A DNA stretch of 64,000 bases, from contig AP031356.1 of assembly GCA_037833965.1 (NCBI GenBank), positions 3,928,501-3,992,500 on the forward strand, written 5' to 3'. Source of the DNA: Marchantia polymorpha subsp. ruderalis (lineage: Eukaryota > Streptophyta > Marchantiopsida > Marchantiales > Marchantiaceae). The first letter of the stretch is position 1. Every line of letters begins with the position of its first letter. Shown in pieces: positions 1 to 64,000 of this stretch. Both the position numbers and the translations under genes were made by a program. The notes beneath the pieces were generated by a model, which saw only the letters and a list, made by a program, of their open reading frames with translations, was not told the DNA's origin and did no database searches.

Positions 1-3000
1 AACAACTGTTGTAGATCTTGCCCTTGCAGGATTGTCAAGTTTACAAGAGAGAACTACAAGTAGTTTTCGGCTCTTGACTCTTGACTCTTGACTCTTGAGG
101 GCCTGGCAGTGCATGCTTCATCAGAGACAACGGTCGATTTGCAGTGATAATCAGAAGTGAAGCACCTCTTGGAAAATGGCGGGATGCACCGGTTGTGGTT
201 CAGTGACACGAATCTCCTCCAGACGTTAGGAGTTTGGATTCTTGACTACCACTGCATCCTAATGACAGACCAGAGTATGATGGCTGTAAACAGATAAAAC
301 TTATCGTGCTTATTCCAAAGGGCTGCGAGCTTGGTGTACTTATGACACATTTGAAGTCAGAACAAAAACTGACAACAATGTGCGAAGGACACCTTGAAGT
401 CTTTTGGATTCGATTAATCTGTGTTCATAGAAGTAGACAGATTGTATCGAATACGATCAAGTGATATAAGAAATTAAAGGTTTGTTATAAATTATTTATA
501 TCCATAGAAGAGAATCACTTTCAGATGAATTAGCTTTTGAATTTAGAATTCCCTCCATTTTCTACAAGCTTAACTATCTCATAGTTCTGAATTAGCCGAC
601 TGTTTTCACTTACTTATATATTGAAAGAAAACAATATCAGAATCCACGTCTCTTTTTGTGGTTGCAGGTCAGGGTCCCCGTATTTTTAAGTCAACATTGT
701 ATACGAGCGATTATCCTGTCAGTTTTCCTGTCAACGTTTTCCTTAGATGCCAACGTACTATATCAACAAGAGCCTGTCAATGACAAGCACTCAATGGTGG
801 AGATTAGACACGAGGAAGAAGGTTGGACTTTACCTTGAAAGTGAATTGGCTCGGATAAGAGATCGGGAACAAAGTTCACATAACTTTATTATATATTGAT
901 CTTGATACCAAGTACATAATAAATGCTGTCCATCTGATGGTTTATCAGGTTTGAAACTGCTGATGACATTATTCATTTTGCAAGAGTTTGAAGAAGCGGA
1001 AGGTTTAGAGTGATTTGGAATGGGACTTGAACTTGCAGTAGCGGATTAGGCTGTTGTTATTATGTTTGCACCGTGTCCAAAACCGTAAAATCTTGTTACC
1101 ATGTGCGTCGTGTTGGAGTTTAGAGGCACTGGGAGTGCCTCATTGTAATAGTGTTTATATTGAGGTGGATTTAAATTGGTAGGCAAAAGAGGAAAAAATG
1201 GAAGAGAGTTGTATTATTACATGGTGCACATGTCACATGGGTAGGTCAAGAGATGATATGATGGCTAACGCATATGGGCGATCCCCATTTTAGAATTTAG
1301 AATCATGTAAAGATGTGCAACCAAACATTATGAATTAAGGTTTTTGTCACATATTTTACATATCTCACTCAGATCATTCTTCGTATGTTACACTAGCTTC
1401 AGCAACTATTTCTCATCTACTTTTAAACTCAATACATCTTGTAGTCGCTTTTGTACCGAAAACATTTTACAGCTTTGAAATCCTACCAAAAGATTCAGTG
1501 AAAAACTTAGGGTTTATTTAGGGCTATCGGCTCTCCCACATAAATTTATAAGTGCTTATGAGAAATGTTTGTGTCTTGTTTGTCTTAGAGTTGAATAAGC
1601 TGATATCTGCTGCGTACGTCTTTCAATTGTTGAATTTTTAGCATAAAATTTTTTGGTTAAAGTAAGTGAGTGAGAGTCCATTATTCCAAATTTTTTATCA
1701 GTTTAGACTGATAAAAAATATTTTTTTGCAACGTTAATTCAGAAATCAGACTAAATCGAAAATAAATTTTGAAAAATGGTGCGTTGTTAAATTTATGCAT
1801 ATAAAATTTAGTTTTTTTGAAAATCATTTTGAAATTTTTTTAGACATAAATCAAGTACAATACTAGTCATGTTGATTATGCAAATCATACAAATCAAAAA
1901 ATCTATGTACATTTGCATAAATTTTCCTAATCTAATTTAATATTTTATAAATCATTATATTAATCTTATTGTGAAATAAATGATATGCATAAATGATGAG
2001 AAACTTTAAATTTTGATTACGAGAAATAAAGTGTATTAATTTGAACAAAATCCAATAAATTTTGCATTACTGATTTAAATAAATCACCCCAAAATGAGAA
2101 TCCACAAGTAAATACACCTAAAAATTGACATCAAAATATATGGTTCGTCAATGCGGTCTTACTCATGGGAACACAGAAAATTTTTATTGATGAAAATCTA
2201 AAAGGATCATTACGGGGTTATTCTAGCTTGTTCGTTTAATGAATACATAACGTGAATACTAGTGCCAGTTGAACTAAACTATCTTAAAATAGATCTGAAT
2301 TAATTACACTAGCAAAAATAAAATAAAGATTCTTGATTACCATTGAAACAACATTTTTTTTCATCAAAATTTAAACCAAAAAGGACATAAATGCTAACTA
2401 CTAAACTTGTACCCATATGCACTTGCACAATAAGTCACAAAATCTTGAAAAACTATCTAAGAGAATCACTTTGATTCAAATATTATCATCAATATTGACT
2501 TACTCTACTACATCATGGAAAAAAAATTATACATATATTTTATTGTTGCACTGCACTGTTCATCACCTAACATTAACCAGATTTCAAATCATTTTCATTG
2601 AATTACTAAGACTGTATAATGTCATACACTAATTTCACCCTTAATGACAAATTTATCCAATCACAATAATTTCTTCCCTGTTGTTGCCATTACATACTCA
2701 ATTTTTTTCACGAACTAAGCTACTCATTTTTTCAATATAGATTTTCAACTTATGCATGTAATTTTAATCTTCAAATATAAATCTAATAAAAAAAATTTCC
2801 CATATAAATCTTGACATTTACATAGCCAATCAATGATTTGGCATTGTTAAATTTTGCATGAAATATAAAAAATTAATTGTTATTTAAAATTACATTTATA
2901 CTTTTTTTAGTACTTTAACCAGATTTGATATGTAAATGTTATGAAACAGTTTATTAGGGAAAACCACAAACAACAAAGAAGAGATAACACGACGCAGATA

Positions 3001-4117
3001 AAAAATTTACGTGGTTCGCCATTTCAAATCCATAATTATACAAACGTAATTTTTATAAAAATAATCAAATAATTGAATTATATTATTCAAGTTTTGATTT
3101 AGCTTAATTACTAATGATTTGAGTTAACTATATATTTTTTGGAAAATAATTATAAAACCTTTCTAAAAAGTATGAATGAACACCAGTAATTTTTAAGATT
3201 GGAGTCTTTAATTCTTTAAGATTGGAGTCTTGATAATGAAGATATATGACAATATGTTCACGCATGATTGAATCAATGTTAAATCAGAAAATAATTGAAG
3301 GTCTATTATATTGCTTCTCCATTTAGAAGACAAAATGCTTTCAAACTTGGTTCATACAACCGTGAAGTAAAATGTAACCTTGTACACAAAACTACCTCAA
3401 GTCAAGTTCACATAATCTATCATTCATCGATACAATTAGAATTACAACTAGATGAAGTTAATTTCATGGTGGTTTTACTACCTTGAGTTATAAGACAAAT
3501 GCATTTCAGATTGTAAAGCCTACAAAGAATATAACCACACAAAAATAAGGTTGGAATAGTAAAATTTTTATTTAGTATGACATGTGTTGACTATGATTCC
3601 TTTATAATCTTAAGATTAATTATTATATGTGTTTATGAAAAGCTTGCTTCTGAAATTGCAAATACTGTACGCTTGCCTCGTCTTACTTTATCATTGTTGT
3701 ATCACATGGTACAGTAATTGTCATCTCCCCACAGACTTGAGTTCCTGGCAAGTAATTGCAACTAGTATGGTTAGCAGTGCTTTTGTAATCCTTAACTTCA
3801 TAAATTGATTTCACGACATAAGACAAAATTCTCAACCAGATCCAACTTCAAGGATTGTTGCTCTATTCACATTGATCCATTTTCTCTAGCCTATATTCAA
3901 CTGCGCATGAAAGGAAGTCAATTGAGTGTTTACATATGAAGGTTAATGTCATACATATAAATCTCTTATCACAACATACATCGTTGTCACATCTTGATAC
4001 ACATTAGGTCATACACCACTAAAAGAATATGTTTTTCAAAATGCCTATCAAGACAAGGCAGTAATCACTATCTCATAAATCATCGTATTAACGAAGAACC
4101 AAACTCACGTTACGACT
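1..4117. other. AT-rich intergenic DNA, no supportable gene
   Basis: Both strands hold only short frames with no recognisable domain, and long A/T runs dominate from about 1660 to 3640. A small 7-bp tandem repeat (unit gactctt, about three copies) lies at roughly 70-100. The first 850 bases are less AT-rich and could be the 3' end of a gene lying to the left, but no splice pattern or protein similarity supports that. Confidence 0.6.
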
Positions 4118-5300
4118 CAAAGACTTCTGCACTAGCTTCTCTCCACCATAGTCTCACTCTCGAAGCCTCAACTTTAATTGAATCCTCAGGAGCCCTAATT
4201 TGATCTCTATCCCCTAACCCTAGATAGTCTAACCGCGCTATCGACCCTAACGGAAAATCCAGTGCGAACGGCAATAGGTGCACAATTGGCTTGAATTGGT
4301 CTGTCGGATTTGACACCTAAGTGTGAAGTATCTACCTAGTAAGGTGACTGTCACATAAGTCATGACAACAATCTTCGAACTCATCCGGGGCTTTGGGCTG
4401 AAGCAGAGTACTGCATCGGGTACCCATACCCGAAACCCGAACCAAACCCGCCCGAACCGATGGGTATGGTTCGGGTTTAGACCAAGCTAGAAAGGTCAGG
4501 TTCGGTTTCGGGTTGGACTTTTCTTCATATGGTTTAGAAATAGGGTTACGTTTAAAAATGTAAATCAGGGTTACTCTGTACAAAGGTCGTGGAGTATTTT
4601 TTGATTTGTAACATTGCTAATCGCACTTGTTCTCTTCGTCCATTACTCTCGAGGTTTCTCATAGGTGACAATGACAATTGAGATGAGTTCATTCGGGTCC
4701 AGTCGGGTATCAATTCAGAGGCGACTTGGGTTCGTTTCGGGTTTCGGTTTTGTCCCTTTGGATATCGTTCGGTTCCGGGTACCACAAGCGGAGAATACGT
4801 GGGCATGGATCGGGTTCGGGCATGCTTTTGAGGTGTGATGCAGTACTCGGGGCTGAAGTGTGAAGTCTTCAGCGTTATAGTATGATATGGAGCCCTAAGA
4901 ACAAATCATTGCATTAAAAGATCTCATTTTCCAAGAATATGTTCAGAATGTTCACACATCTTACTCTCTTACCAAATGTAAAGCACTTTCTCTTCTCGAA
5001 GTCTCTATCACAGCAGAAATATGCAAAACTTTTGCCATGAACAAAGTTAATCAGAAAAAATACACCCCGAATGAGTAATTTCGGTACGTAAAGGTTCAAC
5101 TCACATCCTCAATTGCTTTAAGGATGTGAGCCTTCCGATCAGCTGTTACACTCTTTTACTCTCAACTCATATGGACGGGTTTTCACGCTAAGATAATTCT
5201 CCATTTCTCGTTTCCTCTTCTTTCCATTTTCACTTCCCTCTCTACTCTATGCGTTCCTAAAAATATGAGTATAAGAAAAAAGTCCAAAGATTTGGGTTAT
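4118..5300. repeat. Block U, copy 1: upstream part of the higher-order duplication
   Basis: This stretch is closely repeated at about 9538-10300, upstream of gene A3. Shared landmarks are the segment beginning 'cttctgcactagcttctctc', a ccctaaccctaga motif, and 'aggatgtgagcctt' further on. Copy 1 carries an additional ~455 bp insertion, described separately. The block precedes gene A1 as its twin precedes A3, so it marks the left edge of a ~5 kb duplicated unit. Confidence 0.8.
4395..4858. mobile_element. Non-autonomous TIR transposon with 9-bp target duplication (MULE-like)
   Basis: Element of about 446 bp (4404-4849) flanked by the direct repeat gggctgaag at 4395-4403 and 4850-4858. Its ends carry a 12-bp inverted repeat, gagtactgcatc at 4406-4417 and gatgcagtactc at 4837-4848. 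The paralogous site near 9807-9815 (gggttgaag) has no insert, which fixes the borders. The inside carries many cccgaac / gttcggg motifs near both ends, as subterminal repeats of cut-and-paste elements often do. No transposase frame is visible. The 9-bp duplication fits Mutator-like elements, but the short TIR leaves the superfamily open. Confidence 0.75.
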
Positions 5301-5597
5301 GACCCAAAACGAATTTAGGTGTGGACTTGCTCTGATGGATATGTTGCACCATGGCTCCAGTGCTGCACTCATCATACGTACTTCATGGCTAAATAACCGT
5401 GCTAAATACTCACCTCTCGTAACCCGCTGCGAACTGACCTTATCAGCGTATCCGCATGCTAATCCCAATCTTGAGGCCAATGCTCGAACTTGACAAACTC
5501 GAAATTGTCAATCTCCCCGAGTCCAACTGTACTCGCCGCAGTATGGCAGCGATACGTGTCGAACAACGAGAGCCTCTCCTACGAAGTCCAGAAAAAT

Positions 5598-5702
5598 GGC
5601 ACGTGGTGATCTGAGAAGGAGCCGTTCCCCTTTCCCCGTCTTGTTCGTCACTCCATCCCAGCAGTCGACGACACCCCAACCATCTCTCGAATTCGTATAA
5701 AA
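5598..5702 (+). promoter_or_regulatory. Promoter of gene A1: ABRE and TATA box
   Basis: GGCACGTGG at 5598-5606 contains the ACGTG core bound by ABA-responsive bZIP factors. TATAAAA at 5696-5702 lies about 130 bp before the ATG. The same two motifs at nearly the same spacing precede all five A-type genes. Confidence 0.75.
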
Positions 5703-5832
5703 GCCCGGGCCGGGCTAGAACTGGATCAGTATCACATACACTGCAAGCTCGTAGTATTCTTCATTCAGCTTCCAGTCATCTTCTTCCTATCCCTCCACTC
5801 GCAGTTTCCTTTCAATCGAATTTTTTGATCAA

Positions 5833-6228
5833 ATGGAGAGCGCCAAGGACTCCGCTGCTCACACCACAGAGCAGACCAAGAATTTTGGAGCGGAGAAGAC
5901 AGGGCAGGCCCAAGCACACGCTGAGGGAATGGGGCAGGCTGCCAAGGACAAGGCCAACCAGGCCGGTCAGGCCACATCTGATGCCGCCCAGACGACCAAG
6001 GACAAGGCTGCTGAGGCCAAGGACAACGCGGGCAATGCCCTGCAACAGGTACCTTTCTCTAAATCACGTTCTTCTTTCAGCATGTGAAGTTGCAGCTGCC
6101 AGATTTGTTGTCACGCAGGTTTTACGTCCGTGGACTGATAAGCACCGTTTGGCTGATTGCAGGCTGGTGACAAGGTGATGGAGACTCTTACCAATGCAAA
6201 AGACGCTATTACTGGCAACAATCAGTGA
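5833..6228 (+). CDS. LEA/KIN-like stress protein, A-type copy 1 (two exons)
   Basis: Exon 1 is 5833-6048 and exon 2 is 6163-6228, with a 114-bp phase-0 intron (cag|gtacct ... ttgcag|gctggt). The product is 93 aa, extremely hydrophilic, rich in Ala, Lys, Gln and Asp, without Cys, Trp, signal peptide or membrane segment. Repeating units such as AAKDKANQAGQATSDAAQTT and KDKAAEAKDN follow the amphipathic 11-residue pattern of group 3 LEA (LEA_4) and KIN/COR6.6-type proteins. Such proteins are thought to protect membranes and proteins during drying or freezing in the cytosol. Exon 2 ends in KDAITGNNQ. The protein is identical to those of A2, A3, A4 and A7. Intron retention would add about a dozen residues and stop. 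The family call rests on composition and repeats; I cannot name an ortholog. Confidence 0.88.
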
Positions 6229-7075
6229 GTAGATCGTAAGCATCAGGAACTGAAGAGAGGAGCCACTTCAGCTGGATCAGTCACGTATACAATTTGTCTG
6301 GCAACTAGCAAAAAGGCTCCTGCGATTCACAGTTGGGAAATTCCAATTTCCAATGCTGAAGTAGTTGAATTCAGCTGAGTGTGTCATTCGTAGGATTTCA
6401 GGGAACTAAATTTGTTCTACAACTGTACAAATTATAAATACAAGATATTTCACATGATTATTTTGTCGTCACAATTTTCTGCAAGCCAACGGCTCAAATG
6501 ATGTTATTATTGCTCAATTCTTATCAGCTCTTTGATGACAGCAGATCTCATTGATACCATCGTTGAATATTGCAAGTTGGCTGGAGACTCGTCTTGGACG
6601 TTATTATAACGTCTCACTAATTTTATACTCAATTTGGAATTTGTTAAATGCTGATGTCTATACTCTTTGTATTGCATATGATAAATTTTACAATTTCTGA
6701 AACAAGATTATTCATTCAGCTACAGAACCTTCAGCCACGTGCAAATTCAAGATTACTTGTCCATTTCTCATACAGCCGTTATGTATATTTATAATACTTG
6801 CATTTTCGAATAGTAATTTCTGACGACTATGAAACAGAACAGTGCCAAAACTCATTTCCAATTTAGAAATCAAATCGCTGTTTGAAAAAAATCAATCAGA
6901 AAAAAAAAATTTACAATCTGTAAAAACTTCTCATTTCAATACTAATCATGAAAATTTTTTTATGCCGAACACTGTATAATGAAAAATCACATGCGAGAAC
7001 TATCTCATTTCTTATCCCCGACAAATCATACGTACTGTTTCACTCGAATCGCGAGAAATTACTCTGAAATAAAGT
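6229..7075. other. 3' flank of gene A1
   Basis: The first ~240 bp after the stop (starting gtagatcgtaagcatcagg) are repeated with small changes after A2, A3, A4 and A7, so they probably include the 3' UTR. The rest is AT-rich and diverged. There is no further gene. Confidence 0.6.
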
Positions 7076-7778
7076 CATAGATCTGTAGTCAAATAATTGA
7101 TTTAGTGAGATAAAGCCAGTTGCCGAGGACGATACATTACATGAGCTCCTTCGATCGGAGACTTGCATTCATAATCACGTCCGATATGGACTCATCATGC
7201 TCACTCGTACAAGTCATTCGATTGGGACATTAATCGTCCATATGCGGCGGGGCCATTAAATTTTACGTTCTCATGCGTTTCTTTTGGAGTAGCAGTCGAG
7301 CTTCTGGCGCTATCTCGAATCTCATAGCACGGTCCTGAGCAGAGCGACATTTCCAGGTGTACTTACACTGCGCACTCTCAAAAGAATCGGTAGGCTATAA
7401 ACGGACAAATCTTAACGACATCCTCATCCTCTTCCTCTTCACGTGGTCACGAGGTTGACGACCACTTTCTGCCAATGCTGCAATAACTTCATTGGACTCT
7501 CCACGGCGAGAAAGGTCGCGGCCACAGTCGCAGTCACTCCGACTTCATCCAACGTCGACCAAAATATGAAACTCGCAGCTGTTCTTTCCTGACCTGAGCA
7601 CTCACCGCAAGACACCTGTCTCGAGTCGCAGCGCATGTTGACCTGGGTTCACGATCGATCGTCCGGTTGCTGTGGGCGCCGATTCTGAAAAGTTCTATCC
7701 GCGCTCTCGAGAATGAGCGGAAAGGTGCTGCACTTCAACTACACGTGTCGCTCTCCGTTTCAGCAGCTCGAGGATCAG
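7076..7778 (+). repeat. Truncated B-gene promoter block, copy 1
   Basis: This block matches the upstream region of the B-type genes (about 14600-15322 before B5, about 62100 onward before B8). It includes CACGTGG at 7440-7446 and CACGTG at 7742-7747. It stops at ...ctcgaggatcag (7778), where the B5 copy continues with cctgcg. Here it instead joins A-type promoter sequence. No B-type TATA box or coding exon follows, so it is a B promoter that has lost its gene and now lies directly upstream of A2. Confidence 0.75.
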
Positions 7779-8146
7779 GAGATTAAATTAACAAGAGAAA
7801 AAAGTGTGAAAATGTCTAAAGTCTAATGTGACCCAAAACGAATGTAGGAGTGGATTTGCTCTGAATGTTGCACCATGGCTCCAGTGCTGCACCCATCATA
7901 CGTACTTCATGGCTAGATTACCGTGATCTGCTGTGCTAAATACTCACCTCTCGTAACCCGCTGCGAGCTGACCTTAACAGCGTATCCGCATGCTAATCCC
8001 AATCTTGAGGCCAATGCTCGAACCTCTCTCATTGACAAACTCGAGATCCCCCAGAGTCCAACTGGACTCGCCACAACATGACAGTAATACGTGTCGAACA
8101 ACGAGAGCCTCTCCTACGAAGGAATGAGATGCAAGTCCAGAAAAAT

Positions 8147-8251
8147 GGCACGTGGTGATCTGAGAAGGAGCCGTTCCCCTTTCCCCGTCTTGTTCGTCAC
8201 TCCATCCCAACATTCCACGACAACCCAACCATCTCTCGAATTCGTATAAAA
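8147..8251 (+). promoter_or_regulatory. Promoter of gene A2: ABRE and TATA box
   Basis: GGCACGTGG lies at 8147-8155 and TATAAAA at 8245-8251. The B-type block just upstream adds further ACGTG-core motifs, so A2 has a compound promoter. Confidence 0.75.
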
Positions 8252-8376
8252 TCCAGGCCTAGAACTGGATCAGTATCACATACACTGTAAGCTCGTAGTC
8301 TTCTTCATTTAGCTTCCAGTCATCATCTTCCTTTCCCTGCGTTTGCAGTTTCCTCTCAATCGTATTTTTTGATCAA

Positions 8377-8772
8377 ATGGAGAGTGCCAAGGACTCCGCC
8401 GCTCACACCACAGAGCAGACCAAGAATTTTGGAGCCGAGAAGACAGGGCAGGCCCAAGCACACGCTGAGGGAATGGGGCAGGCTGCCAAGGACAAGGCCA
8501 ACCAGGCCGGTCAGGCCACATCTGATGCCGCCCAGACGACCAAGGACAAGGCTGCTGAGGCCAAGGACAACGCGGGCAATGCCCTGCAACAGGTACCTTT
8601 CTCTAAATCACGTTCTTCTTTCAGCATATGAAGATGCAGCTGCCAGATGTGTTGTCACGCAGGTTTTACGTCCGTGGACTGATAAGCACCGTTTGGCTGA
8701 TTGCAGGCTGGTGACAAGGTGATGGAGACTCTTACCAATGCAAAAGACGCTATTACTGGCAACAATCAGTGA
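8377..8772 (+). CDS. LEA/KIN-like stress protein, A-type copy 2 (two exons)
   Basis: Exon 1 is 8377-8592, exon 2 is 8707-8772, with a 114-bp intron. The 93-aa product is residue-for-residue the same as that of A1; nucleotide differences such as gccgag for gcggag are synonymous. This copy lies downstream of the promoter-only B remnant rather than after block U, so its far-upstream region differs from that of A1. The hydrophilic LEA_4-like repeats and lack of a targeting signal suggest a cytosolic protectant. The start ATG is conserved in all five copies and follows a short 5' leader of about 100 nt. Confidence that it is a real gene is high because selection has kept only silent changes. Confidence 0.88.
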
Positions 8773-9537
8773 GTAGATCGTAAGCATCAGGAACTGAAGA
8801 GAGGAGCCACTTCAGCTGGATCAGTCACGTGTACACTTTGTCTGGCAACTAGCAAAAAGGCTCCTGCGATTCAAAATTGGGAAATTCCAATTTCCAATGC
8901 GAAGTAGATGAATTCAGCTGAGTGTGTCATTCGTAGGATTTCAGGAAACCAAATTTGTTCTACAACTGTACAAATTATAAATACAAATATATATATACAT
9001 TATTTTTCAAGTCCTCACAATTTTCTGCAAGCCAACGGCTCGAATGATGTTATTATTGCTCAATCTCTTATCAGCTCATTGATGACAGCATATCCCATGA
9101 TATCATCATGTGATTACTGCAAGTCGTCTAAAATTCGTCTTGGACGTGATTATAATCTTTCACTAGTCTTATACTCAATTTCTAATCTGTTTAAATGCAA
9201 ATATGTTTAATCTTTTTTAGATAATCTTAACAATTCTGTTGTCTGTTTCTCATACATTAGTAAAGTATACTTCTAATGCTCACATCTCAAATGATATTTT
9301 TTGACGCGTAAAGCAGAACAGAGCGAAATAAAATTTCAATCTTGGTAAACGAATTGCTGTGTGGTAGAAAAAATCGGACAAAGTAAATTTTCAGTCTGAA
9401 GAAATTTCACACTTTGAACTAAGCATGAATAGTCATATCTCACCTTCCTTCCAGTCAACTTATTCAGAATGTCAAAGTTCAGATCCGTTTGAGCTTTAAA
9501 CAACGGATAATTATCCATTTGCAATCACATTAGAACT
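8773..9537. other. 3' flank of gene A2
   Basis: A ~200-bp stretch homologous to the other A-gene 3' flanks is followed by diverged AT-rich DNA up to the start of block U copy 2. A 100-aa frame at 8908-9210 has no recognisable domain and overlaps the conserved 3' flank, so it is not called. Confidence 0.6.
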
Positions 9538-10300
9538 CAAAAGCTTCTGCACTAGCTTCTCTCCACAATAGTCTCACTCTCGGAGCCTCAACTTTTATTG
9601 AGTCCCAAGAAACTCTAATTTATCTCTTTCCCCTAACCCTAGATAATCTAACCGCGCTAGCGACCTTAATGAAAAACCAAGTGCGAAAGGCAATAGGTGC
9701 ACAATCGGCTTCAACAGTTTCAATTGATTTGACACCTAAGTACCTACGTACTAAGATGACTGTCACATAAGTCATGACAACAATTATCAAAATTAATCGG
9801 TGCCTTGGGTTGAAGTGTAAAGTCTTCAGCGTTTTAGTATGATATGGTACCCTAAAAACAAATCATTGCATTCAAAGATCTAATTTGCCAAGAAAATGCT
9901 CATGGTGTTCACAAATCTTAGTGTATTACCAAGTGTAAAGCACTTTCTCCTCTTCAAGGCTCCATCCAGCAAAAACATGCAAAATTTTTGCCATGACAAA
10001 GTTATTATAATAATAATACACCCCGATTGTGTATTTTAGGTACGTAAAGGTTCAACATACTTGCAATTGCTTTAAGGATGTGAGCCTTCGGATCAGCTGC
10101 TACACTCTTTTACGCTCTACAGTACTGTACTTCACGTGACATGGTCAAGTGCCTCCCCTCTATCTCGTGGGGACGGGCTTTCACTGTAAGATAATTCCCC
10201 ATTTCTCGTTTCCTCTTCTTTCCATTTCCACTTCCCTCTCTCCTCTATGCGTTCCTGAAAATTTGAGTAAGAGAAAAAGTTCTAAAGATGTCTCAAGTCT
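9538..10300. repeat. Block U, copy 2
   Basis: Paralog of 4118-5300 without the TIR transposon; the undisturbed site is at 9807-9815. It opens the second higher-order unit (U, A3, B promoter remnant, A4). Corresponding points in the two units are about 5.02 kb apart (A1/A3 starts 5021 bp, A2/A4 starts 5019 bp). Confidence 0.8.
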
Positions 10301-10623
10301 AATGTGACCCAAAACGAATGTAGGTGTGGACTTGCTCTGATGGATATGTTGCACCATGGCTCCAGTGCTGCACTCATCATACGTACTTCATGGCTACATA
10401 ATCGTGATCTGCTGTGCTAAATACTCAGTTCTCGTAAACAGCTGCGAACTGACCTTAACAGCGTATCCGCATGCTAATCCCGATCTTGGGGCCATGCTCG
10501 AACTTGTCTCATTCACAAACTCGAAAACCTCAATCTACCCCAGAGTCCAACTGGACTCGCAACAGTATGGCAGTTATACGTGTCGAACAAAGAGAGCCTC
10601 TCCAGAAAGAAGTCCAGAAAAAT

Positions 10624-10738
10624 GGCACGTGGTGATCTGAGAAGGAGCCGTTCCCTTTTCCCCGTCTTGTTCGTCACTCCATCCCAGCAGTCGACGACAA
10701 CCCAACCATCTCTCGAATTCGTATAAAACCCAGGGCTA
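10624..10738 (+). promoter_or_regulatory. Promoter of gene A3: ABRE and TATA box
   Basis: GGCACGTGG lies at 10624-10632 and TATAAAA at 10732-10738, about 115 bp before the ATG. Confidence 0.75.
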
Positions 10739-10853
10739 GAACTGGATCAGCATCACATACACTGCAAGCTCGTAGTATTCTTCATTCAGCTTCTTCTCAT
10801 CTTCTTCGTATCCATCCACTCGCAGTTTCCTCTCAATCGTAATTTTTGATCAA

Positions 10854-11249
10854 ATGGAGAGCGCCAAGGACTCCGCTGCTCACACCACAGAGCAGACCAA
10901 GAATTTTGGAGCTGAGAAGACCGGGCAGGCCCAAGCTCATGCTGAGGGAATGGGGCAGGCTGCCAAGGACAAGGCCAACCAGGCCGGTCAGGCCACATCT
11001 GATGCCGCCCAGACGACCAAGGACAAGGCTGCTGAGGCCAAGGACAACGCGGGCAATGCCCTGCAACAGGTACGTTTCTCTAATTCACGTTCGTCTTTCA
11101 GCATATGAAGATGCAGCTGCCAGATATGTTGTCACGCAGGTTTCACGTCCTTGTACTCATAAGCACCGATTGGCTGATTGCAGGCTGGTGACAAGGTGAT
11201 GGAGACTCTTACCAATGCAAAAGACGCTATCACTGGCAACAATCAGTGA
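10854..11249 (+). CDS. LEA/KIN-like stress protein, A-type copy 3 (two exons)
   Basis: Exon 1 is 10854-11069, exon 2 is 11184-11249, with a 114-bp intron that has more substitutions than the exons. The 93-aa product is identical to A1. Silent changes include gctcat for gcacac and atc for att near the end. It is the counterpart of A1 in the second higher-order unit, preceded by block U. As for its siblings, the Ala/Lys/Gln-rich repeats and lack of Cys and Trp indicate an intrinsically disordered LEA-like protein that may fold into amphipathic helix on drying; that behaviour is family knowledge, not something seen here. Confidence 0.88.
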
Positions 11250-12060
11250 GTGGATCGTTAGCATTAGGAACTGAAGGGAGGAGCCACTTCAGCTGGATCC
11301 GTCACGTGTACAATTTGTCTGGCAACTAGCAAACAGGCTCTTAAGATTCACAATTGGGAAATTCCAATTTCCTGTCACGAAGAAGATGAATTCAGCTGAG
11401 TGGATCATTCGTAGGATAGTCCAGGAAACTAAATTTGTTGTAGGACTGTACAAATTATAAATACAAAATACTTCTTACAATTTTTTGTCGTCACAATTGT
11501 CTGCAAGTCAGTGATGGTAGTTTTGCTCAATTTCTTGCCAGCTCTATGATGACAGCAAATCTCATAGATACCATCATGTGAATATTGCAAGTCGTCCAAA
11601 TTTCGTCTTGGACGTTGTAATAATCTTTCACTAATCTTATACACAATGTCTAATATGTTAAAGTGCAAATGTCTATATACTTTAAATTCCATATGATAAA
11701 CGTTACAATTCCTCAAACTGTGAGACAGTTTATACAGGCACGTTACCTTCAATTATCGAGATGGTCAATTGTAATGATATTTGTCTAATTGTCATACATA
11801 CGTAAAGCATGTTTCTAATGAGAACATTTCGAATATTATTTTTTCACGATCGTAAAGCAAAACAAAGCCAAATATCATTTCAAACTTTGAAAACAAATTG
11901 CTGTGTGACAGAAAAAACCGACAAAACAAATTTGCAACCTGTATAACCTTCACAATTGAAAACTAAGCATAAATACTCTCATATGCCGAACACTGCATAT
12001 TAATATTGATATATCACATGTGAGAACCATCTTTGTCGAAAAATCAGAAAACCCCTTTTA
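11250..12060. other. 3' flank of gene A3
   Basis: A conserved 3' flank of ~200 bp is followed by AT-rich DNA. The antisense 107-aa frame at 11429-11752 has no domain and no counterpart in the other copies. Confidence 0.55.
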
Positions 12061-12799
12061 CTCGAATCGCGAGAGATAACTCTGAAACAAGGCCATAGAT
12101 CTGTAGTCAAATAATTGATTTAGTGAGGTAAAGCTAATTGCCGATGACGATACATTACAGACACATGAGCTCCTTCGATCGGAGACGCGCATTCATAATT
12201 ACGTCCGATATGGAATCATCATGCTCACCCGTACGAGTCATCCGACTGGGAGATTGATCGTCCATATGCCGCGTGGTCATGAAATTTTACGTTCTCATGC
12301 GTTGCTTTCGGAGTAGCAGTCGGGCTTCTGGTGCTATCTCGAATCTCATATCTCGGTCCCGAGCAGAGCGACATTTCCAGGTGTACGTACATAGCGCACT
12401 CTCAAAAGAATCGGTAGGCTATAAACGGACAAATCTTAACGACATCCTCATCCTCTTCCTCTTCACGTGGTCACGAGGTCGACGAACACTTTCTGCCAAT
12501 GCTGCAGTAACATCATTGGACTCTCCACGGCGAGGAACGTCACAGTCGCAGTCACTCCGACTTCATCCAACGCCGACCAAAATATGAAACTCGCAGCTGT
12601 TCTTTCCCGACCTGAGCACTGACCGCAGGACACCTGTTTCGAGTCGCAGCGCAGCATGTTGACCTGAGCTCACGATCGATCGTCCGGTTGCTGTGGGCGC
12701 CCATTCTGAAAAGTTCTATCCGCGCTCTCGAGAATGAGCGGAAAGGTGCTGCACTTCAACTACACGTATCGCTCTCCGTTTCAGCAGCTCGAGGATCAG
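12061..12799 (+). repeat. Truncated B-gene promoter block, copy 2
   Basis: Same structure as 7076-7778: B-type upstream DNA ending at ctcgaggatcag (12799) and fused to an A-type promoter at the same base as copy 1. The shared breakpoint shows that the fusion arose once and was then copied by the ~5 kb duplication. Confidence 0.75.
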
Positions 12800-13162
12800 G
12801 AGATTAAATTAACAAGAGAAAAAAGTGTGAAAATGTCTAAAGTCTAATGTGACCCAAAACGAATGTAGGAGTGGATTTGCTCTGAATGTTGCACCATGGC
12901 TCCAGTGCTGCACCCATCATACGTACTTCATGGCTAGATTACCGTGATCTGCTGTGCTAAATACTCACCTCTCGTAACCCGCTGCGAGCTGACCTTAACA
13001 GCGTATCCGCATGCTAATCCCAATCTTGAGGCCAATGCTCGAACTTGTCTCATTCACAAACTCGAACTCCTCAATCTCCCCCACAGTCCAGCTGTACTCG
13101 CCGCAGTATGGCAGTGATACGTGTCGAACAACGAGAGCCTCTCCTACAAAGTCCAGAAAAAT

Positions 13163-13268
13163 GGCACGTGGTGATCTGAGAAGGAGCCGTTCCCTTTTCC
13201 CCGTCTTGTTCGTCACTCCATCCCAGCAGTCGACGACAACCCCAACCATCTCTCGAATTCGTATAAAA
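13163..13268 (+). promoter_or_regulatory. Promoter of gene A4: ABRE and TATA box
   Basis: GGCACGTGG lies at 13163-13171 and TATAAAA at 13262-13268. The B-type block upstream again gives a compound promoter. Confidence 0.75.
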
Positions 13269-13395
13269 GCCCGGGCTAGAACTGGATCAGCATCACAAAC
13301 ACTGTAAGCTCGTAGTCTTCTTCACTCATATTTCAGTCATCAACATCCTTTCCCTGCACTCGCAACTTCCTCTCTCAATCGTACTTTTTGATCAG

Positions 13396-13791
13396 ATGGA
13401 GAGCGCCAAGGACTCCGCTGCTCACACCACAGAGCAGACCAAGAATTTTGGAGCCGAGAAGACCGGGCAGGCCCAGGCACACGCTGAGGGAATGGGGCAG
13501 GCTGCCAAGGACAAGGCCAACCAGGCCGGTCAGGCCACATCTGATGCCGCCCAGACGACCAAGGACAAGGCTGCTGAGGCCAAGGACAACGCGGGCAATG
13601 CCCTGCAACAGGTACCTTTCTCTAAATCACGTTCTTCTTTCAGCATGTGAAGCTGCAGCTGGCAGATTTGTTGTCACGCAGGTTTTACGTCCTTGTACTC
13701 ATAAGCACCGATTGGCTGATTGCAGGCTGGCGACAAGGTGATGGAGACTCTTACCAATGCAAAAGACGCTATTACTGGCAACAATCAGTGA
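13396..13791 (+). CDS. LEA/KIN-like stress protein, A-type copy 4 (two exons)
   Basis: Exon 1 is 13396-13611, exon 2 is 13726-13791, with a 114-bp intron. The 93-aa product is again identical, despite silent changes such as ggcgac for ggtgac at the start of exon 2. The 3' neighbour is the full-length B5 gene, so A4-B5 shows the arrangement from which the A plus truncated-B units seem to derive, and it is mirrored by A7-B8 on the far side of the retrotransposons. Function as for the other copies: a small cytosolic LEA-like protectant, probably induced by ABA or drought. Confidence 0.88.
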
Positions 13792-14600
13792 GTAGATTGT
13801 AAGCATCAGGAACTGAAGGGAGAAGCTACTTCAGCCGGATGGTCATGTACACAATTTGTCTGGCAACTAGCAAACAGGCCCCTGCGATTTCCAATTGGGA
13901 AATTCCAATCTTCGATACGAAGTAGATGAATTCAGCTGACTGGATTATTCGTAGGATACTCCAGGGAACCATATGTGTTCTACAACTGTACAAATTATAA
14001 ATACAAGATACTTCACACAATTTTCTGCAAGCCAACGTCTCAAATGATGTTATTATTGCTCAATCTCTTATCAGCTCTTTGATGGCAGCAGATCCCATTG
14101 ATACCATCATCTGAATACTGCAAGTCGTCTTGGACGTTACTATAATCTTTCACAAATTTTATTTTCAATTTCTAATTGGTTCAAAAGCAATTATCTATAT
14201 TCTTTATATTCCATACAGTAAATTTTACAACTTCTCAAAGTGTGAGACTTCTTCTTCAGCTACGTTACCTTCAGGCATGGATAAGTGCAAGTTCAAGAAT
14301 AATATCTGTTATCAAACATATGTGACGTATAATTTGAATTCTTATTATTCAAAGCATTATTTTTGAAGATTTTAAAGCAGAATAGAGTTTAAAGACATTT
14401 CAATTTTCAAAAAGAAATTGAAAGAAGCAGATAAAGGAAGTGTACAATTTGTCATAACTTCACAGTTCGAAATTAAACATAAATTGTCTTATATGCCCAA
14501 CATTGCAAATTGATAAATCGCGTACGAGTACCATCTCATATCTAATCCCCGAAAAATCATATGTCCCCTTTCGCTGTAATCTCGAGAGATAACTCTGAAA
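13792..14600. other. 3' flank of gene A4
   Basis: Conserved A-type 3' flank followed by AT-rich DNA with no gene. Confidence 0.55.
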
Positions 14601-15500
14601 CATGGCCATAAGTCTGTAGTCAAATATTTGATTCAGTGAGGTAAAAAGCTTGAGCCAATTGCCGATGACGATACATTACATAAACATGAGCTGTGTCGAT
14701 CAGAGACGAGCATTCAAAATCACGTCCGATATGGAATCATCATACTCACTGATATGATTCATTCGATTGGGAGATTAATCGTCCATCTGCCACGAGATCC
14801 TGAAAAGTTTTACATTGTCATGCTTTTCTTTTAGAGTAGCAGTAGGGATTCTGGCGCTATCTCGAATCCCATATCACGGTCCCGAGCAGAGCGACATTTC
14901 CAGGTGTACGTACATTGCGCCCACTCAAAACAATCGGTAGGCTATAAACGGACAAATCTTAACGACATCCTCATCCTCTTCCTCTTCACGTGGTCACGAG
15001 GTTGACGAACACTTTCTGCCAATGCTGCAGTAACATCATTGGACTCTCCACGGCGAGAAACGTCACAGTCGCAGTCACTCCGACTTCATCCAACGCCGAC
15101 CAAAATATGAAACTCGCAGCTGTTCTTTCCCGACCTGAGCACTGACTGCAGGACACCTGTTTCGAGTCGCAGCGCAGCATGTTGACCTGGGCTCACGATC
15201 GATCGTCCGGTTGCTGTGGGCGCCGATTCTGAAAAGTTCTATCCGCGCTCTGGAGAATAAGTGGAAAGGTGCTGAACTTCAACTACACGTGTCGCTCTCC
15301 GCTTCAGCAGCTCGAGGATCAGCCTGCGAAACGAGCGCTGCAATCGACACGAATTGTCGTCACCATGAAGGGAACATTCCCGAGCTCTTCCACGGCCACG
15401 GCCTCCAGCAGCAACGCTACACGTGTCGACAAAATCCTACTTTGCTCCGATCGTGCTCTGGCGATTGCATGGGGTGCGGCTGCTCCTTCGCATATATAAG
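14601..15500 (+). promoter_or_regulatory. Full B-type promoter of gene B5
   Basis: It contains CACGTGG at 14987-14993, a second CACGTG near 15285, a third at 15420-15425 and the TATA box TATATAAG at 15493-15500. The G-box/ABRE cluster suggests ABA or dehydration control. The part up to about 15322 is the same sequence found as promoter remnants upstream of A2 and A4. Confidence 0.75.
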
Positions 15501-15631
15501 AGCAGAAACACTTTGTATACAGCACGCATCCAATCTCGAATTCAGCTATTTCACTCATACTACGAATCTCAATTTCAGCCGCTCTCTTCTTTTTCGGATT
15601 TACTTCCTAGTCTCCATTTTCTATCGTGATC

Positions 15632-16118
15632 ATGTCGTCGAATCAGGCACAGAACGCTAAGGACTCAGCTGCTCGAACCGCTGAGCACACCAAGAACGTG
15701 GGCGCTGAGAAGGCAGGGCAGGCCCAGGACCGCGCCCAGGACATGGGTCAGGCTGCCAAGGACAAGGCCAACGACGTCGGCAGCTTCACGTCTGAGAAGG
15801 CCAACCAGGCTGGTCAGGCTACTTCCGACGCCGCCCAGACTGCCAAGGACAAGGCCGTCGAGGCCAAGGACAACACTGGCAGCATCTTGCAGCAGGTGAG
15901 CGTTAATAATCGATTTGGTTCTTTCCTCTGAATCGGTGTCGTTTTGTGAATTTTGCATGTATTGTCTCTCTCAATCTGGTTTTCGTACATTGAATAGTAT
16001 CGTTTTCGAAGGGATTTTGGTGCTGACCTCTGTAATGAAATGCTTTGTACAGACCGGAGACAAAGTGATGGAGACCCTGACCAATGCCAAGGACGCCGTC
16101 ATGGGAAACAACCAATAG
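15632..16118 (+). CDS. LEA/KIN-like stress protein, B-type copy 1 (two exons)
   Basis: Exon 1 is 15632-15895 and exon 2 is 16053-16118, with a 157-bp intron (cag|gtgagc ... acag|accgga). The product is 109 aa. The first real ATG is 15632 (MSS...), as in B8. Compared with C6 it has exactly eleven extra residues (DVGSFTSEKAN) in the middle, the length of one LEA_4 repeat, and it starts MSSNQ instead of MES. The same AAKDKA / AKDKAVEAKDN repeats and the same exon-2 tail (METLTNAKDAVMGNNQ) place it in the same family as the A genes. No signal peptide or membrane segment is visible. It differs from B8 at three residues. Confidence 0.88.
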
Positions 16119-16397
16119 GTCATCGAATATGATGGCCAGAGGGTTGGATACAAAGTCAGTATGTAGATCGTTCGAAGTATTTATTGCAGTGCGTGGTTCA
16201 CGTGAAAACATCTTATGATCTGCCGTGTACAGTAATCTACTTTTGCCTTCATTAAAATCTCGGCAGAAGTAAAACCCATCTCCACCAGTACATTTCTTTA
16301 AAAGCGTTGATCTTCGGGGCATCGACGCAATGTCATCCGAGTAATCAGCGTCCCAACAACGTTGGAATGTACATTCTGTAGAGGAAAAGCAGTACGT

Positions 16398-16403
16398 AAT
16401 AAA
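16398..16403 (+). terminator. Candidate polyadenylation signal of B5
   Basis: AATAAA about 280 bp after the stop. The corresponding position after B8 (63674-63679) keeps it. Confidence 0.5.
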
Positions 16404-16499
16404 GTAATCTATTTCCAGCCGCAATTCCCAGTGTGTATGATAAAATTTTCCTTTGAATATTTGCGTGAATCTGATGTAGAGTCGCCATGATATTGTCAC

Positions 16500-18555
16500 A
16501 CATGAATCTTGTTTCTATTTGGGCCTATAGTTAGTACGTTGAAAAATTAATTTCATTTATCCATTCCTGCTAAACTGCTTACTGCAGGAAGAAATGACAA
16601 CTCTCTCTGATTTGCTAAAGACAGTGGACAAAAGCATCTTCTTCAGAATAAAAAAATAAAAAACGGAAACACTAATATATAACGAACAAATCATACATTG
16701 TACACATCATCATTCAAACGAAAATAACCATAAAACTGAATTTAAATCTAGTAACATAGTTTATATACATTGACTAGTAAACTTTCTTTTAATAACTTAA
16801 AAATTTGAAAACAATTCGAATGAAAAAAATTAAACATTTGAGTAAAACTCAAAGAACTCATTACACTGAAATTTACATTCTAACTTACTGATAAATTCTG
16901 TTATACTATTACAAATCTGAGCTATTGAATATAAAATCTGTATAAATAAGTCTCAAACTTCTGTAATTAAGAAAGAATCCTCCACTAAGTCCTCTTGGAA
17001 AAAGACAATTAGACGTCAAAATTAATTATGATGATTAGTGACAGTGCCTGCTTTTGAAGAAGTTTTCGGCTTGGAGCACTGACTCATGCTCCTCAAGAGC
17101 GTGTCAACTGATATGAAGCTTACCGTAAAGAGTTAGAGTGTCCAGCCATAAACATGAGACCAAAGTAACAGGAACAGTATGAGTCGTGAGATAATTTTCG
17201 ATTCTCTGCAACTGCATCGTTTCTTGAAAACCAAAAAACAATTAAGTCGTCCTCAGGCAGGGCGTTTCGAATAGTCAAGTAATTGCTAGCTTCTGCAATT
17301 CTCGCGGATCGGAACTTTGAGAGGAAACAGCAGAATAAGCTGCAAGGATGGATCCATCCTTGCAACCCTTACTTCGGCTTGATAAATTTAAAAATAATTA
17401 GACTAAGTTTATATAATTTTTATTTTAAGATTTCCAAAACACATCAGAAAGAAATTAATAATATAGAATCTACCGCATAAGTTAAAATTTAACATCTATC
17501 TTCTTTATCTGACATGAAAAAATTCTGTATTTCATCAACAGCTTATAGATGACGTTTGAGATTGGTTGATATATGCATATCCTAAGCCAATCCGCCAAAC
17601 TTAATCCAATTTGAGAACAGAAAGTGCAATACAAATAAGGATGTCCGGAATTCAAAGCCTTTCCATCACAATACGAAAGCCAACTTATGTTAATGTTTGG
17701 CATAAAATATTTTCCACTTTACTGTAAACTTGAAAGAAATATTAAATGAAAGAAGGAAAGAAAGAAATATCAAATTAAATAAAGCAATATGAAATAAAAG
17801 AGTTATTCTCCTGCACGCAAACTGTCATTTAAACAGTCAAAAGTTGTTGGCGTTTTGTTGATGAAAGGAAGAAAACAAGACTGTGACATAGAGTTTTTTG
17901 ACCAGGTGATTGTTCCATATGCACGCCTATGCAACTGATGAGAGTGTCTCCTCTCCACCTTTTGTTGCAAGGATTCACTTGTTTCGACAACTTTTGTGTC
18001 TCCTGCGATTTAATCGAGTCCTATGCATTGGGTCTTTGGGATACTCACTTTTGTCCTTGAAAGTGCTTACTCCAATTTGAAACCTTTATCTTACTACTAC
18101 AATTTGCAATCACAGATGTAAGTTTGAAACCTCACGACTTAACCACAGTAGACGAGATATAATTTGTGGTTTTGGCAATTGTTAATCCTTCCAGTGGTCG
18201 CAATGCGTCCCATAAGGAATCCAACAACAATCCTTTGGTTTGGATGAATAAGTACCAGATATAGTTAAATCTAGTGGAATCAAGATGATCCCTGAATGAA
18301 ATCAACAGAAATTGATTATGCTCAAAATGGAACAACACCCTGTTCATATCTTTCAACAGGTTAAAAATGAAATACTCTTCTGTCAAAATGCCATCTAAAT
18401 CATAATAATAGTTAGCCATAAAAAACTACATGCAGCTTCAATCTATGAAGGGATTCTCAAGCATCTCGGGCAGGAAAAAGTTTGCAAAGGCCTTTCACAA
18501 ATCAAATTTGGAACCTCTCCAGGTATAATCACAGTCCTCCTGCACACCACCACAT
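16500..18555. other. AT-rich spacer between B5 and the pirin fragment
   Basis: Poly-A/T tracts and short unrelated frames on both strands. No domain, RNA gene or mobile element is recognisable. Confidence 0.5.
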
Positions 18556-18559
18556 GATA

Positions 18560-19044
18560 AGGAATACCATAAAGAAAAAGGTGGACGATAATGGGGGTGG
18601 AAGTTAAAGTGATCGCTCATGGGCGTCTCATGGCATCAAATCTCTGGTCTACACTCTCACCCCAATTATGTTCCTTGACTTTTTCTTAAAATCTGGGGCA
18701 GTGGTACATCAAGATATTCCTAAAAGAGGGAAGGCTTTTACACATATGTCCTTGAAGGAAAGGTTAGGTTGAGGACGAAGACCGCAACATCAGTTTCTGC
18801 ATTTCATACAACACAGTTGTGGCCTGGTAATGGTAATGAGTGTATGTAACACACAGGATAAGCTTTGCTGCTATTGTACTCATTGATGGTGAGCTGTTGG
18901 GAGAACCTCTTGTTCAGTTTGGGACTTTTGTCATGAATACAGAGGAGGAAATGAGGCAAGCTATTCAAGATTTCCAAAATGAACGTATGGGATTTGAGAA
19001 ATCTCCGACCTGGCGCTCTTCCCCTATATACGTTGCATGAGATA
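18560..19044 (+). pseudogene. Pirin-like pseudogene fragment
   Basis: Conceptual pieces in shifting frames line up in order with the middle and C-terminal half of plant pirin. They are VEVKVIA near 18605, VYTLTPIMFLDFFLK then SGAVVHQDIP at about 18645-18720, YVLEGK near 18755, SVSAFHTTQLWPGNGN near 18800, and EPLVQFGTFVMNTEEEM then RQAIQDFQNERMGFE at about 18900-19000. Pirins are cupin-fold iron-binding nuclear or cytosolic proteins; the FGxFVMNT stretch is a hallmark of the family. At least two frameshifts and a missing N-terminal cupin half show it is dead. No introns interrupt the matching pieces, so it may be a retrocopy, but it is too short to be sure. Confidence 0.72.
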
Positions 19045-19885
19045 AGAGTCTCTTCTCCACCTGCCTTTTGGTTCTCGAGAGACTATGATAGGAAAAATAG
19101 TGCTGCACCATGAAAGGACATGACTGATAGCGATTTGGCCTCTTGGAGGGCTGTCAAGAACAGGCGCCTGAAAACATTTTCGATCCGAAAGACACAAGAG
19201 GATCAAAAATCACAAGAAACTCTAAAGCTCTGGACCATGAAGTTTAATCAGAAACTGCCTCCCATTCCCATGTATGATTGCAAATCAAATCATGCTGGAA
19301 GTGATACATTTTGATTTGATTGGTTATAACTTATAGCCAAATGAATAGTACCTTATAACTTATAATGTATCATTCTCATATTTCATCATGATTTCATATA
19401 ATTCATCTCTAGAGAAGCAAATATGTGTCTACATAATTTTATCTTTGAATACTTTGGTACACAAACTTATCATAAACAACTTACATATCAACTTTTAGTA
19501 AGCATTATCTTGATCTATCATAATGTTGTCATTAAAGGTATTTTCCATTTGGTTATTAGGTAGTATTCTCAATACACATATATGTATCTAACATCCTGGA
19601 ACTGTTGAGGATACTTCGTGATCAAAACTGCATCACTGCAATGATTTCTTCATTGAGTATGAACTCTTGCAACTAGGGTTGAATTAGGGTTGCAATTAGT
19701 ATGAACTCTTGCAACCCTTCCTTTCCAGTTTCTTTTGTCTGATTGACAGCCCCTTCTCTGCATGGGACGAAACAGACATGGGCTCGGAAATGAGCAGGCG
19801 CATTGTCAGAACCTCGTGGTGCACTTGTCGCTAAAAGAGAGCATCCCGCTGAGCACCACAATTCCGACTTCGCGCTGCGAGCAAA
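19045..19885. other. Spacer between pirin fragment and C6 promoter
   Basis: No gene is supported. An 18-bp direct repeat (agtatgaactcttgcaac) occurs at about 19657 and 19698. The 64-aa frame at 19120-19314 has no recognisable domain. Confidence 0.45.
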
Positions 19886-19893
19886 ACGTGTCC
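19886..19893 (+). promoter_or_regulatory. ABRE-like element upstream of C6
   Basis: ACGTGTCC carries the ACGTG core about 275 bp before the C6 start codon. No clear TATA box is visible between it and the gene, unlike in the A and B genes. Confidence 0.45.
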
Positions 19894-20164
19894 ACCTTGC
19901 GGATGAAGCTAACGTTATGTGACCGACCGAATACAATTATGGCACCTGTTAAGAAAAAGTCGGCTAGGACACTAACTTCGAAGCTAATCAACTTGCGAAT
20001 TCTTCTGTCGTCATAAGCCCATGCTGGAAACTGTATGTAAGGCTGGCCTGCTAGTCTCCCCACATCTTCAATCCGAATCTTCACATCTTCATCTCAGCAA
20101 TTCCTCACTTTCATACACCTGGGATTTCAGTTGCAGAATTCTCGTAACGACCAATTCATCGACA

Positions 20165-20597
20165 ATGTCTTCCAACCAGATGCAGAGCGCCAAGGACTCA
20201 GCTGCCCAGACCACGGAGCACACGAAGCAATTCGGAGCTGAGAAGACCGGTCAGGCACAAGATCACGCCCAAGGAATGGGCCAGGCTGCCAAGGACAAGG
20301 CCAACCAGGCGGGACAAGCCACGTCCGACGCGACCCAGACTGCCAAGGACAAGGCCGTCGAGGCCAAGGACAACACTGGCAATGCTCTGCAGCAGGTACT
20401 TTCCCATCCTCCGTTAGGAAATGTTGTGGCATAGTCCTCACGTGTTGTGAAAGTCATGAATGTGGTGGTGCGAGAATCGCACTCTTTATTCTGAAGGGCA
20501 CAGCTGACACTGGTAATGGTTGTGGATGCAGGCTGGTGAGAAGGTGAAGGAAACTTTGACGAACGCCAAGGACGCTGTCACAGGAAACAACCAATAA
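20165..20597 (+). CDS. LEA/KIN-like stress protein, C-type (two exons)
   Basis: Exon 1 is 20165-20395, exon 2 is 20532-20597, with a 136-bp intron (cag|gtactt ... gcag|gctggt). The 98-aa product starts MSSNQMQSAK like the B type but lacks the 11-residue insert, so it is intermediate between A and B and may be nearest the ancestral form. Differences include KQFGAEKTGQAQDHAQGMGQ and AGEKVKETLTNAKDAVTGNNQ. It has the same hydrophilic repeat character and no targeting signal. Its promoter shares no obvious long homology with the A or B promoters. The retrotransposon nest begins about 280 bp after its stop codon, close to its likely 3' end. Confidence 0.87.
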
Positions 20598-20846
20598 GTA
20601 GACGTTGAGTTGTATTGCCTCCTGTCCTGATGACAGTCAGATGTGTGTTTGGTTCGCCAAAACTGGGGCACCAAATTAGAAGAGAGCACACATTCGAGAA
20701 TACAATGCTATGTAAAGCATGAATCTGTCATCACTCTCAGGGAGAACATGAGGACGACCGCTAGCCCTTGCGGAGGATTGTAGGGGAGTAATTTTAGGAA
20801 CAGCGTGTTGTATATACATGTCACCAAACTCCTCTTGTTTTTGTAT

Positions 20847-20863
20847 AATAAAGTGTGAATAAA
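20847..20863 (+). terminator. Two candidate polyadenylation signals of C6
   Basis: AATAAA occurs at 20847-20852 and 20858-20863. The target duplication of element 1 starts at 20871, only 8 bp after the second one. Confidence 0.5.
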
Positions 20864-21381
20864 TTTGATACTAAGTGTGGTACCCCACTTTTGGCAATTT
20901 TGAGGAAATTAAAACATTTTTTGAAAAATTGTACCCTGGCAGCATTGTAAATAGCCTTCGGTACATCAAAACAGAGTGAATCCAGAAGATCGCGGGGATT
21001 CTCGAGGGATCTTGTAGAATCTGGGATTTGGGGTGCAGCAGTAAGGACAGGCACCACCCTCCCTGCGAGCTCTGCAGTTAGGACCCCTACGACGCAAGGC
21101 GCAAAACCCGCCTTCGGAGGTTGCGTCCGCGGCTGTAGGGAAACCCTCCATAATTAGCTCAACCCTCGGGCGCCTTGACCAAGTTAGGGTCCCGTTGGAA
21201 AGAGCTCGACGCACTGATTCCAACGAGCCCAAGAACGCTTGGAACGGATGAGGACTTAGGGAGTTATCACTACTGGAAGAAACGGAGGCGGTCGCCTACG
21301 GCGGAAGGAGTTCGCCACCGGCGCGAATTCCGCCTACGCGGAAGGGGGAATCAAGTTTTGTCTTATGCGCGGACGAAGGCG

Positions 21382-21401
21382 TTCGCCTGTGCACAGGCGA
21401 A
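21382..21401. repeat. GC palindrome of the CGCCT...AGGCG family (example)
   Basis: TTCGCCTGTGCACAGGCGAA is a perfect 20-bp palindrome. The same CGCCT..AGGCG arms recur dozens of times in the LTRs here with centres such as gtgcac, gcgcac, acgcac, gcgcgc and acgcgt, for instance near 21443, 21748, 23550-23625, 52638, 53048, 55853 and 56233. Some lie inside the U3 frame and encode VHRRSPVHR-like repeats. Confidence 0.8.
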
Positions 21402-22123
21402 GTAGGGTTAGGGGGGGCGCGAAGTCCGCCTACGCACAGGCGCTCGCCTGTGCACAGGCGCTTCGGCGTCGGCGGAAAATCCGCCTTGGGCCCTAGAAAT
21501 GCGCCTTGTGAGGTAGAAAGTGTACGGCGCCTTCCGCGCCAGCGCAGCGCCGCGTACGGCGGAAGAGCCGCCAGAGTAATCAAATCGGTACGGACCATGC
21601 GGACGGGACGGGTGGATGCGCTCTTGGACGGACGGAATTGCGGCGGCGGAAGCGCCGACGAAGAGACAAGGAACGGACAGACTGGACGGAGACGGCTGAC
21701 CACGGTCAACGCCTTCCGCGCCAGCGCAGCGCCGCGCACGGAATTCGCCTGCGCACAGGCGAACGCCTGTGCACAGGAGGATGTTCAAGTTCCGTGCCGG
21801 CGGAGCATCCGCCGAGGCTTCTGCCTGCGCACAGGCAGGAGTTGAATTTTTGTCCGACATGCGGACACACGCGTCAAGGCAGAGGGGGATTGGCCGAGGG
21901 GCGGTACGAACAAGTGTACCGCGCAAGGCGGAAAACTCGCCTTCGGCGCTACGCCCCCATGTCCGCGGGGTAATACGCTCGCGGAGTTCAAATCCGCCAA
22001 TTCGAGCGTGAGAGTTTAATCGACGACGGCGGAGCGTGAAGCCGCGCGTGAGAGCGAAGACCGTTCCAGCGTACAGCCGGCGCGGCCATCAAGTGAGACG
22101 TTCTTCACGAGCAAGAGCCGACC

Positions 22124-25100
22124 ATGACCTTCGACCGGGCGGCGGAGAACGTCCCATTCTTGAATTCGCGATTCCAATCTCTTGTGCGCGCTGCGCGCAT
22201 CCATCTGCTGGCTGCTGAACATTCTCGACGTCGCCGCACAGGAGATTTCTTGTTGATTGAAGGAGAAGTGAATGCGCGTGATTTGGAATTGAGGGCGATT
22301 AGAGTTTGCCGAGAGAGAAAGAAGCCCGGGCGGTGCGGAAGTAGAATGAGCGGGCGAGCGAACCCCAGGAACGCAATGACGAGACCGAGCCGATTGCGGA
22401 TGGTGCCACTTCGCCTACCACAGAACGGGCTGCGCGCTTTCGAGGAGCGCTTAATAGCAAGAAAGCTTGATTTCTTGCTATGGGGATGGAACTACATCTG
22501 TGCGAATATGGTGCGCGAGTGGCTAGAGCCACAGGGACCACCCTCGCGCGGATTGCGTCCGCATGTTGATCGGTGGACAGTCCAAGATTGGGCGCAGGCG
22601 TTGGGAAGATGTGCTGGCATGCCAGGGCATCTCCTTTTCGACAGTGAGAGCATCAAGGTGACCAAGCAGGAAGAGGCGCAATTTGTGGAGCTGTTCAAGA
22701 CCGGGAGGTCTACCAAGAATGGGTACAGGACCCGTGATTACAAGGATCGATTTCGCCGGACTTTGTCCGCGGCGCTGATGCAATTACTGCAGCCGCACCG
22801 CGCCTGCTACATCACATTGTGGCAGGTTTCTTTTGTGGAGTGCGTCATCGAGGGAACTCCAATTCACTGGGCGAGCATCCTGCACAGGGTGATGCGACAG
22901 CACGCGTTTGAGGAGAAGGGGGGAACTCTAAACCATCTTTCTCCTTTCCTCATCAATTTTTATCGACAGCGGAATTGTTTGACAGCGGCGGAGCTGGAAC
23001 ATTTTCCGCCATTGTCCATCGACCATCCCGGGAAGTATGTGCGGGAGAATGAGGTCGACACTGATGCAGAGGAGTCACCGACTTCTACCCCATCAAGACG
23101 GAGGGACGAAGGGAGACACACTCCTGCAGCACGAGTGCCGCGGAAGCGGCGATGGAGGGAAGAGTCTGAAGAGGAGCAGCATCAAGAACCCTCTGCTCCC
23201 ATTCGACCGCGGCCGCTGTGCGAGCCATACAGCCGGCCGAAGCAGAAGGCACGCAGACTGGTGTTACCAGCCGACAGTGCGGACACGGCGACGATTGCGA
23301 CGGAGCAAGGAAGTGCGTCGCCAAAGAGGCATGAGGAAGCGCGGACGACCGCAGGAGCGACGGGCCACGCTGCAACCTCGACGGGAGAGAGGCCGCCTAC
23401 GGGCCAAGGGCCTCCGGAGTTACCACGTGCGATGCGGACAGATGTTCCGTTTGCGCACAGACGAGCCTCCGCGGACGGACGAGCCTCCGCGGACCGGCGA
23501 ACACAAGTGGACGTGGATCTACGCTTACGCGTGGGAAGGAGCAGTCCGCCTGTGCACAGGCGCTCGCCTGTGCACAGGTCGCCTGTGCACAGGACACCTC
23601 CACACGTGCCGCCTGTGCACAGGCAAGAATCACCCCCGTTCCAATGTAGGAAGGGGAAGGAGCCGGCGGAAGAACCGCCTACGAGACACCGGCCCTCGGG
23701 GCCAGACCCACCGGCGCACCACGCGCCGCAATTTGCGCCTTCGGCGCCAGGGCCTTCGAGCCGAGGAGATACGAGCAGGGAGCGTGCGGAGGCCGCATCA
23801 TCGGCGGGTAGTCCGCCGATAGATGCGCCTTCGGCGGTAGGGCCTATAGGCCAAGGGACATCGGGCGAGCGGCCCCCGGCCATGTCGCCTTCGGCGATAG
23901 ATGTCCGCGGCGCTACGCCTGCGGCGGACAAGGCGCCGGCAATCGCGCCTGCGCACGGGCCGGGCACAGCCCCCACGGACCGATCAAGGGAGCAGCAACA
24001 GACGGTGGAGCGGAGTGACTGTCCGCGGGATGAAATTTCGATGCGCGATGCGCAATCAAACCCCGCGCAGCCACCCTCCGCTCGATCGCCTTCGGCGGCG
24101 GGCAACGGCGGCAGAGAGGACGCGGTAGACAACCAACAAGCGAGCGACGGGGATGCCGCACGGGTACATTCGCCTTCCGCCTTAGACATTTTGGCGACGA
24201 GCAGCGAGGCTGCAGCCTTGCCTTTGCGGGGCAGTCGCCGACGCAATCAATGGCGACTGAAATTCTCCACTCGGATGATGACGACGGAGGCTCCACGGAA
24301 GAAATGTCAGGAGCAGAAGACACCGAGGAGGAGGAGGAGGAAATTGTTGGAGCGCCGGCGGCGGCGCTCTCTGAGCAGGTGATTCCGTTGCTGAGGTACT
24401 TGGATCGCAAGGTCGATAAATACGCCGACCCACTCCAGCCGGGATCTTACATCGAGTTAGTGCGCAGGCGGACTCGCACTAAAGTCCACACCAGCAAGCT
24501 GTTAGCTAGAGTGGACCAGGAGTTGAGGGAATTGAAGGAGAAGCATGCATGCTTGTGGGGTCAGTACAAACTTAATCAGAAATTCTACAAGCACTCCGAG
24601 AAGATGAAGGATGAGAAACTGGACGAGCTCACCAAGGAGCAGGTGAAGGTCAAGGAAGCACTCATTTCTGAGCAGGCCCAGAATCGGATTTTGTCAGAGG
24701 AGCTCGTGCGACAGACGCGGTTGTTGGAACAATGTCAGCTCGCACGGCAGGCGGATGAAGAGTTAATCCGCAGGTTACAGTCAGAGTGTGGCGAATTGAG
24801 AGCGCAACGTGCTGAAGCCGAATCGCAATTAGTGATAATTGAAGAGGATCGCAGGAAGGAGGCGGATCGCACGAAGGTGGAGACGGCGAGGCGTGTCGCC
24901 CACTGCCTCAAGGGCTACGCCCACTGGGAAGTGAAGGCGCAGGAGAAACTCACACTGCGTGAGTTTGAATTACGCGCAGCCGGGTTGTTGTCAGGCGACA
25001 GTAGGAGTCGGCGGAAGGTAGCAAAGAAGCTCGATGCCTTTCTGTCGAAGGCACAGGATACCATGTCCGCCCTCGAAGTGGAGGTGTTCGCAGCGTTGCA

Positions 25101-25230
25101 GCGTTTGGGACTGCACAGTCGAGCGGAAGATTGGCAGGGTAGGGAGTTAGTGCGCGGCAGTCGGCCGCGCAGGAGACGTAGTACAGGTTCCGCGGAGTGT
25201 AGTGTAGCGTGGTTCCGTGCAGGCGTGTAG
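22124..25230 (+). pseudogene. U3-encoded ORF in element 1 5' LTR, frameshifted
   Basis: It starts at ATG 22124 in a good context (accatga). The first 700 or so codons stay open, then a net 34-bp loss near 24223, relative to the copy at 48810-48850, shifts the frame. That frame ends at 24382, while the proper C-terminal frame continues at about 24250-25230. Residues 1-100 are basic. Residues about 100-290 look globular (pieces such as REWLEPQGPP and LWQVSFVECVIEGTPIHWAS) and recall the 'putative plant transposon protein' domains found beside Athila/Tat elements, a weak resemblance. Residues 300-700 are low-complexity and Pro/Arg/Ala-rich, and the C-terminal part is a long charged coiled coil. 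Its function is unknown. Confidence 0.7.
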
Positions 25231-25266
25231 CGTAGTGCAGTGTAGTGCTAGGTAGGACTTAGAAGG

Positions 25267-25295
25267 TATAAAATAGTTCCAGGCGTTTTGCCTGG
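25267..25295 (+). promoter_or_regulatory. LTR promoter TATA box with adjacent hairpin
   Basis: TATAAAATAG at 25267-25276 is followed by the inverted repeat CCAGGC-gtttt-GCCTGG at 25279-25295. The same pair occurs in every LTR here (37533, 47159, 49889, and TATAAAGTAG near 58960). The transcription start is expected near 25300, so the long frame lies in U3 and the last ~0.94 kb is R/U5. Confidence 0.7.
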
Positions 25296-26259
25296 GGTTC
25301 TTTCCCATCAGAAGTGCAGATCAGGAACCCATTTCCTTTGCGTGTTTGTGTCCTTGAGTTCTGTCACCACGCACGAGGAGTTACAACTTAGCGTTCCGCA
25401 TCTTGTAGCTGAAGGCCTTCGGCCGAATGTTCAGAGCTAGTACATTGGTTAGAGACTTGAGTAGTTTGGAACTGCACCTGCGGGTGACTGCCGATGCTCA
25501 GAGCCAGTGACTAGTTAGATACTTGAACAGTTTCGCCCCTACACCTTCGAGTGTTTCTTTCTGATTGTACTCCTTGGGATTTTTCCCCTGAATGCCAAAG
25601 TGAAGTTTTGCTACTTCGTGTAAGCCTTGGTTGTAAATTCAGGTTACGCTGCAGCAGGTGCCTTGAGGGTAACCCCTGTAGTATTTCTGGGAATGACAAG
25701 TGCCTAAGAATTCAAACTCTTCAATAGACTGTTGTTGTGTTACTGGAATGTTTCACAGTGAGTCCTTCAGTGCGGACCTGTGTTCTCTGCGCGTTTTGTG
25801 AGTTGAGAGTGTTGTTCACCGCGTAGGAGTGACTTCGATCCGAAGTAGGCAGTCCAAACCGGGTTTCCTACACTAGCAGCAAGCTAGTGGAAGTGTTGTA
25901 AAAGCCGGAGTTGGAAGTCACTGCCCGCAGCTTTGCCGAGTGTGCTCGCGAGAGACTTTCCCCCTGAAATCTTGAAGTAGAGGTCCTAACGGATCTCTGG
26001 GTTGTGTTTCTGTAGTTTCAGGTGTGTGTGTGTGTGTGTTACGCTGCACTGTGCGACCTCCGAGTGCGCTCCGAGTGGACACTTGCAGTATTTCTGGGAG
26101 TGACAGTCGCCTGAGAATTCAAACTCCTCAATAGTCTGTTAAAACGTGACACTTTGTACCCTGTGTGTTCCTCTGTCCCTGTGGGTTCGACCTTTCTACC
26201 ACTATATTGCAGTTTTAGCCTTTAGTGGGTTATTACATAAGAAGCCGACAACTTCTTTT

Positions 26260-26277
26260 TGGCGCCGCTGCCGGGGA
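26260..26277 (+). other. Primer binding site of element 1
   Basis: TGGCGCCGCTGCCGGGGA, one base different from the site of Athila-type elements that pairs with the 3' end of Asp-tRNA. A 22-nt spacer separates it from the LTR end, which is longer than usual. Confidence 0.75.
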
Positions 26278-26323
26278 CAGTTGCGTCAACACCGGGGTTT
26301 TTACGAGCAGCCATGCTCGGTGA

Positions 26324-29158
26324 ATGTCGACTGGGGCTAGCGGGAGCAACCTAAGTGCTAGAGCTGTCCGCAGGTTCCGACGAGATTCAGAGAAGGCCGT
26401 GGAAGAGGCACGGCGTCAAAACAAGAAAACACCAAAAAGCGTACCTAAGCCTAGTTCGGCCGACATCCTTGGGGAACCTACCCCCGGCGACTCGGAACCA
26501 AACTTGGTGCTTACAGTTCTACTAGATATTCCTTGCACGGACCCGCCTCGTGAATTAGAAACGACCACCCTAGAACCGTCGACAGACACACCGATGGCGG
26601 ACGGACAAGCCAATGTGCGGCTACCTCAGCCGATTACTAAACATTCCTACCCAAAGTATAAAGGGAGTGGGGATGACGACGATGCAGATTCATACATCAA
26701 GTTGTTCGAGTCGGTGTCTATTGCCAATCGCGAGATCGCAGACGACGACCGACTAAGGATCTTTCCAAGCCTTCTACGGAAGAAAGCGAGGAGTTGGTAC
26801 AATCACATAAGCATCGATCCGACTGGGTTGACAACATGGGCCCAGCTGAAGGAGAAGTTCCTTCGCCGCTTCCGCGAGCTCGGTTACGACAGCCGGGTTT
26901 TGACAAAGTTACGTAATTTGCAGCGAGAGAAGAAGGAGAGTCTGCGTGACTACACTGAGAGATTTCTGGACCTCCTTGACAGAATACCGAAAACAGGACC
27001 AGGGTCCCCTTTCTCGGTACAACAAGCTGTGGATTGGTACGTGACCGGTTTAACTCGGGAGATGGAGACTTTTTGCCGACGCAGCAAGTGCGACACTATT
27101 GAGGATGTGATTGCATCGGCAGAAGCCTTGGAAACTTCCACTCTCAACCGAAGAGGGAGAGAGAGACGGGAGTCGAAGGAGCGAAAACCGAAGGGAGGGC
27201 GAAGACGACGTAGAGGTACAACTACGTCATCGGAGGAATCGTCTTCGGACGAGAACCGTTCCTCATCTGAAGAAGAGGAAACCTCATCGTCGGAGGAGGA
27301 GAAGAAGAGGAAGAAGCATGGGGCAGCGAAGAAAAAGGGCACCCGACGAGTGACTACGGACAGAGCGCCGGGAGACATAGCCTCGAAGATGGAGACCCTT
27401 GTGAAGGACTTCGCCGATCTCAAGGTTCAAGTGGTAGGCGGACATGATCGCCGAAAATCACCCGGGAGAGTGCGAGCGAACTTATGGTGTACTACGTGCG
27501 GGGCGGTGGGACATGCAAACACCGAGTGCCTTACCACCCGTCCGTCATACCCAGTCAACGCAGTAGAGTGGGCACAACCGTACTATGGAGAGCACCCCCA
27601 GTACTATGGAGAGGCTAGCGAAGAGACAGCCTACGCCGTCCAGTCGGTTCCTACCCCTACTGTAGTTTCAGCAATGCAAGTCCCACGATATATTCCGGTG
27701 GATCGGGCCACTACAGTACCCGTGAGGCGGAGAGCACCTCCAGGGACGTTTGACCCACCGCCACCGCGAGCTTGTTATAATTGCGGGGAAGTTGGACACT
27801 TCTCACCGCAGTGTCCCCATCCAAAAAGGCGAAACGATTATGCTCCGACATGTAGTAATTGCAAGAAGACCGGGCATACTGCGCCAGAGTGTGATCAGCC
27901 ACCAGTCCCTCGGCCAGCGGTACGATTTGTGAACACTCCTGCCAAGGAGGACGTCCAAGTTAACCAGGTCGAAGTAGGTTCAGACGGGGATGACGAAGAC
28001 GAAGAATGGCCGGCGGAAGAGGTTATGTGCGCACGGGTCGAAACTCGTAGTTCCAAGAAATCGAAGGAGCAAGAGCGTGACACTCGCAAGCACGAACGGA
28101 GAACCGACGACCGGACGGGAAAAGGGAAGGAGAAGACATCCAGCAAGTCCGACTTGCGACCTGCACGGAAGTCTTCGGCTACGCGAGAGGCACCAGCAGT
28201 ACGCCCCCAGACAGCAGTCGAGGACGAGCCAGTGCGCTTGCTGAAACGGGACTATGCTCCGGATATCCGCAACGAGGTAACCAACCTGTTGAAGGAAGCG
28301 ATCCGCACTCAAAAAGACCCACAGCGGCCAGACTTGACATCCCCCCTTGGGGCGAAGTTGGCAGCCACCGTGGAACCTCGCAGAGCGTCGCCGCAGACCC
28401 CGGCGACCCAACGCGCCCACTATGACTTGGTCGAAGATCTCGGGAGTCGAAAAGTGAACATCACGTTCAAGCAGCTCTTGGAGGACAATAAGACGTATCG
28501 GAGAATGTTGATGCTTTCGCTACGGCATCCGCGGAAGCCGCGCGCATCCACCTCCTCTCAAGTATATCAAGTGGAGAGCGAAGACCAAGGGCCACCAGAG
28601 ATCGATGTGGAAATAGCAGGGTGTTGTGTACGCAGGGTGCCAATCGACTCTGGATCAGGAGTCAACATAATGACGGAGGATACCGCGAGAGCCTTGGGGT
28701 TCAGTCAATACGAACCCTCGAAGCGTGTGTTGAGATTAGCGGATCAGACGCGGAGAATGCCTGCAGGTATGCTGCGCAATGTCAAGACAATCATCGGGGG
28801 TGCGGACTTTCGGTTGACGTATATCATCCTTCAACCGATGATGAAGCAGGGCTATGACGTTCTGCTCGGGCGACCATGGCTATATGGCGCACAAGTCAGA
28901 TGTGATTGGCGAAGGCATCCCCTTAAGTTTCCCCATCCTTCGGAACCGACCAAAACCATTACGGTGCCCTGGAATAGGGTCAGACACGAAGGAGAGACCC
29001 CATCGACAAGTGCAGGTTACACATCGGGCGGGGACAGTGAGTCGACCGCGCGATCGGATTCCAGTGGTACCGAATCCGATTATTTCGTAGGCTTCGTTGC
29101 CTGCTGTTCGGTGGGAGAAGAAGAAGAGCCGGAAGCTATTCAGCCGGAAGACGAATAG
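26324..29158 (+). CDS. gag-pro: Element 1 gag-protease, ending in a leaky-type TAG
   Basis: 944 aa from ATG 26324. Residues about 130-240 form the Ty3 gag core (SWYNHISIDPTGLTTWAQLK ... REKKESLRDYTERFLDLL). An Arg/Ser/Glu-rich stretch follows at about 285-345. Three CCHC zinc knuckles lie near residues 387 (CTTCGAVGHANTEC), 483 (CYNCGEVGHFSPQC) and 510 (CSNCKKTGHTAPEC). An aspartic protease follows with the active-site DSG near residue 775 (IDSGSGVNIM) and the downstream LLGRPWL. Gag packages the RNA, and protease matures the polyprotein. The frame ends TAG CAA TTA and continues in the same frame into pol. A 13-codon upstream frame (26313-26354) overlaps the start. Confidence 0.9.
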   Translation: MSTGASGSNLSARAVRRFRRDSEKAVEEARRQNKKTPKSVPKPSSADILGEPTPGDSEPNLVLTVLLDIPCTDPPRELETTTLEPSTDTPMADGQANVRLPQPITKHSYPKYKGSGDDDDADSYIKLFESVSIANREIADDDRLRIFPSLLRKKARSWYNHISIDPTGLTTWAQLKEKFLRRFRELGYDSRVLTKLRNLQREKKESLRDYTERFLDLLDRIPKTGPGSPFSVQQAVDWYVTGLTREMETFCRRSKCDTIEDVIASAEALETSTLNRRGRERRESKERKPKGGRRRRRGTTTSSEESSSDENRSSSEEEETSSSEEEKKRKKHGAAKKKGTRRVTTDRAPGDIASKMETLVKDFADLKVQVVGGHDRRKSPGRVRANLWCTTCGAVGHANTECLTTRPSYPVNAVEWAQPYYGEHPQYYGEASEETAYAVQSVPTPTVVSAMQVPRYIPVDRATTVPVRRRAPPGTFDPPPPRACYNCGEVGHFSPQCPHPKRRNDYAPTCSNCKKTGHTAPECDQPPVPRPAVRFVNTPAKEDVQVNQVEVGSDGDDEDEEWPAEEVMCARVETRSSKKSKEQERDTRKHERRTDDRTGKGKEKTSSKSDLRPARKSSATREAPAVRPQTAVEDEPVRLLKRDYAPDIRNEVTNLLKEAIRTQKDPQRPDLTSPLGAKLAATVEPRRASPQTPATQRAHYDLVEDLGSRKVNITFKQLLEDNKTYRRMLMLSLRHPRKPRASTSSQVYQVESEDQGPPEIDVEIAGCCVRRVPIDSGSGVNIMTEDTARALGFSQYEPSKRVLRLADQTRRMPAGMLRNVKTIIGGADFRLTYIILQPMMKQGYDVLLGRPWLYGAQVRCDWRRHPLKFPHPSEPTKTITVPWNRVRHEGETPSTSAGYTSGGDSESTARSDSSGTESDYFVGFVACCSVGEEEEPEAIQPEDE

Positions 29159-31999
29159 CAATTAACTGTGGGACTGGGAAGGAGTGAGACGAGTCACACC
29201 GAGGGCATTGTCGACCCTAGTGACTGTCACGAAGTACAACTCAGTCCCGACAAGTGCTTGAAGGTATCAAGCGCAGTGAGAGGAGACGAGCTAAGGAAAG
29301 TACAGGCATTCCTTAGCCATTATGTCGACGTCTTCGCCTGGAAGATCGAAGACATGAAGGGGATACCTGCACGGTATGGGGAACACCGTATCGATTTACT
29401 GGACGACTCAGTACCCATACGACAGCGCCAGTATCGCCTCAACCCAAAATACTCCTTGCTAGTTAAGGAGGAGATAGACAAGTACTTGAGTGCTGGTATT
29501 ATTTACCCTGTGCTCAGCAGTGAGTGGGTGTCGCCGATTGTTATCGTACCCAAGAAGTTGACGGGTAAGATACGAGTGTGTCAGGATTTCCGGAAGTTGA
29601 ATGCAGCAACACGCAAGGATCATCACCCGTTACCATTCACGGATGCCATTCTAGACCATGTCGCAGGACATGAATGTTATAGCTTCCTGGATGGGTTCTC
29701 AGGTTACAATCAGGTGTCTATCCGGGAACAGGACAAGGATAAAACTACGTTCACAACCGACTGGGGAACTTACGCATACCACAAGATGCCCTTCGGTCTA
29801 TGCAACGGGCCTGCCACCTTTCAACGGATGATGACCAATATCTTCCAGGAACAACTGAGGAAGTTCCTGGAAATATTCATAGATGACTTCTGTGTCTTTG
29901 GGAAGCGGTCTGAACACCTAAGTCACTTGAAGCAGACCTTCGATAAATGTAGAGAGAGCAGTTTATCACTGCATCCCGAGAAGTGCTTTTTCTTTATGAC
30001 TAGTGGGATCTTGTTGGGTCATCGGGTCTCGGCAGACGGCATTGCGGTGGACATCGAGAAGGTCAAGGTTATACTCGAGCTTGAGCCACCCACGAATCTA
30101 AGAGAGCTGCGAGCATTCCTGGGTCATGTGGGCTACTACCGAAGATTCATACACCTGTATGCAATACTGGCGGCGGACCTGACCAAGTTGTTGAAGAAGG
30201 ACGAGCCTTATGCTTGGGGTGCGAACCAGCAGTCAGCATTTGAGGCTCTTAAAGCGAAACTCACGACTGCTCCCGTACTAAGGAGTCCAGACTGGAATCG
30301 ACCATTCCATGTTTACGTTGACACATCTGCCTTCGCCATCGGTGTAGTACTGAGTCAAAAGGATAACAACAAAAAGGACTACCCGATCTACTTCGCGAGC
30401 CGACAGCTGTCTCTAGCAGAGCGGAAGTACACCACGACTGAGAGAGAAGCGTTGGGGATGGTGTACTCCTGTAAAAAGTTCCGTCACTACCTAATCTGCT
30501 ACGAGTTTGTGTTCCATGTGGACCACTACGCATTGCAACACCTAGTCAAGAAAGCCGACCTCTCCGGTCGGATCGCCAGGTGGGTGTTGTTACTACAAGA
30601 GTTCACCTACATAGTCCAGACCAGGAAAGGGGTGCACCACGAAAATGCGGATTACTTGTCCCGATTATGAACCCAGCCGACAGAGGAGGAATTGGTGGAC
30701 GATTTTCCAGATGAAGAGTTATTTCAGTTGTCTGCAGGACATGAGTCCCGCTATGCCGACCTGTATCGATATCTGCTAACCCTCCAGTGTCCCGTAGGCA
30801 TGGATTTGGAACAGCGAACTGTCTTTATTCATAAGGCAGGCCCGTACCAACTCCAGCAGGGGGTTTTGTTCAAGAAGATGGCAGATGAGCGCTTATGCAG
30901 ATGCCTGGAGGAATCAGAGGTACCAAGAATAGTGAGTGCGATGCATACAGAGGAGGCGGGTGGACACTATGCCACCAGGAACACGGTCACAAAGATTCTA
31001 AATGCGGGGTATTGGTGGCCGACCATGTTTAAGGATGTTCTCGATTACATCCGCAAGTGCGACAGTTGCCAGAGGACGGGGAGACCGACGCCTACAACAC
31101 GCTGGCCCCTGACTCCCATCATGCCTCTAGCACCTTTCGAAAAGTGGGGCATTGACTTTGTAGGGCCGATACAACCAGTGACTAGAAGTACAAGAAGACG
31201 CTACATTCTGGTAGCAACGGACTATGCCACCAAAATGGTAGAGGCCAGGGCCACCAGAAGGGATGATGCTGCCACAGTGGCAGCCTTCTTGTTTGAGTCG
31301 ATCATCACACGCTACGGATGTCCCTTAGAGCTAGTCAGCGACCGGGGCACGCATTTTCTGAATCAGATCATCGAAGATCTGACACGGTATTTCCACATCA
31401 AGCACCGGAAGACTACTCCATACAATCCCAAGGCAAATGGACTGACGGAGAAGTCCAATGGTCTGCTGTGTAAAATACTACTCAAGGTCACGGTGAATCA
31501 CGCTCACGACTGGGATACGAAGCTAGCAGCCGCTCTATGGGCGTACCGGACAGCTGAGAAGATCACGACCAAACAGACACCATACTTTCTGGTGTATGGG
31601 CAACACCCGATCCTCCCGATCGAATTTGAAGTACCCACCCAACGAACGTTGGATTTGCAGAGGATGGCCGCAGAGGAGAGTCAGCTCTACCGGTTACAGG
31701 AGGTCACGCTGCTGGATGAGAGGAGAAGAGACGCCGAAGATCGCACCAGGAAAATCCAGCTCCGCCGAAAGGAGAGATACGATAAAAAGATCAAACCGGT
31801 ACTCCTGCAGGCGGGTGATTTGGCATTGCTCTACGACAGCAGGCATGCCAGATTCCCAGGCAAACTGCACCTAAGATGGATGGGACCTTACAGGGTTGTC
31901 GAAGTCTTCCCGAATGGATCCATCCAACTTGCGGACCTGGCCGGCGATTTGTTAGGCACCCGAGTGAACGGGTGGCGATTGAAGAAATACCACATGTGA
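29159..31999 (+). pseudogene. pol: Element 1 pol (RT, RNase H, integrase) with one nonsense codon
   Basis: It directly continues the gag frame after TAG. No ATG is needed if it is made by readthrough. RT motifs: CQDFRKLNAATRKDHHPLPF, YSFLDGFSGYNQV, MPFGLCNGPATFQRM and the catalytic FIDD at about 29880-29888. RNase H follows (VYVDTSAFAIG ... TTEREAL). TGA at 30668-30670 replaces the TGG of element 2, cutting the frame between RNase H and integrase. Beyond it, 30671-31999 stays open: HHCC zinc finger (GGHYATRN ... CDSCQRTG), the DDE core (WGIDFVGP, SDRGTHF, NGLTEKSNG) and the GPYRVVEVFPNG end. No chromodomain is seen. A single recent mutation, not general decay. Confidence 0.9.
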
Positions 32000-32023
32000 G
32001 TGTTCGCGTGGGCGCTCACAATT

Positions 32024-32036
32024 GAGGAGGGGGGCA
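32024..32036 (+). other. Polypurine tract of element 1
   Basis: gaggaggggggca lies directly before the 3' LTR start TGTGGTACC at 32037, the plus-strand primer position. Confidence 0.8.
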
Positions 32037-34676
32037 TGTGGTACCCCACTTTTGGCAATTTTGAGGAAATTAAAACATTTTTTGAAAAATTGTACCCTGG
32101 CAGCATTGTAAATAGCCTTCGGTACATCAAAACAGAGTGAATCCGGAAGATCGCGGGGATTCTCGAGGGATCTTGTAGAATCTGGGATTTGGGGTGCAGC
32201 AGTAAGGACAGGCACCACCCTCCCTGCGAGCTCTGCAGTTAGGACCCCTACGACGCAAGGCGCAAAACCCGCCTTCGGAGGTTGCGTCCGCGGCTGTAGG
32301 GAAACCCTCCATAATTAGGTCAACCCTCGGGCGCCTTGACCAAGTTAGGGTCCCGTTGGAAAGAGCTCGACGCACTGATTCCAACGAGTCCAAGAACGCT
32401 TGGAACGGATGAGGACTTAGGGAGTTATCACTACTGGAAGAAACGGAGGCGGTCGCCTACGGCGGAAGGAGTTCGCCACCGGCGCGAATTCCGCCTACGC
32501 GGAAGGGGGAATCAAGTTTTGTCCTATGCGCGGACGAAGGCGTTCGCCTGTGCACAGGCGAAGTAGGGTTAGGGGGGGCGCGAAGTCCGCCTACGCACAG
32601 GCGCTCGCCTGTGCACAGGCGCTTCGGCGTCGGCGGAAAATCCGCCTTGGGCCCTAGAAATGCGCCTTGTGAGGTAGAAAGTGTACGGCGCCTTCCGCGC
32701 CAGCGCAGCGCCGCGTACGGCGGAAGAGCCGCCAGAGTAATCAAATCGGTACGGACCATGCGGACGGGACGGGTGGATGCGCTCTTGGACGGACGGAATT
32801 GCGGCGGCGGAAGCGGCGACGAAGAGACAAGGAATGGACAGACTGGACGGAGACGGCTGACCACGGTCAACGCCTTCCGCGCCAGCGCAGCGCCGCGCAC
32901 GGAATTCGCCTGCGCACAGGCGAACGCCTGTGCACAGGAGGATGTTCAAGTTCCGTGCCGGCGGAGCATCCGCCGAGGCTTCTGCCTGCGCACAGGCAGG
33001 AGTTGAATTTTTGTCCGACATGCGGACACACGCGTCAAGGCAGAGGGGGATTGGCCGAGGGGCGGTACGAACAAGTGTACCGCGCAAGGCGGAAAACTCG
33101 CCTTCGGCGCTACGCCCCCATGTCCGCGGGGTAATACGCTCGCGGAGTTCAAATCCGCCAATTCGAGCGTGAGAGTTTAATCGACGACGGCGGAGCGTGA
33201 AGCCGCGCGTGAGAGCGAAGACCGTTCCAGCGTACAGCCGGCGCGGCCATCAAGTGAGACGTTCTTCACGAGCAAGAGCCGACCATGACCTTCGACCGGG
33301 CGGCGGAGAACGTCCCATTCTTGAATTCGCGATTCCAATCTCTTGTGCGCGCTGCGCGCATCCATCTGCTGGCTGCTGAACATTCTCGACGTCGCCGCAC
33401 AGGAGATTTCTTGTTGATTGAAGGAGAAGTGAATGCGCGTGATTTGGAATTGAGGGCGATTAGAGTTTGCCGAGAGAGAAAGAAGCCCGGGCGGTGCGGA
33501 AGTAGAATGAGCGGGCGAGCGAACCCCAGGAACGCAATGACGAGACCGAGCCGATTGCGGATGGTGCCACTTCGCCTACCACAGAACGGGCTGCGCGCTT
33601 TCGAGGAGCGCTTAATAGCAAGAAAGCTTGATTTCTTGCTATGGGGATGGAACTACATCTGTGCGAATATGGTGCGCGAGTGGCTAGAGCCACAGGGACC
33701 ACCCTCGCGCGGATTGCGTCCGCATGTTGATCGGTGGACAGTCCAAGATTGGGCGCAGGCGTTGGGAAGATGTGCTGGCATGCCAGGGCATCTCCTTTTC
33801 GACAGTGAGAGCATCAAGGTGACCAAGCAGGAAGAGGCGCAATTTGTGGAGCTGTTCAAGACCGGGAGGTCTACCAAGAATGGGTACAGGACCCGTGATT
33901 ACAAGGATCGATTTCGCCGGACTTTGTCCGCGGCGCTGATGCAATTACTGCAGCCGCACCGCGCCTGCTACATCACATTGTGGCAGGTTTCTTTTGTGGA
34001 GTGCGTCATCGAGGGAACTCCAATTCACTGGGCGAGCATCCTGCACAGGGTGATGCGACAGCACGCGTTTGAGGAGAAGGGGGGAACTCTAAACCATCTT
34101 TCTCCTTTCCTCATCAATTTTTATCGACAGCGGAATTGTTTGACAGCGGCGGAGCTGGAACATTTTCCGCCATTGTCCATCGACCATCCCGGGAAGTATA
34201 TGCGGGAGAATGAGGTCGACACTGATGCAGAGGAGTCACCGACTTCTACCCCATCAAGACGGAGGGACGAAGGGAGACACACTCCTGCAGCACGAGTGCC
34301 GCGGAAGCGGCGATGGAGGGAAGAGTCTGAAGAGGAGCAGCATCAAGAACCCTCTGCTCCCATTCGACCGCGGCCGCTGTGCGAGCCATACAGCCGGCCG
34401 AAGCAGAAGGCACGCAGACTGGTGTTACCAGCCGACAGTGCGGACACGGCGACGATTGCGACGGAGCAAGGAAGTGCGTCGCCAGAGAGGCATGAGGAAG
34501 CGCGGACGACCGCAGGAGCGACGGGCCACGCTGCAACCTTGACGGGAGAGAGGCCGCCTACGGGCCAAGGGCCTCCGGAGTTACCACGTGCGATGCGGAC
34601 AGATGTTCCGTTTGCGCACAGACGAGCCTCCGCGGACGGACGAGCCTCCGCGGACCGGCGAACACAAGTGGACGTG
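32037..34676 (+). repeat. Element 1 3' LTR, left part
   Basis: It matches 20876-23517 of the 5' LTR at a constant offset of 11161 bp, then breaks off at acgtg where element 2 begins. The rest of this LTR resumes at 48137. Confidence 0.92.
33285..34676 (+). pseudogene. U3-encoded ORF in element 1 3' LTR, first 464 codons (split by element 2)
   Basis: It starts at ATG 33285 and is open up to the insertion point. The frame picks up in the same phase at 48137 and runs to 49852 (571 codons), so before the insertion this LTR held an uninterrupted frame of about 1035 codons. This half holds the basic N-terminus, the globular region with paired Trp/Arg-rich motifs, and the start of the Pro/Arg-rich linker. 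It is nearly identical to the 5' LTR copy. The recorded split is due only to element 2. Confidence 0.75.
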
Positions 34677-37600
34677 TGTGGTACCCCACTTTTGGCAATT
34701 TTGAGAAAATTAAAACATTTTTTGGAAAAATTGTACCCTGGCAGCATTGTAAATTGCCTTCGGTACATCAAAACAGAGTGAATCCGGAAGATCGCGGGGA
34801 TTCTCGAGGGATCTTGTAGAATCTGGGATTTGGGGTGCCGCAGCAAGCACAGGCACCACCCTCCCTGCGAGCTCCGCAGTTAGGATCTCTACGGCGCAAG
34901 GCGCAAAACCCGCCTTCGGAGGTTGCGTCCGCGGCTGTAGGGAAACCCCCGTAATTAGGTAAACCCTCGGGCGCCTTGACCAAGTTAGGGTCCGGTTGGA
35001 AAGAGCTCGACGCGCTGATTCTAACGAGCCCAAGAGCGCTTGGAACGGACGAGGACTTAGGGAGTTATCGCTACTGGAAGAAACGGAGGCGGTCGCCCAC
35101 GGCGGAAGGAGTTCGCCACCGGCGCGAATTCCGCCTACGCGGAAGGGGGAATCAAGTTTTGTCCTATGCGCGGACGAAGGCGTTCGCCTGTGCACAGGCG
35201 AAGTAGGGTTAGGGGGGGCGCGAAGTCCGCCTACGCACAGGCGTTCGCCCGCGCACAGGCACTTCGGCGTCGGCGGGAAATCCGCCTTGGGCCCTAGAAA
35301 TGCGCCTTGTGAGGTAGAAAGTGTACGGCGCCTTCCGCGCCAGCGCAGCGCAGCGTACGTCGGAAGAGCCGCCAGAGTAATCCAATAGGTACGGACCGTG
35401 CGGACGGCACGGGTGGATGCGCTCTTGGACGGACGGAGTTGCGGCGGCGGAAGCGCCGACGGAGAGACAAGGAACGGACAGACTGGACGGAGACGGCTGA
35501 CCACGGTCAACGCCTTCCGCGCCAGCGCAGCGCCGCGGACGAAATTCGCCTGCGCACAGGCGAACGCCTGTGCACAGGAGAATGTTCAAGTTCCGCACCG
35601 GCGGAGGATCCGCCGAGGCCCCTGCCTGCGCACAGGCAGGAGTTGAATTTTTGTCCGACATGCGGACGCACGCGTCAAGGCAGAAGGAGATTGGCCGAAG
35701 GGCGGTACGAACAAGTGTACCGCGCAAGGCGGAAAACTCGCCTTCGGCGCTACGCCCCCATGTCCGCAGGGTGACACGCTCGCGGAGTTCAAATCCGCCA
35801 ATTCGAGCGTGAGAGTTTAATCGACGACGGCGGAGCGTGAAGCCGCGCGTGAGAGCGAAGACCGTTCCAGCGTACAGCCGGCGCGGCCATCAAGTGAGAC
35901 GTTCTTCACGACCAAGAGACGACCATGACCTTCGACCGGGCGGCGGAGAGCGTCCCATTCTTGAATTCGCGATTCCAATCTCTTGTGCGCGCTGCGCGCA
36001 TCCATCTGCTGGCTGCGGACCATTCTCGTCGTCGTCGCACAGGAGATTTCTTGTTGATAGAGGGAGAAGTGAGTGCGCGTGATTTGGAATTGAGAGCGAT
36101 TAGAGTTTGCCGAGAGAGAAAGAAACGCGGACAGTGCGGAAGTAGAATGAGCGGGCGAGCGAACCCCAGGAACGCAATGACGAGACCGAGCAGATTGCGG
36201 ATGGTGCCACTTCGCCTGCCGCAGAACGGGCTGCGCGCTTTCGAGGAGCGCTTAATAGCAAGAAAGCTCGATTTCTTGCTATGGGGATGGAATTACATCT
36301 GCGCGAATATGGTGCGCGAGTGGCTAGAGCCACAGGGACCACCCTCGCGCGGATTGCGTCCGCATGTTGACCGGTGGACAGTCCAAGATTGGGCGCAGGC
36401 GTTGGGAAGATGTGCTGGCATGCCAGGGCATCTCCTTTTCGACAGCGAGAGCATCAAGGTGACCAAGCAAGAAGAGGACGTGCAGCCCCACTCGGGGCAG
36501 TCGCCAACGCAATCAATGGCGACTGAAATTCTCCACTCGGATGATGACGACGGAGGCTCCACGGAAGAAATGTCAGGAGCAGAAGACACCGAGGAGGAGG
36601 AGGAGGAAATTGTTGGAGCGCCGGCGGCGGCGCTCTCTGAGCAGGTGATTCCGTTGCTGCGGTACTTGGATCGCAAGGTCGATAAATACGCCGACCCACT
36701 CCAGCCGGGATCTTACATCGAGTTAGTGCGCAGGAGGACTCGCACTAAAGTCCACACCAGCAAGCTATTAGCTAGAGTGGACCAGGAGTTGAGGGACTTG
36801 AAGGAGAAGCATGAGTGCTTGTGGGGACAGTACAAGCTTAATCAGAAATTCTACAAGCACTCCGAGAAGATGAAGGATGAGAAACTGGGCGAGCTCACCA
36901 AGGAGCAGGTGAAGGTCAAGGAGGCACTCAACTCTGAGCAGGCCCAGAATCGGATTTTGTCAGAGGAGCTCGTGCGACAGACGCGGTTGTTGGAACAATG
37001 TCAGCTCGCACGGCAGGCGGATGAAGAATTAATCCGCAGGTTACAGTCAGAGTGTGGCGAATTGAGGGCGCAACGTGCTGAAGCCGAATCGCAATTAGTG
37101 ACCATTGAAGAGGATCGCAGGAAGGAGGCGGATCGCACGAAGGTGGAGACGGCGAGGCGAGTCGCCCACTGTCTCAAGGGCTACGCCCACTGGGAAGTGA
37201 AGGCGCAGGAGAAACTCACACTGCGTGAGTTTGAATTGCGCGCAGCCGGGTTGTTGTCAGGCGACAGTAGGAGTCGGCGGAAGGTAGCGAAGAAGCTCGA
37301 GGCCTTTCTGTCGAAGGCACAGGATACCATGTCCGCCATCGAGGGGGAGGTGTCCGCGGCGTTGCAGCGGTTGGGACTGCGCAGTCGAGCGGAAGAGTGG
37401 CAGGGTAGGGAGTTAGTGCGCGGCAGTCGGCCGCGCAGGAGACGTAGTACAGGTTCCGCGGAGTGTAGTGTAGCGTGGTTCCGTGCAGGCGTGTAGCGTA
37501 GTGCAGTGTAGTGCTAGTTAGGATTTAGAAGGTATAAAATAGTTCCAGGCGTTTTGCCTGGGGTTCTTTCCCATCAGAAGTGCAGATCAGGAACCCATTT

Positions 37601-38505
37601 CCTTTGCGTGTTTGTGTCCTTGAGTTCTGTCACCACGCACGAGGAGTTACAACTTAGCGTTCCGCATTTTGTAGCTGAAGGCCTTCGGCCGAATGTTCAG
37701 AGCTAGTACATTGGTTAGAGACTTGAGTAGTTCGGATCTGCACCTGCGGGTGACTGCCGATGCTCAGAGCCAGTGACTAGTTAGATACTTGAACAGTTTC
37801 GCCCCTACACCTTCGAGTGTTTCTTTCTGATTGTACTCCTTGGGATTTTTCCCCTGAATGCCAAAGTGAAGTTTTGCTACTTCGTGTAAGCCTTGGTTGT
37901 AAATTCAGGTTACGCTGCAGCAGGTGCCTTGAGGGTAACCCCTGTAGTATTTCTGGGAATGACAAGTGCCTGAGAATTCAAACTCTTCAATAGACTGTTG
38001 TTGTGTTACTGGAACGTTTCACAGTGAGTCCTTCAGTGTGGACCTGTGTTCTCTGCGCGTTTTGTGAGTTGAGAGTGTTGTTCACCGCGTCTGAGTGACT
38101 TCGATCCGAAGTAGGTAGTCCAAACCGGGTTTCCTACACTAGCAGCAAGCTAGTGGAAGCGTTGTAAAAGCCGGAGTTGGAAGTCACTGCCCGCAGCTTT
38201 GCCGAGTGTGCTCGTGAGAGACTTTCCCCCTGAAATCTTGAAGTAGAGGTCCTAACGGATCTCTGGGTTGTGTTTCTGTAGTTTCAGGTGTGTGTGTGTG
38301 TGTGTGTTACGCTGCACTGTGCGACCTCCGAGTGCGCTCCGAGTGGACACTTGCAGTATTTCTGGGAGTGACAGTCGCCTGAGAATTCAAACTCCTCAAT
38401 AGTCTGTTAAAACGTGACACTTTTTACCCTGTGTGTTCCTCTGTCCCTGTGGGTTCGACCTTTCTACCACTATATTGCAGTTTTAGCCTTTAGTGGGTTA
38501 TTACA
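34677..38505 (+). repeat. Element 2 5' LTR (3829 bp)
   Basis: It has TGTGGTACC...TTATTACA ends, the U3 frame at 35925-37496, and a TATA box at 37533 followed by the CCAGGC/GCCTGG hairpin. Relative to element 1 it lacks about 1535 bp between a point near 36477 and the acidic-segment coding region. Confidence 0.92.
35925..37496 (+). CDS. U3-encoded ORF in element 2 5' LTR (523 aa)
   Basis: Complete frame from ATG 35925. Residues 1-184 match the N-terminal half of the longer element 1 protein (RPHVDRWTVQDWAQALGRCA and so on). An abrupt in-frame junction (KVTKQEE|DVQPHSGQ) then removes about 512 residues: the second half of the globular region and the whole Pro/Arg-rich linker. After it come an acidic patch (DDDDGG, EEEEEE) and a coiled coil of roughly 180 residues (residues about 270-455, many Glu/Lys/Gln/Leu heptads), ending FRAGV. 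There is no membrane segment, signal peptide, zinc knuckle or known enzyme motif. The function is unknown; a structural or RNA-binding accessory role is only a guess. It lies upstream of the LTR TATA box, so in genomic RNA it would be supplied by the 3' LTR copy. Confidence 0.72.
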   Translation: MTFDRAAESVPFLNSRFQSLVRAARIHLLAADHSRRRRTGDFLLIEGEVSARDLELRAIRVCRERKKRGQCGSRMSGRANPRNAMTRPSRLRMVPLRLPQNGLRAFEERLIARKLDFLLWGWNYICANMVREWLEPQGPPSRGLRPHVDRWTVQDWAQALGRCAGMPGHLLFDSESIKVTKQEEDVQPHSGQSPTQSMATEILHSDDDDGGSTEEMSGAEDTEEEEEEIVGAPAAALSEQVIPLLRYLDRKVDKYADPLQPGSYIELVRRRTRTKVHTSKLLARVDQELRDLKEKHECLWGQYKLNQKFYKHSEKMKDEKLGELTKEQVKVKEALNSEQAQNRILSEELVRQTRLLEQCQLARQADEELIRRLQSECGELRAQRAEAESQLVTIEEDRRKEADRTKVETARRVAHCLKGYAHWEVKAQEKLTLREFELRAAGLLSGDSRSRRKVAKKLEAFLSKAQDTMSAIEGEVSAALQRLGLRSRAEEWQGRELVRGSRPRRRRSTGSAECSVAWFRAGV

Positions 38506-38528
38506 TAAGAAGCCGACAACTTCTTTAT

Positions 38529-38546
38529 TGGCGCCGCTGCCGGGGA
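38529..38546 (+). other. Primer binding site of element 2
   Basis: TGGCGCCGCTGCCGGGGA, the same 18 bases as element 1, here 23 nt after the LTR end. Confidence 0.75.
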
Positions 38547-38592
38547 CAGTTGCGTCAACACCGGGGTTTTTACGAGCAGCCATGCTCGGTGA

Positions 38593-41424
38593 ATGTCGAC
38601 TGGGGCTGGCGGGAGCAATCTAAGTGCTAGGGCTGTCCGCAAGTTCCGACGAGATTCAGAGAAGGCCGTGGAAGAGACACGGCGTCAAAACAAGAAAACA
38701 CCAAGAAGAGTACCTAAGCCTAGTTCGGCCGACATCCTTGGGGAACCTACCCCCGGCGACTCGGAACCAAACTTGGTGCTTACAGTTCTACTAGATATTC
38801 CTTGCACGGACCCGCCTAGTGAAGTAGAACCGACCGCCCGAGGACCGTCGACAGACACACTGATGGCGGACGGACAAGCCAATGTGCGGCTACCTCAGCC
38901 GATTACTAAACATTCCTACCCGAAGTACAAAGGGAGTGGGGATGACGACGATGCAGATTCATACATCAAGTTATTCGAGTCGGTGTCTATTGCCAATCGC
39001 GAGATCGCAGACGACGACCGACTAAGGATCTTTCCAAGCCTTCTGCGGAAGAAAGCGAGGAGTTGGTATAATCACGAGAGCATCGATCCGACTGGGTTGA
39101 CAACATGGGCCCAGCTGAAGGAGAAGTTCCTTCGTCGCTTTCGCGAGCTCGGCTACGACAGCCGGGTTTTGACGAAGTTACGTAATTTGCAGCGAGAGAA
39201 GAAGGAGAGTCTGCGTGACTACACTGAGAGATTTCTGGACCTCCTCGACAGAATACCGAAAACAGGACCAGGGTCCCCTTTCTCGGTACAACAAGCTGTG
39301 GATTGGTACGTGACCGGTTTAACTCGGGAGATGGAGACTTTTTGCCGACGCAGCAAGTGCGACACTATTGAGGATGTGATTGCATCGGCAGAAGCCTTCG
39401 AAACTTCCACTCTCAACCGAAGAGGGAGAGAGAGACGGGAGTCGAAGGAGCGCAAACCGAAAGGAGGGCGAAGACGGCGTAGAGGTACAACTCCGTCATC
39501 GGAGGAATCGTCTTCGGACGAGAATCGTTCTTCATCCGAAGAAGAGGAAACCTCATCGTCGGAGGAGGAGAAGAAGAGGAAGAAGCATGGGTCAGCAAAG
39601 AAAAAGGGCATCCGACGAGTGACTACGGACAGAGCGCCGGGAGATATAGCTTCGAAGATGGAGACCCTGGTGAAGGACTTCGCCGATCTCAAGGTTCAAG
39701 TGGTAGGCGGGCATGATCGCAGAAAATCACCCGGGAGAGTGCGAGCGAACTTATGGTGTACTACGTGCGGGGCGGTGGGACATGCAAACACCGAGTGCCT
39801 TACCACCCGGCCGTCATATCCAGTCAACGCAGTAGAGTGGGCGCAACCGTACTATGGAGAGCACCCTCAGTACTATGGAGAGGCTAGCGAAGAGACAGCC
39901 TACGCCGTCCAGTCGGTGCCTACCCCTCCTGCAGTTTCAGCAATGCAAGTCCCACGATATATTCCGGTGGATCGGGCCACTACGGTACCTGTGAGGCGGA
40001 GAGCACCTCCAGGGACGTTTGACCCACCGCCACCGCGAGCTTGTTATAATTGCGGGGAAGTTGGGCACTTCTCACCGCAGTGTCCCCATCCAAAAAGGCG
40101 AAACGATTATGCTCCGACATGTAGTAATTGCAAGAAGGTCGGGCACACTGCGCCAGAGTGTGATCAGCCACCAGTCCCTCGGCCAGTGGTACGATTTGTG
40201 AACACTCCTGCCAAGGAGGACGTGCAAGTTAACCAGGTCGAAGTAGGTTCAGACGGGGATGGCGAAGACGAAGAATGGCCGGCTGAAGAGGTTATGTGCG
40301 CACGGGTCGAAACTCGTAGCTCCAAGAAATCCAAGGAGCAAGAGCGTGACACTCGCAAGCACGAACGGAGAACCGCCGACCGGACGGGAAAAGGAAAGGA
40401 GAAGACATCCAGCAAGTCCGACTCGCGACCTGCTCGGAAGTCTTCGGCTACGCGGGAGGCACCAGCAGTGCGCCCCCAGACAGCAGTCGAGGACGAGCCA
40501 GTGCGCCTACTGAAACGGGACTATGCTCCGGATATCCGCAACGAGGTAACCAACCTGTTGAAGGAAGCGATCCGCACGCGAAAGGACCCACCGCGGCCAG
40601 ACTTGACATCCTCCCTTGGGGCGAAGTTGGCAGCCACCGTGGAACCTCGCAGAGCGTCGCCGACCCCGGCGACCCAACGCGCCCACTATGACTTGGTTGA
40701 AGATCTCGGGAGTCGAAAAGTGAACATTACGTTCAAGCAGCTCTTGGAGGACAATAAGACGTATCGGAGAATGTTGATGCTTTCGCTACGGCATCCGCGG
40801 AAGCCGCGCGCATCCACATCCTCTCAAGTATATCAAGTGGAGAGCGAAGACCAAGGGCCACCCGAGATCGATGTGGAGATAGCAGGATGTTGTGTACGCA
40901 GAGTGCCAATCGACTCTGGATCAGGAGTCAACATAATGACGGAGGATACAGCGAGAGCCTTGGGGTTCAGTCAATACGAACCCTCGAAGCGTGTGTTGAG
41001 ATTAGCGGATCAGACGCGGAGAATGCCTGCAGGTATGCTGCGCAATGTCAAGACAACCATCGGGGGTGCGGACTTTCGGTTGACGTATATCATCCTTCAG
41101 CCGATGATGAAGCAGGGCTATGACGTTCTGCTCGGGCGACCATGGCTATATGGTGCACAAGTCAGATGTGATTGGCGAAGACATCGCCTTAAGTTTCCTC
41201 ACCCTTCGGAACCGACCAAAACCATTACGGTGCCCTGGAATAGGGTCAGGCACGAAGGAGAGACCCCATCGACAAGTGCAGGTTACACATCGGGCGAGGA
41301 CAGTGAGTCGACCGCGCGATCGGATTCCAGTGGTACCGAATCCGATTACTTCGTAGGATTCGTTGCCTGCTGTTCGGTGGAAGAAGAAGAAGAGACGGAA
41401 GCTATTCAGCCGGAAGACGAATAG
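38593..41424 (+). CDS. gag-pro: Element 2 gag-protease (943 aa), ending TAG CAA TTA
   Basis: ATG 38593 opens a 943-codon frame with the same domain order as element 1: gag core (about 130-240), Arg/Ser/Glu-rich stretch, three CCHC knuckles, then aspartic protease (IDSGSGVNIM, LLGRPWL) and an acidic tail. A 13-codon upstream frame starting at ATG 38582 overlaps the start and is kept in both elements. The stop TAG (41422-41424) is followed by CAATTA, matching the CARYYA consensus that makes tobamovirus UAG codons leaky. The reading frame stays open for 946 more codons, so about 1890 residues of Gag-Pro-Pol could be made by occasional readthrough. Confidence 0.92.
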   Translation: MSTGAGGSNLSARAVRKFRRDSEKAVEETRRQNKKTPRRVPKPSSADILGEPTPGDSEPNLVLTVLLDIPCTDPPSEVEPTARGPSTDTLMADGQANVRLPQPITKHSYPKYKGSGDDDDADSYIKLFESVSIANREIADDDRLRIFPSLLRKKARSWYNHESIDPTGLTTWAQLKEKFLRRFRELGYDSRVLTKLRNLQREKKESLRDYTERFLDLLDRIPKTGPGSPFSVQQAVDWYVTGLTREMETFCRRSKCDTIEDVIASAEAFETSTLNRRGRERRESKERKPKGGRRRRRGTTPSSEESSSDENRSSSEEEETSSSEEEKKRKKHGSAKKKGIRRVTTDRAPGDIASKMETLVKDFADLKVQVVGGHDRRKSPGRVRANLWCTTCGAVGHANTECLTTRPSYPVNAVEWAQPYYGEHPQYYGEASEETAYAVQSVPTPPAVSAMQVPRYIPVDRATTVPVRRRAPPGTFDPPPPRACYNCGEVGHFSPQCPHPKRRNDYAPTCSNCKKVGHTAPECDQPPVPRPVVRFVNTPAKEDVQVNQVEVGSDGDGEDEEWPAEEVMCARVETRSSKKSKEQERDTRKHERRTADRTGKGKEKTSSKSDSRPARKSSATREAPAVRPQTAVEDEPVRLLKRDYAPDIRNEVTNLLKEAIRTRKDPPRPDLTSSLGAKLAATVEPRRASPTPATQRAHYDLVEDLGSRKVNITFKQLLEDNKTYRRMLMLSLRHPRKPRASTSSQVYQVESEDQGPPEIDVEIAGCCVRRVPIDSGSGVNIMTEDTARALGFSQYEPSKRVLRLADQTRRMPAGMLRNVKTTIGGADFRLTYIILQPMMKQGYDVLLGRPWLYGAQVRCDWRRHRLKFPHPSEPTKTITVPWNRVRHEGETPSTSAGYTSGEDSESTARSDSSGTESDYFVGFVACCSVEEEEETEAIQPEDE

Positions 41425-44265
41425 CAATTAACTGTGGGACTGGGAAGGAGTGAGACGAGTCACACTGAGGGCATTGTCGACCCTAGTGACTGTCATGAAG
41501 TACAACTCAGTCCCGGCAAATGCTTGAAGGTATCAAGCGCAGTGAGAGGAGACGAGCTAAGGAAAGTACAGGCGTTCCTTAGCCACTATGTCGACGTCTT
41601 CGCCTGGAAGATCGAGGACATGAAGGGGATACCTGCACGGTATGGGGAACACCGTATCGATTTACTGGACGACTCAGTACCCATACGACAGCGCCAGTAT
41701 CGCCTCAACCCAAAGTACTCCTTGCTAGTGAAAGAGGAGATAGATAAGTACTTGAGCGCTGGTATTATTTATCCTGTGCTCAGCAGCGAGTGGGTGTCGC
41801 CGATTGTTATCGTACCTAAGAAGTTGACGGGTAAGATACGAGTGTGTCAGGATTTCCGGAAGTTGAATGCAGCAACACGCAAGGATCATCACCCGTTACC
41901 ATTCACGGATGCCATTCTAGACCATGTCGCAGGACATGAATGTTATAGCTTCCTGGATGGGTTCTCAGGTTACAATCAGGTGTCTATCCGTGAACAGGAC
42001 AAGGATAAAACTACGTTCACAACCGACTGGGGAACTTACGCATACCACAAGATGCCCTTCGGTCTGTGCAACGCGCCTGCCACCTTTCAACGGATGATGA
42101 CCAATATCTTTCAGGAACAACTGAGGAAGTTCCTGGAGATATTCATAGATGACTTCTGTGTCTTTGGGAAGCGGTCTGAACACCTAAGTCACTTGAAGCA
42201 GACCTTCGATAAATGTAGAGAGAGCAGTTTATCACTGCATCCCGAGAAGTGCTTTTTCTTCATGACTAGTGGGATCTTGTTGGGTCATCGGGTCTCGGCA
42301 GAAGGCATTGCGGTGGACATCGAGAAGGTCAAGGTTATACTCGAGCTTGAGCCACCCACGAATCTAAGAGAGCTGCGAGCATTCCTGGGTCATGTGGGCT
42401 ACTACCGAAGATTCATACACATGTATGCAATACTGGCGGCGGACCTGACCAAGTTGTTGAAGAAGGACGAGCCTTATGCTTGGGGTGCGAACCAGCAGAC
42501 AGCATTTGAAGCTCTGAAAGCGAAACTCACGACTGCTCCCGTACTAAGGAGTCCAGACTGGAATCGACCATTCCATGTTTACGTTGACACTTCGGCATTC
42601 GCCATCGGTGTAGTACTAAGTCAAAAGGATGACAACAAAAAGGACTACCCGATCTACTTCGCGAGCCGACAGCTGTCTCTAGCAGAGCGGAAGTACACCA
42701 CGACGGAGAGAGAAGCGTTGGGGATGGTGTACTCCTGTAAAAAGTTTCGTCACTACTTAATCTGCTACGAGTTTGTGTTCCATGTGGACCACTACGCATT
42801 GCAACACCTAGTCAAGAAAGCCGACCTATCCGGTCGGATTGCCAGGTGGGTGTTGTTACTACAAGAGTTCACCTACACAGTCCAGACCAGGAAAGGGGTG
42901 CACCACGAAAATGCGGATTACTTGTCCCGATTATGGACCCAGCCGACAGAGGAGGAATTGGTGGACGATTTTCCAGATGAAGAGTTATTTCAGTTGTCTG
43001 CAGGACATGAGTCCCGCTATGCCGACCTGTATCGATATCTGCTAACCCTCCAGTGTCCCGTAGGCATGGATTTGGAACAGCGAACTGTCTTTATTCATAA
43101 GGCAGGCCCGTATCAACTCCAGCAGGGGGTTTTGTTCAAGAAGATGGCGGATGAGCGCTTATGCAGATGCCTGGAGGAATCAGAAGTACCAAGAATAGTG
43201 AGTGCGATGCATACAGAGGAGGCGGGTGGACACTATGCCACCAGGAACACGGTCACAAAGATCCTAAATGCGGGATATTGGTGGCCGACCATGTTTAAGG
43301 ATGTTCTCGATTACATCCGCAAGTGCGACAGTTGCCAGAGGACGGGGAGACCGACGCCTACAACACGCTGGCCTCTGACTCCCATCATGCCTCTAGCACC
43401 TTTCGAAAAGTGGGGTATTGACTTTGTAGGGCCGATACAACCAGTGACTAGAAGTACACGAAGGCGCTACATTCTGGTAGCAACGGACTACGCCACCAAA
43501 ATGGTAGAGGCCAGGGCCACCAGAAGGGATGATGCTGCCACAGTGGCAGCATTCTTGTTCGAGTCAATCATCACACGCTATGGATGTCCCTTAGAGCTAG
43601 TCAGCGACCGGGGCACGCATTTTCTGAATCAGATCATCGAAGATCTGACACGGTATTTCCACATCAAGCACCGGAAGACTACTCCATACAATCCCAAGGC
43701 AAATGGACTGACGGAGAAGTCCAATGGACTGCTGTGTAAAATACTACTCAAGGTCACGGTGAATCACGCTCACGACTGGGATACGAAGCTAGCAGCCGCT
43801 CTATGGGCGTACCGCACAGCTGAGAAGATCACGACCAAACAGACACCATACTTTCTGGTGTATGGGCAACACCCGATCCTCCCAATCGAATTTGAAGTAC
43901 CCACCCATCGAACGATGGATTTGCAGAGGATGGGCGCAGAGGAGAGTCAGCTCTACAGGTTACAGGAGGTCATGCTGCTGGATGAGCGGAGAAGAGACGC
44001 CGAAGATCGCACCAGGAAAATCCAGCTCCGCCGAAAGGAGAGATACGATAAAAAGATCAAACCGGTACTCCTGCGGGCAGGTGATTTGGCATTGCTCTAC
44101 GACAGCAGGCATGCCAGATTCCCAGGCAAACTGCACCTAAGGTGGATGGGACCTTACAGGGTTGTCGAAGTCTTCCCGAATGGATCCATCCAACTTGCGG
44201 ACCTGGCCGGCGATTTGTTAGGCACCCGAGTGAACGGGTGGCGGTTGAAGAAATACCACCTGTGA
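41425..44265 (+). CDS. pol: Element 2 pol: reverse transcriptase, RNase H, integrase
   Basis: 946 codons in the same frame as gag, immediately after its TAG; there is no ATG near the start. RT: CQDFRKLNAATRKDHHPLPF, YSFLDGFSGYNQV, MPFGLCNAPATFQRM, catalytic FIDD with Asp codons at 42148 and 42151. RNase H: VYVDTSAFAIG, YTTTEREALG. Integrase: zinc finger H..H..CDSCQ, and catalytic Asp at 43420, Asp at 43606 and Glu at 43714, giving D-x61-D-x35-E as expected. The C-terminus has the GPY motif (GPYRVVEVFPNG) and ends VNGWRLKKYHL without a chromodomain. All catalytic residues are present and there is no internal stop, so it is probably functional. Confidence 0.93.
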   Translation, partial: QLTVGLGRSETSHTEGIVDPSDCHEVQLSPGKCLKVSSAVRGDELRKVQAFLSHYVDVFAWKIEDMKGIPARYGEHRIDLLDDSVPIRQRQYRLNPKYSLLVKEEIDKYLSAGIIYPVLSSEWVSPIVIVPKKLTGKIRVCQDFRKLNAATRKDHHPLPFTDAILDHVAGHECYSFLDGFSGYNQVSIREQDKDKTTFTTDWGTYAYHKMPFGLCNAPATFQRMMTNIFQEQLRKFLEIFIDDFCVFGKRSEHLSHLKQTFDKCRESSLSLHPEKCFFFMTSGILLGHRVSAEGIAVDIEKVKVILELEPPTNLRELRAFLGHVGYYRRFIHMYAILAADLTKLLKKDEPYAWGANQQTAFEALKAKLTTAPVLRSPDWNRPFHVYVDTSAFAIGVVLSQKDDNKKDYPIYFASRQLSLAERKYTTTEREALGMVYSCKKFRHYLICYEFVFHVDHYALQHLVKKADLSGRIARWVLLLQEFTYTVQTRKGVHHENADYLSRLWTQPTEEELVDDFPDEELFQLSAGHESRYADLYRYLLTLQCPVGMDLEQRTVFIHKAGPYQLQQGVLFKKMADERLCRCLEESEVPRIVSAMHTEEAGGHYATRNTVTKILNAGYWWPTMFKDVLDYIRKCDSCQRTGRPTPTTRWPLTPIMPLAPFEKWGIDFVGPIQPVTRSTRRRYILVATDYATKMVEARATRRDDAATVAAFLFESIITRYGCPLELVSDRGTHFLNQIIEDLTRYFHIKHRKTTPYNPKANGLTEKSNGLLCKILLKVTVNHAHDWDTKLAAALWAYRTAEKITTKQTPYFLVYGQHPILPIEFEVPTHRTMDLQRMGAEESQLYRLQEVMLLDERRRDAEDRTRKIQLRRKERYDKKIKPVLLRAGDLALLYDSRHARFPGKLHLRWMGPYRVVEVFPNGSIQLADLAGDLLGTRVNGWRLKKYHL

Positions 44266-44290
44266 GTGTTCGCGTGGGCGCTCACAATTG

Positions 44291-44302
44291 AGGAGGGGGG
44301 CA
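44291..44302 (+). other. Polypurine tract of element 2
   Basis: aggaggggggca lies directly upstream of the 3' LTR start at 44303. Confidence 0.8.
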
Positions 44303-47300
44303 TGTGGTACCCCACTTTTGGCAATTTTGAGAAAATTAAAACATTTTTTGGAAAAACTGTACCCTGGCAGCATTGTAAATAGCCTTCGGTAAATCAAAAC
44401 AGAGTGAATCCGGAAGATCGCGGGGATTCTCGAGGGATCTTGTAGAATCTGGGATTTGGGGTGCCGCAGCAAGCACAGGCACCACCCTCCCTGCGAGCTC
44501 CGCAGTTAGGATCTCTACGGCGCAAGGCGCAAAACCCGCCTTCGGAGGTTGCGTCCGCGGCTGTAGGGAAACCCCCGTAATTAGGTAAACCCTCGGGCGC
44601 CTTGACCAAGTTAGGGTCCGGTTGGAAAGAGCTCGACGCGCTGATTCTAACGAGCCCAAGAGCGCTTGGAACGGACGAGGACTTAGGGAGTTATCGCTAC
44701 TGGAAGAAACGGAGGCGGTCGCCTACGGCGGAAGGAGTTCGCCACCGGCGCGAATTCCGCCTACGCGGAAGGGGGATTCAAGTTTTGTCCTATGCGCGGA
44801 CGAAGGCGTTCGCCTGTGCACAGGCGAAGTAGGGTTAGGGAAGGCGCGAAGTCCGCCTACGCACAGGCGTTCGCCCGCGCACAGGCACTTCGGCGTCGGC
44901 GGGAAATCCGCCTTGGGCCCTAGAAATGCGCCTTGTGAGGTAGAAAGTGTACGGCGCCTTCCGCGCCAGCGCAGCGCAGCGTACGTCGGAAGAGCCGCCA
45001 GAGTAATCCAATAGGTACGGACCGTGCGGACGGCACGGGTGGATGCGCTCTTGGACGGACGGAGTTGCGGCGGCGGAAGCGCCGACGGAGAGACAAGGAA
45101 CGGACAGACTGGACGGAGACGGCTGACCACGGTCAACGCCTTCCGCGCCAGCGCAGCGCCGCGGACGAAATTCGCCTGCGCACAGGCGAACGCCTGTGCA
45201 CAGGAGAATGTTCAAGTTCCGCACCGGCGGAGGATCCGCCGAGGCCCCTGCCTGCGCACAGGCAGGAGTTGAATTTTTGTCCGACATGCGGACGCACGCG
45301 TCAAGGCAGAAGGAGATTGGCCGAAGGGCGGTACGAACAAGTGTACCGCGCAAGGCGGAAAACTCGCCTTCGGCGCTACGCCCCCATGTCCGCAGGGTGA
45401 CACGCTCGCGGAGTTCAAATCCGCCAATTCGAGCGTGAGAGTTTAATCGACGACGGCGGAGCGTGAAGCCGCGCGTGAGAGCGAAGACCGTTCCAGCGTA
45501 CAGCCGGCGCGGCCATCAAGTGAGACGTTCTTCACGACCAAGAGACGACCATGACCTTCGACCGGGCGGCGGAGAGCGTCCCATTCTTGAATTCGCGATT
45601 CCAATCTCTTGTGCGCGCTGCGCGCATCCATCTGCTGGCTGCGGACCATTCTCGTCGTCGTCGCACAGGAGATTTCTTGTTGATAGAGGGAGAAGTGAGT
45701 GCGCGTGATTTGGAATTGAGAGCGATTAGAGTTTGCCGAGAGAGAAAGAAACGCGGACAGTGCGGAAGTAGAATGAGCGGGCGAGCGAACCCCAGGAACG
45801 CAATGACGAGACCGAGCAGATTGCGGATGGTGCCACTTCGCCTGCCGCAGAACGGGCTGCGCGCTTTCGAGGAGCGCTTAATAGCAAGAAAGCTCGATTT
45901 CTTGCTATGGGGATGGAATTACATCTGCGCGAATATGGTGCGCGAGTGGCTAGAGCCACAGGGACCACCCTCGCGCGGATTGCGTCCGCATGTTGACCGG
46001 TGGACAGTCCAAGATTGGGCGCAGGCGTTGGGAAGATGTGCTGGCATGCCAGGGCATCTCCTTTTCGACAGCGAGAGCATCAAGGTGACCAAGCAAGAAG
46101 AGGACGTGCAGCCCCACTCGGGGCAGTCGCCAACGCAATCAATGGCGACTGAAATTCTCCACTCGGATGATGACGACGGAGGCTCCACGGAAGAAATGTC
46201 AGGAGCAGAAGACACCGAGGAGGAGGAGGAGGAAATTGTTGGAGCGCCGGCGGCGGCGCTCTCTGAGCAGGTGATTCCGTTGCTGCGGTACTTGGATCGC
46301 AAGGTCGATAAATACGCCGACCCACTCCAGCCGGGATCTTACATCGAGTTAGTGCGCAGGAGGACTCGCACTAAAGTCCACACCAGCAAGCTATTAGCTA
46401 GAGTGGACCAGGAGTTGAGGGACTTGAAGGAGAAGCATGAGTGCTTGTGGGGACAGTACAAGCTTAATCAGAAATTCTACAAGCACTCCGAGAAGATGAA
46501 GGATGAGAAACTGGGCGAGCTCACCAAGGAGCAGGTGAAGGTCAAGGAGGCACTCAACTCTGAGCAGGCCCAGAATCGGATTTTGTCAGAGGAGCTCGTG
46601 CGACAGACGCGGTTGTTGGAACAATGTCAGCTCGCACGGCAGGCGGATGGAGAATTAATCCGCAGGTTACAGTCAGAGTGTGGCGAATTGAGGGCGCAAC
46701 GTGCTGAAGCCGAATCGCAATTAGTGACCATTGAAGAGGATCGCAGGAAGGAGGCGGATCGCACGAAGGTGGAGACGGCGAGGCGAGTCGCCCACTGTCT
46801 CAAGGGCTACGCCCACTGGGAAGTGAAGGCGCAGGAGAAACTCACACTGCGTGAGTTTGAATTGCGCGCAGCCGGGTTGTTGTCAGGCGACAGTAGGAGT
46901 CGGCGGAAGGTAGCGAAGAAGCTCGAGGCCTTTCTGTCGAAGGCACAGGATACCATGTCCGCCCTCGAGGGGGAGGTGTCCGCGGCGTTGCAGCGGTTGG
47001 GACTGCGCAGTCGAGCGGAAGAGTGGCAGGGTAGGGAGTTAGTGCGCGGCAGTCGGCCGCGCAGGAGACGTAGTACAGGTTCCGCGGAGTGTAGTGTAGC
47101 GTGGTTCCGTGCAGGCGTGTAGCGTAGTGCAGTGTAGTGCTAGTTAGGATTTAGAAGGTATAAAATAGTTCCAGGCGTTTTGCCTGGGGTTCTTTCCCAT
47201 CAGAAGTGCAGATCAGGAACCCATTTCCTTTGCGTGTTTGTGTCCTTGAGTTCTGTCACCACGCACGAGGAGTTACAACTTAGCGTTCCGCATTTTGTAG

Positions 47301-48131
47301 CTGAAGGCCTTCGGCCGAATGTTCAGAGCTAGTACATTGGTTAGAGACTTGAGTAGTTCGGATCTGCACCTGCGGGTGACTGCCGATGCTCAGAGCCAGT
47401 GACTAGTTAGATACTTGAACAGTTTCGCCCCTACACCTTCGAGTGTTTCTTTTTGATTGTACTCCTTGGGATTTTTCCCCTGAATGCCAAAGTGAAGTTT
47501 TGCTACTTCGTGTAAGCCTTGGTTGTAAATTCAGGTTACGCTGCAGCAGGTGCCTTGAGGGTAACCCCTGTAGTATTTCTGGGAATGACAAGTGCCTGAG
47601 AATTCAAACTCTTCAATAGACTGTTGTTGTGTTACTGGAACGTTTCACAGTGAGTCCTTCAGTGTGGACCTGTGTTCTCTGCGCGTTTTGTGAGTTGAGA
47701 GTGTTGTTCACCGCGTCTGAGTGACTTCGATCCGAAGTAGGTAGTCCAAACCGGGTTTCCTACACTAGCAGCAAGCTAGTGGAAGCGTTGTAAAAGCCGG
47801 AGTTGGAAGTCACTGCCCGCAGCTTTGCCGAGTGTGCTCGTGAGAGACTTTCCCCGTGAAATCTTGAAGTAGAGGTCCTAACGGATCTCTGGGTTGTGTT
47901 TCTGTAGTTTCAGGTGTGTGTGTGTGTGTGTGTTACGCTGCACTGTGCGACCTCCGAGTGCGCTCCGAGTGGACACTTGCAGTATTTCTGGGAGTGACAG
48001 TCGCCTGAGAATTCAAACTCCTCAATAGTCTGTTAAAACGTGACACTTTTTACCCTGTGTGTTCCTCTGTCCCTGTGGGTTCGACCTTTCTACCACTATA
48101 TTGCAGTTTTAGCCTTTAGTGGGTTATTACA
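44303..48131 (+). repeat. Element 2 3' LTR (3829 bp)
   Basis: Matches the 5' LTR at a constant offset of 9626 bp with no net indel. Differences seen include t/c and t/a changes in the first 80 bp, gg/aa near 44840, and single changes near 46650, 46964, 47452 and 47856. Confidence 0.93.
45551..47122 (+). CDS. U3-encoded ORF in element 2 3' LTR (523 aa)
   Basis: Second complete copy, differing from the 5' LTR copy at only two residues (Glu/Gly in the coiled coil and Ile/Leu near the end). This is the copy that would lie inside the element's own genomic transcript, downstream of pol and of the polypurine tract. Domain layout as at 35925: N-terminal half-domain, acidic patch, coiled coil. How it would be translated from a gag-first RNA is unclear; a subgenomic or spliced RNA, or transcription from inside the element, would be needed. 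Confidence 0.72.
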   Translation: MTFDRAAESVPFLNSRFQSLVRAARIHLLAADHSRRRRTGDFLLIEGEVSARDLELRAIRVCRERKKRGQCGSRMSGRANPRNAMTRPSRLRMVPLRLPQNGLRAFEERLIARKLDFLLWGWNYICANMVREWLEPQGPPSRGLRPHVDRWTVQDWAQALGRCAGMPGHLLFDSESIKVTKQEEDVQPHSGQSPTQSMATEILHSDDDDGGSTEEMSGAEDTEEEEEEIVGAPAAALSEQVIPLLRYLDRKVDKYADPLQPGSYIELVRRRTRTKVHTSKLLARVDQELRDLKEKHECLWGQYKLNQKFYKHSEKMKDEKLGELTKEQVKVKEALNSEQAQNRILSEELVRQTRLLEQCQLARQADGELIRRLQSECGELRAQRAEAESQLVTIEEDRRKEADRTKVETARRVAHCLKGYAHWEVKAQEKLTLREFELRAAGLLSGDSRSRRKVAKKLEAFLSKAQDTMSALEGEVSAALQRLGLRSRAEEWQGRELVRGSRPRRRRSTGSAECSVAWFRAGV

Positions 48132-48136
48132 ACGTG

Positions 48137-49852
48137 GATCTACGCTTACGCGTGGGAAGGAGCAGTCCGCCTGTGCACAGGACACCTCCACACGTGCCGC
48201 CTGTGCACAGGCAAGAATCACCCCCGTTCCAACGTAGGAAGGGGAAGGAGCCGGCGGAAGAACCGCCTACGAGACACCGGCCCTCGGGGCCAGACCCACC
48301 GGCGCACCACGCGCCGCAATTTGCGCCTTCGGCGCCAGGGCCTTCGAGCCGAGGAGATACAAGCAGGGAGCGTGCGGAGGCCGCACCATCGGCGGGAAGT
48401 CCGCCGATAGATGCGCCTTCGGCGGTAGGGCCTATAGGCCAAGGGACATCGGGCGAGCGGCCCCCGGCCATGTCGCCTTCGGCGATAGATGTCCGCGGCG
48501 CTACGCCTGCGGCGGACAAGGCGCCGGCAATCGCGCCTGCGCACGGGCCGGGCACAGCCCCCACGGACCGATCAAGGGAGCAGCAACAGACGGTGGAGCG
48601 GAGTGACTGTCCGCGGGATGAAATTTCGATGCGCGATGCGCAATCAAACCCCGCGCAGCCACCCTCCGCTCGATCGCCTTCGGCGGCGGGCAACGGCGGC
48701 AGAGAGGACGCGGTAGACAACCAACAAGCGAGCGACGGGGATGCCGCACGGGTACATTCGCCTTCCGCCTTAGACATTTTGGCGACGAGCAGCGAGGCTG
48801 CAGCCTTGCCTTCGCAGGCAGCACACGTCGATGACGTGCAGCGCCACTCGGGGCAGTCGCCGACGCAATCAATGGCGACTGAAATTCTCCACTCGGATGA
48901 TGAAGACGGAGGCTCCACGGAAGAAATGTCAGGAGCAGAAGACACCAAGGAGGAGGAGGAGGAAATTGTTGGAGCGCCGGCGGCGGCGCTCTCTGAGCAG
49001 GTGATTCCGTTGCTGAGGTACTTGGATCGCAAGGTCGATAAATACGCCGACCCACTCCAGCCGGGATCTTACATCGAGTTAGTGCGCAGGCGGACTCGCA
49101 CTAAAGTCCACACCAGCAAGCTGTTAGCTAGAGTGGACCAGGAGTTGAGGGAATTGAAGGAGAAGCATGCATGCTTGTGGGGTCAGTACAAACTTAATCA
49201 GAAATTCTACAAGCACTCCGAGAAGATGAAGGATGAGAAACTGGACGAGCTCACCAAGGAGCAGGTGAAGGTCAAGGAAGCACTCATTTCTGAGCAGGCC
49301 CAGAATCGGATTTTGTCAGAGGAGCTCGTGCGACAGACGCGGTTGTTGGAACAATGTCAGCTCGCACGGCAGGCGGATGAAGAGTTAATCCGCAGGTTAC
49401 AGTCAGAGTGTGGCGAATTGAGAGCGCAACGTGCTGAAGCCGAATCGCAATTAGTGATAATTGAAGAGGATCGCAGGAAGGAGGCGGATCGCACGAAGGT
49501 GGAGACGGCGAGGCGTGTCGCCCACTGCCTCAAGGGCTACGCCCACTGGGAAGTGAAGGCGCAGGAGAAACTCACACTGCGTGAGTTTGAATTACGCGCA
49601 GCCGGGTTGTTGTCAGGCGACAGTAGGAGTCGGCGGAAGGGAGCAAAGAAGCTCGATGCCTTTCTGTCGAAGGCACAGGATACCATGTCCGCCCTCGAAG
49701 TGGAGGTGTCCGCGGCGTTGCAGCGTTTGGGACTGCACAGTCGAGCGGAAGATTGGCAGGGTAGGGAGTTAGTGCGCGGCAGTCGGCCGCGCAGGAGACG
49801 TAGTACAGGTTCCGCGGAGTGTAGTGTAGCGTGGTTCCGTGCAGGCGTGTAG
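48137..49852 (+). pseudogene. U3-encoded ORF in element 1 3' LTR, last 571 codons
   Basis: Second half of the frame split by element 2, open from the insertion point to TAG at 49850-49852. It begins with a Pro/Arg/Ala-rich, probably disordered linker containing PPVHRQ-type repeats encoded by the GC palindromes. An acidic patch follows (TEEMSGAEDTKEEEEE), then a coiled coil corresponding to residues about 790-970 of the full product, ending WFRAGV. There is no known enzyme domain. No stop interrupts it, unlike the 5' LTR copy, so this LTR held the longest intact version in the window before element 2 arrived. Confidence 0.72.
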
Positions 49853-50859
49853 CGTAGTGCAGTGTAGTGCTAGGTAGGACTTAGAAGGTATAAAATAGTT
49901 CCAGGCGTTTTGCCTGGGGTTCTTTCCCATCAGAAGTGCAGATCAGGAACCCATTTCCTTTGCGTGTTTGTGTCCTTGAGTTCTGTCACCACGCACGAGG
50001 AGTTACAACTTAGCGTTCCGCATCTTGTAGCTGAAGGCCTTCGGCCGAATGTTCAGAGCTAGTACATTGGTTAGAGACTTGAGTAGTTCGGAACTGCACC
50101 TGCGGGTGACTGCCGATGCTCAGAGCCAGTGACTAGTTAGATACTTGAACAGTTTCGCCCCTACACCTTCGAGTGTTTCTTTCTGATTGTACTCCTTGGG
50201 ATTTTTCCCCTGAATGCCAAAGTGAAGTTTTGCTACTTCGTGTAAGCCTTGGTTGTAAATTCAGGTTACGCTGCAGCAGGTGCCTTGAGGGTAACCCCTG
50301 TAGTATTTCTGGGAATGACAAGTGCCTAAGAATTCAAACTCTTCAATAGACTGTTGTTGTGTTACTGGAATGTTTCACAGTGAGTCCTTCAGTGCGGACC
50401 TGTGTTCTCTGCGCGTTTTGTGAGTTGAGAGTGTTGTTCACCGCGTAGGAGTGACTTCGATCCGAAGTAGGCAGTCCAAACCGGGTTTCCTACACTAGCA
50501 GCAAGCTAGTGGAAGTGTTGTAAAAGCCGGAGTTGGAAGTCACTGCCCGCAGCTTTGCCGAGTGTGCTCGCGAGAGACTTTCCCCCTGAAATCTTGAAGT
50601 AGAGGTCCTAACGGATCTCTGGGTTGTGTTTCTGTAGTTTCAGGTGTGTGTGTGTGTGTGTTACGCTGCACTGTGCGACCTCCGAGTGCGCTCCGAGTGG
50701 ACACTTGCAGTATTTCTGGGAGTGACAGTCGCCTGAGAATTCAAACTCCTCAATAGTCTGTTAAAACGTGACACTTTGTACCCTGTGTGTTCCTCTGTCC
50801 CTGTGGGTTCGACCTTTCTACCACTATATTGCAGTTTTAGCCTTTAGTGGGTTATTACA
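48137..50859 (+). repeat. Element 1 3' LTR, right part
   Basis: Continues the LTR broken at 34676. Together the two parts make 5363 bp, against 5362 bp for the 5' LTR, with compensating indels: about 30 bp fewer palindrome repeats near 48180, and 34 bp more near 48810. Confidence 0.92.
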
Positions 50860-50864
50860 CTAAG

Positions 50865-52183
50865 TCTACTAGCGGATTCCTCACCTCCACACAAATCGAT
50901 GTTTAAACTGTTCTAGTATCCATATAGAAAGTATATTGTATGAAAGATTTTGTTGCAATATAAATTTACAGTTCAATTTGGTAATTTGTGACCAGATACC
51001 AAGCGTGTGAACAAGTAATTATTTACACAAATTGGAAAGAAGGTGAAGATTATAAATGTTTATTATTATAGGTTAAATTTTATAATTTTATACACGTCAA
51101 AAGATAATAAAAAGAATCTGAACATTGCAAAATGAACACTATCCATACCACTTTACATTTTGATCTACTACAAAAGTCGATGAGAAAAGATCTGAACAGT
51201 TCGTGCAATTGCCCATTATATTTTTAACACTGTAAACTATATGTAAATTGTTGGCGATAAATTATACTCACAATATCTATTTCTGAACGAAAAAAAATTG
51301 CGATGCATCTAGTTCACATCAACATTCTTTACTGCAACAAAAAAATTTTTATTGGCAATTTAGAGAATGTAACTAACTTCAACATAATAATTAATTGTAC
51401 GGATGAAGAAAAAGAAAAGATAAAAAATCCAATTATATCAAGATTAAAATCATCAATATGTCATCTTAAATATGATATGCCAGTATTAAAAATTTATAAC
51501 TAATAATTTATAATCATTATTTCTTTCAGTAGTTCATTAATCTCATCTAAATACATATATATTATTCGTAATACTATGGAAATAGTATGACATTATTTGA
51601 GAAAAAAATCAAAAGTATGAAGATGAAAGACCTTTATTTGAATATTTGCTTAAAAATATATTCCAAAAATGAAAAATAATAATATAATATTCTTTACATA
51701 CATATCATTGATGATGTACCACTAAGAACTTAACCAACAAAAAGGTTGACATATACAAACTTAACCAACACAAAGGTATATGTCCTTTATTAATATTCAT
51801 AATGGCAATTTGATTCATATTCATTTTGAAATAATTTGAATGTTCATATGATCAACTCAATATGTGTACAAACTTCTTTAATTTTTTGGTTAAAAATTCA
51901 TTGCTGCAAATAATTTAAAATTTTTGAACAATCAAAAGCCTTGGAAAAATTGTAATATTCTTTTCAAGATAATTTGAGAGATGTTTTTATTTTACATTTA
52001 ATCAAATATCTTAAATTTTAATATTTGAGACCTTGAAATTTTTTTTTTACTTTTTAATGTTCAATTTGTCATGTTAAGCTGAAAATAGTATAGATTCGTA
52101 ATGAGTTGAAATAGAATTTTGCAAATGTGATCTCAGAAAGTAAATCTAATTTTTTTCAAAAGCTATATCAAATTGTTTCAACA
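50865..52183. other. AT-rich spacer between elements 1 and 3
   Basis: Original host DNA that followed C6 before insertion. Very AT-rich, with no gene. The 66-aa frame at 51303-51503 has no recognisable domain. Confidence 0.5.
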
Positions 52184-55100
52184 TGTGGTACCCCACTTTT
52201 GGTATTTTTGAGGAAATTAAAACATTTTTGGAAAATTGTACCGCGGCAGCAGTGTAAATAGGCTTCGGTGCATCAAAACAGAGTGAATTCGGAAGATCGC
52301 AGAGATTCTCGAGGGAACTCGTAGAATCTAGGAGTCGGGTGCAACGTCAAGGACGGACACCACCCTCCCTGCGAGCTCTGAAGGTATGACCTCTTCGGCG
52401 CAAGGCGCAAAATCCTCCTTCGGCGCTAGAAGAATCCTTCAGAATTGGGTCAATCCCCAAACGCCTCGACTTGGTTAGGGTCTTGTTGGAAAGAGCTCGA
52501 CGCGCTGATTCCAACGAGCCCAAGAACGCCACGAACGGATGAGGACTCAGGGAGTTATGAAGGTCGCGAGATACTCAGCTTTCCGCCTACGCACAGGCGA
52601 AGGAAGTTTTGTCCTATGCGCGGACGAAAGCAGTTCGCCTACGCGTAGGCGAAATAGGGTTTTGACGTAGGCGCGAATAGCGCCTACGCACAGGCGAGGA
52701 AACCTCTGCCTAGGCGGACGAGCGAAGTTCGCCTACGCACAGGCGGTCGCCTGCGCACAGGCGCTAAGGCGGTCGGCGGGAAATCCGCCTTTGGCCCTAG
52801 AAATGCGCCTTCGGAGGTAGAAATTGTACGGCGCCTTCCGCGCCAGCGCAACAGCGCGGACAGGCGAGGAACCGCCGGAGTAGTTAACTCCGTACGGACT
52901 GTACAGACGGGACGGATGGATGCGCTCTTGGTCGGACGGAGTTGCGGCGGCGAGAGCGCCGACGGAGAGACAAGAAACGGACAGTCTGGACGGAGTCTGT
53001 TGACCGCGGTCAACGCCTTCCGCGCCAGCGCAGCAGCGCGGACGGAATTCGCCTACGCGCAGGCGAGCGCCTACGCGCAGGCGGGTGAAGTTCCGCGCCG
53101 GCGGAGATTCCGCCGGGGATTACGCCTACGCACAGGCGGGAGTTTAACTTTTGTCCGATGCGCGGAGGATCGCCTTAGGCGGAGGAGGATTGGCCAAAGA
53201 GCGGTACGAACGAGTGTACCGCGCAAGGCGGAAAATCCGCCCTCGGCGCTGCGCACCCATGTCCGCGACGTAGTACGCTCGCGGAGTTCAAATTCGCCAA
53301 TTCAAGCGTGTGAGTTAAATCGGCGTCGGCAGAGCGTGAAGCCGCGCGTGAGAGCGGAGACCGTTTTAGCGTAGAGCCGGCGCGGCCATCAAGTGATTCG
53401 ACCCTCACGATCAAGAGCCGACCATGACCTTCAACCGGGAGACGGAGAGCGCCCCATTCTTGAATTCGCGATTTCATCTCCTAGTGCGAGCTGCGCGCGT
53501 CCATCTGCTAGCTGCTAAGCATTCCAGACATCGTCACACAGAGGATTACTTGTTGATTGAGAGAGAATTGAGTGTGCGCGATTTGGAATTGAGTGAGATT
53601 AGAGTTTGCAGAGGAAGCAAGGAGCTCGAGCGGAGTAGAGAGAGAATTAGCGAGCAAGCGAGTTCCAAGAACGCAATGTCGAAGCTTAACCGATTACGGA
53701 TGCTGCCGCTCCGGCTTCCACAGAACGGGTTACGCGCCTACGAGGAACGGCTGATTGCAAGAAAGCTCGATTTCTTGCTGTGGGGATGAAACTACATTTG
53801 TGTGGATATGGTGCGCGAGTGGCTGGAGCCACAGCGACCACCTTCGCGCGGATTGCGTCCGCATGTCGATCGGTGGACCGTCCAAGATTAAGCGCAGGCA
53901 TTGGGGAGGTGTGCCGGCATCGAAGGGCACCTCCTCTTTGATAGTGAGAGCGTCAAGGTGTCGAAGCAGGACGAGGCGCAATTTGTGGAGTTGTTCAAGC
54001 GGGAAAGGTCTACCAAGAATGGGTACAAGACCCGCGACTACAAAGATCGCTTCTGCCGGACTGTGGCGACGGCGCTGCTGCAATTACTGCAGCCACACCG
54101 CACCTGCTACATCACCTTGTGGCAGGTTTCTTTTGTGGAGTGCATCATCGAGGGAGCTCCAATTCACTGGGCGAGCATCCTGCACAGAGTGATGCGGCAG
54201 CACGCGTTTGAGGAGAGGGGGGGAACTCTCAATCACCTCTCCCCTTTCTTGATCAATTTTTATCGACAGCGAAATTGTTTGACCGCGGCGGAGCCTGCTC
54301 GCTTTCCGCCATTGTCCGTCGACCATCCCGGGAAGTATGTGCGGGATAACGAGGTCGACACCGACGCAGAGGAATCACCAGCTTCTACTCCACCAAGGCG
54401 GAGGAACGAGGGAAGAAACACACCCGCAGCAAGAGTGCCGCGGAAGCGTCGATGGAGAGAGGAGTCTGAGGAGGAGCAGCATCGAGAACCCACTGCTCCC
54501 ATTCGACAGCGGCCATTGCACGAAGTGTGCAGCCGGCCGAAGCAAAAGGCGCGCAGGCTTGTGTTACCAGCCAGCAGCGCGGACACGGCGACGATCGCCA
54601 CGGAGAAAGGAAGTGCGTCGCCGGAGAGGAACGAGGGAGCGCGGACGTCTGCAGGAGCGACGGACCACGCTGCACCTCCGACGAACGAGAGGCGGCCTTC
54701 GGGCCAAGGGCCTCCGGAGTTGCCACGTGCGATGCGGACGAGTGTTCCGCCTGCGCACAGGCGAGCTTCAACGGAAAGGCGACCCCAAGCGGACGTGGAA
54801 CTCCACCTACGTGTAGGCAGAGAATGTCCGCCTACGCACAGGCGTTCGCCTGCGCACAGGCAGGATTCACCCCCGGTCCAACGTAGGAAGGGGAAGGAGC
54901 CGGCGGAAGATCCGCCTACGGGTCAAGGCCCTTCGGAACCAGACCCTCCGGCGTACAACGCGCCGCGATTTGCGCCTTCGGCGCCAGGGCCTTCGGGTCA
55001 ACGAGATGTGAGCAGGGAGCGAAATGTGATGTGAGCAGGCGCATCTACCGGCGGGTAATCCGCCGGTAGATGCGCCTTCGGCGGTAGGGCCTTCGGGGCC

Positions 55101-55327
55101 TGGGACATCGGGCGAGTAGCCTCCGGCTATGTCGCCTTCGGCGATAGACGCCTTCGGCGCTACGCCTGTGGCGGACAAGGCGCCGGTAATTGCGCCTGCG
55201 CACAGGCCAGACACAGCCCTCGCGCAGGACCGATCCAGGGAGCAAGATCTAACGGAGGAGCGAATTGTCTGTTCGCGGGATGAAATCCGGGTGCGCGATG
55301 CGCAATTACACCCCGCGCAGACACACT
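52184..55327 (+). repeat. Element 3, left LTR fragment (degenerate)
   Basis: It starts TGTGGTACCCC and is clearly more diverged than the element 1 and 2 LTRs. It is cut within the U3 frame region at ccccgcgcagacacact. It includes a perfect CGCCTACGCGTAGGCG palindrome near 52638. Confidence 0.82.
53424..55034 (+). pseudogene. Degenerate U3 ORF in element 3 left LTR
   Basis: It starts at ATG 53424 like its relatives. TGG codons have become TGA at 53787 and TAA at 53889, and a further stop lies at 55032. The regions between match the N-terminal and globular parts. A dead copy. Confidence 0.75.
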
Positions 55328-58300
55328 TGTGGTACCCCACTTTTGGTAATTTTGAGGAAATTAAAACATTTTTGGAAAACTGTACCCTGGCAGCAATGTA
55401 AATAGCCTTCGGTGCATCAAAATAGAGTGAATTCGGAAGATCGTGGAGATTCTCGAGGGATCTCGTAGAATCTAGGAGTTGGGTGCAGCAGTAAGGACGG
55501 GCACCACCCTCCCTGCGAGCTCTGCAGTTAGGATCCCTACGGCGCAAGGCGCAAAACCCGCCTTCGGAGCTGCGTCCGCGGCGGTAGGGAAATCCTTCAT
55601 ATTTAGGTCAACCCCCGGAGGCCTTGACTTAGCTAGGGTCTCGTTGGAAAGAGCTCGACGCACTAATTCCAACGAGCCCAAGAACGCCAACAGCGGATAA
55701 GGACTCCGGGAGTTATGAAGGTTGTAAGATACTCAGCTCTTCGTCTTCGCACAGGCGGAGAAGTTTTGTCCGATGCGCGGACGAAGGAAGTTCGCCTGCG
55801 CACAGGCGAAATAGGGTTTGAGATAGGCGCGAAGTTCGCCTACGCACAGGCGTCCGCCTGTGCACAGGCGCTTCGGCGTCGACGGGAAATCCGCCTTGGG
55901 CCCTAGAAATGCGCCTTGTGAGGTAGAAATTGTACGGCGTCTTCTGCGCCAGCGCAGCGCCGCGGACGAGCAAGGAGCCGCCAGAATAGTAAAATCCGTA
56001 CGGACCGTACGGACGGGACGGATGGATGCGCTCTTTGACGGACGGAGTTGCGGCGGCGGAAGCGCCGACGAAGAGACAAGGAACGGACAGTTTGGACGGA
56101 GACGGCTGACCGCGGTCAACGCCTTCCGCGCCAGCGCATCACCGCGGACGGACTTCGCCTGCGCACAGGCGAGCGCCTATGCACAGGAGGATGAAGTTCC
56201 GCGCCGGCGGAGAATCCGCCGAGGAGTCCGCCTGCGCGCAGGCGGGAGTTGAACTTTTGTCCGACATGCGGACACACGCGCCGAGGCAGAAGAGGATTGG
56301 CTGAGGAGCGGTACGAACGAGTGTACCGCGCAAGGCGGAAAACCCGCCCTCGGCGCTGCGCACCCATGTCCGCGGTGTAGTACGCTCGCGGAGTTCAAAT
56401 TCGCCAATTCGAGCGTGAGAGTTTAATCGGCGACGGCGGAGCGTGAAGCCGCGCGTGAGAGCGGAGACCGTTTCAACGTAGAGCCGGCGCGGCCATCAAT
56501 TGAGACGTCCTCCACGAGCAAGAGCCGACCATGACCTTCGACCGGGCGGCGGAGAGCGTCCCATTCTTGAATTCGCGATTCCATTCTCTAGTGCGAGCTG
56601 CGCGCGTCCATCTGCTGGCTGCTAAGCATTCTCGACATCGCCGCGCAGAGGACTTCTTGGTGATTGAGGGAGAAGTGAGTGCGCGTGATTTGGAATTGAG
56701 GGCGATTAGAGTTTGCCGAGGAAGAAAGGAGCTCGAGCTGAGCGGGCGGGCGAACTCCAAGAACGCAATGACGAGACGGGGCCGATTGCGGATGCTGCCG
56801 CTCCGTCTACCACAGAACGGGCTACGCGCTTTCGAGGAGCGCTTGATAGCAAGAAAGCTCGATTTCTTGCTATGTGGATGGAACTACATCTGTGCGGATA
56901 TGGTGCGCGAGTGGCTAGAGCCACAGGGACCACCCTCGCGCGGATTGCGTCCGCATGTTGATCGGTGGACAGTCCAAGATTGGGCGCAGGCATTGGGGAG
57001 ATGTGCCGGCATGCCAGGGCACCTCCTCTTCGACAGTGAGAGCATCAAGGTGACCAAGCAGGAAGAGGCGCAATTTGTGGAGCTGTTCAAGACCGGGAGG
57101 TCTACCAAGAATGGGTACAGGACCCGCGATTACAAGGATCGATTCCGCTGGACTTTGTCCGCGGCGCTGATGCAATTACTGCAGCCACACCGCGCCTGCT
57201 ACATCACATTGTGGCAGGTCTCTTTTGTGGAGTGCGTCATCGAGGGAACTCCAATTCACTGGGCGAGCATCCTGCACAGGGTGATGCGACAGCACGCTTT
57301 TGAGGAGAAGGGGGAAACTCTAAACCATCTCTCTCCTTTCCTCATCAATTTTTATCGACAGCGGAATTGTTTGACAGCGGCGGAGCTTGCGCGTTTTCCG
57401 CCGTTGTCCGTCGACCATCCCGGGAAGTATGTGCGGGAGAATGAGGTCGACACTGATGCAGAGGAGTCACCGACTTCTACTCCGTCAAGGCGGAGGGACG
57501 AAGGGAGGAACACTCCTGCAGCACGAGCGCCGCGGAAGCAGCGATGGAGAGAGGAGTCCGAAGAGGAGCAGCATCAAGAACCCTTTGCTCCCATTCGACC
57601 GCGGCCGTTGTACGAGTCATACAGCCGGCCGAAGCAGAAGGCGCGCAGACTGGTGTTACCAGCCAACAGCGCGGACACGGCGACGATTGCGACGGAAAAA
57701 GGAAGTGCGTCGCCAGAGAAGAATGAGGAAGCGCGGACGTCCGCAGGAGCAACGGACCACGCTGCAGCCTCGACGGACGAGAGGCCGCCTACGGGCCAAG
57801 GGCCTCCGGAGTTACCACGTGCGTTGCGGACAGGTGTTCCGTTTGCGCACAGGCGAGCCTCCGCGAACGGACGAGACTCCGCGGACAGACGACCACAAGC
57901 GGACGTAGACCTACGCCTACGCGTGGGAAGAAGCAGTCCGCCTGTGCGCAGGTCACCTCCACACGTGCCGCCTGTGCACAGGCAGGAATCACCCCCATTC
58001 CAACGTAGGAAGGGGAAGGAGCCGGCGGAGGATCCGCCTACGAGACACCGGCCTTCGGGGCCTGACCCTCCGGCGCACAACGCGCCGCGATTTGCGCCTT
58101 CGGCGCCAGGGCCCTCGAGCCGAGGAGATACGAGCAGGGAGCGTGCGGAGGCCGCACCATCGGCGGGTAATCCGCCGGTAGATGCGCCTTCGGCGGTAGG
58201 GCCACAGGGCCAAGGGACATCGGGCGAGCGGCCCCCGGCCATCTCGCCTTTGGCGATGGACGTCCGCGGCGCTACGCCTGCGGCGGACAAGGCGCCGGCA

Positions 58301-59483
58301 TTTGCGCCTGCGCACAGGCCAAGCACAGCCCCCGCGGACCGATCGAGGGAGCAGCAACAGGCGGAGGAGCGGAGTGACTGTCCGCGGGATGAAATTTCGG
58401 TGCGCGATGCGCAATCAAACCCCGCGCAGCCACCCTCCGCTCGATCGCCTTCGGCGACGGACGTCGGCGGCAGAGAGGATACGGTAGACGACCAACAAGC
58501 GGGCGGCGGGGATGTAGCACGGGCACATTCGCCTACCGCCTTAGACATTTTGGCGAAAGCATCGAGGCTGCAGCAGTGCCTTCGCAGGCAGCACACGTCG
58601 ACGACGTGCAGCCCCACTCGGGTCAGTCGCCGACGCAATCAATGGCGACTGAAATTCTCCACTCGGATGATGACGACGGAGGCTCCACCGAAGAAATGTC
58701 AGGAGCAGGGGACACCGAGGAGGAGGAGGAGGAAATTGTTGGAGCGCCGGCGGCGGCGCTCCAACAATTGGCAACAGTGTCCGCGGTGTTGCAGCGTTTG
58801 GGACTGCGAAGTCGAGCGGAAGACTGGCAGGGTAGGGAGTTAGTGCGCGGCAGTCCGTCGCGCAGGAGGCGAAGCACAGGTTCTGCGGAGTGTAGTGTAG
58901 CGTGGTTCCATGCATGCGTGTAGCGTAGTGCAGTGTAGTGCTAGTTAGGATTTAGAAGGTATAAAGTAGTTCAAGGCGTTTTGCCTTGATGTTTCTCAGT
59001 GAGTCCTTCTGTGCGGACCTGTGTTCTCTGCGCGTCTTGTGAGTTGAGAGTGTTGTTCACCGCGTAAGAGCGACTTCGATCCGAAGTAGGCAGTCCAACC
59101 CGGGTTTCCTACGCTAGTAGCAAGCTAGTGGAAGTGTTGTAAAAGCCGGAGTTGGGAGTCACTACCCGCAGCTTCGCCGAGTGCACTCGCGAGAGGCTTT
59201 CCCCCTGAAATCTTGAAGTAGAGGTCCTAATGGATCTCTGGGTTGTGTTTCTGTAGTTTCAGGTGTGTGTGTGTGTGTGTGTGTGTTACGCTCCACTGTG
59301 CGACCTCCGAGTGCGCTCCGAGTGGACACTTGCAGTATTTATGGGAGTGACTGTCGCCTGAGAATTCAAACTCCTCAATAGTCTGTTAAACGTGACACTT
59401 TGTACTCTGTGTGTTCCTCTGTCCCTGTGGGTTCGACCTTTCTACCACTATATTACAGATTTAGCCTTTAGTGGGTTATTACA
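55328..59483 (+). repeat. Element 3, right LTR (4156 bp, internally deleted)
   Basis: Complete at both ends. It lacks most of the coiled-coil coding region (junction near 58762) and about 450 bp of R after the TATA box and hairpin (junction near 58990). The hairpin is CAAGGC-gtttt-GCCTTG here. Confidence 0.82.
56531..58923 (+). pseudogene. U3 ORF in element 3 right LTR, frameshifted and lacking the coiled coil
   Basis: Open from ATG 56531 through the globular region and linker for about 675 codons, then a net 1-bp loss near 58555 shifts the frame. The original frame continues at about 58576-58923, where the acidic patch runs directly into the last ~40 codons because the coiled coil is deleted. 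This is the most complete reading of the globular region outside element 1 and shares its sequence nearly throughout. Confidence 0.72.
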
Positions 59484-60220
59484 CAACATAACAAAGATTG
59501 AATAAAAAATGATCCAATTTTGATATATCTAGGAAAAAATTTTATACTGGAACCCCTAGTGTTGCACTATTTAGAATATTAATTCCATAGGATGAGTATG
59601 TGGTTGTTGTTGTTGTTCATGTAAGCAATGCTCAGTTCATTCTGTGTGTGCTAAAGTACTTTGTGAGTCTACTACACATCAATTTTGAACTTCTCCTAAT
59701 TTGTGAAGAGACAAATATATATTAAAGTAATATGTATAAATTCTTATAATATAAAATATTATTTATGTGAATGAATATAATCAAGATTAAAAAATAATTT
59801 AAATATTATTTAAAAATATATAAGGAATTGCGTAATAATACTATAACATGAAAATTGCAAAAAATTGAAAATCACATAATTTTACTTTTATTTTTTAAGA
59901 TGAATCTTCAATGCGCATTTATTTATACACTTGTTATTCAAAATCATCTCATCTTATCATCACTTTTGAAAAGATCTATAATGAATATGCAAGCTTTTTT
60001 TGGAATAAATATTACTAATTAATTCAAAACATAAGAATGAAACAAGTTATTCTTTAAGTAATTTTTACGAAGGTTATATAATGACTAAAAATTCTTATGT
60101 TTAAATGCAAAGAAAAACCAATGTTTTCATTTTTTTTTTGAGAGTTCAATTTTTATCATTATATTCAATTTATAAATTCAATTAAATTAAATTGGAAATT
60201 AATCAAGCGTATTTATACCC
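59484..60220. other. AT-rich spacer before gene A7 unit
   Basis: No gene. Homology to the other A-gene upstream regions begins at about 60220 (ctctatgcgttcctgagaa-like segment). Confidence 0.55.
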
Positions 60221-60612
60221 TCTCTACTATATGCGTTCCTGAGAATTTGAGTAAGAGAAAAAGGTCTAAAGATTTGGGTTGTGACCCAAAACGAATGTAG
60301 GTGTGGACTTGCTCTGATGGATATGTTGCACCATGGCTCCAGTGCTGCACTCATCATACGTACTTCATGGCTACATAATCGTGATCTGCTGTGCTAAATA
60401 CTCACTTCTCGTAAACAGCTGCGAACTGACCTTAACAGCGTATCCGCATGCTAATCCCGATCTTGGGGCCATGCTCGAACTTGTCTCATTCACAAACTCG
60501 AAAACCTCAATCTACCCCAGAGTCCAACTGGACTCGCCGCAGTGTGGCAGTAATACGTGTCGAACAACGAGAGCCTCTCCTACGAAGGAACGATATGGAA
60601 GTCCAGAAAGAT

Positions 60613-60717
60613 GGCACGTGGTGTTCTGAGAAGGAGCCGTTCCCCTTTCCCCGTCTTGTTAGTTACTCCATCCCAGCAGTCGACGACACCCCAACCATCT
60701 CTTGAATTCGTATAAAG
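60613..60717 (+). promoter_or_regulatory. Promoter of gene A7: ABRE and TATA box
   Basis: GGCACGTGG lies at 60613-60621 and TATAAAG at 60711-60717. The last TATA base differs from the other A genes. Confidence 0.72.
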
Positions 60718-60840
60718 CCAGGGCTAGAACTAGATCAGCATCACACACTCTGCAAGCTCGTAGTATTTTTCATTCAGCTTCTAGTCTTCTTCTTCATTTC
60801 CCTCCAATCCCAGTTTCCTTTCACTCGTATTTTTGATCAG

Positions 60841-61236
60841 ATGGAGAGCGCCAAGGACTCCGCTGCTCACACCACAGAGCAGACCAAGAATTTTGGAGCT
60901 GAGAAGACCGGGCAGGCCCAAGCACACGCTGAGGGAATGGGCCAGGCTGCCAAGGACAAGGCCAACCAGGCCGGTCAGGCTACATCTGATGCCGCACAGA
61001 CGACCAAGGACAAGGCTGCTGAGGCCAAGGACAACGCGGGCAATGCCCTGCAACAGGTACCTTTCTCTAAATCACGTTCTTCTCTCAGCATGTGAAGTTG
61101 CAGCTGCCAGATGTGTTGTCACGCAGGTTTTACGTCCTTGTACTTATAAGCACCGATTGGCTGAGTGCAGGCTGGTGACAAGGTGATGGAGACTCTCACC
61201 AATGCAAAAGACGCCATTACTGGCAACAATCAGTGA
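60841..61236 (+). CDS. LEA/KIN-like stress protein, A-type copy 5 (gene A7, two exons)
   Basis: Exon 1 is 60841-61056, exon 2 is 61171-61236, with a 114-bp intron. The 93-aa product is identical to A1-A4 in spite of several silent changes (gggccaggct, gctaca, gccgcacag, ctcacc, gccatt), the most of any copy. It lies on the far side of ~39 kb of retrotransposon and spacer DNA from its siblings and is followed by B8, reproducing the A4-B5 pairing. The role is inferred as for the other copies: a small disordered cytosolic protectant. Confidence 0.88.
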
Positions 61237-62100
61237 GTAAATCGTAAGCATCAGGAACTGAAGGGAGGAGCCACTTCAGTTGGATCAGTCACGTATACTA
61301 TTTGTCCGGCAACTAGCAAAAAGGCTCCTGCGATTCACAATTGGGAAATTCCAATTTCCAATACGAAGTAGATAAATTCAGCTGAGAAGGTCATTCGTAG
61401 GATATTTCAGGAAACTAATTTTGTTATACAATTGTACAAATTATAAATACAAAATATTACACATCATTTAAGTCGTCACAATTTTCTGCAAGCCAACGGC
61501 TCCTATGTTGTCATTATTGCTCAATGTCTTACCAGCTCTTTGATGACAGCAGATCCCATTGATACCATCATGTGAAAACTGCAAGTCGTCTGAGATTCGT
61601 CTTGGACGTTATAATAATCTTTCACTAATCTTATACTCAGTATCTAAAATGAATGCCCTGAATTTGTTCAAATGCATATGTCTATATTCTTTGTATTCTA
61701 CACGGTAAATTAACATTTTCTCAAAGTGTGAAACTCCAAAATCAACAACGTTACCTTCAATCATCGACACGTGCAATTTCAAATATACTTGTCTGTTTCG
61801 TGTATATACGTGAAATATACTTCTATTACTTACATTTTAGATTATAATTTGTGACGACTAGAACAGATCGAAGCAGAACAAATCTATAAATCATTTCAAA
61901 TTTAGTAAACAAATTATTGACATAAAGCAAATTTGCAATCTATTAAAACTTTTCAGTTTAAAATGAAAGAAAAAATAATCTTACATACCCAACATTGCAT
62001 ATTGAAAAATCATAAACGAGAATTAAATCATTCTAAACTCAAAATTTTATTTGTCTCCTTTTACTCGAATCGCAAAAGATAATTCTGAAACAAGGCCATA
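61237..62100. other. 3' flank of gene A7
   Basis: About 200 bp matching the other A-gene 3' flanks, then AT-rich DNA with no gene. Confidence 0.55.
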
Positions 62101-62776
62101 GCTCTGTAGTCAAATAATTGGTTCAGTGAGGTAAAAGACTTGAGCCAATGGCCGATGGCGACACATTACAGAAACATAAGCTCCTTCGATCGGAGACGTG
62201 CATTCATAATCACGTCCGGTATGGAATCATTATGCTCACTCATACGAGTCATTCGATTGGGAGATTAATCGTCCTGAAAATTTACATTCCCATGCAGTTC
62301 TGTTGGAATAGCATTCGGGCTTCTGGCGCTATCTCGAATCCCATATCACGGTCCCGAGCAGAGCGACATTTCCAGGTGTACGAAGATTGCGCACACTCAA
62401 AACAATCGGTAGGCTATAAACGGACAAATCTTAGCGACAACCTCATCCTCTTCCTCTTCACGTGGTCACGAGGTTGACGACCACTTCCGGCAGATTGCTG
62501 CGGTACCATTATTGGACTCTCCACGGCGAGGCACGTCACAGTTACAGTCACTCCGACTTCATCCAACGCCGACCAAGATATGAAACTCGCAGCTGTTCTT
62601 TCCCGACCTGAGCACTGACCGCAGGACACCTGTTTCTAGTCGCAGGGTGAAGGGAACATTCCGGAGCTCTTCCACGGCCTCCAGCAGCAACGCTACACGT
62701 GTCGACACCTTCCTACGTTGCTACGATCGTGCTCTGGCGATTGCATGGGGTGCGGCTGCTCCTTCGCATATATAAG
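62101..62776 (+). promoter_or_regulatory. B-type promoter of gene B8 (shortened)
   Basis: It contains CACGTGG near 62460, CACGTG at 62696-62701 and TATATAAG at 62769-62776. Relative to B5 it lacks roughly 170 bp just after the segment ending 'tgtttctagtcgcag', including one ACGTG motif. Confidence 0.7.
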
Positions 62777-62907
62777 AGAACAAAGACTTCGATCATAGCA
62801 CGCATTCCATCTCGATCTCAGCTGTTTCATTCCCACCACGAATCTCAATTTCAGCCGCTCTCTTCGATTTCGGATTTATTTTCTAGTCTTCAGTTTCTAT
62901 CGTAATC

Positions 62908-63393
62908 ATGTCGTCGTATCAGACACAGAACGCTAAGGACTCAGCTGCTCGTACCGCTGAGCACACCAAGAACGTGGGCGCTGAGAAGGCAGGGCAGGCC
63001 CAGGACCGAGCCCAGGACATGGGTCAGGCTGCCAAGGACAAGGCCAACGACGTCGGCAGCTTCACGTCTGAGAAGGCCAACCAGGCTGGTCAGGCTACTT
63101 CCGACGCCGCCCAGACTGCCAAGGACAAGGCCGTCGAGGCCAAGGACAACACTGGCAGCTTCTTGCAGCAGGTGAGCGTTGATAATCGATTTGGTATCTT
63201 CCTCTGAATCGGTGTCGTTATGAGAGATTTGCATTCACTGTCTCTTTCAATCTGGTTTTCGTACATTGAATGTATCGTTTTCGATGGGATTTTGGTGCTG
63301 ACCTCTGTAATGAAATGCTTTGAACAGACCGGAGACAAAGTGATGGAGACCCTGACCAATGCCAAGGACGCCGTCATGGGAAACAACCAATAG
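62908..63393 (+). CDS. LEA/KIN-like stress protein, B-type copy 2 (gene B8, two exons)
   Basis: Exon 1 is 62908-63171, exon 2 is 63328-63393, with a 156-bp intron (cag|gtgagc ... acag|accgga). The 109-aa product differs from B5 at three positions (SSYQTQ for SSNQAQ, GSFLQQ for GSILQQ). It shares the 11-residue extra repeat and the exon-2 peptide TGDKVMETLTNAKDAVMGNNQ. Hydrophilic, with no targeting signal. With A7 it forms a pair duplicated from, or ancestral to, A4-B5. Confidence 0.88.
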
Positions 63394-63673
63394 GTCATCG
63401 AATATGATGGCCAGAGGGTTGGATACAAAGTCAGTATGTAGATCGTTCGAAGTGTTTTTTGCAGTGCGTGGTTCACGTGAAAACATCTTATGATCTGCCG
63501 TGTACAGTAATCTACTTTTGCCTTCATTAAAATTTCGGCAGAAGGAAAACCCGTCTCCACCAGTACATTTCTTTAGAAGCGTCGATCTTTGGAGCACAGA
63601 CACAATGTCATCCCAGTAATCTGAGACACAACAACGTTGGAATGTACATTCTGTAGAGGAAAAGCAGTACATA

Positions 63674-63679
63674 ATAAAA
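63674..63679 (+). terminator. Candidate polyadenylation signal of B8
   Basis: AATAAA about 280 bp after the stop, at the position equivalent to the one after B5. Confidence 0.5.
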
Positions 63680-64000
63680 TAATACATTTGCATCCGCAAT
63701 TCCCAGTATGTATGATGAAATTGAATATCTACATAAATATGATGTATTCTCGATGTAACACACTCACACTTGATTCTTGTTTCCTCCTTGGGCCTGCAGT
63801 TGAGTATACTGAAGAATTTTGATTTACTCTTGCACATCTTCACATTATGTAATCGTCGTTGCTCCCTAACACACAAACCATGGTAAGCCTTAGGGTCGTT
63901 TATGTGTTCACCCTAGAGCCTGACGTGATTAATATACACTAATTCTCCATAGTTGTCTAAAGTATTAACAGAAAGTAACATGCTGGAAAGGAACTGATTT
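63680..64000. other. Right edge of window
   Basis: Diverged AT-rich sequence after B8. No gene is supported. Confidence 0.5.

What the first reader, a model, noticed from the sequence alone, without database searches (positions are those of the whole stretch)
32037..49852. A ~1000-codon gene lies inside the LTR (U3) of this retrotransposon family
Seen: every LTR contains a long frame starting at the same ATG and placed before the LTR TATA box: 1035 codons when the two halves in element 1's 3' LTR are counted together, and 523 in each element 2 LTR. Known: LTRs normally carry only control signals; the mouse mammary tumour virus sag gene is a rare U3 gene, and plant Ogre/Athila elements have extra frames but in the internal region. 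Inferred: this is an accessory protein (globular half plus coiled coil) at the 3' end of the genomic RNA, copied to the 5' LTR on each replication cycle, where it could also be expressed without the rest of the element.
Basis: partly seen in the sequence, partly recalled or inferred. Interest (0 to 1): 0.88.

Follow-up and report, generated by a model that had tools for sequence, protein, structure and literature searches.

The report
Protein gene inside retrotransposon LTRs
In a liverwort genome, an abundant jumping gene carries a large protein-coding gene inside its repeated end sequences, which normally hold only control signals, and natural selection has kept much of that protein intact, so the element very probably uses it.

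Summary
Two nested Ty3-type elements (target duplications CTAAG, ACGTG) carry a long frame inside the LTR, upstream of its TATA box. In 12 of 20 LTRs fetched from the same genome (named protein relatives only in Marchantia polymorpha) it is intact at 1,045-1,050 codons; these were chosen hits, not a random sample. In the window, element 2 holds an in-frame deletion form (523 codons); element 1 is frame-shifted in its 5' LTR and interrupted in its 3' LTR. Variable sites fall 25/22/92 on codon positions; omega is about 0.06 in the N-terminal domain (p 5e-13) and C-terminal part (p 7e-10), weak in the linker, unproven for codons 1-84. The ATG conserved between families is codon 85. A divergent family, with LTRs 99.96% identical, has the gene in the same place. 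Best reading: a sag-like accessory gene in a plant Ty3 element, a new variant of a known kind. No fold, Pfam family, transcript or function was found. U3 and linker also hold clusters of a 16-bp palindrome (54 of 54 window sites in LTRs; about 6,700 exact matches per strand genome-wide), possibly the protein's own binding site.

The parts
20876..26237 (+). Element 1, 5' LTR (TSD CTAAG at 20871-20875)
   Evidence: LTR ends and TSD
22124..24382 (+). LTR frame in element 1's 5' LTR, 752 codons, then frame-shifted; the C-terminal part continues in the frame 24250-25230
26324..31999 (+). Element 1 gag-protease, RT-RNase H and integrase frames (26324-29158, 29168-30670, 30692-31999)
   Evidence: Pfam on the element 2 counterparts
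32037..34676 (+). Element 1, 3' LTR, first piece, preceded by a purine tract
33285..34676 (+). First piece of the LTR frame of element 1's 3' LTR, cut by element 2
34677..38505 (+). Element 2, 5' LTR (TSD ACGTG at 34672-34676 and 48132-48136)
35185..35638 (.). Cluster of the 16-bp palindrome in U3 upstream of the gene (same clusters in the other LTRs)
35925..37496 (+). LTR gene of element 2, 523 codons, central deletion in frame; conserved ATG (codon 85) at 36177
37533..37540 (+). TATA box, 36 nt after the end of the gene
   Evidence: position in a complete LTR
38529..38546 (+). PBS-like sequence
   Evidence: no tRNA compared
38593..41424 (+). Element 2 gag with zinc knuckles and protease
41434..44265 (+). 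Element 2 RT, RNase H, integrase
44303..48131 (+). Element 2, 3' LTR, 11 differences in 3,829 bp from the 5' LTR
45551..47122 (+). LTR gene of element 2, copy in the 3' LTR, 523 codons
48137..50859 (+). Element 1, 3' LTR, second piece; LTR frame continues to 49852
52184..59483 (+). Third copy, LTR remnants only (52184-55324 and 55328-59483), flanked by CAACA; frame 56531-58843

Best explanation
The frame is a real accessory gene of a high-copy Ty3-type LTR retrotransposon family of Marchantia, encoded entirely in U3. Shown: two parts of the protein are under strong purifying selection, the linker between them is loosely constrained, and the gene sits in U3 in two families that differ greatly at silent sites. 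Follows from the standard LTR replication scheme (established knowledge, not tested here): because U3 lies before the promoter, a full genomic RNA carries the gene once, near its 3' end, and reverse transcription copies it into both new LTRs. Inferred: it is made from a separate mRNA, by splicing or from a promoter upstream in U3 (as with MMTV sag), starting at the conserved ATG of codon 85; and it acts as a soluble, self-associating accessory factor in nucleic-acid or chromatin work rather than as an envelope, since no membrane segment was found.
For: LTR ends fixed by TSDs, purine tract and PBS-like site in the window and in four further insertions. Codon positions of variable sites 25/22/92. 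Omega 0.24 overall, p 7e-17; 0.06 in the N-domain and C-terminal part against a context-aware neutral expectation. Pairwise omega 0.05-0.25 among seven full-length copies. Between elements 1 and 2 the gene's omega (0.19 and 0.17 in two parts) is like gag (0.18). Divergent family L054/L055: 753-codon frame intact in both LTRs, TATA after it, same purine tract, N-domain dN 0.39 against dS 1.64. Conserved ATG context in 11 of 11 copies inspected. No transmembrane stretch.
Against: No transcript or protein evidence. No Pfam family and no usable fold. Between elements 1 and 2 the gene is less constrained than RT and INT (0.07, 0.08). Codons 1-84 show no significant selection (7 replacement, 7 silent, p 0.11). 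Omega towards the more distant L047 is 0.32-0.39. One antisense frame also gives low omega (0.14-0.28), as overlap geometry allows, but it has 14 stops in L032. Many divergent relatives carry stops. Copies were picked by similarity and only intact ones entered the codon tests. No splice acceptor, donor or second promoter could be pinned down.
Confidence: 0.78

Rival explanations
1. A chance or passenger open frame in GC-rich LTR DNA, without coding role.
For: The linker is repeat-rich and loosely constrained; shorter antisense frames of 226-354 codons also occur there.
Against: Codon-position bias and omega; frame kept in a divergent family with silent sites strongly diverged; frame-breaking antisense stops.
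Confidence: 0.03
2. The product is not a separate protein but an N-terminal part of Gag: RNA started upstream in the 5' U3 reads the frame and is spliced into gag.
For: One public gene model, MARPO_0006s0274 (partial), joins a piece of such a frame, a Lys/Glu/Arg/Asp-rich stretch and gag. gag starts 87 nt after the 5' LTR.
Against: A single model, possibly a prediction error; the frame has its own conserved stop before the TATA box in the copies; the conserved C-terminal end would be lost in that model.
Confidence: 0.1
3. On origin, compatible with the best explanation: a sense accessory frame that once lay between pol and the 3' LTR was engulfed when the LTR boundary moved outwards.
For: Sense additional ORFs between pol and the 3' LTR are known in plants (PMC7264820), and this frame starts about 1.25 kb into the LTR, just past pol.
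Against: In the bounded copies examined the frame is always inside the LTR; no element with an internal copy was seen, but no search designed to find one was answered.
Confidence: 0.3

Closest known systems
MMTV superantigen gene (sag)
   Same: Accessory gene within the LTR, making the LTR unusually long; read from the 3' LTR copy (PMC3026287, passages).
   Different: An animal betaretrovirus gene in a 1.3-kb LTR; no sequence relation or superantigen role is claimed here. This LTR is 5.4 kb, the gene about 1,050 codons, the host a plant; expression unknown.
Additional ORFs of plant LTR retrotransposons (env-like of Athila/Bagy2; antisense ORFs of Grande, RIRE2, Retand)
   Same: Extra conserved protein of unknown function in high-copy families.
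   Different: The review describes them in the internal region, mostly between pol and the 3' LTR (PMC7264820, parts 1-2 read); here the gene is in U3, sense, without a transmembrane stretch.
Retrosat2/RIRE3/RIRE8 ORF0
   Same: Long-LTR plant Ty3 elements with an extra sense ORF.
   Different: ORF0 is described as upstream of the gag-pol ORF (PMC3485330, passages), not as part of the LTR.
[not shown]
   Same: Ty3 elements of the same host without additional RNase H (PMC10508981, passages); no additional RNase H was matched here either.
   Different: Whether these are the same families was not tested; the passages seen do not mention an LTR gene.
VANC anti-silencing proteins of VANDAL transposons
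   Same: Only a possible analogy: an element-encoded protein plus clustered short motifs in the element's own non-coding DNA (PMC5735166, PMC10398659, starts of abstracts in the listing).
   Different: DNA transposons; no relation shown; binding not tested here.

Membership tests
Ty3/gypsy LTR retrotransposon | RT-RNase H-integrase order, Ty3-type gag | tested here: met
   Pfam Retrotrans_gag, Ty3_capsid, RVT_1, RT_RNaseH, Integrase_H2C2, rve in that order
Ty3/gypsy LTR retrotransposon | LTR pair with TSD, PPT and PBS | tested here: met
   PBS by position and look only
[not shown]
   The own-genome RT search did not complete and no reference RT set was at hand
[not shown]
   No such Pfam match in element 2 pol; shared with other lineages, so not decisive
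MMTV sag-like LTR gene (as a way of working) | Selected coding frame within U3 | tested here: met
MMTV sag-like LTR gene (as a way of working) | Own spliced or internally promoted mRNA | not testable with these tools
   No RNA data
MMTV sag (as a homologue) | Sequence relation to sag | tested here: not met
   No Pfam match for the gene or 10 relatives; relatives named only from Marchantia
Plant internal additional ORF | Located between the LTRs | tested here: not met
   Frame lies inside the LTR
Envelope-like protein | Transmembrane segment | tested here: not met
   Highest 19-residue hydropathy 1.14
Retand-type Transposase_28 protein | PF04195 domain, antisense | tested here: inconclusive
   The gene is sense; no PF04195 match (genome search, whose controls were silent too)
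VANC-like anti-silencing factor | Sequence-specific binding to clustered motifs of its own element | not testable with these tools
   Motif clusters exist; binding unknown

The most novel reading that the evidence does not exclude
The LTR is a self-contained regulatory module: it encodes a self-associating protein and holds the palindromic sites that this protein binds, both in non-coding U3 and, in frame, in the protein's own linker. The protein opposes silencing or organises the chromatin of LTRs genome-wide, and LTR-only remnants keep gene and sites after the rest of the element is lost. I know of no such system in an LTR retrotransposon.
Probability: 0.18. Interest if true: 0.93.

Novelty: new variant of a known kind. 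Interest (0 to 1): 0.8.

Why it matters
LTRs are treated as control DNA, and the additional-ORF literature seen here describes internal regions, so such a gene can be missed or annotated as a host gene; the annotated Marchantia gene Mp_8g15400 is a C-terminal part of such a frame. A large selected gene in U3 means that each insertion carries two copies, that an LTR-only remnant can keep a gene, and that promoter and coding constraints share the same DNA. It occurs in a genetically tractable model plant with dozens of intact copies and thousands of related motif sites, so its role can be tested directly.

Tried and rejected
Led nowhere: relatives in viral contigs (none); Pfam on the gene and on 10 relatives (only chance-level or low-complexity matches such as Extensin_1 at 0.0002 in P0009); PDB by sequence (nothing but one match at E 0.75); two structure predictions, mean pLDDT 35.9 and 38.4, so no fold search was made; Transposase_28 and Transposase_32 in the genome (no match, but all controls were silent too, so uninformative); splice-donor motifs in the leader (several weak candidates, none convincing); tRNA and tandem-repeat scans (nothing relevant).

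Considered and rejected: a mistaken LTR boundary (TSD, purine tract and PBS-like site agree in several insertions); the antisense frame as the real gene (14 or more stops in each antisense frame of L032; other copies not printed); a gene captured by one copy (it is in the same place in two divergent families). The in-frame joining of all eight central deletions examined was not used as evidence, because the query was itself such a deletion form, which biases what is found. An AXG93-type or reference gene model was not taken as proof of expression.

Not answered: the own-genome search with RT (see below), so the existence of Ty3 relatives without the LTR gene was not tested.
Full report
What is there. 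The window lies in contig C7 of a 241-Mb, 9-contig genome. Protein relatives that bear a name all come from Marchantia polymorpha: 11 of 11 hits; 30 of 36, the other 6 unnamed; 31 of 32, the other 1 unnamed (each search scored only the roughly 8,000 candidates sharing most words). The host is therefore that liverwort or very near it. Element 1 (20876-50859, TSD CTAAG) is split by element 2 (34677-48131, TSD ACGTG), which sits in element 1's 3' LTR. Element 2 has gag with zinc knuckles, RT, RNase H and integrase in Ty3 order. A third copy at 52184-59483 consists of LTR remnants flanked by CAACA.

The gene is in the LTR. LTR ends are fixed by TSDs, by the purine tract before the 3' LTR and by the PBS-like stretch after the 5' LTR. 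Four further insertions show the same ends with TSDs GCGCC, CAGAG, AGGCA and TCTAC; the last is an array of four LTRs about 11.2 kb apart. In a complete 5,408-bp LTR (L032) the frame runs 1247-4399 and the only TATAAA is at 4436. The whole gene is thus in U3, upstream of the promoter. LTR pairs differ by 0 of 5,388 (L037/38), 8 of 5,412 (L035/36), 14 of 5,394 (L039/40), 11 of 3,829 (element 2) and 21 of 5,305 sites compared (element 1): these are recent insertions.

How often intact. Of 25 LTR sequences examined (20 fetched, 5 from the window), 17 have one open frame from the common start to the common end. Twelve are full length: L031-L039, L041, L042 (1,045 or 1,050 codons) and L050 (1,049). 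Five are in-frame deletion forms: L045 (712), L046 (637), L047 (661) and the two LTRs of element 2 (523 each). Not intact: L040, L043, L044, L048, L049, element 1's 5' LTR and the two pieces of the third copy. The fetched set came from the best and the last hits, so it is no random sample. In one search, 58 of 82 scored places have a stop-free frame of at least 1,043 codons, counted stop to stop. More distant relatives found with P0009 and P0003 mostly carry stops.

Selection. Seven full-length copies were used: L032, L035, L037, L039, L041, L042 and L050. They come from different loci, except that L041 and L042 lie 10.8 kb apart and could be the two LTRs of one old insertion. Pairwise NG86 omega among them is 0.05-0.25 at dS 0.026-0.058. 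Variable columns fall 25, 22 and 92 on codon positions 1, 2 and 3; the only indels inside the frame are 15 and 3 nt, though intactness was a condition of choice. A neutral expectation from the substitution spectrum at non-coding LTR sites of five copies, with CpG and CHG context, is 70% replacement changes. Observed: 50 replacement, 91 silent, omega about 0.24, p 7e-17. By part: codons 1-84, 7/7, p 0.11; N-domain (85-335), 4/32, omega 0.06, p 5e-13; linker (336-705), 36/28, omega 0.54, p 0.011; C-terminal part, 3/24, omega 0.06, p 7e-10. The p-values treat changes as independent. Of the other five frames, antisense frame 1 also gave low omega (0.14-0.28), as expected when its third positions face those of the sense frame, but it has 14 stops in L032; the remaining four were above 1 where defined. 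Between elements 1 and 2 the gene's omega is 0.19 and 0.17 for two parts, like gag (0.18) and higher than RT-RNase H and integrase (0.07, 0.08). Towards the more distant L047 it is 0.32-0.39.

A second family. L054 and L055 are 10,330 bp apart and differ at 2 sites in 4,567 aligned bp. Each has an uninterrupted 753-codon frame with the TATA box after it; the purine tract stands before L055's LTR. The sequence after L054's LTR matches the leader and gag start of the window family, and that before L055's LTR matches the integrase end. Its TSD was not checked. The N-domain differs from L032 by dN 0.39 and dS 1.64; silent sites of the C-terminal part are saturated. By blastn the U3 between the first 60 bp or so and the frame does not align with the window, while pieces of the frame and R-U5 do. 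The gene was in U3 before these families split, or moved there twice.

The start. In 11 of 11 sequences inspected an ATG in the context AACGC[AG]ATG stands at the place of codon 85, and in L053 and L054 stops close the frame a short way upstream of it (L053 is itself broken further on). With the lack of demonstrable selection on codons 1-84, codon 85 is the likelier start, and the upstream part may be leader.

Domains. N-domain of about 225-250 residues, basic; a linker of about 400 residues rich in Pro, Ala and Ser; a charged C-terminal part with short heptad stretches and an Arg-rich tail; no transmembrane stretch. Two AlphaFold2 runs stayed under mean pLDDT 40 and show helices only: the fold is unknown.

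The palindrome. The 16-bp palindrome CGCCTGTGCACAGGCG, with up to 3 mismatches, occurs at 54 places in the window: 54 in LTRs, 0 in the internal regions, 0 outside. Counted on both strands with CGCCTGYGCACAGGCG there are 112 matches, against a mean of 0.8 in whole-window shuffles, which do not keep the higher GC of the LTRs. In L032 six sites lie in U3 before the gene and six in the linker, all six in one codon phase, where they encode Pro-Val-His-Arg. Genome-wide there are 6,736 and 6,529 exact matches on the two strands, and 0 for the reversed pattern. L053 and L054 have none; L052 has one site in the frame and four of a related palindrome, CGCCTACGCATAGGCG, after its TATA box, which may belong to a nested element. 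Two uses are open: a site for a dimeric protein, or RNA stem-loops (z -6.7 for 35535-35645, -2.6 for 35160-35270). Neither is shown, and its absence from L054 means it is not needed for the gene to be kept.

Mechanism. Shown: coding, selected, in U3, in both LTRs, in two families. By the standard replication scheme the genomic RNA, started after the TATA box, has the gene only near its 3' end, and reverse transcription places it in both LTRs. [quoted passage not shown] One public gene model, MARPO_0006s0274 (partial), joins a piece of such a frame to gag; it may be a splice form or an annotation error. The annotated gene Mp_8g15400 is the C-terminal part of such a frame.

Noticed in passing
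LTRs in the window, e.g. 35185-35638 and 48168-48549: Clusters of a 16-bp palindrome CGCCTG(T/C)GCACAGGCG in U3 and, in one codon phase, in the gene's linker; 54 of 54 window sites are in LTRs and about 6,700 exact matches per strand occur genome-wide.
   Followed up: partly
L031-L034 (G000:C5:11.01-11.05 Mb): Four LTRs about 11.2 kb apart, with the 5-bp repeat TCTAC only at the two outer ends: a tandem element array.
   Followed up: partly
L043-L049 and element 2: Eight central deletions with different end points all leave the N-terminal and C-terminal parts in one frame; the query was itself such a form, so this may be a search bias.
   Followed up: partly
window 52184-59483: Copy made of LTR remnants only, flanked by CAACA, the internal region lost.
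   Followed up: no
window 5173-15322 and 60218-62645: Several units of about 2.5 kb, roughly 84-92% alike, with no frame of 200 codons or more.
   Followed up: no
G000:C1, about 2.32/2.71/3.08 and 2.44/2.85/3.19 Mb: The same relatives recur in triplets at similar spacing, which suggests large repeated segments on this contig or an assembly effect.
   Followed up: no
P0056 (MARPO_0006s0274, partial) and P0037 (Mp_8g15400): Public protein models that contain pieces of the LTR gene; the first joins it to gag.
   Followed up: partly
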